A DNA stretch of 54,190 bases from a virus (IMGVR_UViG_3300046718_000581:1-54190); one strand, 5' to 3'. Shown: positions 1 to 54,190, counted from the first letter of the stretch. Notes: a model not told the origin generated them from the sequence alone. Translations and numbers: made by a program.

Positions 1-3000
1 GGTGGTGGCGGCGGAGCAGCCGGCACCATGTCGTGGGTCGGTGGCACGGGTTCGGCGGCCAACGGAGCAAGTGCCGCGACCCTCGGTGGTCAGTCTCAGC
101 TTGTCGGCGGCGTTGGTGGTGCAGGCTCAGCCAACGTCGCTGGAGCAGGCGGTGGTGCGGCCAACCTGACTGGTGGTACGGGCGGCGCGGCTGGAGCCGG
201 AATCTTCGTCGGTGGCGGCGGCGGTCAAGGCAACCTGCTCGGCGGGACTGGTGGTGCCGGCTCTGCAACGGCTCAGGCTGGTGTCGGTGGAACCGTTCTC
301 GTCCAGGCTGGCAATGCAGGCGCGAACGGAGGCGGTGGCGGCAACAACGGTGGTGCGGTCACCATCACGTCAGGCGTCGCGACGGGCGCTGGGACGTCTG
401 GTGCCATCAATTTCCAGATCGCGGGTGCGAACCAATGGGTCATCACGGCTGGCGGCAATTTCACGCCGCAGACCGACAACACGGTCAACGCAGGAGCAGC
501 CGGTCAGCGCATTAAGAGTCTGTTTGCTCTTGCACTCAGCGCCGGCAACACGACGGCGGCTGCCAACGACACGGCGGGCTCCGCGCTCACCATCAACAGT
601 CAGCAGGGTGGTCCTTCAGTCGCGGCGGTTGGTGGAGCTGGTGGCGCCATCGCCATCACCTCGAACAACGGCGGCGCGGCGTCGGGTTCGTTTGCAGGCG
701 GCGCCGCCGGCAACATCAACATCACGGTCGGCTCACCGGGCGCCGCAACGTCTGCCTTCTCGGGTGGTGCTGCCGGTGTCCTGAACCTGACGGCGGGTGT
801 TGGCGCGGACGCAAATGCGGCCATCGCTGCGACGGTCGGAGGTCAGAACAACCTCATCGCTGGAGCTGGTGGTGCAGCTTCAGCCGGTGCGGTCGGCGCG
901 ACTGGCGGACTCATCAACATCCGCGGTGGCGCTGGCGGTGCCGGTTCCGCAACGCAAGCTGGCGGGTCGGGCGGAATTGCAACCCTCATCGGTGGTGCCG
1001 GCGGTGTGAACAACGGAGGCGGTGGCGGAACTGGCGGAGCAACGACTGTCCAAGCCGGTACCGGCGCAGCCTCGAACGCAGCCAGTGTTGGAGCGAATGG
1101 CGGCGGCCTCACGATGTCTGGTGGTACCGGCGGCTCTGCGAGCGCCAGCGGAGCGGCGGGTGCTGGCGGTCAGGGTTCGTTCATCGGTGGGGTTGGCGGT
1201 ATTGGTGTCGGAACCATCGCTGGCGGTCTCGGCGGGCTCAGTCTTCACAGAGGCGGAACCGGCGGCGCATCTTCGGGCGCGACGGGAACGGCTGGTTCTG
1301 GTGGCAACCTCTCGCTCGTCGGTGGTGACGCTGGCGCGACCAACGGCGGAACTGGCGCGGGTGGTGGTGCGGTCTTCGTTCGTGGTGGTGCGGGAACCGG
1401 TGCCGGCGTTGCGGGTGCAGTCACCATCGGTGATGCTACTACGTCAGCGGTCAACATCGGCGCGTCGGGCATCGCTACGACCATCACGGCCAGCACTCTC
1501 ACACTGACGGCGTCAGTTGCATCGACCTGGGATACGACCAACGGGACAGTCAAGGCGGCGGTTTTCACTCGCTCGACCTCCGGTACCTTGAGTGTCGGAA
1601 CCACTCTCTCTAGCACCATCAACATCGGCAGCGTAGCTACGGGTGTGATGACGCTCACCGCTGGTGGAGCCGGCGGCTTTTCTGTCGCAGGAGTTGCCAG
1701 CAGCGGTTCACCTGGAAACTTCTTCGCATGGGCGCCTGCGAACAACACCAACCTGACGGCTGGTGCCGAGAATGCGAGCATCTTCTACGCGACGCACACC
1801 CAACAGTTCGCCGCCGGCACCGTCGCGACTCAGCGTGAGTGGCGCATCGATGCGCCGACGTACACGGGCGTCGCGGCAACAGCAGCCTTCACCACTGCGG
1901 CGACGTTTGCTATTTCGGGTCCTCCGATTGCCGGTACGAACGCGACCATCGCCAGCCCCTTCGCCCTCTGGATTCAGTCTGGTCTGACGAACTTCGGTGG
2001 CAGCGTCTTCATCACCTCTGGCGGCCTCAATAGCAACTCGATTGATGCCATCAGCGCAGGGCCGCTCAGCATCGGTACGGGTATCGCGACCTCGATTGTC
2101 CACGGGCGTTCGGGCCTGACGAGCGGACAGACGTTCAACACCGGCACGGGCACGAGCTACGCGTTCCAGTTCAACGGCTCAAACGTGATGATCATCGCCG
2201 CGAACTTCATCCAGTGGGCGCCTTCGCAGGCGACGATGACTGTTCAGGCGTCGGCGGCTGATACGGCTGGCGGTGGGCTCGCGCTCAACGCGGGCAACGG
2301 TGGCTCAGCTCTCGCGACGACGGGTGGGCTCGGCGGTACGGTGCAGATGAACGGCGGTTTGGGCGGCGCATCTGATGGTACTCACCCCGCCGGGACGGGC
2401 GGCACTGCCTCCGTGGTTGGTGGGCAAGGTGGCGGTGGCTTGACGTCCATTGCTGGCGCGACCGGCGGTTCGACGTTCGTCCAGGCTGGCGCAGGCGGTA
2501 ACGGAGGCTCGGCGTCTATCGGCGGAACCGGCGGCAATCTCGCGATGACCGCAGGAGCCGGCGGCACGTCTGGTGGTGGCGGTGGTGGCCCGGGCGGCAA
2601 CGTCACGCTTCAGGCCGGCGCAGGCACGACCAACGGCACCATCTCCATCGGCACGACGGGCACGTCTATCGTCGCCATCGGCGCTTCTGGCAATACCATC
2701 GTTCAGGTCCCACGCCTCGGCGTCATCACGACGCAGAACATCTCGTTCGCGGCATCGCTTGCGCTCAACCCGACGAACGGCAACTTCATTCACGTCGCGA
2801 CGATGAATGCCAACGTCACCATCACGATGACCAACGGGGCGGCTGGTGAGCAATGCACGATCATCTTTCTAAAAGACGCGACGGCGAGCGCGTACACGGT
2901 GAACTTCTCGGGTGCGAATGTGCGCTTCAACGGGCAGTCGATGTCGACGACGGCGAACAGTCTCGGCATCTTCAGGCTCATCTGGGATGACCGGCTGTCG

Positions 3001-3042
3001 ACCCCCGCTTGGGTTGCCACAGGTTCCACTGTGGCTAACTAG
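1..3042 (+). CDS. Giant glycine-rich tail fibre/virion surface protein, 5' truncated
   Basis: The reading frame is open at base 1, so the N-terminus lies outside the window; the first visible ATG is at 28. More than 1000 residues are dominated by imperfect Gly-Gly repeats of the type GG(T/A)GG with Ala, Ser, Thr and Asn, broken by less repetitive stretches near residues 470-730. The C-terminal 100 residues lose the repeats and look like a compact beta domain. Such glycine-rich repeats are known in phage fibre tips, where they form polyglycine-II-like bundles. Position just before the lysis genes fits a late structural gene. Exact role (fibre or other surface protein) is inferred, not shown. 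Confidence 0.7.
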   Translation, partial: GGGGGAAGTMSWVGGTGSAANGASAATLGGQSQLVGGVGGAGSANVAGAGGGAANLTGGTGGAAGAGIFVGGGGGQGNLLGGTGGAGSATAQAGVGGTVLVQAGNAGANGGGGGNNGGAVTITSGVATGAGTSGAINFQIAGANQWVITAGGNFTPQTDNTVNAGAAGQRIKSLFALALSAGNTTAAANDTAGSALTINSQQGGPSVAAVGGAGGAIAITSNNGGAASGSFAGGAAGNINITVGSPGAATSAFSGGAAGVLNLTAGVGADANAAIAATVGGQNNLIAGAGGAASAGAVGATGGLINIRGGAGGAGSATQAGGSGGIATLIGGAGGVNNGGGGGTGGATTVQAGTGAASNAASVGANGGGLTMSGGTGGSASASGAAGAGGQGSFIGGVGGIGVGTIAGGLGGLSLHRGGTGGASSGATGTAGSGGNLSLVGGDAGATNGGTGAGGGAVFVRGGAGTGAGVAGAVTIGDATTSAVNIGASGIATTITASTLTLTASVASTWDTTNGTVKAAVFTRSTSGTLSVGTTLSSTINIGSVATGVMTLTAGGAGGFSVAGVASSGSPGNFFAWAPANNTNLTAGAENASIFYATHTQQFAAGTVATQREWRIDAPTYTGVAATAAFTTAATFAISGPPIAGTNATIASPFALWIQSGLTNFGGSVFITSGGLNSNSIDAISAGPLSIGTGIATSIVHGRSGLTSGQTFNTGTGTSYAFQFNGSNVMIIAANFIQWAPSQATMTVQASAADTAGGGLALNAGNGGSALATTGGLGGTVQMNGGLGGASDGTHPAGTGGTASVVGGQGGGGLTSIAGATGGSTFVQAGAGGNGGSASIGGTGGNLAMTAGAGGTSGGGGGGPGGNVTLQAGAGTTNGTISIGTTGTSIVAIGASGNTIVQVPRLGVITTQNISFAASLALNPTNGNFIHVATMNANVTITMTNGAAGEQCTIIFLKDATASAYTVNFSGANVRFNGQSMSTTANSLGIFRLIWDDRLSTPAWVATGSTVAN

Positions 3043-3118
3043 CGGGTTGGTGGTAGTGTCGCCAATGTCGTCTCTACGACTGAAGAAACCGCGCGACTAC
3101 TGGTACAGGAGAAAGCAC

Positions 3119-3571
3119 ATGCACTACGTCACCGTCCCCTCGCCCGTCGTTCTCCGCACCATCGACAAGAAGGCGTATCGCGAGAACGACCCGGACGACC
3201 CGACCAAGACCATCGAGATGAAGCCGGTGACGATGCACCGGTACCTCATGGCCTACGTCGTGAACGAGGTCCATCCACCGGAGAATCAGAACTCGGCGGC
3301 GAAGGCGAAGATTGGTTCCGGCTACGAGGGCGACAAGCGCATCGCCAAGCTGGACCGGCTGTTCGAGAACGCCAAGCCGGGTGACGTGGTCGCGGTTGAG
3401 GACGAGGACTGGCGGAAGGTCCGCGCCATCATCGAGGAGAAGGTGTGGGGTCTGCCTACCTTCGGCGCCCTCCTCATCAACTTCTCGGACGCTTGGATGA
3501 CCGCTTCGGACACCAAGGCAGTCAACGGCGCCCGCTTCCCCGAAAGTGCATCGCTCGACCCGCAGGTGTAA
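3119..3571 (+). CDS. Hypothetical phage protein (150 aa)
   Basis: I do not recognise a family. The ATG at 3119 follows a good ribosome binding site (AGGAG, 3107-3111). The protein has no membrane segment or signal peptide, carries many charged residues in the middle, and has an aromatic, well-folded-looking C-terminal half (WGLPTFGALLINFSDAW). It sits between the fibre gene and the lysis block, so a fibre accessory or chaperone role is possible but unproven. Confidence 0.6.
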   Translation: MHYVTVPSPVVLRTIDKKAYRENDPDDPTKTIEMKPVTMHRYLMAYVVNEVHPPENQNSAAKAKIGSGYEGDKRIAKLDRLFENAKPGDVVAVEDEDWRKVRAIIEEKVWGLPTFGALLINFSDAWMTASDTKAVNGARFPESASLDPQV

Positions 3572-3613
3572 CATCCTGGCCAGGTCCCCTTAGCGGGATG
3601 AAGGGAGGCCACG

Positions 3614-4009
3614 ATGGGTGCGCCGAGCTTCGTGGAGGAACCTGGCGACGGAGACACGACCAAACGGGTCCGCTCCGCAGTCCACTCCGAGATTCGCGTC
3701 GTCAAGCGCATCCAGTTCTGGGTCACCATCGGGCTCACCGTCGCCGGCCTCGGGTTCTTCGTGGCGATGTGGGCGAACCGCTACGCTCAACTGAGCGACG
3801 TCGAGAAGGTAGCGGCCAAGCAGGACACCATCGCCGACAAGCTCCAAGAGCACATCGCCAGCGAGTCTGAGAAGTTCGGCTCGCTTCGACAGCAGTCCAA
3901 GAACATCGAAGAGGACTATCACTGGCAGCGGGAGCAGCTATCTCGCATCGTCGACCGCGTTGGTGCGGTTCACGTGCCTCCGCCCGCGCCTCACAAGGAG
4001 ACACCATGA
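3614..4009 (+). CDS. Membrane-anchored coiled-coil protein, spanin-like or holin-associated
   Basis: This 131-residue protein has one clear transmembrane segment (about residues 35-53, FWVTIGLTVAGLGFFVAMW), then a charged heptad-like helix (about 58-115) and a Pro-rich tail. N-terminal anchor plus periplasmic coiled coil is the layout of inner-membrane spanins, but also of other phage membrane proteins. It is followed with a 4-base overlap by another one-TM protein and lies just before the peptidase genes, so a lysis role is likely. RBS GGGAGG at 3602-3607. Confidence 0.55.
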   Translation: MGAPSFVEEPGDGDTTKRVRSAVHSEIRVVKRIQFWVTIGLTVAGLGFFVAMWANRYAQLSDVEKVAAKQDTIADKLQEHIASESEKFGSLRQQSKNIEEDYHWQREQLSRIVDRVGAVHVPPPAPHKETP

Positions 4010-4239
4010 CCGCCTGGCTAACCGCGAACTGGAAGTGGCTTGCGCCGGTTCTCATCTACGTCCTGACCAACATCGCCAACGGGGTGATGAAGCACCCGCA
4101 GCTTGAAACGGCTCTTCATCGCATCATCGACTTCCTCTCCGTCCTCACCCACGCCGACTCCCCCGGGACCTTCAAGTTGCCGGGCATGAAGTCGAGGGCA
4201 CCCGCTGGGAAGATTCAGATGCCGACGGGGAAGCCGTGA
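4006..4239 (+). CDS. Small one-TM protein, candidate holin component
   Basis: 77 residues with a hydrophobic segment near the N-terminus (about residues 4-27, with WLAPVLIYVLTNIANGVM) and a basic, Pro/Gly-rich tail. The start overlaps the previous stop, with AAGGAG eight bases upstream. Size, single TM and place in the lysis block suggest a holin or antiholin. No family can be named from sequence alone. Confidence 0.5.
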   Translation: MTAWLTANWKWLAPVLIYVLTNIANGVMKHPQLETALHRIIDFLSVLTHADSPGTFKLPGMKSRAPAGKIQMPTGKP

Positions 4240-4661
4240 CCACCGACCGGGTGCAGTTCCTCATCCTCGTCCTGACCGCAACGCTGTTCGCGCTCGTCAT
4301 CGGGCTGGCCGGTTGCTACTGCTGGACACCCGCGCACAAGGACGAGGCCAAGTGCAAGGTCGTGTCGTCGGTCGTCGACTGCACGGCGGGCTCGGTGAAG
4401 GACATCGCGCCCTCGGTGGCGGCCATCGTGCTCGCGTACTTGGCGAACGCCGCGCCGCCTGACTGGCCGAGTCTGCTCACACGGCTGGAGGGGCTGGGGC
4501 TCGACAACGCCGGGTGCATCCTGGCGATGATTGAGGCGGACTTCCAACGACCCGGCGCGACACCCGGGCGGATGGCGCTCGCTCAAGACACCCACGCTCA
4601 CGTCCTGGCTTGGGCGGTCGCCAAGAACCTGAACCACGTGACGTACAAAGTGGCGCCATGA
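4236..4661 (+). CDS. Lipoprotein-like lysis-block protein
   Basis: A GTG start at 4236 overlaps the previous stop. The N-terminus is a signal sequence (residues 6-27) ending in a plausible lipobox, GLAGC, with Cys27 as the lipidation site. A second hydrophobic stretch follows at about 58-70 (PSVAAIVLAYLANAA). Together with the preceding membrane coiled-coil protein this could be the outer-membrane partner of a two-component spanin, but it is longer than most such lipoproteins. Inference only. Confidence 0.5.
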   Translation: MTTDRVQFLILVLTATLFALVIGLAGCYCWTPAHKDEAKCKVVSSVVDCTAGSVKDIAPSVAAIVLAYLANAAPPDWPSLLTRLEGLGLDNAGCILAMIEADFQRPGATPGRMALAQDTHAHVLAWAVAKNLNHVTYKVAP

Positions 4662-5440
4662 AGTCCCGCCACAAGACCATCGCCGGCAAGCAGCGACACC
4701 TGACTGGCTGGCATCGAGACCGGCCCGACCACCGTGACCAGTTCTTCCCGACCTCCATCCTCGACCGCTTCGGGATGCCCAATAGCTTCAGCCTCCGCGG
4801 CGCCCCGGGGCTCGTGGTCGAGGACCAGGCGAACCTCGGCTCCTGCACGTGCAACGCCGGGACGACGGGGCACGAGTTCATCCTCCAGAAGCACGGCGTC
4901 ACCATCCAGCTCAGCCGGCTCTGGGCGTACGCCAGGGTCAGGGAGTTCGAGGGCTGTCCGCTGACGGAGGACAACGGCGCACAGATTCGTGACGTGGTGA
5001 AGGTCCTGGCGAAGTACGGGTGCCCACCTGAAGCCCTCTGGCCCTACGACGTGACGAAGTGGAGCCAGCGCCCGCCAACCTCCACAGACATCGAGGCGGC
5101 CAAGCACAAGCTGACGTACTACTACCGGTGCTCGACCCTGGGGGCCATCCGGCTCAGCATCTCCCAGGGCTACCCGGTGGTCGGTGGGTTCGAGGTGCCG
5201 GAGAACATGATGTCGACCTTCTGCCAGAAGACCGGCATCGTGAAGCTCCCCGCCCCGGAGGAAGGCTACGTCGGCGGGCACGCGGTCCTGTTCATGGGCT
5301 ACAACGACGAGCGCCAAATGCTGGAGTTCCAGAACTCGTGGTCGACTGGCTGGGGTGATGGCGGCTACGGCTGGCTCCCCTACGAGTTCGTCAAGCGCGG
5401 CCTGGCGGACGACTTCTGGACCGTCAGGAGATCGACCTGA
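4658..5440 (+). CDS. Papain-like (C1A) cysteine peptidase
   Basis: 260 residues with the papain active site in order: oxyanion Gln57 and nucleophile Cys63 in DQANLGSCTCNAG, catalytic His208 in GGHAVLFMGY, and Asn226 in EFQNSWSTGWGDGGYGWL. The gap between Cys and His is normal for the family. There is no prodomain of the usual length and no signal peptide. ATG at 4658 overlaps the stop of the lipoprotein-like gene. Its place between the membrane proteins and the M15 endolysin is odd for C1A; it may cut host envelope peptides or act during lysis or infection. Confidence 0.85.
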   Translation: MKSRHKTIAGKQRHLTGWHRDRPDHRDQFFPTSILDRFGMPNSFSLRGAPGLVVEDQANLGSCTCNAGTTGHEFILQKHGVTIQLSRLWAYARVREFEGCPLTEDNGAQIRDVVKVLAKYGCPPEALWPYDVTKWSQRPPTSTDIEAAKHKLTYYYRCSTLGAIRLSISQGYPVVGGFEVPENMMSTFCQKTGIVKLPAPEEGYVGGHAVLFMGYNDERQMLEFQNSWSTGWGDGGYGWLPYEFVKRGLADDFWTVRRST

Positions 5441-5487
5441 AAAGGACCTAGGACCAAAGGGACCGAACGGTGTGGAGGAGCAGCAAC

Positions 5488-5910
5488 ATGAAGGTCACCG
5501 AGCACTTCGACTCCGATGAGTTCGTCTGTAGGGATGGCACCGCCTACCCCGCAGAGTGGATTGTGGAGCGGCTGTCCATCCTCTGCGCCACCCTGGAAGT
5601 CATCCGAACCGCGGCCGGCAACGTGCCCATCCGGGTGAACTCTGGCTACCGGACGCTGGAGTACAACCGGAAGCTGGGCTCCCATGACACCAGCCAGCAT
5701 CCCAAGGGCCGGGCGGCGGACATCCAACACCCCAAGCTGACCGCGGATGAGCTGTACGTCCTGGTCGGGCGCCTGTATGTTGCCGGGCGCCTGCCGTCGT
5801 TGGGCGGGCTCGGGAAGTACCCGACCTTCATCCATGTCGACGTTCGCCCGCGGCCCGAGGATGACCACCTTGCGCTCTGGACGGGCGGCCGCATGTCCAA
5901 CGTGGCGTGA
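5488..5910 (+). CDS. Peptidase M15-type endolysin (L,D/D-Ala peptidase)
   Basis: 140 residues with the M15 zinc site: His71 and Asp78 in QHPKGRAADI and His116 in FIHVDVR, after the typical RVNSGYRTLEYN segment. This family cuts peptidoglycan peptide bridges and is a common phage endolysin. No signal peptide, so export would depend on the holin. ATG at 5488 has GGAGG at 5473-5477 upstream. An upstream in-frame GTG at 5470 is less likely because it precedes that ribosome binding site. Confidence 0.88.
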   Translation: MKVTEHFDSDEFVCRDGTAYPAEWIVERLSILCATLEVIRTAAGNVPIRVNSGYRTLEYNRKLGSHDTSQHPKGRAADIQHPKLTADELYVLVGRLYVAGRLPSLGGLGKYPTFIHVDVRPRPEDDHLALWTGGRMSNVA

Positions 5911-6131
5911 ACGATAACGGGCCCAAGACCTACCCCAACATGCCGGCGCTGCCGGGCTCCCCGGCGGAATTGGAGCGGTTGGAGAAGCACCGCGTGTTGG
6001 CCCGCATCGGTGAGCTTGAGGCTCGCGTCAAAACACTAGAGACTGTGCTGGGTGATGCGAAGCTCGACCGACTGGTTCGCCAGGTGCGCCGGCTGCGGAA
6101 GTACATCGCCGCGTGGCTGCAAGAGGACTGA
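5907..6131 (+). CDS. Small coiled-coil protein (74 aa)
   Basis: GTG start overlapping the endolysin stop. The last 50 residues form an amphipathic helix (ARIGELEARVKTLETVLG and onwards) ending near WLQED. No family recognised. Translationally coupled to the lysis block. Confidence 0.55.
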   Translation: MNDNGPKTYPNMPALPGSPAELERLEKHRVLARIGELEARVKTLETVLGDAKLDRLVRQVRRLRKYIAAWLQED

Positions 6132-6325
6132 TGCCTGTTGACGATGACTTCGACCCGAGTCCGAGCGCCCAAGAGAACGGCGACACGGACCCACAGATCA
6201 GGCTCGACCGCGTCGCGCTTCAGGACCACGCACGGCGGATGATTCTCTTGGAGCAACGGCAGGATGAGCTTGAGGGCGAGCTTCGGAAGCTGATGAAGAA
6301 GGTCGAGAAGCTGCTCGCGCCCTAG
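6131..6325 (+). CDS. Small acidic coiled-coil protein (64 aa)
   Basis: ATG at 6131 shares a base with the preceding TGA. The acidic N-terminus is followed by a heptad helix (LEQRQDELEGELRKLMKK). It is the last gene of the rightward lysis operon; the next gene is convergent and overlaps its stop by four bases, with no room for a separate terminator. Confidence 0.5.
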   Translation: MPVDDDFDPSPSAQENGDTDPQIRLDRVALQDHARRMILLEQRQDELEGELRKLMKKVEKLLAP

Positions 6326-6597
6326 AGGCGCTGCTCGCCCGCGCACCGCTTGCACGGAATCTTCCCCGCCGGCCAGCCCTGGCCGAGGCAGTTGTGGCAG
6401 ATGCAGACGTGGCCGTGGTCGCACTCGGAGCAGTTGCGCTTGACCTCGCCAGGCGTGTCGAGGCACTCCAGGCACGGCGACCAGCCGAGCCCGTTACACG
6501 TCGAGCACACCCCCGCCCTCGTCATCGGGCTATCGAAGCCACCAACGCAGAAGGCGCAGTAGCCGCACCCACCAGGATCGATTGCGATATGGTCCAT
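6322..6597 (-). CDS. DnaJ-type zinc-ribbon protein (91 aa)
   Basis: Several CxxC knuckles separated by Gly-rich turns (CGYCAFC, CSTCNGLG, CLECLDTPG, CSECDHGHVC, CHNCLGQG, CKRC) resemble the cysteine-rich centre of DnaJ without the J domain. Likely a small zinc protein that binds unfolded protein or nucleic acid. Last gene of the leftward operon. Confidence 0.6.
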   Translation of the reverse strand: MDHIAIDPGGCGYCAFCVGGFDSPMTRAGVCSTCNGLGWSPCLECLDTPGEVKRNCSECDHGHVCICHNCLGQGWPAGKIPCKRCAGEQRL

Positions 6598-6605
6598 CCA
6601 TCATA

Positions 6606-6627
6606 AGATAGAGAAATTTTCTCATCT
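6606..6627. promoter_or_regulatory. AT-rich near-palindrome between two leftward genes
   Basis: Bases 6606-6609 pair with 6624-6627 and 6611-6615 with 6619-6623 around a short AT loop, with one unpaired A. It is the most AT-rich spot in this block and sits just upstream of the zinc-ribbon gene start at 6597. It could be an operator or part of a promoter; no clear -35/-10 pair is visible. Confidence 0.3.
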
Positions 6628-6630
6628 TGT

Positions 6631-6855
6631 CTAACCGATGGACTTCGTGCGCCGCTCAATCTCCCGTTGGACATACCAGGCGGCCTTCTTCAGGTCCTCC
6701 ATGGCGTTGCCCTTTTCGTCCGCACGCCAGAGATACTTGATGGCGTTGCCGACGTTGAAGCCCATGTGCTCGACGACGGTGATGCACTCGACGCCGCTCG
6801 GGTGGCTGGTGTAGTGCTTCGGGTGATTCACCGCATCGTTCTTCGTCGCCCCCAT
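6631..6855 (-). CDS. DUF3310 family protein (SaV-like)
   Basis: 74 residues that match the DUF3310 signature throughout: VNHPKHYTSHPSGVEC, then FNVGNAIKYLWRADEKG, then EDLKKAAWYVQREIERR. The family is widespread in phages and often called a nucleotide kinase-related protein, but no activity has been proven that I know of. Full length for the family. Confidence 0.85.
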   Translation of the reverse strand: MGATKNDAVNHPKHYTSHPSGVECITVVEHMGFNVGNAIKYLWRADEKGNAMEDLKKAAWYVQREIERRTKSIG

Positions 6856-6882
6856 GCAGTCCCCCCTCGTGTCGTCATTGAA

Positions 6883-7092
6883 TCACACCTCGGCCAGCGC
6901 GGCGCACAGTCCGCACGGGCAGTCCCGGTCGTGAACGACGTGGCCTCGCGCCTGCGCCAGCTTCCCGCGGAGCTTGAACACCTCCGTCTCCAGCCGGTCG
7001 CACTCGTGTATGAGCGCCCGGTCGCCCACAAACTTCGGGCAGGTGACGTTGCACCCCAGGAACTCGCCGCACCACCTGCACGGCGTGGCCAT
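6883..7092 (-). CDS. Small Cys-rich protein (69 aa)
   Basis: Starts at ATG 7092, which overlaps the stop of the preceding gene. It has CRWCGEFLGC near the N-terminus, a helix in the middle and CPCGLC near the C-terminus, so a two-knuckle zinc site is likely. No family recognised. Confidence 0.5.
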   Translation of the reverse strand: MATPCRWCGEFLGCNVTCPKFVGDRALIHECDRLETEVFKLRGKLAQARGHVVHDRDCPCGLCAALAEV

Positions 7093-7313
7093 CAGGCGCC
7101 CACCTTGTCGAGGACCGCCTGGGCTTCGCAGCGCAGCGACTCCAGCAGCGACCATGGGTTGGTGTCCCGGTACGGCTGCTTGGCCACGCTGCGCAGCATG
7201 GTGACGGCGGCCGTCAGCTTGCCGTGCAGGTCGATGATGGTCTGGTGCGCGCCGCGCAGGTCGCGTTCGACGCGCAGCATGTCGCGCTCCAGCTCTCGGG
7301 ACCGTACGGTCAC
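7092..7313 (-). CDS. Small helical protein (73 aa)
   Basis: GTG start at 7313 overlaps the TGA of the upstream gene (GTGA). The protein is basic at the N-terminus and predicted to be mostly helical (RSRELERDMLRVERDL). No family recognised. Confidence 0.5.
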   Translation of the reverse strand: MTVRSRELERDMLRVERDLRGAHQTIIDLHGKLTAAVTMLRSVAKQPYRDTNPWSLLESLRCEAQAVLDKVGA

Positions 7314-7654
7314 TTGATCACCCCGTGGCACTCGCCTGAGCACACCTGGCAATTCTCTTCGGTGTCGTCGTTGGCCACCGCGCAGTTGTTGACGTGCCCG
7401 CTCGGCAGACGGCGGCTGTCGAGGATTGGTGTCTCCTCATTCCAGGCCGGGACCTCTTCGCGCTCGAACTGGGCGCACTGCGAAATGATGGGCAGGATGA
7501 GGCCGGCCTTGTCCTTCTGCATGTCGATGGCCAGCCAGCAGACCGACGAGTGCATGCAGTACAGGCAGAGGTGATGGCGCGCGCGGCGGGCGCGCAACTC
7601 CTCGTTCGTCATCGAGTTGAAGTTCTGCGGGATGCTCGTGGCTTCGGTCTTCAC
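7310..7654 (-). CDS. Cys-rich hypothetical protein (114 aa)
   Basis: Has CLYCMHSSVC in the first half and CQVCSGEC at the C-terminus, which together could bind zinc or an iron-sulfur cluster. Overlaps both neighbours by four bases, so it is translationally coupled within the leftward operon. Function unknown. Confidence 0.5.
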   Translation of the reverse strand: MKTEATSIPQNFNSMTNEELRARRARHHLCLYCMHSSVCWLAIDMQKDKAGLILPIISQCAQFEREEVPAWNEETPILDSRRLPSGHVNNCAVANDDTEENCQVCSGECHGVIK

Positions 7655-8511
7655 GGTTTCTCCTTCCGCGCGGCGTCGACGGCGGCGATGGCTGTGTCGA
7701 GATCGCCCGTGCCGACGAAACAGCGATGGTTCCGCGCAGCCTCCAACACCCGCTCCAGCAACTGCACGCGGTCGGGGGCGGGCGGCGTGTTCTTGAACAG
7801 GTCGACGAGCGCCGGGGTAGGCGGCCTCGGGTTCTCGATCATGTCGACGACGTGCTCGAACTGTTCCGGCGTCAGTGCCGCCGGCTCACTCGCACCCGGC
7901 GCGGCGATGGGGTTTAGGAACCTGCGTTCAACTTCGGCGGCGATATGATGGCCAACTTCCGCCGCGCTGGATTCTTCGCGTAACTGCTTGCACCACTCGC
8001 GCAGCGCCGCCTCCAGCGTCTTGACGCGGTCGTGTGCAGCGGCTAGGTCGGCTGCGGTCACGCCAAGCGATGCGTTGTGAGATTCGGCTCGCTTGCGCAT
8101 GACCTCCGCTCGCGCGATGGCCGCGTCGCGTTCGGCGACAACGGTGGCGTGCTTGGCAAGCCACTCGGCGTCCTGGCGGGTGAGCTTGTTCATCAGGCCA
8201 CCGAGATTGTTGGTGTAGATCATGGCGTTGGTGTCGCGCTCGGCGATGCACTGTCCGAGGGCGTCGCGCCCTTTCTTCAGGGCGTCGAGCGTGTCAGCGT
8301 CCTTGTGCTCGGCGCGGCGTTTCCACTCATCGCGGTCGGCGGCGGTGTCTACAAACGCGAGATTGCAGCTCGCGTAGAAGCCGGCCCACGCCAGTCCCAT
8401 TACGAAGTGGGACAGGCGGGCCTCAACGAGTTTCGTTTCCAGCGCCTCGATGCACATCACGCATGCGAAGTCGCCAACGCGAATGCCGCATTCGCAGCAC
8501 GTGTCGTTCAT
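7651..8511 (-). CDS. Coiled-coil protein with N-terminal zinc knuckle (286 aa)
   Basis: The N-terminus has CCECGIRVGDFACVMC, a likely zinc site, followed by a short hydrophobic stretch (about 36-55) and a long Ala/Glu/Arg-rich helical region with heptad character up to about residue 195. The C-terminal 60 residues are again helical. No family recognised. Overlaps the MazG-like gene by four bases. Confidence 0.55.
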   Translation of the reverse strand: MNDTCCECGIRVGDFACVMCIEALETKLVEARLSHFVMGLAWAGFYASCNLAFVDTAADRDEWKRRAEHKDADTLDALKKGRDALGQCIAERDTNAMIYTNNLGGLMNKLTRQDAEWLAKHATVVAERDAAIARAEVMRKRAESHNASLGVTAADLAAAHDRVKTLEAALREWCKQLREESSAAEVGHHIAAEVERRFLNPIAAPGASEPAALTPEQFEHVVDMIENPRPPTPALVDLFKNTPPAPDRVQLLERVLEAARNHRCFVGTGDLDTAIAAVDAARKEKP

Positions 8512-9098
8512 TCTTCCTCTCCGTTTGTGGGCGCCGCCTTCCAGTCGCGCTTCAGGACGTGCTCGGCGGTCGCGACGTAGACCTCCTCCAGCGAGACTTC
8601 CATCCGGCGGGCCATGTCCCGCATGCGGAAGAGGAGTCCCATGAGGCTGTCGCCTACTTCGCGCCGGCCCTTCTCAGCGACGTCGTAGCCGCGGATGCCT
8701 TGGACGGTCTTGAGGACCGCGTGCGCCATGCGTCCCAGGGTGACATCGACCGGCGGGCTGCCCCCGCGGTCGCGGGTCTTGCGCAGCAGCACGCCGAAGT
8801 CGAGCCGGTGTACCGAGGCAAGCTGGGTCGCGTAGATGCAGGTGTCCCCGATGGCGTCGAGAATCTTCTCTGGGTCGTCCATCTCGATGGCCTCGCCCAG
8901 TTCGCCAAGCTCTTCGACGATGCCCAGCACGAACCGTTCGGGGGACTGCATGCCGAAGTTCTCGACCTGCCAGCGGCTGAGACGCACCTGGAGTTCGCTC
9001 AGCGGGTCGAACGGCAACTCCGGGTGGTCGGGGTGTACCAGGGCCGCGTATCGGTCCCACGCCTCCCGCGCCGCGACGTAGGTGGTCTCGTAGCTCAC
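8508..9098 (-). CDS. MazG-like all-alpha NTP pyrophosphohydrolase
   Basis: GTG at 9098 (overlapping the upstream stop) gives 196 residues. The MazG/dUTPase-like metal site is visible as EELGELGEAIE followed by ILDAIGDTCIYA, i.e. the ExxE...D pattern that holds magnesium. These enzymes hydrolyse (d)NTPs to (d)NMPs and in phages adjust nucleotide pools or, by proposal, alarmone levels. The latter is notable because an alarmone hydrolase and synthetase lie about 6 kb away. Confidence 0.7.
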   Translation of the reverse strand: MSYETTYVAAREAWDRYAALVHPDHPELPFDPLSELQVRLSRWQVENFGMQSPERFVLGIVEELGELGEAIEMDDPEKILDAIGDTCIYATQLASVHRLDFGVLLRKTRDRGGSPPVDVTLGRMAHAVLKTVQGIRGYDVAEKGRREVGDSLMGLLFRMRDMARRMEVSLEEVYVATAEHVLKRDWKAAPTNGEEE

Positions 9099-9589
9099 TT
9101 GCGTAGCTCCTCGTCCATGGCGTCCTTGAACTCCTCGGGGGCCTTCTCGGGAGTGAGTCCGGTCGCGGCGTCGCACGCCCTTGCGCAGTGCGCAGCGTGC
9201 AGGTCTTCGACATGGAGCAGGTTTGCCTCCAGTTGTTCGCGTCTTCCGGCGAGGTAGGCGTTCGCCTTCTTCAGAATCTGGACCTCGTTGAGCAGGTCGA
9301 GCATGTCCTCCAGCTTCATCACGGCGACCTCGACTCCACCGTTGCGCCGCGCCACCACCAGCGGCTTGCGGTTGTCGCGCGCGTCGTCCGCTTGCGCCAG
9401 GGCGGCCCAGAGGTTGGGGCACTTCTGGTGCTTGGCTTCGACCCAGTACGGGGTGCCCTCGACGTCGGGCACCTCCTTCGCGGAGCGGGCCTGGCCGATG
9501 CCGCGGCGGGCGCCCGGGTAGATGCCCTTGAACCGGTTCGCCATGAGCCGCTCGTACCCGGCGCCCTTGGTGCGCTGCATCTTGCTCAC
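9095..9589 (-). CDS. PD-(D/E)xK nuclease, Holliday-junction-resolvase-like
   Basis: 164 residues. The N-terminal half has the archaeal Hjc-like order: Lys/Gly-rich start with GAGYERLMANRF (Glu13), PGARRGIG, then PDVEG (Asp42) and YWVEAKH (Glu50, Lys52). The C-terminal part is a helix with a Cys/His cluster. The core matches phage recombination nucleases that cut branched DNA during packaging or repair. Confidence 0.7.
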   Translation of the reverse strand: MSKMQRTKGAGYERLMANRFKGIYPGARRGIGQARSAKEVPDVEGTPYWVEAKHQKCPNLWAALAQADDARDNRKPLVVARRNGGVEVAVMKLEDMLDLLNEVQILKKANAYLAGRREQLEANLLHVEDLHAAHCARACDAATGLTPEKAPEEFKDAMDEELRK

Positions 9590-10209
9590 TTGCGACTCGC
9601 TCTCGGGGCCGACCGCTCGTACTTGTTAGCCGCTTCGACCTCGTACGTTTTCATGTACGCCTCGCACGTGGAGCGACTCCCGTAGACCTCGTCGTTGTCT
9701 CCGCACTGGTAGTCCGGGTCGCACTGGTACGTGGTGCCATCGAGGTCGTGGCACCGGAAGTACCCGCCCTTGGTCAGGATGGTTTTCGAGCGCATCGCGA
9801 CGCGGTGCTTGAAGCCCTTGGGGGCTCGGCCGTTCTCCGCCTTGTACAGCCACGCCGCGAACTCGCGGGCGCACTGCTCATTCAACTCCTCGATGTCGTG
9901 GCCGTCGTCGGAGCCTGGGTGGTTGTACGCGCTGAAGATCGCACTCAGGTCAGTGTTGAATCCCTCCCGGCACTCGCGCGTCCGCTTGGTCCACTTCACC
10001 ATGGCAAGGCGGATGTACTCCATGCGTGCATCGACGTCGTAGCCGGCCACGCTGTTGACGACGGCTTGTGTCGCGGCGTTCGCGCGGCTCGTCGGTGTCG
10101 AGCAGTGGGGGATGCCCTGCGCGTCGAGGCGGCACTCCACTTCGCCCCCGGTGCGTTGCGCCTCGGCCGTTGCCGTCAGGAGAATCACCGTCGCCAGCAC
10201 CGTTCGCAT
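9586..10209 (-). CDS. Secreted Cys-containing protein with signal peptide (207 aa)
   Basis: ATG at 10209 with GAGG at 10216-10219. Residues 1-18 are a signal peptide (MRTVLATVILLTATAEAQ) with a likely cleavage after AEA. The mature part has paired cysteines, several in the last third (FRCHDLDGTTYQCDPDYQC), suggesting disulfides. It should act in the periplasm or outside the cell. No family recognised; superinfection exclusion or envelope modification is a guess from location alone. Confidence 0.6.
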   Translation of the reverse strand: MRTVLATVILLTATAEAQRTGGEVECRLDAQGIPHCSTPTSRANAATQAVVNSVAGYDVDARMEYIRLAMVKWTKRTRECREGFNTDLSAIFSAYNHPGSDDGHDIEELNEQCAREFAAWLYKAENGRAPKGFKHRVAMRSKTILTKGGYFRCHDLDGTTYQCDPDYQCGDNDEVYGSRSTCEAYMKTYEVEAANKYERSAPRASRK

Positions 10210-10214
10210 CTCTC

Positions 10215-10343
10215 TCACCTCGCTACAGTTGTTGAGAACTCGCAGTACCTGTCCGGGCACCGCAGTGTTTCCAGCTTCCCCACGACCTCGACTTGCACCA
10301 AGGGCGTCCCGCACTTGGGGCACTCCCGTCGCGCCAGCCGCAT
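10215..10343 (-). CDS. Mini zinc-ribbon protein (42 aa)
   Basis: ATG at 10343 with an upstream GAGG. The short frame encodes CPKCG and CPDRYC separated by a beta-like stretch (PLVQVEVVGKLETLR), a complete four-Cys zinc ribbon. It lies exactly between the secreted protein gene and the winged-helix gene, with no overlap to either, so it is probably real despite its size. Confidence 0.55.
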   Translation of the reverse strand: MRLARRECPKCGTPLVQVEVVGKLETLRCPDRYCEFSTTVAR

Positions 10344-10362
10344 GGCCTCGACCTGTCCCACC

Positions 10363-10707
10363 TCAGTCCTCGACCCCGAGGCCGGCCATGCTCGTGCGGC
10401 CGTTGGTCCGCGGTTGCTTCCACGCCTTGGGCAGCGCCCGGTACGTACCCCGGGCCACCTTGCGCACGTAGCTGCCGACGACCAACCGGCGGAGCGCGTT
10501 CTTCACCCAGGAGTCCGCGCGCACGATGGGCCGGATGCTCTGAAAGCAAGCCCGGGCAAGCTCTCGGATGGTGACGTCCTCGTTCATCCGCACCGCCAGC
10601 GCGGCCAGGACCTTGCGCTCGTTCAGCGAAAGCTCATCGCGCGAGATGCGCGCCCGGTGCGTGTGAAGCCAACCGCCTCGCGGTGCTGCCGTTGCTCTGG
10701 TCGTCAT
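10363..10707 (-). CDS. Winged-helix-like DNA-binding protein (114 aa)
   Basis: Residues about 25-90 read as a winged helix: LSLNERKVLAALAVRM, then VTIRELARACF, then a recognition-like helix and a wing (GSYVRKVARGTYRAL). Very basic. Probably a transcriptional regulator or initiator-like protein; it is one of three small DNA-binding candidates that could recognise the operator repeated at 11.6-17.2 kb. Confidence 0.5.
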   Translation of the reverse strand: MTTRATAAPRGGWLHTHRARISRDELSLNERKVLAALAVRMNEDVTIRELARACFQSIRPIVRADSWVKNALRRLVVGSYVRKVARGTYRALPKAWKQPRTNGRTSMAGLGVED

Positions 10708-10733
10708 CGACTCTCCCTCTTCTGGCCTCCCGC

Positions 10734-10758
10734 ACCCCCCGAAATTGTTTCGGGGGGT
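10734..10758. terminator. Perfect 11-bp hairpin, likely terminator or attenuator of the leftward operon
   Basis: ACCCCCCGAAA (10734-10744) and TTTCGGGGGGT (10748-10758) pair perfectly around a 3-base loop. It sits between the gene ending at 10776 and the winged-helix gene at 10707, so transcripts from the promoter at 11642-11669 must cross it. No long T tract follows on the minus strand, so termination may be partial. Confidence 0.5.
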
Positions 10759-10775
10759 CGAGGATGGCTGGGAGT

Positions 10776-11318
10776 CTACTTGATCCCGAGCGTCTTGGCG
10801 TAGGCCACAATCGAGTCAATCTGCTGAGCGGTCATGTTCTTGAAGGAGAGGGTCAGCTTCCCGTTGGTGCTGTAGTACTCCTCCTCGATTCGCACGTTGC
10901 TCACGTTGGCCAGCTTGTGCTTGGCCGTGATCTGGGAGACCTGCGCCGCCCGGAGCTTGGCGCCCCGCTGAGCCTCTGCATTTCTCCGGGCCTGCTGTTC
11001 CTGGGCGACCGCCAGCTTGGCGATGTGCTCGACCACTTCCGCCTCGACGACCGCGCGCTTTTTGCTGGTCGGACCGAAGTGGGTGTACCAGGACTTCCGG
11101 CTGCTGCGGCTCGCACCCACCGAGACCCGGACGCCCTTGCCGGACCCGACAATCTCCAGGTAGTCCAGGCTCTGCTCGCCGATGGTCATCTTCCTGACCG
11201 AGGTCGGGCCGTGCCCCTTGTAGATGCCGACCGCGATGTCTGCTTCCATCAGGGCGCGGAAGATGTTGTCTTCCATCGCTCGGATGCCATTGCGAACCTG
11301 GGTGCCTTCGTAGTCCAT
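10776..11318 (-). CDS. Hypothetical protein (180 aa) of the operator-controlled operon
   Basis: Preceded by the same GGGAGG-TACCAG leader seen in front of the next gene upstream. The N-terminal half is mixed alpha/beta; the middle (about 105-135) is a basic helix and the C-terminus is TAQQIDSIVAYAKTLG. I see no catalytic motif. It is second in the leftward operon from the promoter at 11642-11669. Confidence 0.6.
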   Translation of the reverse strand: MDYEGTQVRNGIRAMEDNIFRALMEADIAVGIYKGHGPTSVRKMTIGEQSLDYLEIVGSGKGVRVSVGASRSSRKSWYTHFGPTSKKRAVVEAEVVEHIAKLAVAQEQQARRNAEAQRGAKLRAAQVSQITAKHKLANVSNVRIEEEYYSTNGKLTLSFKNMTAQQIDSIVAYAKTLGIK

Positions 11319-11331
11319 CTGGTACCTCCCT

Positions 11332-11601
11332 TCAACCGTTGTCCGACATCAAGCGGAACGCAGCTTCGCGGGCCGACCACGACTCGTGCCATTCGCGGGT
11401 CGCGTCCGTGGGCTCCAAGTCGCCCGGGTACACGATCGTGTACGTCGCGTCGCTCAGGTCATTCGCGTTCGTCTGGGTCGAGCGGTCAGCCGCTTCCACA
11501 TGGAACGCGTGCTCTTTGATGAGCAACTCCGCCTCCTCCCCGTCCCTCGCCCCCCACCTCTCGGTCCCCACCAGCTTGAACTTCCCGAACCACGTCATCA
11601 T
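11332..11601 (-). CDS. Small hypothetical protein (89 aa), first gene behind an operator promoter
   Basis: Two consecutive ATG codons (11601, 11598) follow GGGAGG at the right distance. The 40-nt leader from the promoter is purine-rich. The protein is acidic with a beta-rich start (WFGKFKLVGTERWGARDG); function unknown. Confidence 0.6.
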   Translation of the reverse strand: MMTWFGKFKLVGTERWGARDGEEAELLIKEHAFHVEAADRSTQTNANDLSDATYTIVYPGDLEPTDATREWHESWSAREAAFRLMSDNG

Positions 11602-11641
11602 CTGGAACCTCCCTTCCCTTCCTCTTCCTCCCTACACACCA

Positions 11642-11669
11642 AGTATAGCCATTGGCTATGCTTTGTCAA
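11642..11669 (-). promoter_or_regulatory. Operator-bearing promoter P1 (leftward)
   Basis: On the minus strand TTGACA (11664-11669), 16 bases, TATACT (11642-11647). The palindrome TAGCCAATGGCTA spans 11646-11658 and overlaps the -10 box. It drives the genes at 11601 and 11318. The -35 box begins three bases after the stop codon of the metallopeptidase/VWA gene. Confidence 0.85.
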
Positions 11670-11672
11670 GGT

Positions 11673-13070
11673 CTACTTTTCCACCTCGACCTCGACCACG
11701 TCCCCCCACGTGGCCGGCTTCCGGGTGCCCTGCCCGACCAGAACCCAGATCACCTTGACTCCCATCGGAGCGACCGCGGGGGCAGTCCCGTGCCCGTCGG
11801 TCACGAACACGATGATGTCCGGGCGGGGAGTGCTCTTCGCGAGCGCCTCGAACGCGGGCCGGAAATCCGTGCCGCCTCCACCCTTGAGCAGGGCGGCCAT
11901 CTCCTTCCAGTCCCGCACCACCTTGAGCGAGTGGACCCGGGCATCGCAGGCCACGAACGTCACCTTCGCGCCCGCGGCATCCATGATGCCCTTGCCCTCG
12001 CGGAGCGCGACCATCACCTCGGCGTCTCCCATCGAACCGCTCGTGTCGACCACGACCGCGATGTTCGGCTTGGGCGCGTGGAGCGCGGCCATCATCGGCT
12101 TGCCCGCTCCCACACCACAACCCCACTGGCGCCGGCTCAGCTTCTTGTACGTGGTGTCCACCGCACCCGCCCGGTAGGCCATCGCGTTCCGCACTGACCG
12201 GCTCAGCTTGTCCTGCCAGCGCACCTTGGCGGGCTCCAGCGTCTCATCCGCCCAGCGCGCCCACCCACCCGGGACGCTGCCCTGGCCCTTCTGGGCGGCC
12301 TGCTTGACCGCCTCGGCCACCTGCTTGCGGACTCGTTCCACCTCGCCTTCCGACCGACCCTCGGCCCCACCGTCCTGGGGCTCACCCTCGACCCGGTGCC
12401 CGGCGCACGACCCGCAGTGGCCGCCCATCGGGTTGCCCTTGGCTTCGCCACCCTCGCCCTGGCCTTCCCCTTCCCCCTCGCCCTGACCCTCGCCACCCTC
12501 GCCCTGACCTTCGCCCTGGCCGTCTTCCTCGCCACCCTCGCTCTGCTCGTCGCTCTTTTTGGGCTCACCCTTCTGGGGGTCCTTGGGCTGCTCCTCCTTG
12601 GGCTCGCGCAGCTTCGCGTAGTACGCCTCGGCCGAGAGCCCTTCCTCGTAGCCCTTCTGCTGGGGAAGGATGCCCGCGTCATCACCCACGAACAGGTCCG
12701 GGTGCTCGACCGCCAGGTCATCGTTGATCTCGTAGTCGGCGGCCACGTTCCACAAGCGGGCCAGCTTCTGGTCGGTCGCCTTGCCAGCGGAATCGACCAG
12801 GCCGAGCGCCCGGGCGCGGGCCGCATGGGCGCGGAGCACATGGCCCACTTCGTGGACCAGCACACCCGTCAGCTTGGCCTGGGGCCACTTGGCGACCGTC
12901 TCAGGGTCCCACAAGAGGACCATCTTCTCCGTGACGGCCAGCGTCTTGAGACCGGGCGCCTCGCGCGGGATGAGCCCCAACAGGGCGCTCGTGAAGTACG
13001 GATACTTCTTTCTGGCGCCCAACCGGGCGGTCGCCAACTTGTCGCGCGGACTCAGTTTCTCGTAGGACAC
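11673..13070 (-). CDS. DUF2201-type metallopeptidase/VWA protein
   Basis: GTG at 13070 is chosen because GGAGGT lies six bases upstream; this gives 465 residues. Residues about 80-95 hold a zinc-peptidase motif LVHEVGHVLRAH (HExxH). A long Gly/Glu/Gln low-complexity linker (about 200-250) is followed by a Cys-containing segment and a von Willebrand A domain with the metal-binding motif VVDTSGSMG and later GGGGTDFRP and FVTDGHG. DUF2201 proteins pair with MoxR ATPases; here the MoxR gene is 0.6 kb away under the same kind of promoter. Together they probably form a chaperone-like remodelling complex. Confidence 0.82.
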   Translation of the reverse strand: MSYEKLSPRDKLATARLGARKKYPYFTSALLGLIPREAPGLKTLAVTEKMVLLWDPETVAKWPQAKLTGVLVHEVGHVLRAHAARARALGLVDSAGKATDQKLARLWNVAADYEINDDLAVEHPDLFVGDDAGILPQQKGYEEGLSAEAYYAKLREPKEEQPKDPQKGEPKKSDEQSEGGEEDGQGEGQGEGGEGQGEGEGEGQGEGGEAKGNPMGGHCGSCAGHRVEGEPQDGGAEGRSEGEVERVRKQVAEAVKQAAQKGQGSVPGGWARWADETLEPAKVRWQDKLSRSVRNAMAYRAGAVDTTYKKLSRRQWGCGVGAGKPMMAALHAPKPNIAVVVDTSGSMGDAEVMVALREGKGIMDAAGAKVTFVACDARVHSLKVVRDWKEMAALLKGGGGTDFRPAFEALAKSTPRPDIIVFVTDGHGTAPAVAPMGVKVIWVLVGQGTRKPATWGDVVEVEVEK

Positions 13071-13135
13071 AACGTCACCTCCAACCAGTTCACCACCAGC
13101 CCCCCGCCCCACCCTCTCCCCTTCCCTACACAGCT

Positions 13136-13163
13136 AGTATAGCCATTGGCTAGACTTTGTCAA
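13136..13163 (-). promoter_or_regulatory. Operator-bearing promoter P2 (leftward)
   Basis: TTGACA (13158-13163), 16 bases, TATACT (13136-13141) on the minus strand, with the palindrome at 13140-13152. It drives the metallopeptidase/VWA gene through a purine-rich leader. The TGA stop of the upstream 58-residue gene (13160-13162) lies inside the TTGACA. Confidence 0.85.
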
Positions 13164-13336
13164 GAACCTAGAATCGCGTAGAGGTCGTTTCGCAGCGAGG
13201 CGTGAACCAGGAAGGCGCCGGCTTCGTACTCGAAACGATTGCGTTTCGGGAGTGACTTGATCGCCGTCTGCACTTCCAGGGTGGCACCTGTCACACGGAG
13301 CCACTGCCCTTCACACGTCACCCTGGTCTTTTCCAT
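13160..13336 (-). CDS. Small protein (58 aa) in its own promoter cassette
   Basis: ATG at 13336 in the leader context CCAGATGG that is shared with the other leftward genes of the block. The protein is MEKTRVTCEGQWLRVTGATL followed by a basic helix and SLRNDLYAILGS. No family recognised. Own promoter at 13370-13397; its stop codon is embedded in the next -35 box. Confidence 0.6.
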   Translation of the reverse strand: MEKTRVTCEGQWLRVTGATLEVQTAIKSLPKRNRFEYEAGAFLVHASLRNDLYAILGS

Positions 13337-13369
13337 CTGGTCTCTCCCTCTCCCTCTCCCTACACACCA

Positions 13370-13397
13370 AGTATAGCCATTGGCTATGCTTTGTCAA
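13370..13397 (-). promoter_or_regulatory. Operator-bearing promoter P3 (leftward)
   Basis: TTGACA (13392-13397), 16 bases, TATACT (13370-13375) on the minus strand; palindrome 13374-13386, extended to 15 bases at 13373-13387. Drives the 58-residue gene. Together with P4 at 13500 it makes a divergent control region. Confidence 0.85.
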
Positions 13398-13499
13398 CAC
13401 CCTATCTGCAAGTCATTGGAACCATTGGGCTTTGGATTCTAAGCTCCCCCGGCGGCGCCGTGTGGCCCGGTGTGGGACAAGTAGGATGCTGATTTAGTC
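13398..13499. other. Spacer between divergent promoters P3 and P4
   Basis: About 100 bases with no open frame of note and no clear second operator. It contains a GC-rich stretch (GGCGGCGCCG near 13451). I see nothing else in it. Confidence 0.4.
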
Positions 13500-13527
13500 T
13501 TGACACTGTCTTGCCAATGGCTATACT
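13500..13527 (+). promoter_or_regulatory. Operator-bearing promoter P4 (rightward)
   Basis: TTGACA (13500-13505), 16 bases, TATACT (13522-13527). The operator here is TTGCCAATGGCTA (13511-13523), one mismatch from the consensus. Purine-rich leader follows, then a 21-codon frame. Confidence 0.8.
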
Positions 13528-13565
13528 GCTTGTTGTAGGGAAGAGAGCGGGAAGGGAGAGAGAAG

Positions 13566-13631
13566 ATGCTGATCATGTTGGGAGTTCTGGTGTTTGGGGT
13601 CCTGGCCGTGGTTCGCGATTCTAGGGCTTGA
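13566..13631 (+). CDS. 21-residue hydrophobic peptide
   Basis: ATG at 13566 behind the purine leader GGGAGAGAGAAG encodes MLIMLGVLVFGVLAVVRDSR plus Ala and stop: one membrane-spanning helix with a charged end. The TGA (13629-13631) lies inside the TTGACA of the next promoter. It could be a real micro-membrane protein or a leader peptide; the shared cassette layout argues that it is translated. Confidence 0.45.
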   Translation: MLIMLGVLVFGVLAVVRDSRA

Positions 13632-13655
13632 CATTCACTAGATAGTGGCTATACT
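13628..13655 (+). promoter_or_regulatory. Variant promoter P5 in front of the MoxR gene
   Basis: TTGACA (13628-13633), 16 bases, TATACT (13650-13655). The operator position (13639-13651) reads TAGATAGTGGCTA, so the right half-site is intact and the left one is altered in three bases. Regulation of the MoxR gene may therefore be weaker or different from its neighbours. Confidence 0.8.
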
Positions 13656-13702
13656 AGGGCTGTAGTTAGGAAGTTGGGATTCAGGAGAAAAGGAGAGACC
13701 CA

Positions 13703-14833
13703 ATGCGCGACAAGTTGCTTCACGCGGTCATGTTCACCCCCACCCACGAAGGCTGGGGCCTCCCCGCCCTGTTCTGGGGACCCCCGGGAGTTGGCAAGAC
13801 GGCCATCCTGAAGAACTACGCGAAGCGTTGGGGCATGCACTGCGAAGTCCTCAGCCCTGGTGAGCGTGGCGAGGGGGCGTTCGGTGTGGTTCCCGTCCCG
13901 GCCGCGAACGGTAAGTCGCTGACCTACCCGGCGCCGGACTGGGTGGAGAACGTCCCGGTGCGCGGCATCGTCCTGGTGGACGAGATTTCGACCGCGGAAC
14001 CCGCGCTCCAGAAGCCGATGCTCGGACTGGTCCAGGGCAAGGTGATCGGGTCGCACAAGCTGGCGGGCGGCGTCCGGGTCATCGGTGCGGGCAACCCGGT
14101 TGACTGCTCGACCGGTGGGTGGGAACTCGCTCTCCCGGTGCGGAACCGGTTCGCCCACTTGGACTGGGAGGCGCCCAGTGCGGATGACTGGTGCCAGTGG
14201 CTGCTGAGCGGTGCGAACGGTGGGCCGGAAGTGGGCGGCGACGCCCAGGCCGAGGAGGACCGGGTCATGAAGGCGTGGCCGGGACCCTTCGCCAAGGCGA
14301 GTGGCCTGGTGGCCGGGTTCATCAAGCGCCGCCCGGAACTGCTCCACAAGATGCCGGCCGCGGGCGCGAGCGACCTGAGCTTTCCGACCCACCGCTCTTG
14401 GGAGTACGCGGTGCGCGCGCTGGCGACCGCTGAGGTTCACGCCCTGAGTGAGGCGGACGCGGAGACCCTGCTCGTGGGCTTCATCGGACGCGCGACCGCG
14501 GACGAGTTCATCGCTTGGAAGGCGAGCGCGGACCTGCCCGACCCGGTCGCCCTGCTCGATGGCAAGGAGAAGTTCGCGTTCGACACGCGGCGCCTCGACC
14601 GGACCCTGGCGGTCTACTCCGCTTGCGCCGCCCTGGTCTGCCCGAAGACGGCCGAGAAGCGGAAGGAGCGGGCGGAAGCGCTCTGGACCCTGCTCGCGGA
14701 CGCCGCGGGCAAAGCGGTGGACATCGTGATTCCCGCTGCGACCGCGATGCTCAAGGCGGGGCTCAAGGGTGACGCGGCCAAGCCGGTCCTCGCGAAGCTG
14801 GAACCGGTGCTCGCGGCCGCTGCTGGTAAGTGA
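13703..14833 (+). CDS. MoxR-type AAA+ ATPase
   Basis: 376 residues. Walker A GPPGVGKT (26-33), Walker B IVLVDE (89-94), and sensor-type GAGNP follow in order; the lid region is longer than usual. MoxR ATPases work with VWA-domain proteins to remodel protein or metal complexes. The metallopeptidase/VWA partner lies just to the left on the other strand. RBS GGAG at 13691-13694. Codon use matches the phage core genes, so this is not an obvious recent import. Confidence 0.85.
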   Translation: MRDKLLHAVMFTPTHEGWGLPALFWGPPGVGKTAILKNYAKRWGMHCEVLSPGERGEGAFGVVPVPAANGKSLTYPAPDWVENVPVRGIVLVDEISTAEPALQKPMLGLVQGKVIGSHKLAGGVRVIGAGNPVDCSTGGWELALPVRNRFAHLDWEAPSADDWCQWLLSGANGGPEVGGDAQAEEDRVMKAWPGPFAKASGLVAGFIKRRPELLHKMPAAGASDLSFPTHRSWEYAVRALATAEVHALSEADAETLLVGFIGRATADEFIAWKASADLPDPVALLDGKEKFAFDTRRLDRTLAVYSACAALVCPKTAEKRKERAEALWTLLADAAGKAVDIVIPAATAMLKAGLKGDAAKPVLAKLEPVLAAAAGK

Positions 14834-14858
14834 AGGGCTTGACAAAGTCTAGACTCCT

Positions 14859-14877
14859 CCCCACCTTAGAGGTGGGG
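14859..14877 (+). terminator. 8-bp perfect hairpin between MoxR and alarmone hydrolase genes
   Basis: CCCCACCT (14859-14866) and AGGTGGGG (14870-14877) pair around TAG. No T tract follows on the plus strand. The hairpin ends about ten bases before the ribosome binding site GGAGGT of the next gene (14884-14889), so it could equally serve as an intercistronic stem or translational control element. A TTGACA at 14839-14844 just upstream has no good -10 box. Confidence 0.35.
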
Positions 14878-14895
14878 GGGAAAGGAGGTGGGGAG

Positions 14896-15474
14896 ATGGA
14901 CCGAATTGGAACTGCGCTCGCGCTGGCCACGAAGCTGCACGAGGGGCAGATACGGACGGGAGCGGACGGCGTGCCCTACCCGTACATCGCCCACCCGATG
15001 GCGGTCGCTGCCCTGGTGCTGGAGCATGGTGGGACGGGGGCGGAGGTGGCGGCCGCCCTGCTCCACGACGGCATCGAGGACGGTCCGCCGGGGTCGGCGG
15101 AAGCCATCGGCCACATGCTCGGCGCGGAGGTGCTCGCGATTGTTCGGGGGTGCAGCGATTCCGAGAAGGGCGGTGTGGTCCTGCCCTGGAAGGCGCGGAA
15201 GATTGCCTACCTCGGCCACCTGGAGAACGCTCCCCCCAACGTCAAGCTGGTGAGCTGCGCGGACAAGTTCCACAACGCGAGCGCCATCGTGAGCGACCTC
15301 AAGGTGCTCGGCCCTCCGTTCTTCAAGGCGTTCGCCGGTGGGCAGGACGGGGTGCTCTGGTACTACGAGGAGCTGGTCAAGGTGTTCAACGCGGGGGGAG
15401 CCCCCGCTGCGCTCGCACGGAAGCTAGCTGGTGCGGTTGCAGAGATGAAGAAGCTGGCGCTAGGATGTGCCTAA
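14896..15474 (+). CDS. SpoT-like HD hydrolase (small alarmone hydrolase)
   Basis: 192 residues with the (p)ppGpp-hydrolase pattern: HEGQIR (15-20), PYIAHP (29-34), LLHDGIED (56-62), then SDSEKGG, WKARKIAYL and LVSCADKFHNA (119-128). His33, His57, Asp58 and Asp123 would hold manganese, and Glu61/Asp62 would be the catalytic pair. The length fits stand-alone hydrolases that remove the 3' diphosphate of (p)ppGpp or act as antitoxins of toxic alarmone synthetases. The next recognisable gene but one, on the opposite strand, is a RelA-type synthetase. Confidence 0.85.
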   Translation: MDRIGTALALATKLHEGQIRTGADGVPYPYIAHPMAVAALVLEHGGTGAEVAAALLHDGIEDGPPGSAEAIGHMLGAEVLAIVRGCSDSEKGGVVLPWKARKIAYLGHLENAPPNVKLVSCADKFHNASAIVSDLKVLGPPFFKAFAGGQDGVLWYYEELVKVFNAGGAPAALARKLAGAVAEMKKLALGCA

Positions 15475-15692
15475 TGGCCTCGATGCTCGATCTCATCATG
15501 GAAGCGAAAGCGAAGATGACCCCGAAGACCGGGTTCAACGTGGTCGGCGTCGACGACTTCGAGATGCCTGGGGACGAGCTGTTCCTGGTGGGGCACTACG
15601 AGTCCAAGGAGGACGCCGACCACGCGCTGGCGCAAGCCAAGGCCGCCTCGCCCAAGACGGCCTACTACATCTACGACCCGTCGACGACCTAG
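15474..15692 (+). CDS. Small hypothetical protein (72 aa)
   Basis: ATG shares a base with the hydrolase stop. The sequence looks like a compact alpha/beta domain with a C-terminal YYIYDPSTT. Its stop overlaps the convergent RelA-type gene by four bases. No family recognised; a helper of the hydrolase is possible. Confidence 0.5.
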   Translation: MASMLDLIMEAKAKMTPKTGFNVVGVDDFEMPGDELFLVGHYESKEDADHALAQAKAASPKTAYYIYDPSTT

Positions 15693-16609
15693 ATTTTGAC
15701 GCAGCCGAAGACGACGCGGACTGCCTGCGGGCACTCGGGCTTGATGGACTGCTTGCCCTGGTCCTTGGCGTAGATGTGCTCGGACATCGCGTGCGAGTAG
15801 TGGTCGATGACGGCCTTCGACTGCGGGTCCTTGAGGGTGGACTTCTGCAATTCGTTCTGCGGCTTGTACGCGTCGTGCGCCCAGTTGGCGAACGCGTCCT
15901 GCCCGGGCGTGCGTACCTGGATTTCCTTGGCGACGCCGTGGTCTTCCACGATGAGGTGGTGTGACCGGTAGTCGCCCTTCGGCTTGCTGATGTAGTCGGA
16001 CTCCTCGATGACCTTGTAGTTCGCTCTGATCTTGTCGGCCGTCGCCTTGACCTCGTCGATGTTCTTCACGACTGCGCGCATGCCGGTCGCATCCATGAGA
16101 CCCGTCGCGTCCTTGTAGAAGTGCGAGCCGTCGCTGTTGCGCGCGCGGTCCAGCTTCTCCATGGTGGACGAGAGTTCCTTGACGCGCGCTTCGATTTTGG
16201 CGTCGGGCGGCGCCAGCGAGGTGAGCTTCGCCTTCGCCTCTGCGAATCCAGCGTTGTGCCTGCCGAGGAACTCGCGGGCGATGTCGGCGTGCTCGCGTGC
16301 CGTCTTGCCAGGCGGGAGTCGGTCTTGGAGCGGCGACGTCGGCTTGAACACGCCCTCGGCGCCGGCAGGGTGCTTGCCGAGTGAGCCGCCATGCTCGGTG
16401 GGTCCTGGCCGGCGGTACGAGCCGGGGCCTGGCTGGTTGGGCGATGGCTCCAGGCGCCCGGGGTGCGGCTTGGCTACGCCATCTTGCGCGGCGCGGACAG
16501 CAGCCTCGGCGCCGTAGATTTTCTCGCCGGCGGCACTGACGTAGTACCTGCCTCCCCGTGGCCCGGTCGCCCAGTTCTTGAGCCCAGCACCCGTCGGCTT
16601 GGTCGGCAT
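15689..16609 (-). CDS. RelA/SpoT-type nucleotidyltransferase with N-terminal phage tag
   Basis: 306 residues. The C-terminal half holds the alarmone synthetase motifs: LMDATGMRAVV (Asp173), ISKPKGDYRSHH (Tyr214, His217), EIQVRT (229-234) and FANWAHDAYK (240-249). The first 32 residues contain GPRGGRYYVSAAGEKIYG, the same tag as at the C-termini of three small head-region proteins. A Pro/Gly-rich linker (50-90) joins the two. Toxic small alarmone synthetases of phages either make ppGpp/ppApp or pyrophosphorylate tRNA ends. The tag suggests that this one is carried in the virion; that is inference. Confidence 0.8.
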   Translation of the reverse strand: MPTKPTGAGLKNWATGPRGGRYYVSAAGEKIYGAEAAVRAAQDGVAKPHPGRLEPSPNQPGPGSYRRPGPTEHGGSLGKHPAGAEGVFKPTSPLQDRLPPGKTAREHADIAREFLGRHNAGFAEAKAKLTSLAPPDAKIEARVKELSSTMEKLDRARNSDGSHFYKDATGLMDATGMRAVVKNIDEVKATADKIRANYKVIEESDYISKPKGDYRSHHLIVEDHGVAKEIQVRTPGQDAFANWAHDAYKPQNELQKSTLKDPQSKAVIDHYSHAMSEHIYAKDQGKQSIKPECPQAVRVVFGCVKI

Positions 16610-16618
16610 GCGCCGATG

Positions 16619-16810
16619 CTAGCGGGTTGCGCGCACAGCATCAAGGCACTGCATCCGTATCCACGCCGAGACGGAGAGCCCGACGCGAGACGCCGCCGTC
16701 TCGAACGCCGCGCGCTCCTCGTCGGTCAGCTTAATCATGAACGGCACAGTCCGGTTGTTGTGGGGCTGCTTCGCCGGCTTGGTCATCGCGTCCCTGCCTT
16801 TCGGTTCCAT
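16619..16810 (-). CDS. Ribbon-helix-helix (Arc/MetJ-type) regulator
   Basis: 63 residues from ATG 16810 or 55 from ATG 16786. Pattern TVPFMIKLTDEERAAF (beta strand, helix A) then SRVGLSVSAWIRMQCLDAV (helix B) is that of an RHH repressor. A perfect palindrome (16825-16837) lies directly upstream, as expected for autoregulation. It starts ten bases from the end of the RelA-type gene, so the two could be one transcript. Confidence 0.72.
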   Translation of the reverse strand: MEPKGRDAMTKPAKQPHNNRTVPFMIKLTDEERAAFETAASRVGLSVSAWIRMQCLDAVRATR

Positions 16811-16824
16811 AGGTCCTAACCCCC

Positions 16825-16853
16825 AAGGTTAAACCTTATCTATACGTTGTCAA
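16825..16853 (-). promoter_or_regulatory. Operator palindrome and -35 box in front of the RHH gene
   Basis: AAGGTT-A-AACCTT (16825-16837) is a perfect 6+1+6 palindrome, distinct from TAGCCAATGGCTA. On the minus strand TTGACA lies at 16848-16853; a good -10 is not obvious, but the palindrome covers the region where it would be. Probable autoregulatory site. Confidence 0.55.
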
Positions 16854-16972
16854 GTCTTTAAATTTCCGGTGCGGCTGTTCGCGCCCTTGTCAAGCGGCAT
16901 CGCTTATCCCCACTTCCACCTACATCTCCCCTGCCGGGGGGGCTAGAAAATGCACGACCGCTAGATAGGGGA

Positions 16973-17000
16973 TTGACATTGTCTAGCCAATGGCTATACT
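16973..17000 (+). promoter_or_regulatory. Operator-bearing promoter P6 (rightward)
   Basis: TTGACA (16973-16978), 16 bases, TATACT (16995-17000), palindrome TAGCCAATGGCTA at 16984-16996. Followed by GTGGGTTGTAAGG and a purine-rich leader. Drives the 34-residue gene. The stretch 16854-16972 upstream has no gene and no clear motif beyond a GC-rich run near 16930. Confidence 0.85.
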
Positions 17001-17030
17001 GTGGGTTGTAAGGGGAAGGGAGGTGGGCAG

Positions 17031-17135
17031 ATGGGGCGCTTGGTGAAGTGGTTCCACCAGATGGTCGAGTCGCTCATGGGCGAGACCGTTGACGCGGAAC
17101 GTCAAGAGGCGCTGCTCGCTGAGCTTGGGTATTGA
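17031..17135 (+). CDS. 34-residue peptide in its own promoter cassette
   Basis: ATG at 17031 after GGGAGG (17019-17024). Encodes an amphipathic helix starting MGRLVKWFHQMVESLMGET and ending LLAELGY. Its TGA (17133-17135) lies inside the TTGACA of the next promoter. Size and cassette layout match the 21- and 58-residue genes. Confidence 0.5.
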   Translation: MGRLVKWFHQMVESLMGETVDAERQEALLAELGY

Positions 17136-17159
17136 CATCGGATAGCCAATGGCTATACT
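17132..17159 (+). promoter_or_regulatory. Operator-bearing promoter P7 (rightward)
   Basis: TTGACA (17132-17137), 16 bases, TATACT (17154-17159). Palindrome 17143-17155, extended to 15 bases at 17142-17156. Leader begins AGGTGTGTAGG, nearly identical to those of P1 and P3. Drives the gene at 17200. Confidence 0.87.
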
Positions 17160-17199
17160 AGGTGTGTAGGAAAACAAGAGAGAAGAAAGAGAGGACCAA

Positions 17200-18036
17200 A
17201 TGGGCGCGAACCTGATTGTGACTGAGGCTTCCACGGCAGGAGCGGTTGTGTACTGGACGCTCCAGGGTGCGATTGACCACGCGAAGCTGGTGGCCGCGTG
17301 GAAGGACGCGGGGCTGGACCCGGACGACTTGGTCGCCCCCCCGAGCGCGGTGATGGCACTCCAGCGTGCGGTGCGCGAGTTCGCGAGCAAGCGCGTCCTG
17401 GCCCGCTCTATCACCCAGGGTCACTGGGCTCTGGTGGATGAGCAGGTGGTCGGAGACAAGCTGGTCTACACGGACCTGCTCAACGCGAAGCTGGACACCG
17501 CGACGGAGACCCTGACCCTGACCCCGGACCATGGTGGTGTGCGCGCCGCGTACGATGTCCACCGCACGGTGGTCGAGACCCGCGATGTGAGCAACTGGCT
17601 CGCGGGGGTCTGCGAGGAACTCGGTGGTGTGACGCTCCGCAATACGGGTGGCATCTACTTCCTGCCCCCGGCCGGGCTGGAGAAGTTCCGCAAGATCATC
17701 GCGGTCCTGGCCCTGGTGAGCGCCCACACGATTCACCGGATTCCGGCCATGAAGTGCGAGGAGGCCGTGGCCGCGGTCCTCAAGGCGGTCGAGGACGAAG
17801 CGAAGGCCGCGGCGGAGGCCCTGGACGCGGACCTGGCCGACACGGAACTCGGGCACAAGGCCCTGACCGGGCGAGCGAGCAAGGCCGAGAAGGTCAAGGC
17901 GAAGTTGATCGCGTACGAGGAGTTGCTCGGGACCGAGTTGACGGTCCTCAAGGACAAGCTGGAAGACCTCCGCGCGAACCTGGCCGCGGCCGCCCTGGTG
18001 GCCGAGGCCGCTGCCGAGGAGGCGAAGGCGGCCTGA
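17200..18036 (+). CDS. Hypothetical coiled-coil protein (278 aa), possible DUF6744-like
   Basis: The N-terminal 170 residues are alpha/beta with GGVTLRNTGGIYFLPPAG near 150-167; the C-terminal 100 residues are an Ala/Glu/Lys-rich coiled coil. Proteins of this layout accompany MoxR/VWA genes in some phages and plasmids, but I cannot fix the family from sequence alone. Its expression from a P7-type promoter links it to the MoxR and metallopeptidase/VWA genes. Confidence 0.6.
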   Translation: MGANLIVTEASTAGAVVYWTLQGAIDHAKLVAAWKDAGLDPDDLVAPPSAVMALQRAVREFASKRVLARSITQGHWALVDEQVVGDKLVYTDLLNAKLDTATETLTLTPDHGGVRAAYDVHRTVVETRDVSNWLAGVCEELGGVTLRNTGGIYFLPPAGLEKFRKIIAVLALVSAHTIHRIPAMKCEEAVAAVLKAVEDEAKAAAEALDADLADTELGHKALTGRASKAEKVKAKLIAYEELLGTELTVLKDKLEDLRANLAAAALVAEAAAEEAKAA

Positions 18037-18049
18037 GCCCCCCACCAGG

Positions 18050-18071
18050 GAGCCCCAGGAAACTGGGGCTC
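18050..18071 (+). other. 9-bp hairpin with GAAA tetraloop upstream of a small gene
   Basis: GAGCCCCAG (18050-18058), loop GAAA, CTGGGGCTC (18063-18071). The loop is a GNRA tetraloop. The segment CGATTGGAGGAC follows directly and supplies the ribosome binding site for the gene at 18092. The same layout recurs at 18280-18301. Confidence 0.6.
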
Positions 18072-18091
18072 TCGATTGGAGGACCCGACCG

Positions 18092-18265
18092 ATGGAACGC
18101 AAGACGGTGACCGAGTACGAGAGCGAGGCGGTTCACGCAGTGCAGGTGGGCGACTACAAGCGAGCCGCGGAATTGTTCGACGCGGCGGCTGGGGTGAGCC
18201 TCGGGGCTAGGCGGTCGGCCTGGTACGCAGCCCGAGCCGATGAGTGCCGCGCCCGCGTGAACTGA
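18092..18265 (+). CDS. Small helical protein (57 aa)
   Basis: ATG at 18092 with GGAGG at 18078-18082. Encodes MERKTVTEYESEAVHAVQVG then an Ala-rich helix that looks like a TPR-type pair (ELFDAAAG, SAWYAARADECRARVN). No family recognised. Flanked on both sides by hairpins. Confidence 0.55.
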   Translation: MERKTVTEYESEAVHAVQVGDYKRAAELFDAAAGVSLGARRSAWYAARADECRARVN

Positions 18266-18279
18266 GCCCTGCAACAGCC

Positions 18280-18301
18280 TGCCCGACCCCGTGGTCGGGC
18301 A
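18280..18301 (+). other. 9-bp hairpin upstream of the zinc-ribbon gene
   Basis: TGCCCGACC (18280-18288), loop CCGT, GGTCGGGCA (18293-18301). Followed by CGATTGGAGGAC, the same 12 bases as after the hairpin at 18050-18071, although the stems differ in sequence. This points to a conserved intercistronic device. Confidence 0.6.
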
Positions 18302-18320
18302 CGCGATTGGAGGACTGACC

Positions 18321-18548
18321 ATGACCCCGATTCCCTGCCGCCGCTGCGGCACCGCTCTGGAGCGTGGCCCGCGCATGGCGGGCAAGCCGCTCCGCTGGTA
18401 CTGCCCGAACGCGGCCTGCACCACGCACGCGAGCGCGCCGGCCTGGAAGCCGGACCCGATGTGCTCCCGCTGCTGTTCACCGGCCACGTGCCAGGCAGGC
18501 CACGAGCACCTGTGCGCGGCCTGCTCCACCACCAAGGAGGTGCGTTGA
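18321..18548 (+). CDS. Zinc-ribbon protein (75 aa)
   Basis: ATG at 18321 after GGAGG. Contains CRRCG, CPNAAC, CSRCC and CAAC, enough for two zinc sites. The stop overlaps the next start. Function unknown. Confidence 0.55.
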   Translation: MTPIPCRRCGTALERGPRMAGKPLRWYCPNAACTTHASAPAWKPDPMCSRCCSPATCQAGHEHLCAACSTTKEVR

Positions 18549-18928
18549 TGGGCTACGAGTACCCGATGGTTCGCGCGCTCGTCGAGCGCATGGGTGGCGT
18601 GATGGACTACTGGGCGCACCCGCCGGGCGGCTACTACCTCATCGGGTTGCATGGCCGGGCGATGGTCGTGCCGGTACCTGATACCCGGGTCAACGTGCTC
18701 GACTCGCTGTACGTCCCCAAGGTGCTGAACCCGACGCACTGGGAGGACTACGGGGACGACTACGGGCGGAACGCGCCGGCGGTCGATGAGTGGGAGTGGA
18801 AGTTCCTTCGCATCATGGACGGCGTCAGCGTGCGCGGGTGGGTGTGCCTCATGCACGGGCTCAACGGGAACGGCAAGCCGCGCGAGGGGAAGCCCTGCAA
18901 CTGCACGAACCTCAACGTGCCGCGCTGA
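18548..18928 (+). CDS. Hypothetical protein (126 aa)
   Basis: ATG at 18548 with GGAGGTG upstream. Aromatic-rich, begins MGYEYPMVRALVERMGGVMD, ends with Cys pair CNC. No family recognised. Translationally coupled to both neighbours. Confidence 0.5.
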   Translation: MGYEYPMVRALVERMGGVMDYWAHPPGGYYLIGLHGRAMVVPVPDTRVNVLDSLYVPKVLNPTHWEDYGDDYGRNAPAVDEWEWKFLRIMDGVSVRGWVCLMHGLNGNGKPREGKPCNCTNLNVPR

Positions 18929-19323
18929 TGGGCCGGCCGATGCGCAAGTACACACGGCAGGAGAAGGCGGGCATCCGGGCAGACCGCGCCGAGGGCATGT
19001 CGGTGCGCGATCTGGAGATCAAGTACAAGACGAGCCGCGGTACGCTCATCGCGACGGGGCTCGTGGAACCGGCGGGCCGGCGCCGGCGCAGGAAGGGCTC
19101 GGTCGAGGACGTCAACGCGGCGCTCGACCGCGCAGGCAAGCCGGACAAGTCGGTGCCCCACATGCTGACGTACATCGGCGGGGGTGAGGAACGGACGGAG
19201 GAACACGAGTCGTTGGACCGCGCGCTCGCAGCATGCGCCGGCTACCAACTGGCGGGGGCTGGGTCGCTCCGCTTGTGGCGAGAGGTGAAGTTCAAGGTGA
19301 CCGCAGTGGTCGAGGAGGAATGA
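18928..19323 (+). CDS. Helix-turn-helix protein (131 aa)
   Basis: ATG at 18928. Residues about 10-45 read as an HTH with RADRAEGMSVRDLEIKYKTS and a following helix. Basic linker RRRRRKGS, then a unique C-terminal domain. Likely DNA-binding regulator or terminase-like adaptor; the HTH is the only supported part. Confidence 0.5.
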   Translation: MGRPMRKYTRQEKAGIRADRAEGMSVRDLEIKYKTSRGTLIATGLVEPAGRRRRRKGSVEDVNAALDRAGKPDKSVPHMLTYIGGGEERTEEHESLDRALAACAGYQLAGAGSLRLWREVKFKVTAVVEEE

Positions 19324-19326
19324 GCA

Positions 19327-19833
19327 ATGGCTACGAAGAAGCGAACGAGGCGCCAGGTCATAGACGCTCCGGTGGACATGCCAGTCCGCATCACGAAGAG
19401 GCACATCGAGCGGGCGGTGTGTGGCGACCCGCAATATTGCGTCATCGCTCAGGCTCTTCGGGAAGCTCTGTCGGTGAACGTGGCCACCGGTACCTTGGAG
19501 AAGGTGGAGGTCGGCTCACGCATCACGAAGGTTTACGTTACCAACAAAGAGATCAGGTACGCGACGCCACCAGCGTTCACGCAGTCGATTCGCGTTTTCG
19601 ATGTGACGGGTCAGTGGGAATTGCCCTCCGGGGAGTATGCGCTCATCGCGCCTCCCAAGAGTCTGCGGCTGGGCTACAAACCGCCGCCGCACAAGCAGGG
19701 CAAGAAACGGAACCTGGACCCCAGCCGGATGAGCAACCACCGACCACGGCTCTCGACGACGCGGACAGTAACGCGGGCAGGGGCGTACACCAAGAGCGCT
19801 GCGCAGCGGGCGAAAAAGGGAGGCGCGAAGTGA
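19327..19833 (+). CDS. Hypothetical basic protein (168 aa)
   Basis: Basic at both ends, with a central alpha/beta part that includes CGDPQYCVIAQALREAL, a segment of a kind I associate with uncharacterised phage proteins. Codon use is more relaxed than in the neighbouring genes. The last 35 residues are a Lys/Arg-rich tail. Confidence 0.55.
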   Translation: MATKKRTRRQVIDAPVDMPVRITKRHIERAVCGDPQYCVIAQALREALSVNVATGTLEKVEVGSRITKVYVTNKEIRYATPPAFTQSIRVFDVTGQWELPSGEYALIAPPKSLRLGYKPPPHKQGKKRNLDPSRMSNHRPRLSTTRTVTRAGAYTKSAAQRAKKGGAK

Positions 19834-20165
19834 GGCTGAAGTTCGTGCAGAAGGTGTCGTTCCGGTCGAGCGAGCAATCCAACTGGCTGGCGTTCACGCG
19901 TTCGCACCGGGACGTGGCTGCGACACTCCGCGAGGGGGACGCCATCTGTTTCCTCTCGCAGGGTGAGGACCAGATCGTGTTCGTCCACGGCTTCGACGCC
20001 TGGGAGGACGAGGCGGGCAAGACGGTGCAGGTGCTGGCGACCAGCCGGCTCCGCATCTCCACCAAGTGGGACCCGCTCATGCTGGCGAACTACGCGGAGA
20101 AGGTGGGGCTGAGGCTCGATGGGCTGAAGCGGTTCGAGGATTATTTTAAGGAGCTAACAAAATGA
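19830..20165 (+). CDS. Hypothetical protein (111 aa)
   Basis: GTG start overlapping the previous TGA. Beta-rich first half (FVQKVSFRSSEQSNWLAF), amphipathic C-terminus. Its own stop overlaps the next start by four bases. No family recognised. Confidence 0.5.
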   Translation: MRLKFVQKVSFRSSEQSNWLAFTRSHRDVAATLREGDAICFLSQGEDQIVFVHGFDAWEDEAGKTVQVLATSRLRISTKWDPLMLANYAEKVGLRLDGLKRFEDYFKELTK

Positions 20166-21547
20166 CCGACGACGTGCGGACGGCAGCGCAGGCGGCGTTC
20201 TCCGAGAGCGAGGTGAGCGGGGATGACCGCGAGTCCTCCCTCAAGAAGAAGGAGAACCGTGTTCGCTTGTGGGGCTTCGTCAAGGCAGCCACCGACAACC
20301 TGATGCACCCGCGCATCATGATCATCGGCGGCGACGACCGCACGTTGCAACTCAACTGGCCGCACAACTGGAAGGTCAGCCACTACGACGCCGCCGCCCG
20401 CAACCTGGAGGCCGCGCTGCGGGGCGGCGGCACCGACCTCGTCCTGCTCCTCACTCGATGGGCACCGCGGGCGGCGCGCAAGCTGGTCGACAAGGCACTG
20501 CCGCCGGGTGTCCCGATGCTCCAGTGGGACGGGACGCCCGTGCGGTTCGTGCAGGAGGTGAACAAGCTGAGCGGGCGCGAGGACGTGCCGGCGGAGTTCA
20601 ACTGGCCGCCCCAGGTGCTCAAGGCCAAGACGGTGAAGGAGCTGTTACGCGCGCTGCTCTCGGTGCTCGACATGGTCTCACCAGATACGCACCCGTGCGT
20701 CGAGAACATGATCATCCTCTGCCGCGGGATGCGCGAGGCGGTGCCGGTGCTCCGCCCGCTGAACGACGAGAAGCTGGAGGACATGGTGCGCGGAGCCTGG
20801 GCGGCCATCCAGTACGCCGAGCACGCGAAGGAGGTGGCGAAGGAGGTGGCGAAGGAGAAGGCCAAGCTGCTGGCCGAGGAGGAAGTCGCGAAGCCGAAGA
20901 GGTTCAAGCCCGAGGACGTGAAGGCCGCCGCACTGGCGACGCCGGCCCACCCGGAGGACCCGGGGAGTGAACCACACACCATCGTGGAGGAGACCGTGTC
21001 GCCGAAGAAACCGAAAGACCCTGAGTTCGAGAACGCCTACAAGGCGGTGGGTGCCCTGGTGAGTGACAGCAAGCGGAAGGATGCGTGGACCAAGGACGAG
21101 CTGGAGATGCTCATCGCAGCGTGGGAGGAGGCCCGCAGTGACGCCGATGCGCTGCTCGGGAACCTGCGAACCCTGGGCTCCAAGCGGAGCGTGACCAGCA
21201 TCCTGTTCCAGATTCAGCGGGTGGCCTCAGTGGTCGGGCTGAAGGTGCCGCAGGCTGTCATCGACCGGCTGCGAGACCTGAGCCTGGACGACCGCAAGAA
21301 GTCGACGCTGGGCATCGTGGAGTTCATCGAGCGCAAGGCCGGCTCGACTGGGCTCGGCGATGCCGACGTGCAGGAGGCGCGCGAGAAGATGTGGAATGAG
21401 TCGTTCGCTGCACCGGGCGCCCTGACCACCGGGTCGGCCGACAAGTTCCGGGCGCTCGTGGCCTACGTCGTCCAGGGCGTCGAGCTTGGGTTGGAGACCA
21501 AGGACATGGCGTTCGACAAGATCGCAGCCCTCGTCAAGAGGGCGTAG
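20162..21547 (+). CDS. DUF2325-like N-terminal domain fused to a coiled coil and Myb-like region (461 aa)
   Basis: Residues about 50-130 look like a small Rossmann domain with IMIIGGDDRT at its start and TDLVLLLTRWAP later, resembling DUF2325. A Lys/Glu coiled coil (220-255) and a Pro-rich linker follow. Residues about 310-360 (WTKDELEMLIAAWEEA, LGSKRSVTSILFQI) look Myb/SANT-like. Possibly a DNA-associated scaffold; function unknown. Confidence 0.5.
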   Translation: MTDDVRTAAQAAFSESEVSGDDRESSLKKKENRVRLWGFVKAATDNLMHPRIMIIGGDDRTLQLNWPHNWKVSHYDAAARNLEAALRGGGTDLVLLLTRWAPRAARKLVDKALPPGVPMLQWDGTPVRFVQEVNKLSGREDVPAEFNWPPQVLKAKTVKELLRALLSVLDMVSPDTHPCVENMIILCRGMREAVPVLRPLNDEKLEDMVRGAWAAIQYAEHAKEVAKEVAKEKAKLLAEEEVAKPKRFKPEDVKAAALATPAHPEDPGSEPHTIVEETVSPKKPKDPEFENAYKAVGALVSDSKRKDAWTKDELEMLIAAWEEARSDADALLGNLRTLGSKRSVTSILFQIQRVASVVGLKVPQAVIDRLRDLSLDDRKKSTLGIVEFIERKAGSTGLGDADVQEAREKMWNESFAAPGALTTGSADKFRALVAYVVQGVELGLETKDMAFDKIAALVKRA

Positions 21548-21583
21548 TACCACGGGGAGCCGGGCAGGGATTGGGGGTCAGCC

Positions 21584-21663
21584 CCACCGCGTAGTAGCTG
21601 TCGCTGAGCGGCGAGGCGCGGTGGTGCCCCAGGCCGGGAGGTTCGACTCCTCCCCTCTCCACC
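21584..21663 (+). tRNA. tRNA-like 3' end (T-arm plus acceptor strand), possible remnant or attachment site
   Basis: GGAGG-TTCGACT-CCTCC (21637-21653) is a textbook T-arm, followed by CCTCTCC and ACC, the 3' acceptor strand typical of tRNA-Ser. I cannot find the matching 5' acceptor strand or an anticodon arm. Upstream, CCACCGCG (21584-21591) pairs with CGCGGTGG (21617-21624) to give a separate hairpin. It may be a decayed tRNA or the phage copy of a host tRNA end used for integration. Confidence 0.3.
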
Positions 21664-21673
21664 GGAGGAACGG

Positions 21674-22108
21674 ATGACGGACAAGCTGAACGAGCGCCTG
21701 CGGCAGTTGACCGACGCGCTCAAGCGCCTCGAACCGGAAGTCGCCGGCGGCCCGCAGGCCCGGCGCAACGCGCGCAACCGCGTGCTGACGGTGCTCCGGC
21801 TGGTGCGCCAGTACGTCGAGGAGTACCACCCGGTCGAGCGCCGGGCGCCCAAGCCGCGCCGCAAGCGGGCGGCCAAGCCCTGGAGGGCAGAGCGCCTTGT
21901 CTTCGTGGCGACGCCTATCGCGCAGAAGCTCGCGGCGGCTGGCGTGCGCCTCAAGCTCAAGGACACACGCGCCGCCATCCCGGGATGGGCGTACGACCTC
22001 ATCAAGCTCGACCCAACCATCGCGCAATTGCGCGAGGCCAACCGCAGCATGACCGCGCGCCGGGCGCTGCTCGCCGAGGCCATGCTGATGGCGGAGCCGA
22101 CATCATGA
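21674..22108 (+). CDS. Hypothetical basic helical protein (144 aa)
   Basis: ATG at 21674 with GGAGG upstream. Mostly helical and strongly basic around 55-70 (RRAPKPRRKRAAKPW). The stop overlaps the helicase start (ATGA), so it may be a helicase partner. No family recognised. Confidence 0.5.
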   Translation: MTDKLNERLRQLTDALKRLEPEVAGGPQARRNARNRVLTVLRLVRQYVEEYHPVERRAPKPRRKRAAKPWRAERLVFVATPIAQKLAAAGVRLKLKDTRAAIPGWAYDLIKLDPTIAQLREANRSMTARRALLAEAMLMAEPTS

Positions 22109-23466
22109 TCATCAGCGTCGACAACGTGGAGGCCGCGTTCGCCGAGGCCACCATGGAGGAACGCACCTTCGTGCGGGACTACCTGACGGTGCGCGAGAAG
22201 GCGTACACCCCAGCCAAGGGGCACCACTACCGGTACACCCAGTTGCTGCACGCGGGCCGGTTTCCCGCTGGGCTCGCGGGCATGGTGCGCAAGGCAGGCG
22301 AGGCCGAGGGGCTGGTGGTGCGACTGGTCGACACCCGCGCGCGGCCATGCAGCCCTGACCTCGTGGCGAACCTGGACTGGCTGCGCCCCTACCAGCGGGC
22401 GGCGGTCGAGGCGTGCATCGCGCAGACACGGGGCATCGTTCACGCTCCCACGGGTGCGGGCAAGACGGAGGTGTTTGGTGGCGTGACCACGGCGCTGCCC
22501 TGCCGTTGGCTGATGCTCGTCCACCGCAACGGGCTGGTGCGGGACGCGGCCGACCGCGCAGAGCTACGCACGGGCGAGCCTGTCGGCCGCATCGGCGAGG
22601 GATTCTGGACAGACTTCACCCACTACCGCGTCATCTGCGCATCGTTCCAGACCCTGGCCGCCAAGCTGCGCAAGGGCGACGCCGCGGCGCTCGCGCTGCT
22701 GGAGGCGGCCCAAGGCATCATCGTGGACGAGTGCCATACGCTGCCGGCGGCCACCCACTTGAAGGTCGTGGGCGCCGCGGTCAACGCCTACTTCCGCATC
22801 GGCATGTCGGGCACCCCGCTCGACCGCGGGGACTCCAAGGGCGTCGTCACCATTGGCGCGCTCGGTGAAGTGATCTACCGCATCGAGGCCGAGACCCTGG
22901 TGGAGGCCGGCGTCCTGGCCAAGCCGGTCATCCGCATGCACCGGGTGGCGCAGGCGTGGGACCACGCGACGCCCATCGACGACTGGCACGCTGTCTACCG
23001 CAGATACGTGGTCGAAAGTGCGGAGCGCAATCAGGCGGTCGTCGCGGCCGTCCACATCGCGGAGAAGCCCTGCCTCGTGTTCGTGCAGGAGCTTGGCCAT
23101 GGGCGCGCGCTGGAGAAGCTGCTGACGGCGGCCGGGCTGTCGGCGACGTTCGTCCATGGCGCGCACTCCACCGAGTGGCGGCGCTCGCACATCAAGCGCC
23201 TGCAACTCGGACACTTCGACGTCATGGTCGCGAGCATCGTCATGCAAGAGGGCGTCGACATCCCCGACCTGCGGTCGGTGGTCGTGGCGACCGCGGGCAA
23301 GTCGGTCATCGGCGCGCTCCAGCGCATCGGCCGCGGCATGCGCGTGGCGCCGGGCAAGACCACGTTCGAGGTCCACGACATCGACGACGTTGGTGTCACC
23401 GCGCTGGAGACGCAGTCGGCCGCCCGCGCCCGGGCCTACCGGAAAGCCGGCTTCAGCGTCGGCTGA
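22105..23466 (+). CDS. SF2 DEAD/DEAH-box helicase
   Basis: 453 residues. N-terminal accessory region, then LRPYQRAAV (Q-like motif), Walker A PTGAGKTE, motif II VDECH, motif III MSGTP, and in the second RecA domain VMVASIVMQEGVDIP (motif V) and QRIGRGMR (motif VI). Layout matches UvsW-like or RecG-like phage helicases that remodel branched DNA. First gene of the replication block. Confidence 0.88.
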   Translation: MIISVDNVEAAFAEATMEERTFVRDYLTVREKAYTPAKGHHYRYTQLLHAGRFPAGLAGMVRKAGEAEGLVVRLVDTRARPCSPDLVANLDWLRPYQRAAVEACIAQTRGIVHAPTGAGKTEVFGGVTTALPCRWLMLVHRNGLVRDAADRAELRTGEPVGRIGEGFWTDFTHYRVICASFQTLAAKLRKGDAAALALLEAAQGIIVDECHTLPAATHLKVVGAAVNAYFRIGMSGTPLDRGDSKGVVTIGALGEVIYRIEAETLVEAGVLAKPVIRMHRVAQAWDHATPIDDWHAVYRRYVVESAERNQAVVAAVHIAEKPCLVFVQELGHGRALEKLLTAAGLSATFVHGAHSTEWRRSHIKRLQLGHFDVMVASIVMQEGVDIPDLRSVVVATAGKSVIGALQRIGRGMRVAPGKTTFEVHDIDDVGVTALETQSAARARAYRKAGFSVG

Positions 23467-23537
23467 GAAGATTTCGGTAGCCGGCCCGCGGGGCGGTGGG
23501 GTACATCACGCCTGCCACAGTGGTGTGGCTACAAAGC

Positions 23538-23563
23538 AAAAACCCCAGGCTTTTGGCCTGGGG
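23538..23563 (-). terminator. Rho-independent terminator reading on the minus strand
   Basis: CCCCAGGC (23543-23550) and GCCTGGGG (23556-23563) pair perfectly around a 5-base loop. On the minus strand the stem is followed by TTTTTGCTTT, a classic U tract. On the plus strand no U tract follows. All nearby genes are on the plus strand, so it would block antisense transcripts. Confidence 0.65.
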
Positions 23564-23569
23564 CTCGCT

Positions 23570-23655
23570 GCCCTGAAAGAGTCAAAGACGACGGTGAGCC
23601 GGCTTTTCGCTCGTAAGGACTTCCTCCTTCCTAGCAGGGCTGACTCTTTCAGGGC
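23570..23655. repeat. 86-bp element with perfect 15-bp terminal inverted repeats
   Basis: GCCCTGAAAGAGTCA (23570-23584) and TGACTCTTTCAGGGC (23641-23655) are exact reverse complements, separated by 56 bases that contain no gene. No flanking target duplication is evident. The segment is between the SF2 helicase and the primase gene and next to the minus-strand terminator. It could be a MITE-like remnant, an origin element or a structured RNA. Confidence 0.65.
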
Positions 23656-23710
23656 AAGTAAATTTTTGCACCGCCGGGTGGCGAGCGCCGGGCGATGCAG
23701 GAGTACGCCC

Positions 23711-24304
23711 ATGAAGAGCCTGCTAAAAGCCCCTTCGGTTCTGGTGATTGCTGAGCGAGACCGCGCCACTGCGTGGCCGTCGCCCGGCGCGTTGAAGCAC
23801 ACTCTCATGCCCGTTCGCGACGCGCTTATGGGGGCGTTCGATGTCGAAGCCCATATGGCGCTCTACACAGCCGAGTGGGAAGACGGAACCCCGGTGCTGT
23901 ACCGACTCAAAGGGGAAGCTATCGGGCGGGTTCGCAACCTGACAGTCAACTATTTCCACGTTGACGCCGACGCGCCCAAGGCTGTGAAGGAGGCCGGCAA
24001 AGTCGAAGTGTGGAAGCAGGAGGAGCTGCCGAAGTACCTCGCGATGCACGCGGACATGGGCGCGTTCATCTATCACACGATCAACGGCTTCCACACCCAC
24101 GCCCTCATGTCGCCGTTCGCCATTGAAGACGAGCACGACCCGGCGCGGTACTCGGCGATGATGCGCGCGCAAATGGACCACATCAAGCGGCGCTACGACA
24201 TCGACGCGGACCCCAAGTGCGTTGACTGGACGCGTTTGCACCGGTTGCCGCACGGTACTCGCCAGGGCCAAATCCAGATGCTGCCGTTCCTCGGCGATGT
24301 CTAG
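23711..24304 (+). CDS. AEP/PrimPol-type primase domain protein (197 aa)
   Basis: ATG at 23711 with AGGAG eight bases upstream. Archaeo-eukaryotic primase signature: FHVDADAP (Asp85, Asp87), TINGFHTHALM (His128), CVDWTRLHRLPHGTR (Asp172). These residues would bind metal and nucleotide. Short for the family, so probably the catalytic core only. It overlaps a zinc-finger/helicase gene, the usual partner. Confidence 0.72.
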   Translation: MKSLLKAPSVLVIAERDRATAWPSPGALKHTLMPVRDALMGAFDVEAHMALYTAEWEDGTPVLYRLKGEAIGRVRNLTVNYFHVDADAPKAVKEAGKVEVWKQEELPKYLAMHADMGAFIYHTINGFHTHALMSPFAIEDEHDPARYSAMMRAQMDHIKRRYDIDADPKCVDWTRLHRLPHGTRQGQIQMLPFLGDV

Positions 24305-27083
24305 GTCTGGGCTCGGAGTCTGGACAGTACGGCCGTGGGCTGAACCACCGAAGTACACACGCTCTCGGTGGCGCGAGTCGGCGAAGAACATCTCGCTCAA
24401 GCTGGCGGGGCTCGCCGCTGCGAATCTGGTCTGGTCGAACAAGACCCGGCAGGTGGAGGGCGGCGTCGGCTACGCCATCGAGTGTCCGTTCTGCAAGTAC
24501 CACTCGACGAGCGGCGGACTCGACGACACCTCGACGATGTTTTTCGAGGGTGGCAAGTACGCCGGCCGCATCGTGTGCCTCCACGCGTCGTGCGATGGCC
24601 GCCGCCAGGAAGAGTTCTGGGCAGAGGTTGGCCGCCGCACACCCCAGGCCGCGGCGCAGATTGACCAGCTTGAAGACCCGGGCGTCGAACGCCTGCACAA
24701 TCAGCTTGGCGAGCAGGGTGACGGCGTCACGTACCTGCCCATCGACGAAGCGCGCGTCCGACTCGATGACGCCGTGCGCGGCTCACTCGTGCGCAACCGG
24801 GGCACGCTCATCGACGCAACGGCCGGGCTCGGCAAGTCCACGGTGCTTGCCGCGCACATGGCCAAGTCCGAAGACCGCATCGGGTACACGACCAACACCC
24901 ACGCCAACCTCGATCAGTTCGCAGCCAACATCATCTCGGCCGGCCGACTCACCAAGCGATACCGCGGCGTCGGGCAGGTGAAGGACGCGCAGGGCGCCCA
25001 CGAGTGCTTCCGGTTCCACCTGTTCGAGGCTGCCTACGAGGCCGCCGTTCGCAACCCGGCCGCGTCGTTCTGCCCCCCGTGTCCCGTGGTCACCACCTGC
25101 ACCATCAAGAAGCCGGTCGGCCAGGACATTCCCATTGCGCCGCACGCGATGATGGACTCGGTGAAGGGCTCGGGCCTGTTCGTGGTGGACGAGATACCGC
25201 CGTACATCCTCCAGTACGAGTACCCGGCGGACATCTACGAGCAGGCCGTGCTGTCGTCCGACCAGGACGAAGTCGCGCGGGGGCAGTGCAAGCGGCCCGA
25301 CGTCCACTGGGCTGCGGTGAAGGCGTGCCGCGCGTTCGTGCGGATGGTCGAGTCCGGTGATGATGGCGCACGCATGGTGAAGCGGTTCGACAAGGATGGC
25401 CACGTGGCGTCCGTGATGTTCGCGGTGCGGCACACGTTCTGGAAGAACCTGGGGCGTGAGATTGTCGCCGGCGCCCACCTCCCCATCCGCGTCTTGCTTG
25501 CCATGACCGAGAAGCTGCACATCCCGGCGCCCTACGTCGAGGTCATCCGCGTGCAGGACAAGGGGGACAAGGAGGTCTACTACTCCAGTCAGGGCAACCG
25601 CAAAGCCCTCGTGCCCAACGGCGCCCCCGACTACACGCTGTTCCAGCGGCAGCTTGAACTGGCGGCCTCCCGCATCGAGCAGCGCGACGCCCGCGAGATT
25701 CTGCTCGTCACGTACAAGCGCATCGTCACGGGCATCGAGGAGGGCGAGCCCGGCTCACAGAAGTGCGCTGCCCTGCTCGCCCACCTGCGCGCCACCCGTA
25801 CCGTCCACCTGCACTGGTACGGCGGGCTCAAGGGGAGCAACGACTACCTCACGGTCGACGCCTGCGTCTCGATTGCCGACCCGTGGATTAACGTGGAGAC
25901 GGCCGGCCTGGAGGTCGCCATGCTCCACGTCCCCGAGGACATGGACTGGGGCCGGCGCCGCTGCGCGGAAGAACTCATGCAGGTCCACGGCCGCGCCCGC
26001 AACGTCAACCGGTCGGACCACTTCGCCTGGCACCTCCACATCGGGCAGGTCGCGCCGCTCGACTGGACGGATGACGACGTCACCATTACCCAGGGACCCA
26101 AGGGCGGCAAGGCGCACGCGTCCGACCTGCCCGCAGACACCGCCCGGGCCGCGGTCGATGCCGTGGTCCAGGCCGCGGGCTCGGTGGCCAGCGCCGCCCG
26201 CGCTCTGGGCATCACCCCCCAGCACGTGTGCCGCTGTCGGCGCACGGGGCGCATCGGCAAGGCGCTCCTCCGCACCATGAACCTGATGGCCTTGAATCCC
26301 TTTTATAAGGGCATCAGGTTCATCCTCACCTCCCCGTCTGAAGAGCCCGCCACCCAATACGTGAGCGCGGACGTTCCGCTGCCGGCGTCGTCTTCAGTCT
26401 TGACAAGTTCTATCCGAGATACTAATAACGTCGAGCATGAAACACCCGGAGTGGGAGCGTCAATACCTGGGCCGGCAACTGCAACGGATGACGCTCCCCG
26501 AGTTCTGGGAGCGGTACCCGGGCTTCAAGCGGGCGATACTGCCGACGCCTGGCCCGGCCGGGATGCTGGGCCGGTACACGACCGCCCTGATGTCGGGCGG
26601 CGCCGGCTTCCGCGAGACGTGGCACCAGTTCTGGGCAGAGCGCGGCGCGCTCGGCGCGGTCGAGTGGTGGGACCCGGCGGTCGGCTTCCCCTCGATTCTT
26701 CTCTACGACGAGGACAAGCTCGCGGAGTTGCACGCCATCGAGTTGCTGTACCAACTCGACGCGCCGCAGGAGGAACCACTCGACTCTGCGGAGTTCATCC
26801 ACCAGTCGATTGGCCAGGTCTTGCAGCAGTTCATCGGCCGCAAGGTGGGGGAGCGCGAGGCGGTGGCTGTGGTCCGCAACGAGCTGGACCACATGGCCCA
26901 GCAGGGCATCATCGGCGGCTACTCGGTCCAGGTCCGCGCGGACTACCCGCTCGGCGACGTGAGCATCTCGTCCTTGTACTCGTACGAGCGCATCGACATC
27001 AGCGTCGACCTGCAATGGCCGCGCGAACGCGTCGGTCTATCGATCAAGATTCCGTACTGACATCGCGAAGGGGGAGCGGATGA
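24297..27083 (+). CDS. Zinc-finger helicase of the primase-helicase type; C-terminal extent doubtful
   Basis: ATG at 24297 overlaps the primase stop. Residues about 63-99 (CPFCKYHS ... CLHASCDG) form a primase-type zinc finger. Walker A ATAGLGKST (175-182), Walker B FVVDE (about 295-299), and a motif-VI-like LMQVHGRARNVNR follow. Four Cys at 237, 259, 262 and 268 could hold an iron-sulfur cluster as in XPD-like helicases. An HTH-like segment lies near the end of the convincing part. The frame stays open to 27083, but after about 26340 its composition is that of a non-coding frame and it overlaps a better gene at 26437. The true protein probably ends near 26340-26440. Confidence 0.7.
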   Translation: MSRSGLGVWTVRPWAEPPKYTRSRWRESAKNISLKLAGLAAANLVWSNKTRQVEGGVGYAIECPFCKYHSTSGGLDDTSTMFFEGGKYAGRIVCLHASCDGRRQEEFWAEVGRRTPQAAAQIDQLEDPGVERLHNQLGEQGDGVTYLPIDEARVRLDDAVRGSLVRNRGTLIDATAGLGKSTVLAAHMAKSEDRIGYTTNTHANLDQFAANIISAGRLTKRYRGVGQVKDAQGAHECFRFHLFEAAYEAAVRNPAASFCPPCPVVTTCTIKKPVGQDIPIAPHAMMDSVKGSGLFVVDEIPPYILQYEYPADIYEQAVLSSDQDEVARGQCKRPDVHWAAVKACRAFVRMVESGDDGARMVKRFDKDGHVASVMFAVRHTFWKNLGREIVAGAHLPIRVLLAMTEKLHIPAPYVEVIRVQDKGDKEVYYSSQGNRKALVPNGAPDYTLFQRQLELAASRIEQRDAREILLVTYKRIVTGIEEGEPGSQKCAALLAHLRATRTVHLHWYGGLKGSNDYLTVDACVSIADPWINVETAGLEVAMLHVPEDMDWGRRRCAEELMQVHGRARNVNRSDHFAWHLHIGQVAPLDWTDDDVTITQGPKGGKAHASDLPADTARAAVDAVVQAAGSVASAARALGITPQHVCRCRRTGRIGKALLRTMNLMALNPFYKGIRFILTSPSEEPATQYVSADVPLPASSSVLTSSIRDTNNVEHETPGVGASIPGPATATDDAPRVLGAVPGLQAGDTADAWPGRDAGPVHDRPDVGRRRLPRDVAPVLGRARRARRGRVVGPGGRLPLDSSLRRGQARGVARHRVAVPTRRAAGGTTRLCGVHPPVDWPGLAAVHRPQGGGARGGGCGPQRAGPHGPAGHHRRLLGPGPRGLPARRREHLVLVLVRAHRHQRRPAMAARTRRSIDQDSVLTSRRGSG
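26277..26323. repeat. 12-bp perfect inverted repeat near the end of the helicase gene
   Basis: ATGAACCTGATG (26277-26288) and CATCAGGTTCAT (26312-26323) are exact reverse complements; an inner CCCTT/AAGGG pair (26298-26302, 26307-26311) can extend the stem. The segment is more AT-rich than its surroundings and coincides with the point where the coding signal of the helicase frame fades. Confidence 0.5.
26437..27060 (+). CDS. Hypothetical protein (207 aa)
   Basis: Well-formed protein composition with aromatic N-terminal part (MKHPEWERQYLGRQLQRMTL) and a beta-rich C-terminus (VSISSLYSYERIDISVDLQW). The weak ribosome binding site and the long overlap with the open helicase frame lower certainty about its start. 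A TTGACA at 26400-26405 with TAATAA 17 bases on might be its promoter. No family recognised. Confidence 0.6.
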   Translation: MKHPEWERQYLGRQLQRMTLPEFWERYPGFKRAILPTPGPAGMLGRYTTALMSGGAGFRETWHQFWAERGALGAVEWWDPAVGFPSILLYDEDKLAELHAIELLYQLDAPQEEPLDSAEFIHQSIGQVLQQFIGRKVGEREAVAVVRNELDHMAQQGIIGGYSVQVRADYPLGDVSISSLYSYERIDISVDLQWPRERVGLSIKIPY

Positions 27084-27745
27084 AGCTGAACACGTTCGAG
27101 GGTGAAGTCGTCGTTGCAGGCGTGTCTCGCGAGGTCGGGTACGACGGCGAGGCTCTCCAGGTCTACGGTGTGGGGCCGGAGGAAGTCCTGGCCCTGTTGC
27201 AACACCTTTCGACCATGGCCGCCCCAGAACCTTCGGTGACACCCGTCACCGCCGCACCGTCGCCTCAGAAGCCGCGCAAGGCGCGTTCCGACATGGGCAA
27301 GGTCAGGACCCCTGCCGCCAAGAAAAACGGCGCAGCGAGGCGGGCAGAGGCCGTGGAGAGCGAACCCGCCCTGGCGCTCGTCCCCCCCATTCCAGTGGAA
27401 GGAACCGAGGTGACGACCGGCACCGCGCCGATTGAGGTCGAGGGCCACTCGGACAGGCTGGACAAGCCGCCCGAGAACCCGTTCGTGGAGGACGGCCCGG
27501 ACACCCAGGCGACCGACGCGGCCGCGCGGCACCACCGGCTCGGTGAGCCGCTGCCCGATGACCTGGCGCGTGCGAAATCGCTCAAGGACGTGGCCGCCTA
27601 CTTCTGTGAGCAGCAGGGTGTCAGGACCCGGACGGAGTTGCTCAAGTGCTGCGAGGCGTGGCGGGACCACATCCCGCTGCTCGCTCGTGTCGGGAACCTG
27701 CCTGACCGCATCGAGGGCGTCGCGGAAATGTTCGGCTTGTCGTGA
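27080..27745 (+). CDS. Hypothetical protein with Pro/Ala-rich linker (221 aa)
   Basis: ATG at 27080 with GGGGGAG upstream. A small N-terminal domain (1-45), a long disordered linker (50-155) rich in Pro, Ala and Lys, and a C-terminal helical domain (SLKDVAAYFCEQQGV and onwards). Overlaps the DNA polymerase start by four bases, suggesting a polymerase-associated protein. Confidence 0.55.
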   Translation: MKLNTFEGEVVVAGVSREVGYDGEALQVYGVGPEEVLALLQHLSTMAAPEPSVTPVTAAPSPQKPRKARSDMGKVRTPAAKKNGAARRAEAVESEPALALVPPIPVEGTEVTTGTAPIEVEGHSDRLDKPPENPFVEDGPDTQATDAAARHHRLGEPLPDDLARAKSLKDVAAYFCEQQGVRTRTELLKCCEAWRDHIPLLARVGNLPDRIEGVAEMFGLS

Positions 27746-30276
27746 GCAACCTGCCGCTGTTCCACGGGGAGCCGCGCGCGCTGGTCGAGGTCACGGAGTC
27801 CGTCGAGGTCATGACGGACTGCCAGCGATGCACGCTGGGGGACATCTCGCGCGAGGCGGTGACGGCCAGTTGTATCCCGGCCGAGGGGGCGCCCGGTGGC
27901 GTGCTCGTGGTGGGGGAGCATGCGCGCGAGGCCGACGCGGAGCCCGGCCGCCCGTTCTGTGGCGCGACCGGCGCGATGGTGCGCAAGCTGGTGGGGGCGC
28001 ACTGGACGGGGCCGGTGGCCTATGACTACGCGGTGCGGTGCCGGCCGGCGGGGCTGGCGGACGTCGGCAAGAAGATCGCCAATGCCTGCCGCGGCCATCT
28101 GGCGCAGACCGTCCGCGAAGCCGCGCCGACTCGCATCATCGCGCTCGGGCCCTGGGCCGCGTTCTCACTGCTGGGGCGTAAGGTCGACATGCACCGCGCC
28201 TACGGTTGGCTGTACGGCCCGCCGCCCGTGCCCGTGTTCTGCTTGCCCTCGCCGCGCGCCGCCGGCCACAACCGGCTGGAGCGCAAGCGGTTCGCCACGG
28301 ACGTGGCGTGGGCGCTGACCTGTGCCGCGCCTGACGTTCCGCCGTGGTCGCGTCAGGTCGGCATCGTGACGAGCGGACACCAGGCCGAGTTGGCGGCCAC
28401 CGAGTTGTGCCGCGGCCGCTTCATCGCGTACGACTGCGAGACGTTCGGCCGGATGTTCTCGCCCGAGTTCCGACTGCTGTGCGTCGGCGTCTCGTCCCTC
28501 ACGACCACGTGGGTGTGGCCGGCCGAGGCGCTCGCGGACCCGGGCTGCCGCCGCGTGCTGGAGGACCTGCTCACGGACGTGCGAATCAAGAAGACCGCGG
28601 CCAACTTCAAGTTCGACTCGACGGCCATCCGCTGCGGCCTCGGCGTCGAGGTCCGCGGGTTCTATGGCGACACGTACCTGTGGCCCAAGCTCATCGACCC
28701 GGACGGCCCGGGTGACCTGGAGTCGCTCGCCGAGTTGGTGGGCATGGGCGGCCACAAGGAAGAGGCGTACCGCTACGTCGACAAGGCCAAGCGCGCGCTG
28801 AACGCCTGGGGCAAGGACGCCAAGGCGGTGCCGGTCGTCCATGAGCAGGCGGTCGTGCAGGTGCTCGACGAGTCCGTGCGTGAGGCTGTTCGGTCGGGCA
28901 TCGACGCCGAGTCCTACGCGTACGGGATGGTGCCGCGCGACGTGCTGCAAATCTACTGCGGCCGCGACGCTCTGTCGTGCGCGCTACTGACCGACCACTA
29001 CGAGTCGCTTATGGCGGACGAGCCCAGCCTGGCCCGCGTGTGGTCGCGCATCGTGCGGCCCGCGTCGCAGGCGTGCGAACAGATCGAAGCCTGGGGCATC
29101 GGCCTGGACGAGGACGCCGTGCGCGCCTTCGGTGGGCGCCTGCGCCTGCTCATCGACGACGCCAAGGTCTCGCTCGCACAGTACGAGTTCAACCCCGACT
29201 CCCCACTTCAAGTGGCGAAACTGCTGTACGGCAAGCTGGGGCTGCACCCCAAGAAGTTGACCGACACCGGCAAGCCGTCGACCGACGCCGACTCGCTGGA
29301 GGCACTGCGCGGTCACCATCCGGTGGTCGATGACCTGCTGACGTACCGCAAGCTGACCAAGATGCTCGGCACCTACGCCGACGGGATGCTTCCTCATGTG
29401 CGCCCCGATGGACGTGTGCATCCCAGCTTCCGCATCGCGGGCGCGCGGTCGGGCCGCATCTCGTGCGAGCGGCCCAACATGCAGAACGCGCCGCGCGCCG
29501 GCACGCCGGATGGCAAGGAGTTCCGCGACTGCTTCATCGCGCCGCCCGGCCGCATGTTGGTCGAGGCGGACTTCTCCCAGCTTGAACTGCGCATCGCCTG
29601 CATGTTGTCGGGGGACGACGAGATGCTGCGGCTCTTCACGTCGGGCGTCGACTTCCACAAGGAGACGGCCAAGTTCATCGCGCCGATGGTGTGGGGCGTG
29701 CGACCGGACGACGTGACGGACGAGCACCGCTCGCGCACCAAGACCTTCGTGTTCGGCGTCATCTACGGGATGTCCGATGCTGGGATTGTCGCGCGCACCG
29801 GCTGCTCGCGGCAGGAGGCCGCCGCCATCCGCAACGCCATCCTCGGCAAGTTCAGTAAGCTGGCGTCGTGGGTCGAGGACCGCGTGGTCGAGGCGCACGA
29901 GACGGGCATGACCTGGACGTACTGGGAGGGCCGCCGGTTCCGCCGCCGCCCGCTGCTCGGCATCGGGGACGAGGCTGACCTCGTGCGGTCGGAGGCGGAG
30001 CGCGCCAGCTACAACACGGCGGTGCAGGGCACGGCGTCGGACTATTGCCTCGCGTCGCTCGCCTCGCTGACCGACTGGTGCGTTCGCTCGCGTCAGGGCG
30101 ACAAGGTCGTGCTGACCGTTCACGACTCGATCATGACGGAGTGTGATGAGGCGCGGGTGCCCGAGGTGGCGGCGCACATGCGCGCCACGATGTGCTCGTG
30201 GGACTCCGGCCCGGTGCCGCTGGCCGTCGATGTGAAAGTGGGGCAGCAGTGGGGAAGCATGTCGAAATTGACTTGA
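27742..30276 (+). CDS. Family A DNA polymerase with N-terminal uracil-DNA-glycosylase domain
   Basis: 844 residues from a GTG start. Residues 1-195 match a family 4-type UDG: Cys27, Cys30, Cys100 and Cys116 could hold an iron-sulfur cluster, with VVGEHAREADAEPGRPFCG where the family has GEAPG. The 3'-5' exonuclease follows with Asp231/Glu233 (YDCETFG), NFKFD (Asp292) and YCGRD (Asp409). Polymerase motifs: EADFSQLELR (Asp610), RSRTKTFVFGVIYG (Lys667, Phe671, Tyr675) and LTVHDS (Asp795). All catalytic residues of both pol and exo are present. The UDG loop is degenerate, so that domain may sense uracil rather than remove it. Confidence 0.9.
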   Translation: MSNLPLFHGEPRALVEVTESVEVMTDCQRCTLGDISREAVTASCIPAEGAPGGVLVVGEHAREADAEPGRPFCGATGAMVRKLVGAHWTGPVAYDYAVRCRPAGLADVGKKIANACRGHLAQTVREAAPTRIIALGPWAAFSLLGRKVDMHRAYGWLYGPPPVPVFCLPSPRAAGHNRLERKRFATDVAWALTCAAPDVPPWSRQVGIVTSGHQAELAATELCRGRFIAYDCETFGRMFSPEFRLLCVGVSSLTTTWVWPAEALADPGCRRVLEDLLTDVRIKKTAANFKFDSTAIRCGLGVEVRGFYGDTYLWPKLIDPDGPGDLESLAELVGMGGHKEEAYRYVDKAKRALNAWGKDAKAVPVVHEQAVVQVLDESVREAVRSGIDAESYAYGMVPRDVLQIYCGRDALSCALLTDHYESLMADEPSLARVWSRIVRPASQACEQIEAWGIGLDEDAVRAFGGRLRLLIDDAKVSLAQYEFNPDSPLQVAKLLYGKLGLHPKKLTDTGKPSTDADSLEALRGHHPVVDDLLTYRKLTKMLGTYADGMLPHVRPDGRVHPSFRIAGARSGRISCERPNMQNAPRAGTPDGKEFRDCFIAPPGRMLVEADFSQLELRIACMLSGDDEMLRLFTSGVDFHKETAKFIAPMVWGVRPDDVTDEHRSRTKTFVFGVIYGMSDAGIVARTGCSRQEAAAIRNAILGKFSKLASWVEDRVVEAHETGMTWTYWEGRRFRRRPLLGIGDEADLVRSEAERASYNTAVQGTASDYCLASLASLTDWCVRSRQGDKVVLTVHDSIMTECDEARVPEVAAHMRATMCSWDSGPVPLAVDVKVGQQWGSMSKLT

Positions 30277-30299
30277 CGATGGCTACACAATAGTAGTAC

Positions 30300-30309
30300 C
30301 CAATATTGG
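30300..30309. promoter_or_regulatory. Palindrome CCAATATTGG upstream of the recombination genes
   Basis: Perfect 10-bp palindrome just before the ribosome binding site of the gene at 30320. A near-copy (CCAATATCGG, 30786-30795) lies before the SSB gene at 30819. The polymerase stop TGA (30274-30276) sits inside a TTGACG, with the half-operator TGGCTA at 30280-30285, so a degenerate promoter may be here. Spacing of the -10 is unclear. Confidence 0.35.
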
Positions 30310-30319
30310 AGGCGTGCTG

Positions 30320-30775
30320 ATGGCTGGTAAGCGCGGGCAGTTGCCCGATGAAGACGAGTACCTGCTGGAGTGCCTGAAGATTGAGCCCCTCGCGCTGTCC
30401 GAGGAGTTCATTCGGTTGCCGGGGGATTTCGCGTACTGGGCAGGCAAGTACGCGACGGCGACCGAGGACTACCTCAAGGCCAAGGCGGGATGCGAGCATG
30501 AGTACGCGCGCCTCTACCTGCTGGCTGGGCAGAAGGTGAACCCGGCGTCGGGCAAGCCGTACACGGTCGAGGCGCTCAAGTCGCTCGTCGAAGTGGAGGA
30601 CGACTACCAGGCCGCCCACCTCGCCGAGATTGAAGCCGAGGTGACGCTGACCAAGGCGAAGAACACCCTGGAGGCCATCCGCACGAAGCGCGACATGGCC
30701 GTCCAGCTTGGCGCCCAGGTGCGCCAGGAGATGCAGGCAGACCCGCTCACGCGGGACCGTAGCAGCAGGCGTTAA
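30320..30775 (+). CDS. Helical protein between polymerase and SSB, possible UvsY-like mediator (151 aa)
   Basis: ATG at 30320 is preferred to GTG 30314 because GGAGG (30307-30311) is correctly spaced. Almost entirely helical, with an N-terminal acidic part and a long coiled region from about 35 onwards (WAGKYATATEDYLKAKAGCE). T4-type UvsY recombination mediators share size, helical nature and the repeated alternation of Ala, Lys and Tyr. Placement between a DNA polymerase and a gp32-like SSB supports this, but no single motif proves it. Confidence 0.45.
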   Translation: MAGKRGQLPDEDEYLLECLKIEPLALSEEFIRLPGDFAYWAGKYATATEDYLKAKAGCEHEYARLYLLAGQKVNPASGKPYTVEALKSLVEVEDDYQAAHLAEIEAEVTLTKAKNTLEAIRTKRDMAVQLGAQVRQEMQADPLTRDRSSRR

Positions 30776-30818
30776 CCGGCACCGCCCAATATCGGGCACG
30801 CCGCAACGAGGAGACCAC

Positions 30819-31505
30819 ATGAGCAACATGCGAGAGTTCACCGAGTACACCCCCGAGATGGCCGATGCGGAGCGCAAGGCCGTCAACAACGCGAAGAAGA
30901 ATTTCAAGTTCCCCGAGGGCAAGACGCAGTTCCGCGTGTTCCCCGGCCTGCGCGGCAAGAGCCCGTTCATGATTACGCAGCGCCATTGGGTGAGCGTCAG
31001 CGCGGACCAGCGCCGCCCGCTCACCTGCATGGGCGCCGGCTGCCCGCTGTGTCAGCGGTCGTCCGAAGCATCGCGCGCGGGTGACGACGTCACGTCCAAG
31101 GAGTTCGCGGCCCGCTCGACGTACGCGTGCCTCATTGTGGACCGCGCCAACGAGGAGGCCGGCCCGCAGGTGGCCGAGCTGTCGTGGTCGGTGTACGACC
31201 GGCTCAACGGGTTCGTCGAGCAGTACGGCGACTTCTCCAGCGCGACCGAGGGCTACGACATCATCGTCAAGCGCGTCGGCACCGGCAAGATGGACACGAA
31301 GTACACGACCGACCCCATCCTCAAGCCCAAGCGCAAGCTGGCCAAGGACGACGCCCAGCTTGAAGAGTGGCTGGCGACGCTGCCCAGCCTGGAGGACTCG
31401 GCCCCGCTCGGCACCCCCGAGATGATTCGCAAGCTGACCGGCGCGGGCCACACCCGCGACCCCGGGCGCCTGCCGGCCAAGCGTTCCGTCTCCGACGACG
31501 TGTAG
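30819..31505 (+). CDS. gp32-like single-stranded DNA-binding protein
   Basis: 228 residues. KTQFRVFPGLRGKSPFMI then HWVSVSADQRRPLTC and CPLCQ: a gp32-type OB fold with a zinc site from His56, Cys70, Cys75 and Cys78. These proteins coat single strands during replication and recombination. The acidic tail typical for protein contacts is short here. Followed by a strong terminator hairpin. Confidence 0.78.
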   Translation: MSNMREFTEYTPEMADAERKAVNNAKKNFKFPEGKTQFRVFPGLRGKSPFMITQRHWVSVSADQRRPLTCMGAGCPLCQRSSEASRAGDDVTSKEFAARSTYACLIVDRANEEAGPQVAELSWSVYDRLNGFVEQYGDFSSATEGYDIIVKRVGTGKMDTKYTTDPILKPKRKLAKDDAQLEEWLATLPSLEDSAPLGTPEMIRKLTGAGHTRDPGRLPAKRSVSDDV

Positions 31506-31513
31506 TCTCTCCC

Positions 31514-31543
31514 CCGAAAGGGTGCAGCCCTGCACCCTTTCGG
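31514..31543 (+). terminator. 14-bp perfect hairpin, terminator of the replication operon
   Basis: CCGAAAGGGTGCAG (31514-31527) and CTGCACCCTTTCGG (31530-31543) pair perfectly, leaving a tight two-base centre, followed by TTCCTCC. It starts nine bases after the SSB stop, the natural end of the polymerase-SSB transcript. Confidence 0.72.
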
Positions 31544-31617
31544 TTCCTCCTGAACGCCGAGGCACTAGGCGTGGCAGCCCGGAGAGACGGGTGTTTCGCC
31601 GTCGGGAGGGCCTGAGC

Positions 31618-32607
31618 ATGACTGTCAAAGAGTCGTTCTTCAACGGAGCCGTGACTCGTGAGTTGGTGTTCCACCCTGTTGCCCGTCTTCATCCGCCGCC
31701 GTTCAACCCACCGATTCGGAGTGATGATCCGAAGCTGAACAACCTGCGCCGGCAGATCGATGCGGCGGGCGGCGTTCTCTGCCCAGTGCATGCTGTGCGC
31801 AGTTCTGAAGATTTGAGGGATGGGACACGCCGCGTCATCATCTCCAACGAGCGCGGCACGACGCATTTGTGGACGTATCTGTATGACGGCCCTCAGCATC
31901 TGATCGACCTCATCGTCAAGGTGCTTAACACGTCTCAGGCGCACTACACTAAGGCGCACTGGGTGGCTTCTACTATCCTTGGGGGTCCGACCCCGCCCGC
32001 TGCCATCCTCACCACCGTCAAGTTGTTGACTGACAATTTTTCCCAGGGTGAGCTTGAGAGTTTCGTCTACGGTTGCGTGAACCTTCCTCCGACTTTGGTT
32101 TCGTTGGCGCAGGACGTAGCCGACCGGATCAAGGTGGCTGGGGACGTTTACCGTGATGTGTTCCGCGTCGCGTTCGTGTGGCTCGTGAACTTAGGTCAGC
32201 AAGGCCCGTTCAGAAATTGGCGCAACCATCTCCCTGCTGCTCAAGGCGGCGTTCAGAAGCAGAACGCAAAGCTGCGTGCGTGCGTTGCTAGTAGCGTGGC
32301 TTTGTCGAACGCAAGGGCCCGACCGCCGAAGGCCAGAATTTCTAGGGGCAGCAACGGGCACGGGTACTGTGTGGTGCGGCCCGTACCGAAACCGAAGGTG
32401 CCGAAGAAGGCCCCGTTCACCGGAGACCGCCAAGGGCTGACGGCGTTTGAGTGGGCGCGAGCGAATGGGCACCTCGATGTCGAGGCTGCGATGCGGAAGT
32501 ACGAGGCTGCTTGTAGGGCCAAGGGGCTCAAGACTCGGCGTAACTGGTGGGCCGACATCGCTCGTGGGAAGATCGGACGCCTTTCTTTTCCTGACCTTTT
32601 GCCGTAG
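31618..32607 (+). CDS. Hypothetical protein with relaxed codon use (329 aa)
   Basis: ATG at 31618 after GGGAGGG (31604-31610). The start VARLHPPPFNPPIRSDDPKL loosely recalls a ParB/sulfiredoxin N-terminal motif (Pro/Asn/Arg before a helix). The C-terminal 60 residues are basic (LKTRRNWWADIARGK). Many codons end in T, unlike the neighbouring core genes, which suggests later acquisition. Function unknown. Confidence 0.6.
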   Translation: MTVKESFFNGAVTRELVFHPVARLHPPPFNPPIRSDDPKLNNLRRQIDAAGGVLCPVHAVRSSEDLRDGTRRVIISNERGTTHLWTYLYDGPQHLIDLIVKVLNTSQAHYTKAHWVASTILGGPTPPAAILTTVKLLTDNFSQGELESFVYGCVNLPPTLVSLAQDVADRIKVAGDVYRDVFRVAFVWLVNLGQQGPFRNWRNHLPAAQGGVQKQNAKLRACVASSVALSNARARPPKARISRGSNGHGYCVVRPVPKPKVPKKAPFTGDRQGLTAFEWARANGHLDVEAAMRKYEAACRAKGLKTRRNWWADIARGKIGRLSFPDLLP

Positions 32608-32620
32608 AGGAGAATCTCGG

Positions 32621-32929
32621 ATGTCATCGACCGTTCAAGGCAGTATTCAGTGGGTGCTCGGCTTGCTGTCCGGCGCTCGTATCGAGGGCCAGGATGATGT
32701 GCCTCAAGCGCACTTTGACGAGGGCTTGGCGCTTGCCGACTTCAGGGAGCACGTGGCCCCGCTGCTCAGCGCGCCGGAGTACGTGTCATTGCTGGCCGTA
32801 CTCGACGCGGTTTCGTTGGCCAGGATAGACCTGATCGCTGCATGCGCGGCGCTCAGTGCTGAGGAGTTCACTCGTTTGGACTCAACTGTTGGTGCGGTTG
32901 TGGTGGAACTGGATCGAGCGGAGGCGTGA
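32621..32929 (+). CDS. Small acidic helical protein (102 aa)
   Basis: ATG at 32621 with GAGGAG upstream. Encodes MSSTVQGSIQWVLGLLSGAR and a mostly helical acidic remainder. Shares the relaxed codon use of the gene before it; the two are probably one imported unit. Its stop overlaps the SbcD-like start by four bases. Confidence 0.55.
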   Translation: MSSTVQGSIQWVLGLLSGARIEGQDDVPQAHFDEGLALADFREHVAPLLSAPEYVSLLAVLDAVSLARIDLIAACAALSAEEFTRLDSTVGAVVVELDRAEA

Positions 32930-34026
32930 GAATCGCATTCGTAGCCGACATCCACGCCGGCAACCACCAGAGGCACGGCGGCGCCGTCGAGGCGGGGCTC
33001 AACGCTCGTTGTCGTGCAGTCGTCGACGCGTTGATGCGCGCGGTCGACCGTGCTCGTGAGTTGCAGTGCGGGGCGTTGGCCGTGCTCGGGGACCTGTTCG
33101 ACTCCGCGTCGCCCTCTCCGCAGGTCATCGCCGCGGTGCAGCAGGCGTTGCGCGGTGTCGAGACGTACCTGCTCCTCGGCAACCACGACATGGTGAGCAT
33201 GGCGCCGGGCGACCACGCGCTCGGACCGCTCGACGGCTTCAACATGATCGAGGTGGTCGAGCGGCCGACGGTCATCTCGGTCGGCGATGCTGAGTTGTGG
33301 ACGGTTCCCTTCCAGCCGGGCGACGCCCGGAAGTGGCTGCCCAAGACGCTGGCCACCAGCTTCCAGAACATCCAGCCACCGAAGCACCGCATCCTGTGCC
33401 TGCATCTGGGGCTCATCGATGAGAGCACGCCGCCCTACCTCAAGGACGCGCACGACGCGGTGCCGGTCAGTCTGGTGGAGGAGTTGAAGGCGCACTACGG
33501 CATCGACTGCGTGCTCGCCGGGAACTGGCACTCGCGCAAGCGGTGGGGCAACGTCATGCAGGTGGGCGCCCTGGTGCCGACCGGCTGGGACAACCCGGGC
33601 CTGACGGGGTACGGCTCCCTCGTCATCTACGACTCGGCGGACAAGACGTTGACCGTGCGCGAGATACCCGGCCCGCGGTTCATCAAGGCCCGCATGCCCG
33701 AGGACGTTGACGCCGCCATCGAGGGCGCCCCCGAGGGGACGCAGCTCTACCTTCAGTACGTCGCGCCGCCCGACCAGCTCGACGAGGCCCGGAAGCTGGT
33801 CGACAGCCTGGGCATGGTGTTCACCGCTGCCGAGGTGATACCCGATGGCGCGGCCGCCGAGAGCGCCGCCCGCGGTGCCGCCGATGCCGCGCGGTCCACC
33901 GAGACGCTCATCGAGGCGTTGAACGCGTTCGTCAAGGAGATGCCCTTGGACGAGGGTGTCGACCGTGAGCTTGTGCTACTGCGCGCCCGCGAGTACCTGT
34001 GGGCGACACCGTCGGAGGAGACGTGA
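32926..34026 (+). CDS. sbcD: SbcD/Mre11-like metallophosphoesterase
   Basis: GTG at 32926; 366 residues. Two-metal site motifs: ADIHAGNH (DxH), LGDLFDS, LGNHDM and NWHSR in order. Forms a nuclease with the SbcC-like protein encoded next (4-base overlap). In T4 the equivalent pair is gp47/gp46, which resects ends for recombination-dependent replication. Confidence 0.85.
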   Translation: MRIAFVADIHAGNHQRHGGAVEAGLNARCRAVVDALMRAVDRARELQCGALAVLGDLFDSASPSPQVIAAVQQALRGVETYLLLGNHDMVSMAPGDHALGPLDGFNMIEVVERPTVISVGDAELWTVPFQPGDARKWLPKTLATSFQNIQPPKHRILCLHLGLIDESTPPYLKDAHDAVPVSLVEELKAHYGIDCVLAGNWHSRKRWGNVMQVGALVPTGWDNPGLTGYGSLVIYDSADKTLTVREIPGPRFIKARMPEDVDAAIEGAPEGTQLYLQYVAPPDQLDEARKLVDSLGMVFTAAEVIPDGAAAESAARGAADAARSTETLIEALNAFVKEMPLDEGVDRELVLLRAREYLWATPSEET

Positions 34027-35657
34027 AGGTTCGGTCCATCACGCTGCGAGAGTTCATGAGCCACATCGCGTCGAAGGTCGAGTTGCCCGACCACGGCGTG
34101 GTGCTGGTGACCGGCCCCAACGGGGCTGGCAAGTCCTCGCTCATCGAGGCGGTCGCGGTCGCGTGCTGGGGCAAGTCGCTCCGCGGCACGAGCCCCTGGC
34201 GCCCGGGTGTCGACGGCACGGTGACCGTGGAGGCGGACACCTCGTTGGTCGTGGACCGCGGCCGGCTGAACGACCGTGGCATCTTGTGGTGGTCGCTCCA
34301 CGGCCACGCCGAGAAGTTCGAGTCCGCCACCAAGGCGCAGGCCGCCCTCGAACACGTCGTCGGCACCTTGGACCTCTGGCGTCGCACGCACGTGTTCTCA
34401 TCCGCCGACGCGGCGCACTTCACGATGGCGACCGACGGCGAGCGCAAGCGGTTGCTGGAGGCGATGCTGGGCCTCGACCGCTTCGACGACGCGTTGGACC
34501 AGTGCCGCGCGGACTTGAAGAAGGCGGTCTCCGAGCACCACAACTTGGAGAACGCCGTCGAGTTGCTGCTGCTGTCGCAGGCTGCCCAGCATCGCCGCCG
34601 GGATGAGGCCCGCACCCATCTCAACGAGTTGCACGAGCCCGGCGACGTCGCGGCGCTACAGGCCGACCTGCTGAATCTGGAACGGCTCATCCGTGTGTAC
34701 GACGGCGACTACGCAGGGCTGCGCAAGCGCCTGCGCGAGGCCGACGCCGCGGCCGCCCGCGCGGATGCAGACGCCGAGCACGCGAAGTGCGCCCTTGACG
34801 GGTTCAAGGGCGGCAAGTGTCCGACCTGCCACGAGACGCTGCCGCGCCTGCGGTACAAGGACTTGCAGGACCGCGCCCGGGTGGCGGAGGTGTCGGCCAT
34901 CAAGGTTCGGCAGACGACCAGCCAGGCGCGCGCCGACGTCGAGTCCGACGCCCGGTCGTTGGAGGAAGAGCAGGCCGCGCTCGCCCGGAAGCGCCACGAT
35001 GTCGCCGCGCAGGTGTCGGCGGCCCGCGCCATGGAGACGACGCGCAAGAGCCTGCAAGCGGTGCTCGACTCCGCGGACAAGGACCTGGACCACATCGCCA
35101 AGCAGTTGGCGTCCGGTGACCTGTCCCGCATGGAGGCCGCCAAGACGGTCGGTGAGTTGGAGGCGGTCGAGCGGGTGCTGGGGTTGAAGGGCGTGCGCGC
35201 CCACGTCCTCAGCCGTACCCTGGGTGGGCTCCAGTTCTGCGCCAACGCGTGGCTGGCGCGCATCGCAGGCCCTGACCTGCGGCTCAAGCTCCAGGCGTAC
35301 AGCGAGAAGAAGAGCGGCGGTGTGAGCGACGCCATCGGCCTGGAGGTGGAGGGCGCGGGCGGCGGTCATGGGTACCGCGCCGCCTCGGGTGGCGAGCGCC
35401 GCCGCATCGACGTCGCCCTGCTCATGGCGCTGGCCGAGGTAGCCCAGGCCGCGCATGGACAGTCGTCGGGCACGACGCTGTTCTTCGACGAGGTGTTCGA
35501 TGCGCTCGACCCGGCGGGGGTCGACGCGGTCGCCCGGGCGCTCGACGACCTCGGGCAAACCCGCACCGTCGTGGTCATTTCGCATTCCGACGACCTCGCG
35601 GAGCGGCTGACGCCCGCGCTCCGGTTGCGCGTCACGCCCGGAGGCGTTCTCACGTGA
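34023..35657 (+). CDS. sbcC: SbcC/Rad50-like ATPase
   Basis: GTG at 34023 overlapping the SbcD stop gives 544 residues. Walker A GPNGAGKSS near residue 31, a coiled-coil middle with a zinc hook CPTC (about residue 265), ABC signature SGGERRRIDVALLMAL and Walker B TTLFFDEVFDALD. Shorter coiled coil than bacterial SbcC, as in phage gp46. Partner of the upstream nuclease. Confidence 0.87.
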   Translation: MKVRSITLREFMSHIASKVELPDHGVVLVTGPNGAGKSSLIEAVAVACWGKSLRGTSPWRPGVDGTVTVEADTSLVVDRGRLNDRGILWWSLHGHAEKFESATKAQAALEHVVGTLDLWRRTHVFSSADAAHFTMATDGERKRLLEAMLGLDRFDDALDQCRADLKKAVSEHHNLENAVELLLLSQAAQHRRRDEARTHLNELHEPGDVAALQADLLNLERLIRVYDGDYAGLRKRLREADAAAARADADAEHAKCALDGFKGGKCPTCHETLPRLRYKDLQDRARVAEVSAIKVRQTTSQARADVESDARSLEEEQAALARKRHDVAAQVSAARAMETTRKSLQAVLDSADKDLDHIAKQLASGDLSRMEAAKTVGELEAVERVLGLKGVRAHVLSRTLGGLQFCANAWLARIAGPDLRLKLQAYSEKKSGGVSDAIGLEVEGAGGGHGYRAASGGERRRIDVALLMALAEVAQAAHGQSSGTTLFFDEVFDALDPAGVDAVARALDDLGQTRTVVVISHSDDLAERLTPALRLRVTPGGVLT

Positions 35658-36565
35658 AGATCTACCTCGCCGTCGCCACGATGGAAGGCGTGCCCAAGGT
35701 GCTCGCGCACCCGCGCCCGTCGCAGATACTCCTGTCGTATCACTACTTCGGCCGCGCCGACCTCGGGCAGTTGTTCCAGGGGCGCAAGGTGGACGTGTTC
35801 GCGGACTCCGGCGCGTTCTCCGCCGCGGCCAATGGCGGCACCGTCGTGCTGGAGGACTACCTCGCCTGGGTCAAGCGGTGGGAGTCGTTGCTCACCGTGG
35901 CGTGCGCACCGGACGTCATCGGCGATGCCGAGGCGACCGCGCGCGACACCGAGACGATGCTGGCTCTCGGGCTCAAGGTGCCGGTGTTGCCCGTCTTCCA
36001 TGTTGGCGAGCCGTGGGAGTTCTTGCAGCACTGGGCCAAGCGGGTGCCGTACCTCGCGCTCGGCGGTCTCGTGCCCTACCTCCTGCGCAGCCGCACCCTG
36101 CTCTCGCACTGGCTGGACAAGGCGTTCACCTTCCTGACGGACCAGCAGGTTCACGCGTTCGGTTGCACGACCGCGTCGTTGCTCCAGCGGTTCCCGTTCT
36201 ACTCGGCGGACTCCTCGACGTGGAGCACGGGCCGGCGGTACGCCAAGATCTTCCTCTTCGATGGCGCCCGCGTTCGCGAGATAAACCTCCGGTCGCGTCA
36301 GTCGGTGCTGGAGAACCGCGCGCTGCTCCGGTCGTATGGCGTGGCTGACCTTCGTGATGTCGCAATGCGGACCTCGTCAATCCAACTTCAAGCAGACCTA
36401 GGCGTAGAGTCATGCTACCGTCTTGCAGATTGGATTGAGGAGCGCCGGAATGGTCGAGCTGCACGAGCCCTCGTTGGTCCCGCTGGGCAAGCTACAGAAG
36501 GCGCCGTACAACCCCCGGACGATGGCGCCGGCCGAGATGGAGCGGCTGAAGGCATCGATTCGTGA
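35654..36565 (+). CDS. DpdA-like transglycosylase (7-deazaguanine DNA modification candidate)
   Basis: GTG at 35654 overlaps the SbcC stop. TIM-barrel TGT-like features: VFADSGAFSAAANGG (catalytic-type Asp in DSGAF), ACAPDVIGD, VLPVFHVGEPW, LALGGLVPYLL, HAFGCTT and YSADSSTWS. Phage DpdA proteins insert 7-deazaguanine bases into DNA. The last 35 residues overlap the next gene and look non-native. GTP cyclohydrolase I (first step of the precursor pathway) lies 1.9 kb downstream; the other pathway enzymes are not in this window. Confidence 0.65.
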   Translation: MKIYLAVATMEGVPKVLAHPRPSQILLSYHYFGRADLGQLFQGRKVDVFADSGAFSAAANGGTVVLEDYLAWVKRWESLLTVACAPDVIGDAEATARDTETMLALGLKVPVLPVFHVGEPWEFLQHWAKRVPYLALGGLVPYLLRSRTLLSHWLDKAFTFLTDQQVHAFGCTTASLLQRFPFYSADSSTWSTGRRYAKIFLFDGARVREINLRSRQSVLENRALLRSYGVADLRDVAMRTSSIQLQADLGVESCYRLADWIEERRNGRAARALVGPAGQATEGAVQPPDDGAGRDGAAEGIDS

Positions 36566-37106
36566 GTTCGGCTTCGCCGAGCCCGTCATCGCGCGCCGCG
36601 AAGACTTCCTGGTGGTCGGCGGCCACCAGCGCATCCAGGCACTGACGGAGATACTGACCGAGGACGGGGCGCCCGACGCGGACGCCGTGACCGTCCCGAC
36701 CATCCTCTTGACCGGCGTCGACGACGCGCGCGCCAAGGCCCTGAACCTCGCGCTCAACCGCATCTCGGGTGAGTGGGACTACGAGAAGCTGGGCGTGCTG
36801 CTCGCCGAGTTCGAGGCGACCGACCCCTCGCTCATCGGCCTGACGGGCTTCACCGAGGCTGAGGCGGCCGACATCTTGAACGTGGCTGGTGATGATACGT
36901 TCCAGCCGCAGCCCTCGTCCGAGCCCCCGCCGGACGTCGACGACCTGCTCGCCCAGGACCGCCGGCGCTTCCGGTTCTTCGTGGAGACGGACGAGGGCGC
37001 GGCCGCAGTACGCGAGGCCCTGGCCACGTTCGACCCGACCGACGCGTCCCGCTCTCTGGTCCTCATGGCGCAGGCCATTCTCGATAGCGCCAAGGGTCCA
37101 CAGTGA
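36450..37106 (+). CDS. ParB/Srx-like domain protein (218 aa)
   Basis: ATG at 36450, overlapping the previous frame by 116 bases, is needed to include the start of the ParB domain. LVPLGKLQKAPYNPRTM then LKASIREFGFAEPVIAR, LVVGGHQRIQAL and ALNLALNRISGEWD are the ParB N-terminal motifs. In phages such proteins accompany DNA methyltransferase or modification genes. No methyltransferase domain is fused here. Confidence 0.78.
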   Translation: MVELHEPSLVPLGKLQKAPYNPRTMAPAEMERLKASIREFGFAEPVIARREDFLVVGGHQRIQALTEILTEDGAPDADAVTVPTILLTGVDDARAKALNLALNRISGEWDYEKLGVLLAEFEATDPSLIGLTGFTEAEAADILNVAGDDTFQPQPSSEPPPDVDDLLAQDRRRFRFFVETDEGAAAVREALATFDPTDASRSLVLMAQAILDSAKGPQ

Positions 37107-37606
37107 GCCGCCTCCACGTGGCAGCCGTCGTCGGCACCAAGGTGGGAGGCACCAAGTGGGCGCCCGACGTGGCCGAGATGGCGTTCACGTCCGGCTTCGC
37201 CGCGGCGCGCGCCGGCTTCGTGGTGCTGACCGGCGGCCTGTCGGGCGTCATGACCGAGGCCGCACGCGGCGCCCGCGCCGCCGGCGGGCTGACGGTCGGC
37301 ATCCTGCCCGGCACCGCGCATGAGGACGGCAACGAGCACCTCTCGCTCGTGCTGCCGACCGGCATCGGGCTGGCGCGCAACGTCCTGGTGGCGCTGGCGT
37401 GCGACGTGATGATTGCCGTGCCCGGTGGTCTGGGCACGTTGCAGGAGATGAGCTACGCGCTGGAGTACAAGCGCCCTGTGTTCTCGTGGGACTCGTGGGA
37501 CCTGCCCGGCGTCGACCATGCGAACGTCCGCCTTGATTCGACGCGCGTCGAGATGTGGCTCCGCAGCCACGCCGAGCGTCTGGGAGTGATGACCAATGGA
37601 GAGTGA
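37103..37606 (+). CDS. SLOG/LOG-family Rossmann protein
   Basis: GTG at 37103; 167 residues. VVLTGGLSGVMTEAARGA and VPGGLGTLQEMSYAL (the PGGxGTxxE motif) place it in the LOG/TIGR00725 family, whose members include nucleotide 5'-phosphoribohydrolases. Likely acts on a nucleotide. Sits directly before folE with an overlap of 11 bases. Confidence 0.78.
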   Translation: MSRLHVAAVVGTKVGGTKWAPDVAEMAFTSGFAAARAGFVVLTGGLSGVMTEAARGARAAGGLTVGILPGTAHEDGNEHLSLVLPTGIGLARNVLVALACDVMIAVPGGLGTLQEMSYALEYKRPVFSWDSWDLPGVDHANVRLDSTRVEMWLRSHAERLGVMTNGE

Positions 37607-38213
37607 GAAGAAGGTCGGTTCGCAGCTTCCCCCCAAGCCGCTGATGCTCGACCGGCTGGAGGACGCCGTGCGCCAGATGCTGCTGGCGCTCGGGCAGGGC
37701 GACAAGGCGGAGGTGATGCAGAACTCTCCGCGCCGCGTCGCCGAGATGTACGCGGACATCATCAACGCGCCGTGGTGCGACATCGAGATTCCGTGGAAGA
37801 CGTTCCCCAACCCGGGCGTCAACGACCTCGTGATGGTGACCGACTGCCACTACGTGTCGATGTGCGAGCATCACCTGGCGCCCGCGCTGGGCGTCGCCCA
37901 CTTCGCGTACGTCCCCGACAAGTTCATCACGGGCTACTCGAAAGTGAAGAAGGCGCTCAACTACCTCGCGCGCCAGCCGCAGTTGAACGAGCGCCTGCTG
38001 TTCGACGCGCTGAACGCGTGCGAGCAGGTGCTCCAGCCCAAGGGCGTCGGGCTCGTGCTCCACTCGATTCATATGTGCCTCATCTGCAAGTCGAACGCGC
38101 CGGCGCAAGAGATCGTGACCGTCCAAGACTTCCGCGGCTGCCTCAAGGAGGACCCGTACCGCCGCGACTTCCTGGCGACTGCCTACGGCAAGCGCCCGGT
38201 CTTCGGCGCGTGA
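37596..38213 (+). CDS. folE: GTP cyclohydrolase I
   Basis: 205 residues, full length. Zinc ligands Cys90 and His93 (MCEHHLAP) and Cys161 (HMC) are spaced exactly as in the bacterial enzyme; VPDKFITGYSKVKKAL and ARQPQLNERL are conserved. Converts GTP to 7,8-dihydroneopterin triphosphate, the entry to folate and to 7-deazaguanine (preQ0) synthesis. After Cys161 the usual RGV segment is changed to LICKS. In phages folE usually signals DNA modification, which fits the DpdA-like gene nearby. Confidence 0.92.
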   Translation: MESEKKVGSQLPPKPLMLDRLEDAVRQMLLALGQGDKAEVMQNSPRRVAEMYADIINAPWCDIEIPWKTFPNPGVNDLVMVTDCHYVSMCEHHLAPALGVAHFAYVPDKFITGYSKVKKALNYLARQPQLNERLLFDALNACEQVLQPKGVGLVLHSIHMCLICKSNAPAQEIVTVQDFRGCLKEDPYRRDFLATAYGKRPVFGA

Positions 38214-39295
38214 TGATGACCGCGGGAGACCTCGCCGCCCGCCTCCGCCAAGCGGTGCAGGGCTGCACCATCCACATCCACGGCCCCGTCCAGGCGTGGG
38301 CCGCGGTCGAGACCGCCGTGTTCCAGGGCCACACCACCCGCCAAGAGGTGGCAACGGTGGCAATTGCCGCCAGCTATCGTCGGCTGGCCGAGCTTCAACT
38401 CATGGGTGTCCCGGCCGACGACCCGCGCCGCACCAAGGAACTGCTCGCCGTGCAGTTCATCCGCGCGCTGCTCGGCCCCGAGGCGCCCGAGGCCATGGGG
38501 CTGCCGGTGCCGCCGGTGATGACCCATGTCCACCAGCCGACGCTCGACCGCATGGGGGAGCTGCGAGACGCCGTGGCGGGGCACCTGGACGCGGTGGCGT
38601 CGCACCGCATGTGGATGGCCCTGACCTCGCCGGCCGCGCTGCGCACGTTCATGGAGTTCCACGTCTACGCGGTCTGGGACTTCATGTCGTTGCTCAAGTC
38701 GTTGCAGCGGCTCACGACCTGCGTCGATGTGCCCTGGACGCCCAAGGGCACGCCGGAGACGCGCCGGCTCATCAACGAAATCGTCATCGGCGAGGAGAGC
38801 GACATCACCTCGCCCGGGCAGGTCGAGTCGCATTTCGAGATGTACCTGCGCGCCATGACCGAGGCCGGCGCCAACGTCGAGCCCATCAAGACGTTCGTCC
38901 GCTGCGTTCGCGAAGGCCACCTCATCCACACCGCGCTCCAGAAGGCTGGTGTCCCGGCGCCCGCGCAGGAGTTCGTGCTGTCGACGCTCGACCTCATCAA
39001 CGTCGGCCGCCCGCACGCCATCTGCGCCGCCTTCACCATCGGTCGCGAGGCCGCCATCCCGGCCATGTTCCTGGCTGGCGTGCGCAACCTGCCCGCCGAC
39101 GTCCCCATTCTCAAGCAGTATCTGGAGCGGCACATCGAGGTGGACTCCAACGAGCACTCGGGCCTGGCCATGCGGATGCTGTCTGCGTTCTGTGGGGAGG
39201 ACGTGGCCCGGTGGCATGAGGCGACCGGTGCAGCGATCTCCTCGCTCCAAGCACGCCGCCGGCTGTGGGACGCCGTCGTCGAGAAGGTCGGGTGA
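38213..39295 (+). CDS. DUF3050 (haem-oxygenase-like diiron fold) protein with N-terminal extension
   Basis: 360 residues; ATG shares a base with the folE stop. From residue 137 on it matches DUF3050: LRTFMEFHVYAVWDFMSLLK, INEIVIGEESD, SHFEMYL, FTIGREAAIP and ERHIEVDSNEH. Glu148/His150, Glu194, His207, Glu279 and His307/Asp311/His315 are plausible metal ligands of a diiron oxygenase. The first 110 residues are a separate helical domain I do not recognise. No substrate is known for the family; here it may act on the modified base pathway. Confidence 0.8.
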   Translation: MMTAGDLAARLRQAVQGCTIHIHGPVQAWAAVETAVFQGHTTRQEVATVAIAASYRRLAELQLMGVPADDPRRTKELLAVQFIRALLGPEAPEAMGLPVPPVMTHVHQPTLDRMGELRDAVAGHLDAVASHRMWMALTSPAALRTFMEFHVYAVWDFMSLLKSLQRLTTCVDVPWTPKGTPETRRLINEIVIGEESDITSPGQVESHFEMYLRAMTEAGANVEPIKTFVRCVREGHLIHTALQKAGVPAPAQEFVLSTLDLINVGRPHAICAAFTIGREAAIPAMFLAGVRNLPADVPILKQYLERHIEVDSNEHSGLAMRMLSAFCGEDVARWHEATGAAISSLQARRRLWDAVVEKVG

Positions 39296-39714
39296 GCTTC
39301 CGCCCCGAGTTCATGGTCTGCGTCGACGCCGTCGTCCTCGACATCGGCGGTCCGACCACTCGCGTCCTCGCCGTCCGCCGCGAACGCGAACCCTTCGCCG
39401 GCGCCTGGGTGCTCCCCGGCGGCCGCGTCGAACCCGACGAACACCCCGATGACGCCGTCGCTCGCGAGCTACTGGAGGAGACCGGCCTCCACGTCCCACT
39501 CCGCGCCTTCAGCTTCTACGGCAGCCCGCTCCGCGACCCGCGCGGTCCGACCATCTCGCTCGCCTACATGGGCAGTGTCTCCCAGGTGCCGCCCGCGCGA
39601 CATGGCGAGGGTCTGACCGGCCTGGCCTGGCTGTCCGTTCAGGACGTAGAACTAGGTTTCGACCACGCACAGATTCTGCGAGATGCGCTACGCTGGGGCC
39701 AGTGGCAGCGTTGA
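39292..39714 (+). CDS. NUDIX hydrolase
   Basis: GTG at 39292 overlaps the DUF3050 stop; 140 residues. The NUDIX box GGRVEPDEHPDDAVARELLE continued by ETG fits Gx5Ex7REUxEExGU completely. Hydrolyses a nucleoside diphosphate linked to another group. Last gene of the nucleotide/modification cluster, so it may clean up or supply a modified nucleotide. Confidence 0.88.
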   Translation: MSFRPEFMVCVDAVVLDIGGPTTRVLAVRREREPFAGAWVLPGGRVEPDEHPDDAVARELLEETGLHVPLRAFSFYGSPLRDPRGPTISLAYMGSVSQVPPARHGEGLTGLAWLSVQDVELGFDHAQILRDALRWGQWQR

Positions 39715-39726
39715 ACGCGCCCAACG

Positions 39727-39783
39727 CTGTGGATACGTTGTCAGTATCGGGGCTGCGTCCAGTTGCCCCCACGTTATCCACAG
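39727..39783. promoter_or_regulatory. Inverted pair of DnaA-box-like sites
   Basis: CTGTGGATA (39727-39735) and TATCCACAG (39775-39783) are exact reverse complements; the right one contains the perfect DnaA box TTATCCACA (39774-39782), the left one is one base off. Between them lies GATAC...GTATC (39732-39748) and the 12-mer ACGTTGTCAGTA (39735-39746). It is the only gap between the modification cluster and the packaging genes. It could be an origin, a packaging or a control site. Confidence 0.45.
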
Positions 39784-39817
39784 TAATTTTGCAGCCCCAC
39801 TAGAGGAACAACGCGTC

Positions 39818-40621
39818 ATGAGCACCCCATGGGGACCCAAGCACACCGGCGTCGGCCTACCCGAGTACGAGAAGGCCGTCGAAGCGTACCGCGCGCACCC
39901 GGGCGACCACATCTACGCGAAGCACGCCACCGGCCTGACACACGCCGTTTGCATCCGCCTGTGGGACAAGGGCATGCCCTTCAAGAACCTCCGTCCCATC
40001 AAGGAAGTGCTGGAGGAGGAGCAGCGTCTGGCGCGCATCCTCCGCGCAGAGGCGCTCGCCGATGAGCGCCTGGCCGAGGCCGACGCCAAGCTATCGGCCG
40101 CCGACCGCGCCGCCATCGACCGGATGGCGCAAGCCGACCTGGACGTCAAGGCCCGCCTGAAGGAGTTGCACGAGAAGGCCAAGATCGACGCCGTCCAGAC
40201 CATGGCCGAAGAAGCCACCATCGTCTCGGCCGCCCGCAAGGTCGCCCTGTCCCTTCATGGACTCGCCGCCCAGGTGCTCCAGCAAGCCAACATCCGCGCC
40301 TTCGCCGCCGCCTACACCAAGGCCCTCGCCGACCAAGACCTCTCACCACGCGAAGCCCACCAGCTCCTACGCACCCTCGGCGCCTTCGGCCGCGACCTCG
40401 CACAACTCGACCTCTCGGTCCTCGACGCCGAACGCAAGCGCCTCGGCCAGCCCACCGACATCGTCAAGGTGGAAGTCGAGCACATGGATAGAGAAGACGC
40501 CCTCCGCGTCATCGAGGAGGCCGCCAGCGCCGCCGCCCTACTGCGCGATGACGAGGACGACGACACTCCCGCACCCAATGGCTCCAGCACCAACGGGTCA
40601 GGCAACGGCCTCGCCCACTAG
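39818..40621 (+). CDS. Putative small terminase or DNA-binding head protein (267 aa)
   Basis: ATG at 39818 with GAGGAA upstream. N-terminal region (TGLTHAVCIRLWDKGMPF) could hold an HTH; a long charged coiled coil (60-130) and an acidic, disordered C-terminus follow. Position upstream of the large terminase and the domain order fit a small terminase, but no motif is decisive. Confidence 0.5.
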   Translation: MSTPWGPKHTGVGLPEYEKAVEAYRAHPGDHIYAKHATGLTHAVCIRLWDKGMPFKNLRPIKEVLEEEQRLARILRAEALADERLAEADAKLSAADRAAIDRMAQADLDVKARLKELHEKAKIDAVQTMAEEATIVSAARKVALSLHGLAAQVLQQANIRAFAAAYTKALADQDLSPREAHQLLRTLGAFGRDLAQLDLSVLDAERKRLGQPTDIVKVEVEHMDREDALRVIEEAASAAALLRDDEDDDTPAPNGSSTNGSGNGLAH

Positions 40622-40845
40622 CACACCTCATCCGCGTCGTCTTCGTCCTCGAATCGTGGGAAGCATTCGTCGGCTACAAGCTGAGCCTGCCGCCACCCCA
40701 CCGGGTCCAACGCCGCCTCTGCCATCCAGTACCTGTCCGCACAGTCGAGCGACCCCAGGACATCGCCCGTCCGTCCACGTATCCACTCGTCCTCGTCCAG
40801 GTCGACCCGCCGCCCGCACCATGCACACGTTCCGTCTCGTCCCAT
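40618..40845 (-). CDS. Small Cys-containing acidic protein (75 aa), opposite strand
   Basis: ATG at 40845. CAWCGRRVDLDEDEWIRG at the start looks like half a zinc site, and the protein ends in Cys. It is one of only two minus-strand genes in the packaging region and overlaps the preceding gene's stop by four bases. May be an independently expressed accessory gene. Confidence 0.5.
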   Translation of the reverse strand: MGRDGTCAWCGRRVDLDEDEWIRGRTGDVLGSLDCADRYWMAEAALDPVGWRQAQLVADECFPRFEDEDDADEVC

Positions 40846-40854
40846 GCTAGCTAG

Positions 40855-40906
40855 ACGTTGTCAGTACCTATTTCTGACACCTAACGCTAGCCTGGGGCTA
40901 GCGTTA
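40855..40906. promoter_or_regulatory. Repeated 12-mer and 11-bp hairpin upstream of the terminase genes
   Basis: ACGTTGTCAGTA (40855-40866) is identical to 39735-39746. TAACGCTAGCC (40882-40892) and GGCTAGCGTTA (40896-40906) pair perfectly around TGG. The hairpin could end transcription from the left or be a packaging-related structure. A TTGACC lies just after it (40916-40921). Confidence 0.5.
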
Positions 40907-40993
40907 CAGCCAAATTTGACCTCCCGCCAAGTCTCTGATATTGCTGGAAGCGTGACGACGCTGCGGCGAACAGTGCATGCGAGCCCGAGGGTG

Positions 40994-41176
40994 ATGAAGC
41001 CCAAGAAGGGCGGTCGGCAGGTCAAGCTGTGGGCGTACGGCTACGCTGACCTCGCCAAGCTGCTGCGCACCACCGAGGGTGCGGTGCGCGTTCTCATCTG
41101 CGAGAACCGGTTCGACCCGGAGAGCTTGGAAGAGGTGGTCGCGTACGCCATCCGGCGCCTGGGGCGGTCGGCCTGA
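40994..41176 (+). CDS. Small HTH-like protein (60 aa)
   Basis: ATG at 40994 follows GAGGG; an in-frame GTG at 40952 would add 14 residues. WAYGYADLAKLLRTTEGAV followed by LICENRFDPESLEEVVAYAI reads as HTH plus helix, and the protein is basic. Directly upstream of the large terminase; could be a small terminase or regulator. Confidence 0.5.
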   Translation: MKPKKGGRQVKLWAYGYADLAKLLRTTEGAVRVLICENRFDPESLEEVVAYAIRRLGRSA

Positions 41177-41237
41177 TGCAGCCGATTGCCAAACGGCCGC
41201 GGGTGGACACCCTTGAATCGCCAAACGGCGTGTCCTG

Positions 41238-42695
41238 ATGCCGCGCGCGCCTGCCGCCCTGCTCAAGCACGCCCGCGCCGCGAGCGACGCGCTCCAGCGG
41301 CTGTACCCGCTGGCCGTCCAGAACCCGGCCCTGTTTGCTCAGCTTGTGCTGCGGGACGAGCAGACGCACTTGCCGGTCAAGCTGGCCGGGATGCACAAGG
41401 CGTGGCACGAACTGGCGAACGAACACGACCGGCTCATCATCTGGGCGCACAACCGCGCGGGCAAGACGCAGCAGATGGCCATCGCCCGCGCGCTCTGGGA
41501 GATGGGACGCAACCCGAGCATCCGCATTCTCATCGTCTCCAGCACGCACGAGCGCGCCTCCAAGATTCTGTCGTCCATCGCGGACTACGCGCGGGGCTCG
41601 CTCGCGTACCGCGCCATCTTCCCTGACATCGCGCCGGCCGACCCGTGGAACACGACCGAGTTGACGGTCAAGCGACCGTACGGCATCAAGGACCCGACCG
41701 TGCGCGCGCTCGGCGTGGGTGGGGAGATCTTGGGCGCCCGCGTTGACCTCCTCATCTACGACGACGTGCTGACGCTCTCCAACACGGCGACCGCGGACCA
41801 GCGCGCCAAGCTCTGGACGTGGCACACCAACACGATGGTCGGCCGTCTCACCAATCAGGCGCGCGTGCTCTGCATCGGGACGGCGTTCTACCCCGACGAC
41901 CTCATGCACAAGCTGGCAGGCACCGGCGCCTACCGCGCGGTGCGCTACCCGGTGGTCGATGACCAGACCGGCCTGCCGCGCTGGCCCGAACGGTTCACCC
42001 CCGAACTCATCGAGCGCGAGCGCATCGCCATGGGCTCGTTCGAGTTCGCTCGCAACATGCTGTGCATCGCGCGCGATGACTCCAGTGCGGTCTTCAAGCA
42101 GGCGTGGGTCGATGTCTGCCTGACACTGGGGCGCGACAAGGAGATGGCGTACGGGTTGGCGACCGTGCCGGCCGGCTGCTCGACGTACACCGGCGTCGAC
42201 CTCGCGGTGCAGCAGCACGCCGCGGCCGACCTGACGGTCCTCACCACCATCATCGTGCATCCGAACCACCGCAAGGAACTGCTCTGCATCGAGTCGGGCA
42301 AGTGGCACGGCCCGGAGATTGTTGACCGCATCCACGACCACCATCGGCGGTACCATTCGGTCGTGCTCGTGGAGAACAACGCGGCGCAGGAGTTCATCGC
42401 GCAGTACAGCCGCGCCGCCGGCATCCCGTGCCGCGGCTACACGACCGGACGCAACAAGGTGCATCCCGAGTTCGGTGTCGAGCACCTGGCGACCGAGATG
42501 GAAACCGGCCAGTGGATATTTCCCTGCCGCGGCGGCATCAGCCGCGAGTTGAACGCGCTCATCGCCGAGCTGTTGCAGTACAGTCCGAAGGAGCACACAG
42601 GCGACCGGATCATGAGTCTGTGGCTGGCGCGCGAGGCATCGCGTCTCGGGAACATTCGTGCTGAAGTGGGTAGGCTCGACCTCTTGAGCCGCTGA
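41238..42695 (+). CDS. terL: Terminase large subunit
   Basis: 485 residues. ATPase: Walker A-like AHNRAGKT (70-77), Walker B LLIYDD (170-175). Nuclease: Asp320 (GVDLAV), Glu378 (LVENNAAQEF) and Asp455 (HTGDRIMSLWLA) in the expected order. Drives DNA into the prohead and cuts it. Full length for the family. Confidence 0.92.
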   Translation: MPRAPAALLKHARAASDALQRLYPLAVQNPALFAQLVLRDEQTHLPVKLAGMHKAWHELANEHDRLIIWAHNRAGKTQQMAIARALWEMGRNPSIRILIVSSTHERASKILSSIADYARGSLAYRAIFPDIAPADPWNTTELTVKRPYGIKDPTVRALGVGGEILGARVDLLIYDDVLTLSNTATADQRAKLWTWHTNTMVGRLTNQARVLCIGTAFYPDDLMHKLAGTGAYRAVRYPVVDDQTGLPRWPERFTPELIERERIAMGSFEFARNMLCIARDDSSAVFKQAWVDVCLTLGRDKEMAYGLATVPAGCSTYTGVDLAVQQHAAADLTVLTTIIVHPNHRKELLCIESGKWHGPEIVDRIHDHHRRYHSVVLVENNAAQEFIAQYSRAAGIPCRGYTTGRNKVHPEFGVEHLATEMETGQWIFPCRGGISRELNALIAELLQYSPKEHTGDRIMSLWLAREASRLGNIRAEVGRLDLLSR

Positions 42696-42709
42696 CAAAG
42701 GAGACCACC

Positions 42710-42991
42710 ATGAGTGAAGACGCCATCGGAGCCGCAGCCCGCGCCCTGTACGCCCAGGACGCGCCCAACTACAGTTGGGACGCGCTGTCCGGCCATGAGC
42801 GCGAGCCGTACTACGCCCGCGCTCGCACCAATGCGGCCGAGTCCGCGCCGCCGCCCGAGGTCCCGCCGGCGGAGACCGGCGAGGGCGGCAGTGGTGAAGA
42901 GGCGCCGCCCGACCCGGACGCGCCGCTCATCGACCAGCCGGAAGGCTCGGACCTGCCGATGCCCAAGTCCAAGCGCAAGGTCCCGAAGTAG
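42710..42991 (+). CDS. Small acidic/Pro-rich protein (93 aa)
   Basis: ATG at 42710 with AAGGAG upstream. A short helical N-terminus (DAIGAAARALYAQDAP, then a Tyr/Arg-rich part) is followed by a disordered Pro/Glu tail and a basic end KSKRKVPK. Small proteins with this kind of N-terminal motif occur in other phages without assigned function. Confidence 0.55.
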   Translation: MSEDAIGAAARALYAQDAPNYSWDALSGHEREPYYARARTNAAESAPPPEVPPAETGEGGSGEEAPPDPDAPLIDQPEGSDLPMPKSKRKVPK

Positions 42992-42994
42992 CCC

Positions 42995-43147
42995 ATGCGG
43001 GTGACGCTGTTCGCGTGGGGGCTCGTGACGGCGACTGTGGCGGGCGCGGCCGTTTGCGCCTGGCGCCACGACTGGGCCGATGCCGCCATGCTCGGCGTCG
43101 GTGCAGTTTCGTTCGCCGCGGCGTCGTGGCTGGCGTACCGCAGATGA
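42995..43147 (+). CDS. Two-TM micro-protein (50 aa)
   Basis: ATG at 42995 encodes a hydrophobic helix (MRVTLFAWGLVTATVAGAAV), a short charged turn (WRHDWAD) and a second hydrophobic helix ending in AYRR. Hairpin membrane topology. Stop overlaps the next start. Holin-like size, but far from the lysis block. Confidence 0.5.
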   Translation: MRVTLFAWGLVTATVAGAAVCAWRHDWADAAMLGVGAVSFAAASWLAYRR

Positions 43148-43332
43148 AGGTCAAGGAGCTAATCACCAAGCTCCGGTCGGCCCCGCCCAACTTGCGGGTG
43201 GTGTTCGATGTGGAGGCCGCTCGCTTCGACGTGCATGAGGTGGACGTCGACACCTGCTGGTACGAGCCGGACATCGACGCGGTCGTGCTCGGCACCAAGG
43301 CACTGCGTCGTCACGCTACCGAGGAGGAATGA
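43144..43332 (+). CDS. Small protein (62 aa)
   Basis: ATG overlaps the previous stop. Begins MKVKELITKLRSAPPNLRVV and is a compact acidic alpha/beta protein. No family recognised. Confidence 0.5.
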   Translation: MKVKELITKLRSAPPNLRVVFDVEAARFDVHEVDVDTCWYEPDIDAVVLGTKALRRHATEEE

Positions 43333-43334
43333 CC

Positions 43335-43526
43335 ATGACGTTCAACGAGAAGGTCGAAGACGCCGCCAAGATTGCGTTCGAGGCCGCGACCGAGTTGTCC
43401 TGGGACTTGCTCCCGCTGGACACCCGGCGGAGCTACATCGCTCTGGCCACGACCTACGTGACGCCTCTCCCGCCGTCTCTGGCCAAGACGTTCGAGGACA
43501 CCTTCCTGCTGAACTACGTCCCCTGA
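43335..43526 (+). CDS. Small helical protein (63 aa)
   Basis: ATG at 43335 is better spaced from GAGGAG than ATG 43329. Acidic helical N-terminus. The C-terminal end is overlapped by the opposite-strand gene. No family recognised. Confidence 0.45.
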   Translation: MTFNEKVEDAAKIAFEAATELSWDLLPLDTRRSYIALATTYVTPLPPSLAKTFEDTFLLNYVP

Positions 43527-43756
43527 CGCTTGCGCACGACGGTCACCTCGGAGACGGTCCGCGGTCGCCGGGTGCCGAGTCCGTACTCCTGCTCGATGAA
43601 GAGCCGGTACTGTCCCATCCATTCGCGGAGTGTTTGCTTGTCCGGCAGGGCGCCCGGCGCGGCCCGCTGCGCCCGTTCGTACATGACTTGGAAGCGCCTC
43701 ACGTCATCCCGTGCCCGCGCCACGAACTGGAGGAGCGTAACGGATTGGTTCGGCAT
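43514..43756 (-). CDS. Small opposite-strand protein (80 aa)
   Basis: ATG at 43756. Basic, helical (QFVARARDDVRRFQVMYERA) with a Lys/Arg tail. The second minus-strand gene in the head region. No family and no clear promoter seen; real coding is likely but not certain. Confidence 0.45.
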   Translation of the reverse strand: MPNQSVTLLQFVARARDDVRRFQVMYERAQRAAPGALPDKQTLREWMGQYRLFIEQEYGLGTRRPRTVSEVTVVRKRQGT

Positions 43757-43798
43757 GCCTGAGATGTTAGCCTACGGGACAACGCAAGGAGAATCCTC

Positions 43799-44242
43799 AT
43801 GATGAACGACACTGTCGCCGATGAGCAGCACGCCCAGCGTCTCCGCGTTGTCGAGAACGTCGCGCACCACATGGGCATGACCGAGGAGAACCCCGAGGCG
43901 CCGACGGACGCTCCGGCCGAGTCGCCGCCCGAGGTTCCTGCCGCGCCGCCGGTCGAGGCGCCGCCTGCCGAGGAACCCCCGCCGGTGTCTGAGCCGACGG
44001 CGACCGGCGAGGAGTTCCCGCTGCAAGGGAGCCCGGAGTACCTGACTTACGCGGAGAACCCACTGCCCGAGAAGCTGTGGCACTGCCCCGCCGGCCACGA
44101 GATGCGTGTGAAGGGTCCGCACACGCCCCCGACGCTTTCGCTCGTGGAGCACGGGCTGCGCATCTCGACCGGTCCCATCTGCTTCATCTGCCTGACCGAC
44201 TTCATGCGGGCCAACTTCAAGATGGTTCCGGTCGATGGCTGA
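43799..44242 (+). CDS. Pro/Glu-rich protein with C-terminal zinc motif (147 aa)
   Basis: ATG at 43799 after AAGGAG. A disordered Pro/Ala/Glu segment (30-75) is followed by HCPAGHEMR and CFICL, which could bind zinc. Overlaps the next start. No family recognised. Confidence 0.5.
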   Translation: MMNDTVADEQHAQRLRVVENVAHHMGMTEENPEAPTDAPAESPPEVPAAPPVEAPPAEEPPPVSEPTATGEEFPLQGSPEYLTYAENPLPEKLWHCPAGHEMRVKGPHTPPTLSLVEHGLRISTGPICFICLTDFMRANFKMVPVDG

Positions 44243-44588
44243 CCCGCGGACGGAGGAAGAGTTGGCGGCCGCACTGGCGAACGACGCCTCCGTCCCGCTT
44301 GGCGTCACCGCTGATGAGTACACCCGGGCGTTCCGTCAGGTGCAGGAGCGGTCGCGCGCGCTCGACCCGCCTGACCAGATGGTGGAGCTGGCGCTGTTCA
44401 ACTCCCGCATCCTGACGGTGCTCGCACTGCGGGCGGCCACCAAGGCGCTCGCGGACTGCGACGTGTTGCTCGCGGCTCGGGAGCCCGAGGAGGCCGAGGA
44501 CTGTTCCCTCGTTGTCGTTCAGTTGCTCGACATCGCCGAGCGGGCGGACCGGCTGGCCGACAAGATCCTCACGGCCTCGGGTCGATGA
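44235..44588 (+). CDS. Helical protein (117 aa)
   Basis: Overlaps the previous gene by eight bases. Acidic and almost all helical; VVVQLLDIAERADRLADKIL at the end. No family recognised. Upstream of the portal gene, so head-assembly role possible. Confidence 0.5.
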   Translation: MADPRTEEELAAALANDASVPLGVTADEYTRAFRQVQERSRALDPPDQMVELALFNSRILTVLALRAATKALADCDVLLAAREPEEAEDCSLVVVQLLDIAERADRLADKILTASGR

Positions 44589-44689
44589 CGCCGACCCAAG
44601 CCATCCTGCTCGCGCTTGCTGTCGGTGCTGGCGTCGGCACCAGCTACGTTCTGGTCACCTGGCTTCTCGGCCGCCTCTTCTACAAGTAG
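44585..44689 (+). CDS. 34-residue single-TM peptide
   Basis: ATG at 44585 overlaps the previous stop and encodes MTPTQAILLALAVGAGVGTS followed by a further hydrophobic half and KYK-type end (LGRLFYK). One membrane helix. Small but tightly packed between two coupled genes. Confidence 0.45.
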   Translation: MTPTQAILLALAVGAGVGTSYVLVTWLLGRLFYK

Positions 44690-44698
44690 GATGTGAGC

Positions 44699-46663
44699 AT
44701 GTCCTCAGCGACGCGGACCACGAGCAATGCCGGCAAGGTCAACATCGCGGCGGATGGCCCGCGCCTGATGAGCAGAGTCGCGAGGCTCGGGATGAGCCCG
44801 CGACAGCAAGTGCTCAACCACTACTGGGCCGTCTACCGGTGCTCGAACTACGACGCCCGGCGTGTCGACTGGGATGGTCGAGAGCGCGTCGATGCCGTGA
44901 GCCACGAGGCCATCTCGATGGCGGGCTTCATCCCGCCCGGCTTCTACGATGCTGGTCAGACCTTTCCGCTCAAGTTCCGCCGCCCGACCACGCCGTACAA
45001 CTTGGTGAAGGTCATCGTCGACCGCTTCACTGGGCTCCTGTTCTCGGAGCGCCGGCACCCTCAGCTCCGTGTCGAGGGCGACCCCATCACCGAGGACTTC
45101 GTCAACGCGCTCGCCGAGTCCGCTCGCTTGTGGGCGGCCATGATTCAGGCGCGCACGTTCGGCGGCGGCACCGGCACCGCGGCCATCGGCTTCCAGTTCC
45201 TCGATGGCAAGCCCATCGTCGAGGTGCATGACCCGCGCTGGGTGTTCCCCGACTTCAAGGACCGCGTCACCCATGACCTGCGGTCCATCGAGAAGCGGTA
45301 CCAGTACCCGGTCGAGATGCTCGACGAAGAGAAGGGCGTCTGGGTCGAGGTGCCGCACTGGTACCGCCGGGTCATCGATGAGCAGCACGACATCCTGTGG
45401 AAGCCCATCCCTGTTGGCGAGGGCGAGGAGCCCGACTGGGACAACCCGGACAACATCGCCAGCATGGTCGAGCACAACTTCGGTTGGTGCCCGGTTCAGT
45501 GGATTCAGAACCTGCCGGTGGTAGATGACATTGACGGTGACCCGGACTGCCTCGGCATCTACGACATGGTCGAGGCCATCGATGCCCTGCTCGCACAGGC
45601 GAACCGCGGCATCATCGCCAACTGCGACCCGACGGTCGTGGTCGTGTCCCCGGACCCACTCGCCGACCTGGCGAAGGGCTCGAACAACGCGATCAAGCTG
45701 ACGACCGGCTCGGCGGCCTACATGGAGATTTCCGGCTCAGGTCCGAAGGCCGCCCAAGACTACGCGGACAAGCTCCGCACCTACGCGTTGGAGGTCGCTC
45801 AGTGCGTGCTCGAACACCCGGAGTCTGGTGGCGGCCAGCGCACCGCGACGGAGATTGAGCGCGCCTACTCCTCGATGCTCGCCAAGGCCGACGTGCTCCG
45901 CGAGCAGTACGGCGAGCGCGGTGTGAAGCCGCTCATGGAGAAGATGCTCAAGGCGGCCAAGCAGGTGACCCAGCCGCGTACCGAGGGCGAGTCCATCGTG
46001 CGTGGCGCGCTTACCCTGCCCGACCGCATCGAGCAGGACCCCGGTACTGGCGAGTCTTCGACGATTCCGCGCCGCCCTGGACCTGGCGGCGTGATGAAGC
46101 TCCAGTGGCCCGGGTACTTTGAGCCGTCCCTTCAGGACGTGAACATGGCCGTCCAGGCGTCGACCGGCGCGAAGGCGGCGCAGCTCATTGATGACGAGCA
46201 CGCGACCAAGTTCGTGTCGGACTACTTCCACGTCGAGAACGTCCCGGCCATGATGAAGAAGATCGAGGACGAGCAGGCCGCGCAGCAGGGCCAGTTCGAC
46301 CAGCAGTCGATGGGCGACCTGACCGGTGGCGTCCCGCCCGATGCGGGCGCGCTGCCGGCCGATGCGGCGCCCGACGACCAGTACGTGCCCGACGAGTTGC
46401 CGCCGCAGACCGACGCGCTCAAGCTCACCTCGACGGACCTGGGCATCATCGTCACGGTCAACGAGGCGCGCTCGTCGGTCGGGCTCGGCCCGCTCATCGA
46501 CCAGAAGACAGGCAACTGGGACCCCGATGGCGAACTCACCATCGCCCAGTTCAAGGCGAAGCACGAAGAGACGGTGGCCGCAGCCGCCAACGCCGAGGAC
46601 GGCAGCGTGGATGGGCAAGCGCCTACCCCCACGCCCGGCGCTTTCGGTAAGGGCAAGCGGTAG
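44699..46663 (+). CDS. Portal protein
   Basis: ATG at 44699 is seven bases after AGGA; GTG 44693 is the alternative. 654 residues with portal features: a Tyr/Arg-rich N-terminal block, the long stem/wing region with VDRFTGLLF, many acidic segments, a helical crown region with AVQASTGAKAAQLIDDEHAT, and a disordered C-terminus. Position after the large terminase is standard. Forms the ring through which DNA enters. Confidence 0.82.
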   Translation: MSSATRTTSNAGKVNIAADGPRLMSRVARLGMSPRQQVLNHYWAVYRCSNYDARRVDWDGRERVDAVSHEAISMAGFIPPGFYDAGQTFPLKFRRPTTPYNLVKVIVDRFTGLLFSERRHPQLRVEGDPITEDFVNALAESARLWAAMIQARTFGGGTGTAAIGFQFLDGKPIVEVHDPRWVFPDFKDRVTHDLRSIEKRYQYPVEMLDEEKGVWVEVPHWYRRVIDEQHDILWKPIPVGEGEEPDWDNPDNIASMVEHNFGWCPVQWIQNLPVVDDIDGDPDCLGIYDMVEAIDALLAQANRGIIANCDPTVVVVSPDPLADLAKGSNNAIKLTTGSAAYMEISGSGPKAAQDYADKLRTYALEVAQCVLEHPESGGGQRTATEIERAYSSMLAKADVLREQYGERGVKPLMEKMLKAAKQVTQPRTEGESIVRGALTLPDRIEQDPGTGESSTIPRRPGPGGVMKLQWPGYFEPSLQDVNMAVQASTGAKAAQLIDDEHATKFVSDYFHVENVPAMMKKIEDEQAAQQGQFDQQSMGDLTGGVPPDAGALPADAAPDDQYVPDELPPQTDALKLTSTDLGIIVTVNEARSSVGLGPLIDQKTGNWDPDGELTIAQFKAKHEETVAAAANAEDGSVDGQAPTPTPGAFGKGKR

Positions 46664-46672
46664 GGGGAACGC

Positions 46673-46915
46673 ATGTGGAGCCAGTGGTATCTGCCCGAGC
46701 AGTTGAAAGTCTTCGGCGTCGACTTCGACATGGTCGAACGCTGGCAGGCGGTCGGCTACGCGCGCGTCGAGAAGTTCGACCTCAACGGGCGCAACGACAT
46801 CTACATCTGCCTGCGGGACTTCCTCGGCCACGACCCGGCGGTCGAGATTCCGCAAATCGACGCGGTCGTCGCGCATATGGAGCGGACCAAGGCTGTCGCC
46901 CCGCCCAACGTGTGA
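46673..46915 (+). CDS. Small protein (80 aa)
   Basis: ATG at 46673 with GGGGGA upstream. Aromatic N-terminus (MWSQWYLPEQLKVFGVDFDM). No family recognised. First small gene downstream of the portal gene. Confidence 0.5.
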   Translation: MWSQWYLPEQLKVFGVDFDMVERWQAVGYARVEKFDLNGRNDIYICLRDFLGHDPAVEIPQIDAVVAHMERTKAVAPPNV

Positions 46916-46916
46916 C

Positions 46917-47360
46917 GTGGTCATCGCGATCGATTTCGACGGCACCATCGTGGAGCAGGGGCACGCCTACGATGACGTGACCTCTCCGCTCGTGCTGATG
47001 CCTGGCGCGAAGGAGGCGTTGCTCGCGCTCAAGAAGGCCGAGCACCTGCTCATCCTCTGGTCCGCGCGCGCCTCGCGGTGGCTGCTCTACAATCCAAGCT
47101 ACGACCCGCTGGTCCGCGTGGGCAAGCGCCGGATGAACGTGGCGCAGTGGGAGAAGGCGCGGCCGCTCAACGTCGCCCGGTACCAGCAGATGCTGGCGTT
47201 CGTCGCGAAGGAGCTGCCGGGTATCTTCGACGCCATCGATGACGGCGCCGCTGGCAAGGTCTCCGCCGACCTGTTCATCGACGACCGCGCCATCAAGTAT
47301 GGCGAGGGCCTGTCGGGGCTGTCCTGGGCGAACATCAAGCGCGCGTATGGCTCCCCGTGA
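46917..47360 (+). CDS. HAD-family phosphatase
   Basis: GTG at 46917; 147 residues. Motif I IDFDGTIVE (Asp6, Asp8), motif II-like LILWSARAS, and FIDDRAIKYGEG near the end as motif IV. Probably removes phosphate from a nucleotide or from 3'-ends. Resembles phage-encoded HAD proteins of unknown substrate. Confidence 0.78.
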   Translation: MVIAIDFDGTIVEQGHAYDDVTSPLVLMPGAKEALLALKKAEHLLILWSARASRWLLYNPSYDPLVRVGKRRMNVAQWEKARPLNVARYQQMLAFVAKELPGIFDAIDDGAAGKVSADLFIDDRAIKYGEGLSGLSWANIKRAYGSP

Positions 47361-47566
47361 GATTCGGGTTCGACGTCTGCGGCTTTCTGAGCGACGTCGA
47401 CCACGCGCTCCACTGCCCCGATAACCACGAGACGCCCGACGTGTTCGTGTGGTGCCGGCGCTGCCAGCACACCATGTTGGTCGAGCCCGAGGACTGCTCG
47501 TGCAGCATGTGCGGACTCCCCGTCGCCGAGCGGGCGCCTGATGACTTCTACCTCCTGTCAAGCTAG
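47357..47566 (+). CDS. Cys-rich small protein (69 aa)
   Basis: GTG start overlaps the HAD stop. CRRCQHTM and CSCSMCGLP suggest one or two zinc sites. Function unknown. Confidence 0.5.
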   Translation: MRFGFDVCGFLSDVDHALHCPDNHETPDVFVWCRRCQHTMLVEPEDCSCSMCGLPVAERAPDDFYLLSS

Positions 47567-47576
47567 GCTGGTCGAC

Positions 47577-47975
47577 ATGAGCACCCTCAAGAACACGGGC
47601 AAGTTCAAGGGCGGCCTGCCGGCGACGGCGCACGCGCATGAGGCTAGCGGGGGGCGCGCGACGGGGACGGGCCGTGAACCATTGCCTGCGGCTGGCCCCG
47701 CCGGCGACAAGGCTGCGAAGGCGTCTGCGAAGCCCGGCTGGCAGCCGCCCGAGATGACCGGGCGCCAGCATGCTGAGCAGGTGCTCATCCATTCCGAGAG
47801 GGCGGAGCGTCACGTTGCCGCGCCGCCCATGCGCCGCGCGTTCGAGGCGATGGCGCGCGGTCATGCCGAGAAGGCGGCGTCGGTCGGCCACGGTGCCGTC
47901 GAGACTGGCGAGAAGGGCGGCATGTACTACACCTCGCCGTCGGGGCACCGCGTCTACCTCGGGGGCAACAAGTGA
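47577..47975 (+). CDS. Small head-region protein with C-terminal GG-x-YY tag (132 aa)
   Basis: ATG at 47577. Basic, Ala/Gly-rich and probably disordered at first, then helical (about 60-105). It ends with the tag ETGEKGGMYYTSPSGHRVYL, shared in form with the genes at 48373 and 50465 and with the N-terminus of the RelA-type protein at 15689-16609. Probably a minor head component or carried effector. Confidence 0.6.
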   Translation: MSTLKNTGKFKGGLPATAHAHEASGGRATGTGREPLPAAGPAGDKAAKASAKPGWQPPEMTGRQHAEQVLIHSERAERHVAAPPMRRAFEAMARGHAEKAASVGHGAVETGEKGGMYYTSPSGHRVYLGGNK

Positions 47976-48373
47976 GCAAGCCCAAGATCATCCACACCAC
48001 CAAGCTGTTCGGTGGGCGGGAGACGGCGGAGGATGTTCACCGTCGGGTCGCGCTCGCCAACCGGAAGTGCCCGTGCGGACTGCCGGCGGCGACGCGCGCC
48101 ATGACGTTCGCGCCCCTCAAGGAGCTGATGGACAAGGACCCGATGCGCATCCGCTGGCTGGCCGCCCAGAACAACGGGCAGGTGCCGATGCTGCGTATCA
48201 AGACCGGGCGCAACGACGACACCGCGGCGGACTTCGTGAAGCTGGGGACCGTCTACTGCTGTGAGGTCTGCCAGCCCGCGCTGGAGAAGACCCTCGCCAA
48301 GCTCCCGTCGTGGGTGCTGGTGGACATCGACCGTGGCCCGGGCAAGGACAAGCCCATCATCCAGGTGGCGTGA
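47972..48373 (+). CDS. Zinc-binding-like protein (133 aa)
   Basis: GTG start overlapping the previous stop. CPCGLPAATRAM and CCEVC suggest a four-Cys site around a central domain. Ends in a Lys/Asp-rich segment. No family recognised. Confidence 0.5.
   Translation: MSKPKIIHTTKLFGGRETAEDVHRRVALANRKCPCGLPAATRAMTFAPLKELMDKDPMRIRWLAAQNNGQVPMLRIKTGRNDDTAADFVKLGTVYCCEVCQPALEKTLAKLPSWVLVDIDRGPGKDKPIIQVA

Positions 48374-54190: not shown

Follow-up and report, generated by a model that had tools for sequence, protein, structure and literature searches.

A promoter-embedded palindrome as a candidate operator of a compact gene set in a tailed virus, and lineage-specific promoter motifs in its relatives

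Repeated operators in phage promoters

The Bacillus phage SPbeta carries a 15-bp motif, SPBRE, in approximately ten promoter regions, where it is bound by the master repressor MrpR (PMC10516654). Mycobacteriophage L5 has more than 20 operators and stoperators, asymmetric 13-bp sites that are each bound by a monomer and that also occur outside promoters (PMC9283540). The start-associated sequences of cluster K phages are likewise asymmetric 13-bp repeats, located at the translation starts of a subset of the phage genes (PMC3203893). The CI/Cro operators of lambdoid phages form a cluster between divergent repressor genes. In phiC31, conserved inverted repeats form palindromes at several early promoters, which are served by one known phage repressor.

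The window analyzed here, a stretch of 54,190 bp from a soil bacterial virus (IMGVR_UViG_3300046718_000581), contains seven near-identical promoters, six of which share a 13-bp motif. The motif resembles SPBRE in that one short sequence recurs in several phage promoters, a single-regulator logic, but MrpR is a recombinase-like protein acting in a prophage, whereas the window has seven sites in 5.5 kb. No recombinase-like, MrpR-like repressor was recognized among the window proteins scanned, which are part of the set of an incomplete virus. The sites share with those of L5 their length of 13 bp and the involvement of early promoters, but they are symmetric (a perfect palindrome at five places) and found only in promoters; neither an asymmetric 13-mer nor numerous copies outside promoters were observed. 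As in cluster K, 13-bp repeats are common to a subset of genes, but the window motif is located inside the promoter and not at the translation start, as the −10 hexamers end 30–65 nt before the start codons. In contrast to the lambdoid arrangement, the sites are single and distributed over 5.5 kb, and the genes flanking them are not recognized repressors. The phiC31 site is longer and has more copies. The operators of Xre and ribbon-helix-helix (RHH) autorepressors (for example, those around L089, L084, and L102) similarly place a TAGCCANTGGCTA core within a sigma70 promoter or next to it, but they are single or paired by the regulator's own gene, whereas the window sites belong to a multi-gene set.

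A preliminary description of this DNA had called both the site and its arrangement new. This claim is too strong, because repeated promoter operators are known in phages (SPBRE/MrpR, PMC10516654; L5, PMC9283540), a control palindrome also occurs inside promoter-like sites, and the TAGCC-N3-GGCTA core is present in unrelated phages (discussed below). The design follows a known style of phage control, and what is new is the putative TAGCCAATGGCTA operator itself; no description of this 13-mer as an operator was found in the literature searched.

Seven promoters and the genes that they precede

The exact arrangement TTGACA-N16-TATACT is present at seven promoters within 11.6–17.2 kb of the window, whose −35 hexamers start at 11669(−), 13163(−), 13397(−), 13500(+), 13628(+), 16973(+), and 17132(+). 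A Markov-1 model of the window predicts 0.00013 such promoters, and none appeared in 300 simulations. All seven, three leftward and four rightward with the spacing of 16 bases reported previously, have the features of sigma70 promoters, namely TTGACA and TATAAT-like hexamers 15–19 bp apart in front of genes. The palindrome TAGCCAATGGCTA covers spacer positions 6–16 and extends two bases into the −10 hexamer. As had been described, it is perfect at five of the seven promoters and has one mismatch at 13511–13523; at 13639–13651 it has three. Every perfect copy in the window is located inside a TTGACA-16-TATACT promoter, and no copy with up to two mismatches was found outside the promoter sites across the 54-kb window. 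The same scan, which the preliminary description had proposed, gave no copy in G001, a contig that overlaps the window from approximately 23108 and adds 9.8 kb past its end. At three mismatches there are 27 matches in all (mean of 4 in shuffles), and the extra matches were graded as chance level. Within the available sequence the promoter set is thus confined to 11.6–17.2 kb, and the sites, their exclusivity and their geometry, directly observed, correspond to the pattern of a phage multi-promoter operator regulon, in which an operator-like motif occurs in several promoters and nowhere else. A palindrome at 6611–6623 has a like geometry, but it lies just past the end of a leftward gene and was left out of the count.

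The promoter at 11642–11669 (−), with a perfect palindrome at 11646–11658, drives a leftward operon that starts at 11601, 40 nt from the −10 hexamer to the start codon, and encodes proteins of 89 aa and 180 aa, a possible winged-helix protein, a MazG-like protein, and further products. The other two leftward promoters also have perfect palindromes; that at 13136–13163 (−) (palindrome 13140–13152) drives the VWA/metallopeptidase gene, and that at 13370–13397 (−) (palindrome 13374–13386) drives a gene for a 58-aa protein (13336–13160). On the opposite strand, the promoter at 13500–13527 (+) carries the one-mismatch palindrome TTGCCAATGGCTA (13511–13523) and drives a 21-aa hydrophobic peptide (13566–13631), and the promoter at 13628–13655 (+) carries the divergent site TAGATAGTGGCTA (13639–13651) and drives the MoxR gene. 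This last site had been described as the right half-site only; GTGGCTA is indeed retained beside the −10 hexamer, but the site is better called a different imperfect inverted repeat, CACTA-GA-TAGTG. The promoters at 16973–17000 (+) and 17132–17159 (+), both with perfect palindromes (16984–16996 and 17143–17155), drive a 34-aa peptide (17031–17135) and the DUF6744 protein, respectively. A relic of an eighth promoter precedes an HD-domain gene at 14839–14855 (+). It consists of TTGACAAAGTCTAG, the same sequence as in the 13163(−) promoter, followed by ACT; a deletion has taken away the remainder of the palindrome, along with most of the −10 hexamer. The 14-mer common to the relic and the 13163(−) promoter occurs at these two places only (0 expected).

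Three larger proteins are encoded under these promoters. The first, a fusion of a DUF2201_N metallopeptidase and a DUF2201 VWA protein (11673–13070, (−); 465 aa), has a GTG start at 13070 with a good ribosome-binding site and matches both families (E = 3.9e-33 and 2.3e-22, respectively, scanned from a start at 13112). The second is a MoxR-type AAA+ ATPase (13703–14833, (+); 376 aa; Pfam AAA, E = 1.2e-4), and the third is the DUF6744 protein (17200–18036, (+); 278 aa; Pfam, E = 1.8e-9), which is the coiled-coil protein of the preliminary description. The MoxR ATPase lies near the VWA protein, as expected for a pair, and the two are divergently transcribed. Group 2.2 jumbo phages possess a MoxR-vWA (metallopeptidase) chaperone pair, with a VWA-metallopeptidase fusion, for which a role in virion assembly was proposed (PMC7824862). 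In contrast, the window pair is placed with early replication genes and DUF6744 under shared promoters, and this apparently early, co-regulated placing would be a point against assuming an assembly role here. Other recognized genes of the virus encode a DNA polymerase, a helicase, SbcCD, a terminase, a portal protein, and SSB. The virus looks like a lytic tailed virus with its own replication genes.

Possible control of the promoter set

The promoters have in common the hexamers, the palindrome and a short leader resembling TGTAGG, whereas the five nucleotides after the −35 hexamer (AAGCA, AAGTC, AAGCA, CTGTC, TTCAC, TTGTC, and TCGGA) and the upstream flanks vary. The leaders had been described as alike; they are indeed similar, but only in part. 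Five of the seven promoters have an intact left arm (TAGCC), and a sixth has a single mismatch in it. Sigma70 recognition requires nothing at the position of the left arm, whereas the −10 hexamer accounts for part of the right arm. Because the left arm is kept although sigma70 can dispense with it, and because the five nucleotides and the flanks are variable, the set appears to reflect selection on the promoter together with its palindrome and not a single recent duplication.

We consider it reasonably likely that the seven sites are host-sigma70-type early promoters with TAGCCAATGGCTA as the operator of a virus-encoded homodimeric repressor that shuts off six units together. The promoters would be strong ones, and TAGCCAATGGCTA would be bound by a homodimer, probably a product of the virus itself, which would span the spacer and the two leading bases of the −10 hexamer and thereby exclude RNA polymerase. 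The units switched off together would be the VWA/metallopeptidase gene, the DUF6744 gene, the three small-protein genes, and the leftward operon, with MoxR as a weak or differently controlled seventh unit. Given the lytic appearance of the virus, the genes would most likely be expressed early and then shut off by feedback, although the repression may instead be lysogenic. Protein binding, repression, the viral origin of the protein and the timing are what we infer from the sequence. The palindrome may instead serve activation or be an intrinsic feature of the promoters. Among the observations against the repressor reading, the promoter of MoxR, a core member, retains a half-site only, and none of the related viruses examined has the palindrome. 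The earlier proposal that these genes are switched together by a repressor blocking the polymerase is still the best reading, but no candidate regulator was tied to the site.

The leading candidate, weakly, is the putative winged-helix protein (10363–10707, (−); 114 aa; HTH_24, E = 0.068, below the cut-off), because it is encoded in the operon driven by the 11669(−) promoter of the set. The NikA-like RHH protein (16619–16810, (−); likely start 16786; Pfam, E = 7.9e-8) is a poor candidate, because its own promoter at 16825–16853 (−) (TTGACA-N16-TAACCT) has a different palindrome, AAGGTTTAACCTT (16825–16837), which is unique in the window and is probably a separate autoregulatory operator. No convincing QxNxR-type RHH protein was found in 64 kb. 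None of the winged-helix, RHH and HTH (18940–19323) proteins could be tied to TAGCCAATGGCTA, and no regulator common to the window virus and the unrelated phages that share the operator core was found among the compared proteins. Single-sequence AF2 models of the winged-helix protein (pLDDT 46) and the HTH protein (pLDDT 44) were too poor and were not used.

Less plausibly, the palindrome would be a lysogeny or immunity operator of a temperate or plasmid-like virus, in which one phage repressor silences the early promoters. A single motif at several promoters is the logic of MrpR at SPBRE (PMC10516654) and of the L5 repressor (PMC9283540), and TAGCC-N3-GGCTA cores in other phages are situated between divergent Xre genes or in pairs approximately 25 bp apart. 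However, no integrase or repressor, CI-type repressors included, was recognized among the window proteins scanned (part of the set of an incomplete virus, in which many proteins match nothing), no operator cluster adjoins a repressor gene, and possession of its own polymerase, helicase, SSB, and SbcCD is typical of lytic phages.

The cores in other phages were found beside Xre or RHH genes. They are paired approximately 25 bp apart in L087, L089, and L093, and 18 bp apart in L096. The L089 core lies between divergent Xre genes, and those of L084, L101, and L102 precede RHH-like genes, with Pfam support for L102 only, and weak. Such promoter-embedded TAGCCANTGGCTA sequences directly before RHH genes or between Xre genes are consistent with an operator role. 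A second, unrelated phage (G031, L103) has two promoters of like geometry.

It is improbable that a host protein reads the operator, in which case the virus would borrow a host regulon and its early genes would follow the state of the host. A scan for TTGAC-N6/7-TAGCCANTGGCTATA found such promoters in four bacterial contigs of unrelated groups and different phyla, one of them preceding an RHH-like gene, but a species-wide collection yielded no more than these four, each of which has one promoter site, and they have no neighbor gene in common. A looser scan for the palindrome gave 18 viral contigs, and 11 of the 12 viral matches with a 6- or 7-base gap ended in TAnnnT, i.e., were promoter-like. 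The unrelated control palindrome TACGCANTGCGTA gave seven such matches in viral contigs, six of which ended in TAnnnT. Because the promoter-like matches of the control are comparable, palindromes inside promoters are common, and we claim no conserved regulator; the idea of TAGCCAATGGCTA as a widely conserved special operator is weakened by the same result.

Equally doubtful is an origin without any repressor, by duplication of a promoter cassette that was kept by recombination, with the palindrome incidental or an aid to melting. The 11669(−) and 13397(−) promoters are near-identical from the −35 hexamer into the leader and both contain AAGCATAGCCAATGGCTATACTT, a longer palindrome that has one mismatch in 23, and the relic at 14839 is a deleted copy. 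The other copies, however, are conserved only in the hexamers, the palindrome and the short leader, the left arm is unneeded by sigma70, and the promoters of other viruses in the group share motifs of different sequence, among them several inverted repeats. Hairpin promoters of an N4-type virion RNA polymerase (5-bp stem, 3-nt loop) are very improbable: TAGCC-AAT-GGCTA could extrude as such a hairpin, and MoxR/VWA-like pairs occur in N4-like phages, but the consensus sigma70 hexamers at 16-bp spacing would then be a coincidence, the seventh site is without this hairpin, and no giant RNA polymerase gene was seen in 64 kb.

Lineage-specific motifs in related viruses

The window DNA showed no similarity to the phage collection, and the window MoxR or VWA protein alone retrieved no close relatives among viral contigs. 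Relatives of the DNA polymerase were found in soil viral contigs (27–43% identity), five of which carry VWA, MoxR, and DUF6744. Alignment-based searches recovered DUF6744 at 27 loci and MoxR at 20 (MoxR relatives at 33–47% identity), most of which hold all three genes where the flank is long enough. The DUF6744, VWA/metallopeptidase and MoxR genes thus recur together in more than 20 related viral contigs. DUF6744 was not found mentioned together with phage in the literature searched. No TAGCCAATGGCTA cluster was present in the relatives searched at contig scale or in the promoter listing of further loci. The scan of related viruses suggested in the preliminary description did not recover the 13-mer; other motifs shared between promoters were seen in about eight viruses by separate comparisons.

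In 30 viruses, the 110 nt preceding each of the DUF6744, VWA/metallopeptidase and MoxR genes were compared. Identity of at least 20/24 was found for 4 of 82 within-virus promoter pairs and for 0 of 2,382 between-virus pairs. The four pairs belong to the window virus, L147, L143, and L133. In L147, TTGCAA-N16-TATGAT is accompanied by ATCATGCGTATGAT, with the inverted repeat ATCAT-GCGT-ATGAT, and in L143, TTGTCT-N16-TAnnnT is accompanied by CCAGTCTGG in three places. Both also have a spacing of 16 and an inverted repeat at or adjoining the −10 hexamer, a directly observed similarity to the window pattern. In L128, TGATATCAGGACT is common to two of the three genes (18/24), and in G005/G003, exact copies of TGCTACGAATGCA are present only at the MoxR and DUF6744 promoters. 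The shared motifs of G012, G013, and L133 are non-palindromic, being direct or purine-rich repeats; L133 has nine or more cassettes, and in G013 the spacers of two to three promoters are AAAGAGAAGAAAGC-like. In G012 a near-identical cassette recurs at least 16 times, with two of the copies preceding DUF6744 and the gene that follows it. Most of the 30 viruses had no shared motif by the upstream-pair test, partly because their genes may form one operon.

As judged by sequence comparison, about eight viruses thus have a common motif at the promoters of this region, and each lineage has a different one. One tentative explanation is that the DUF6744-VWA-MoxR module is under a shared virus-encoded operator, the sequence of which is replaced from lineage to lineage like the immunity specificities of temperate phages. 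If this is true, each virus would encode a DNA-binding protein that matches its operator and evolves fast, and the module would need strict control. The promoter-embedded palindrome is an ordinary design, whereas the group-wide replacement of the motif is the less ordinary part and is worth following.

The locus would represent a compact early regulon, with a candidate operator defined to the base, in a group of viruses for which no studied member was found. The change of the putative operator by lineage at the same three genes would offer a natural series for the co-change of a regulator and its site. DUF6744 and the phage MoxR-VWA pair, both poorly understood, are linked here as genes that are probably co-expressed at an early stage, a link relevant to the virion-assembly role proposed for the pair.

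Promoter cassettes in other viral contigs

The related viral contig G012 carries about 14 near-identical promoter-leader cassettes at positions 1970-12150 (locus L063), each of which precedes small genes. The direct repeat TGCACAAC is present in these cassettes, and two further cassettes are located ahead of DUF6744 and its neighbour. The related locus L133 (1937-11340) has GTTGCRYTGGTTGCG in at least nine cassettes that lie ahead of VWA, DUF6744 and other genes; the perfect palindrome GACTCTGGCAGAGTC comes next in some of them. TTGACT-N17-TATACT with TATAGCCAATGGCTATA was also observed at 3240-3300 of L032, a small, unrelated viral contig, where it is followed by a 59-aa gene and then an HTH-like gene.

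An eighth promoter copy and the HD and RelA/SpoT genes

An eighth, deleted copy of the window promoter (14839-14855, +), which lacks most of the palindrome and -10, precedes an HD-domain hydrolase gene (HD_4; 14896-15474, +). This gene and that of a RelA/SpoT-domain protein (15689-16609, -) are convergent, each facing the other, and the ribbon-helix-helix gene sits upstream of the latter. The two proteins are a possible alarmone synthetase/hydrolase pair, which is perhaps toxin-antitoxin like.

Other genes of the window virus and its relatives

The MoxR gene of the relative G013 (33676-36051, locus L070) is a single long open frame of ~790-870 aa, with MoxR similarity at its two ends and an insert between them, possibly an intein. 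In the window, a protein (39683-40621, +) that weakly matches a CII-like activator (PHROG 101, E 0.004) is conserved in four relatives. Consecutive genes for Tgt-like (queuine tRNA-ribosyltransferase), weakly DprA-like and GTP cyclohydrolase proteins (35654-38213, +), two of the three with relatives in G013, possibly indicate 7-deazaguanine DNA modification.
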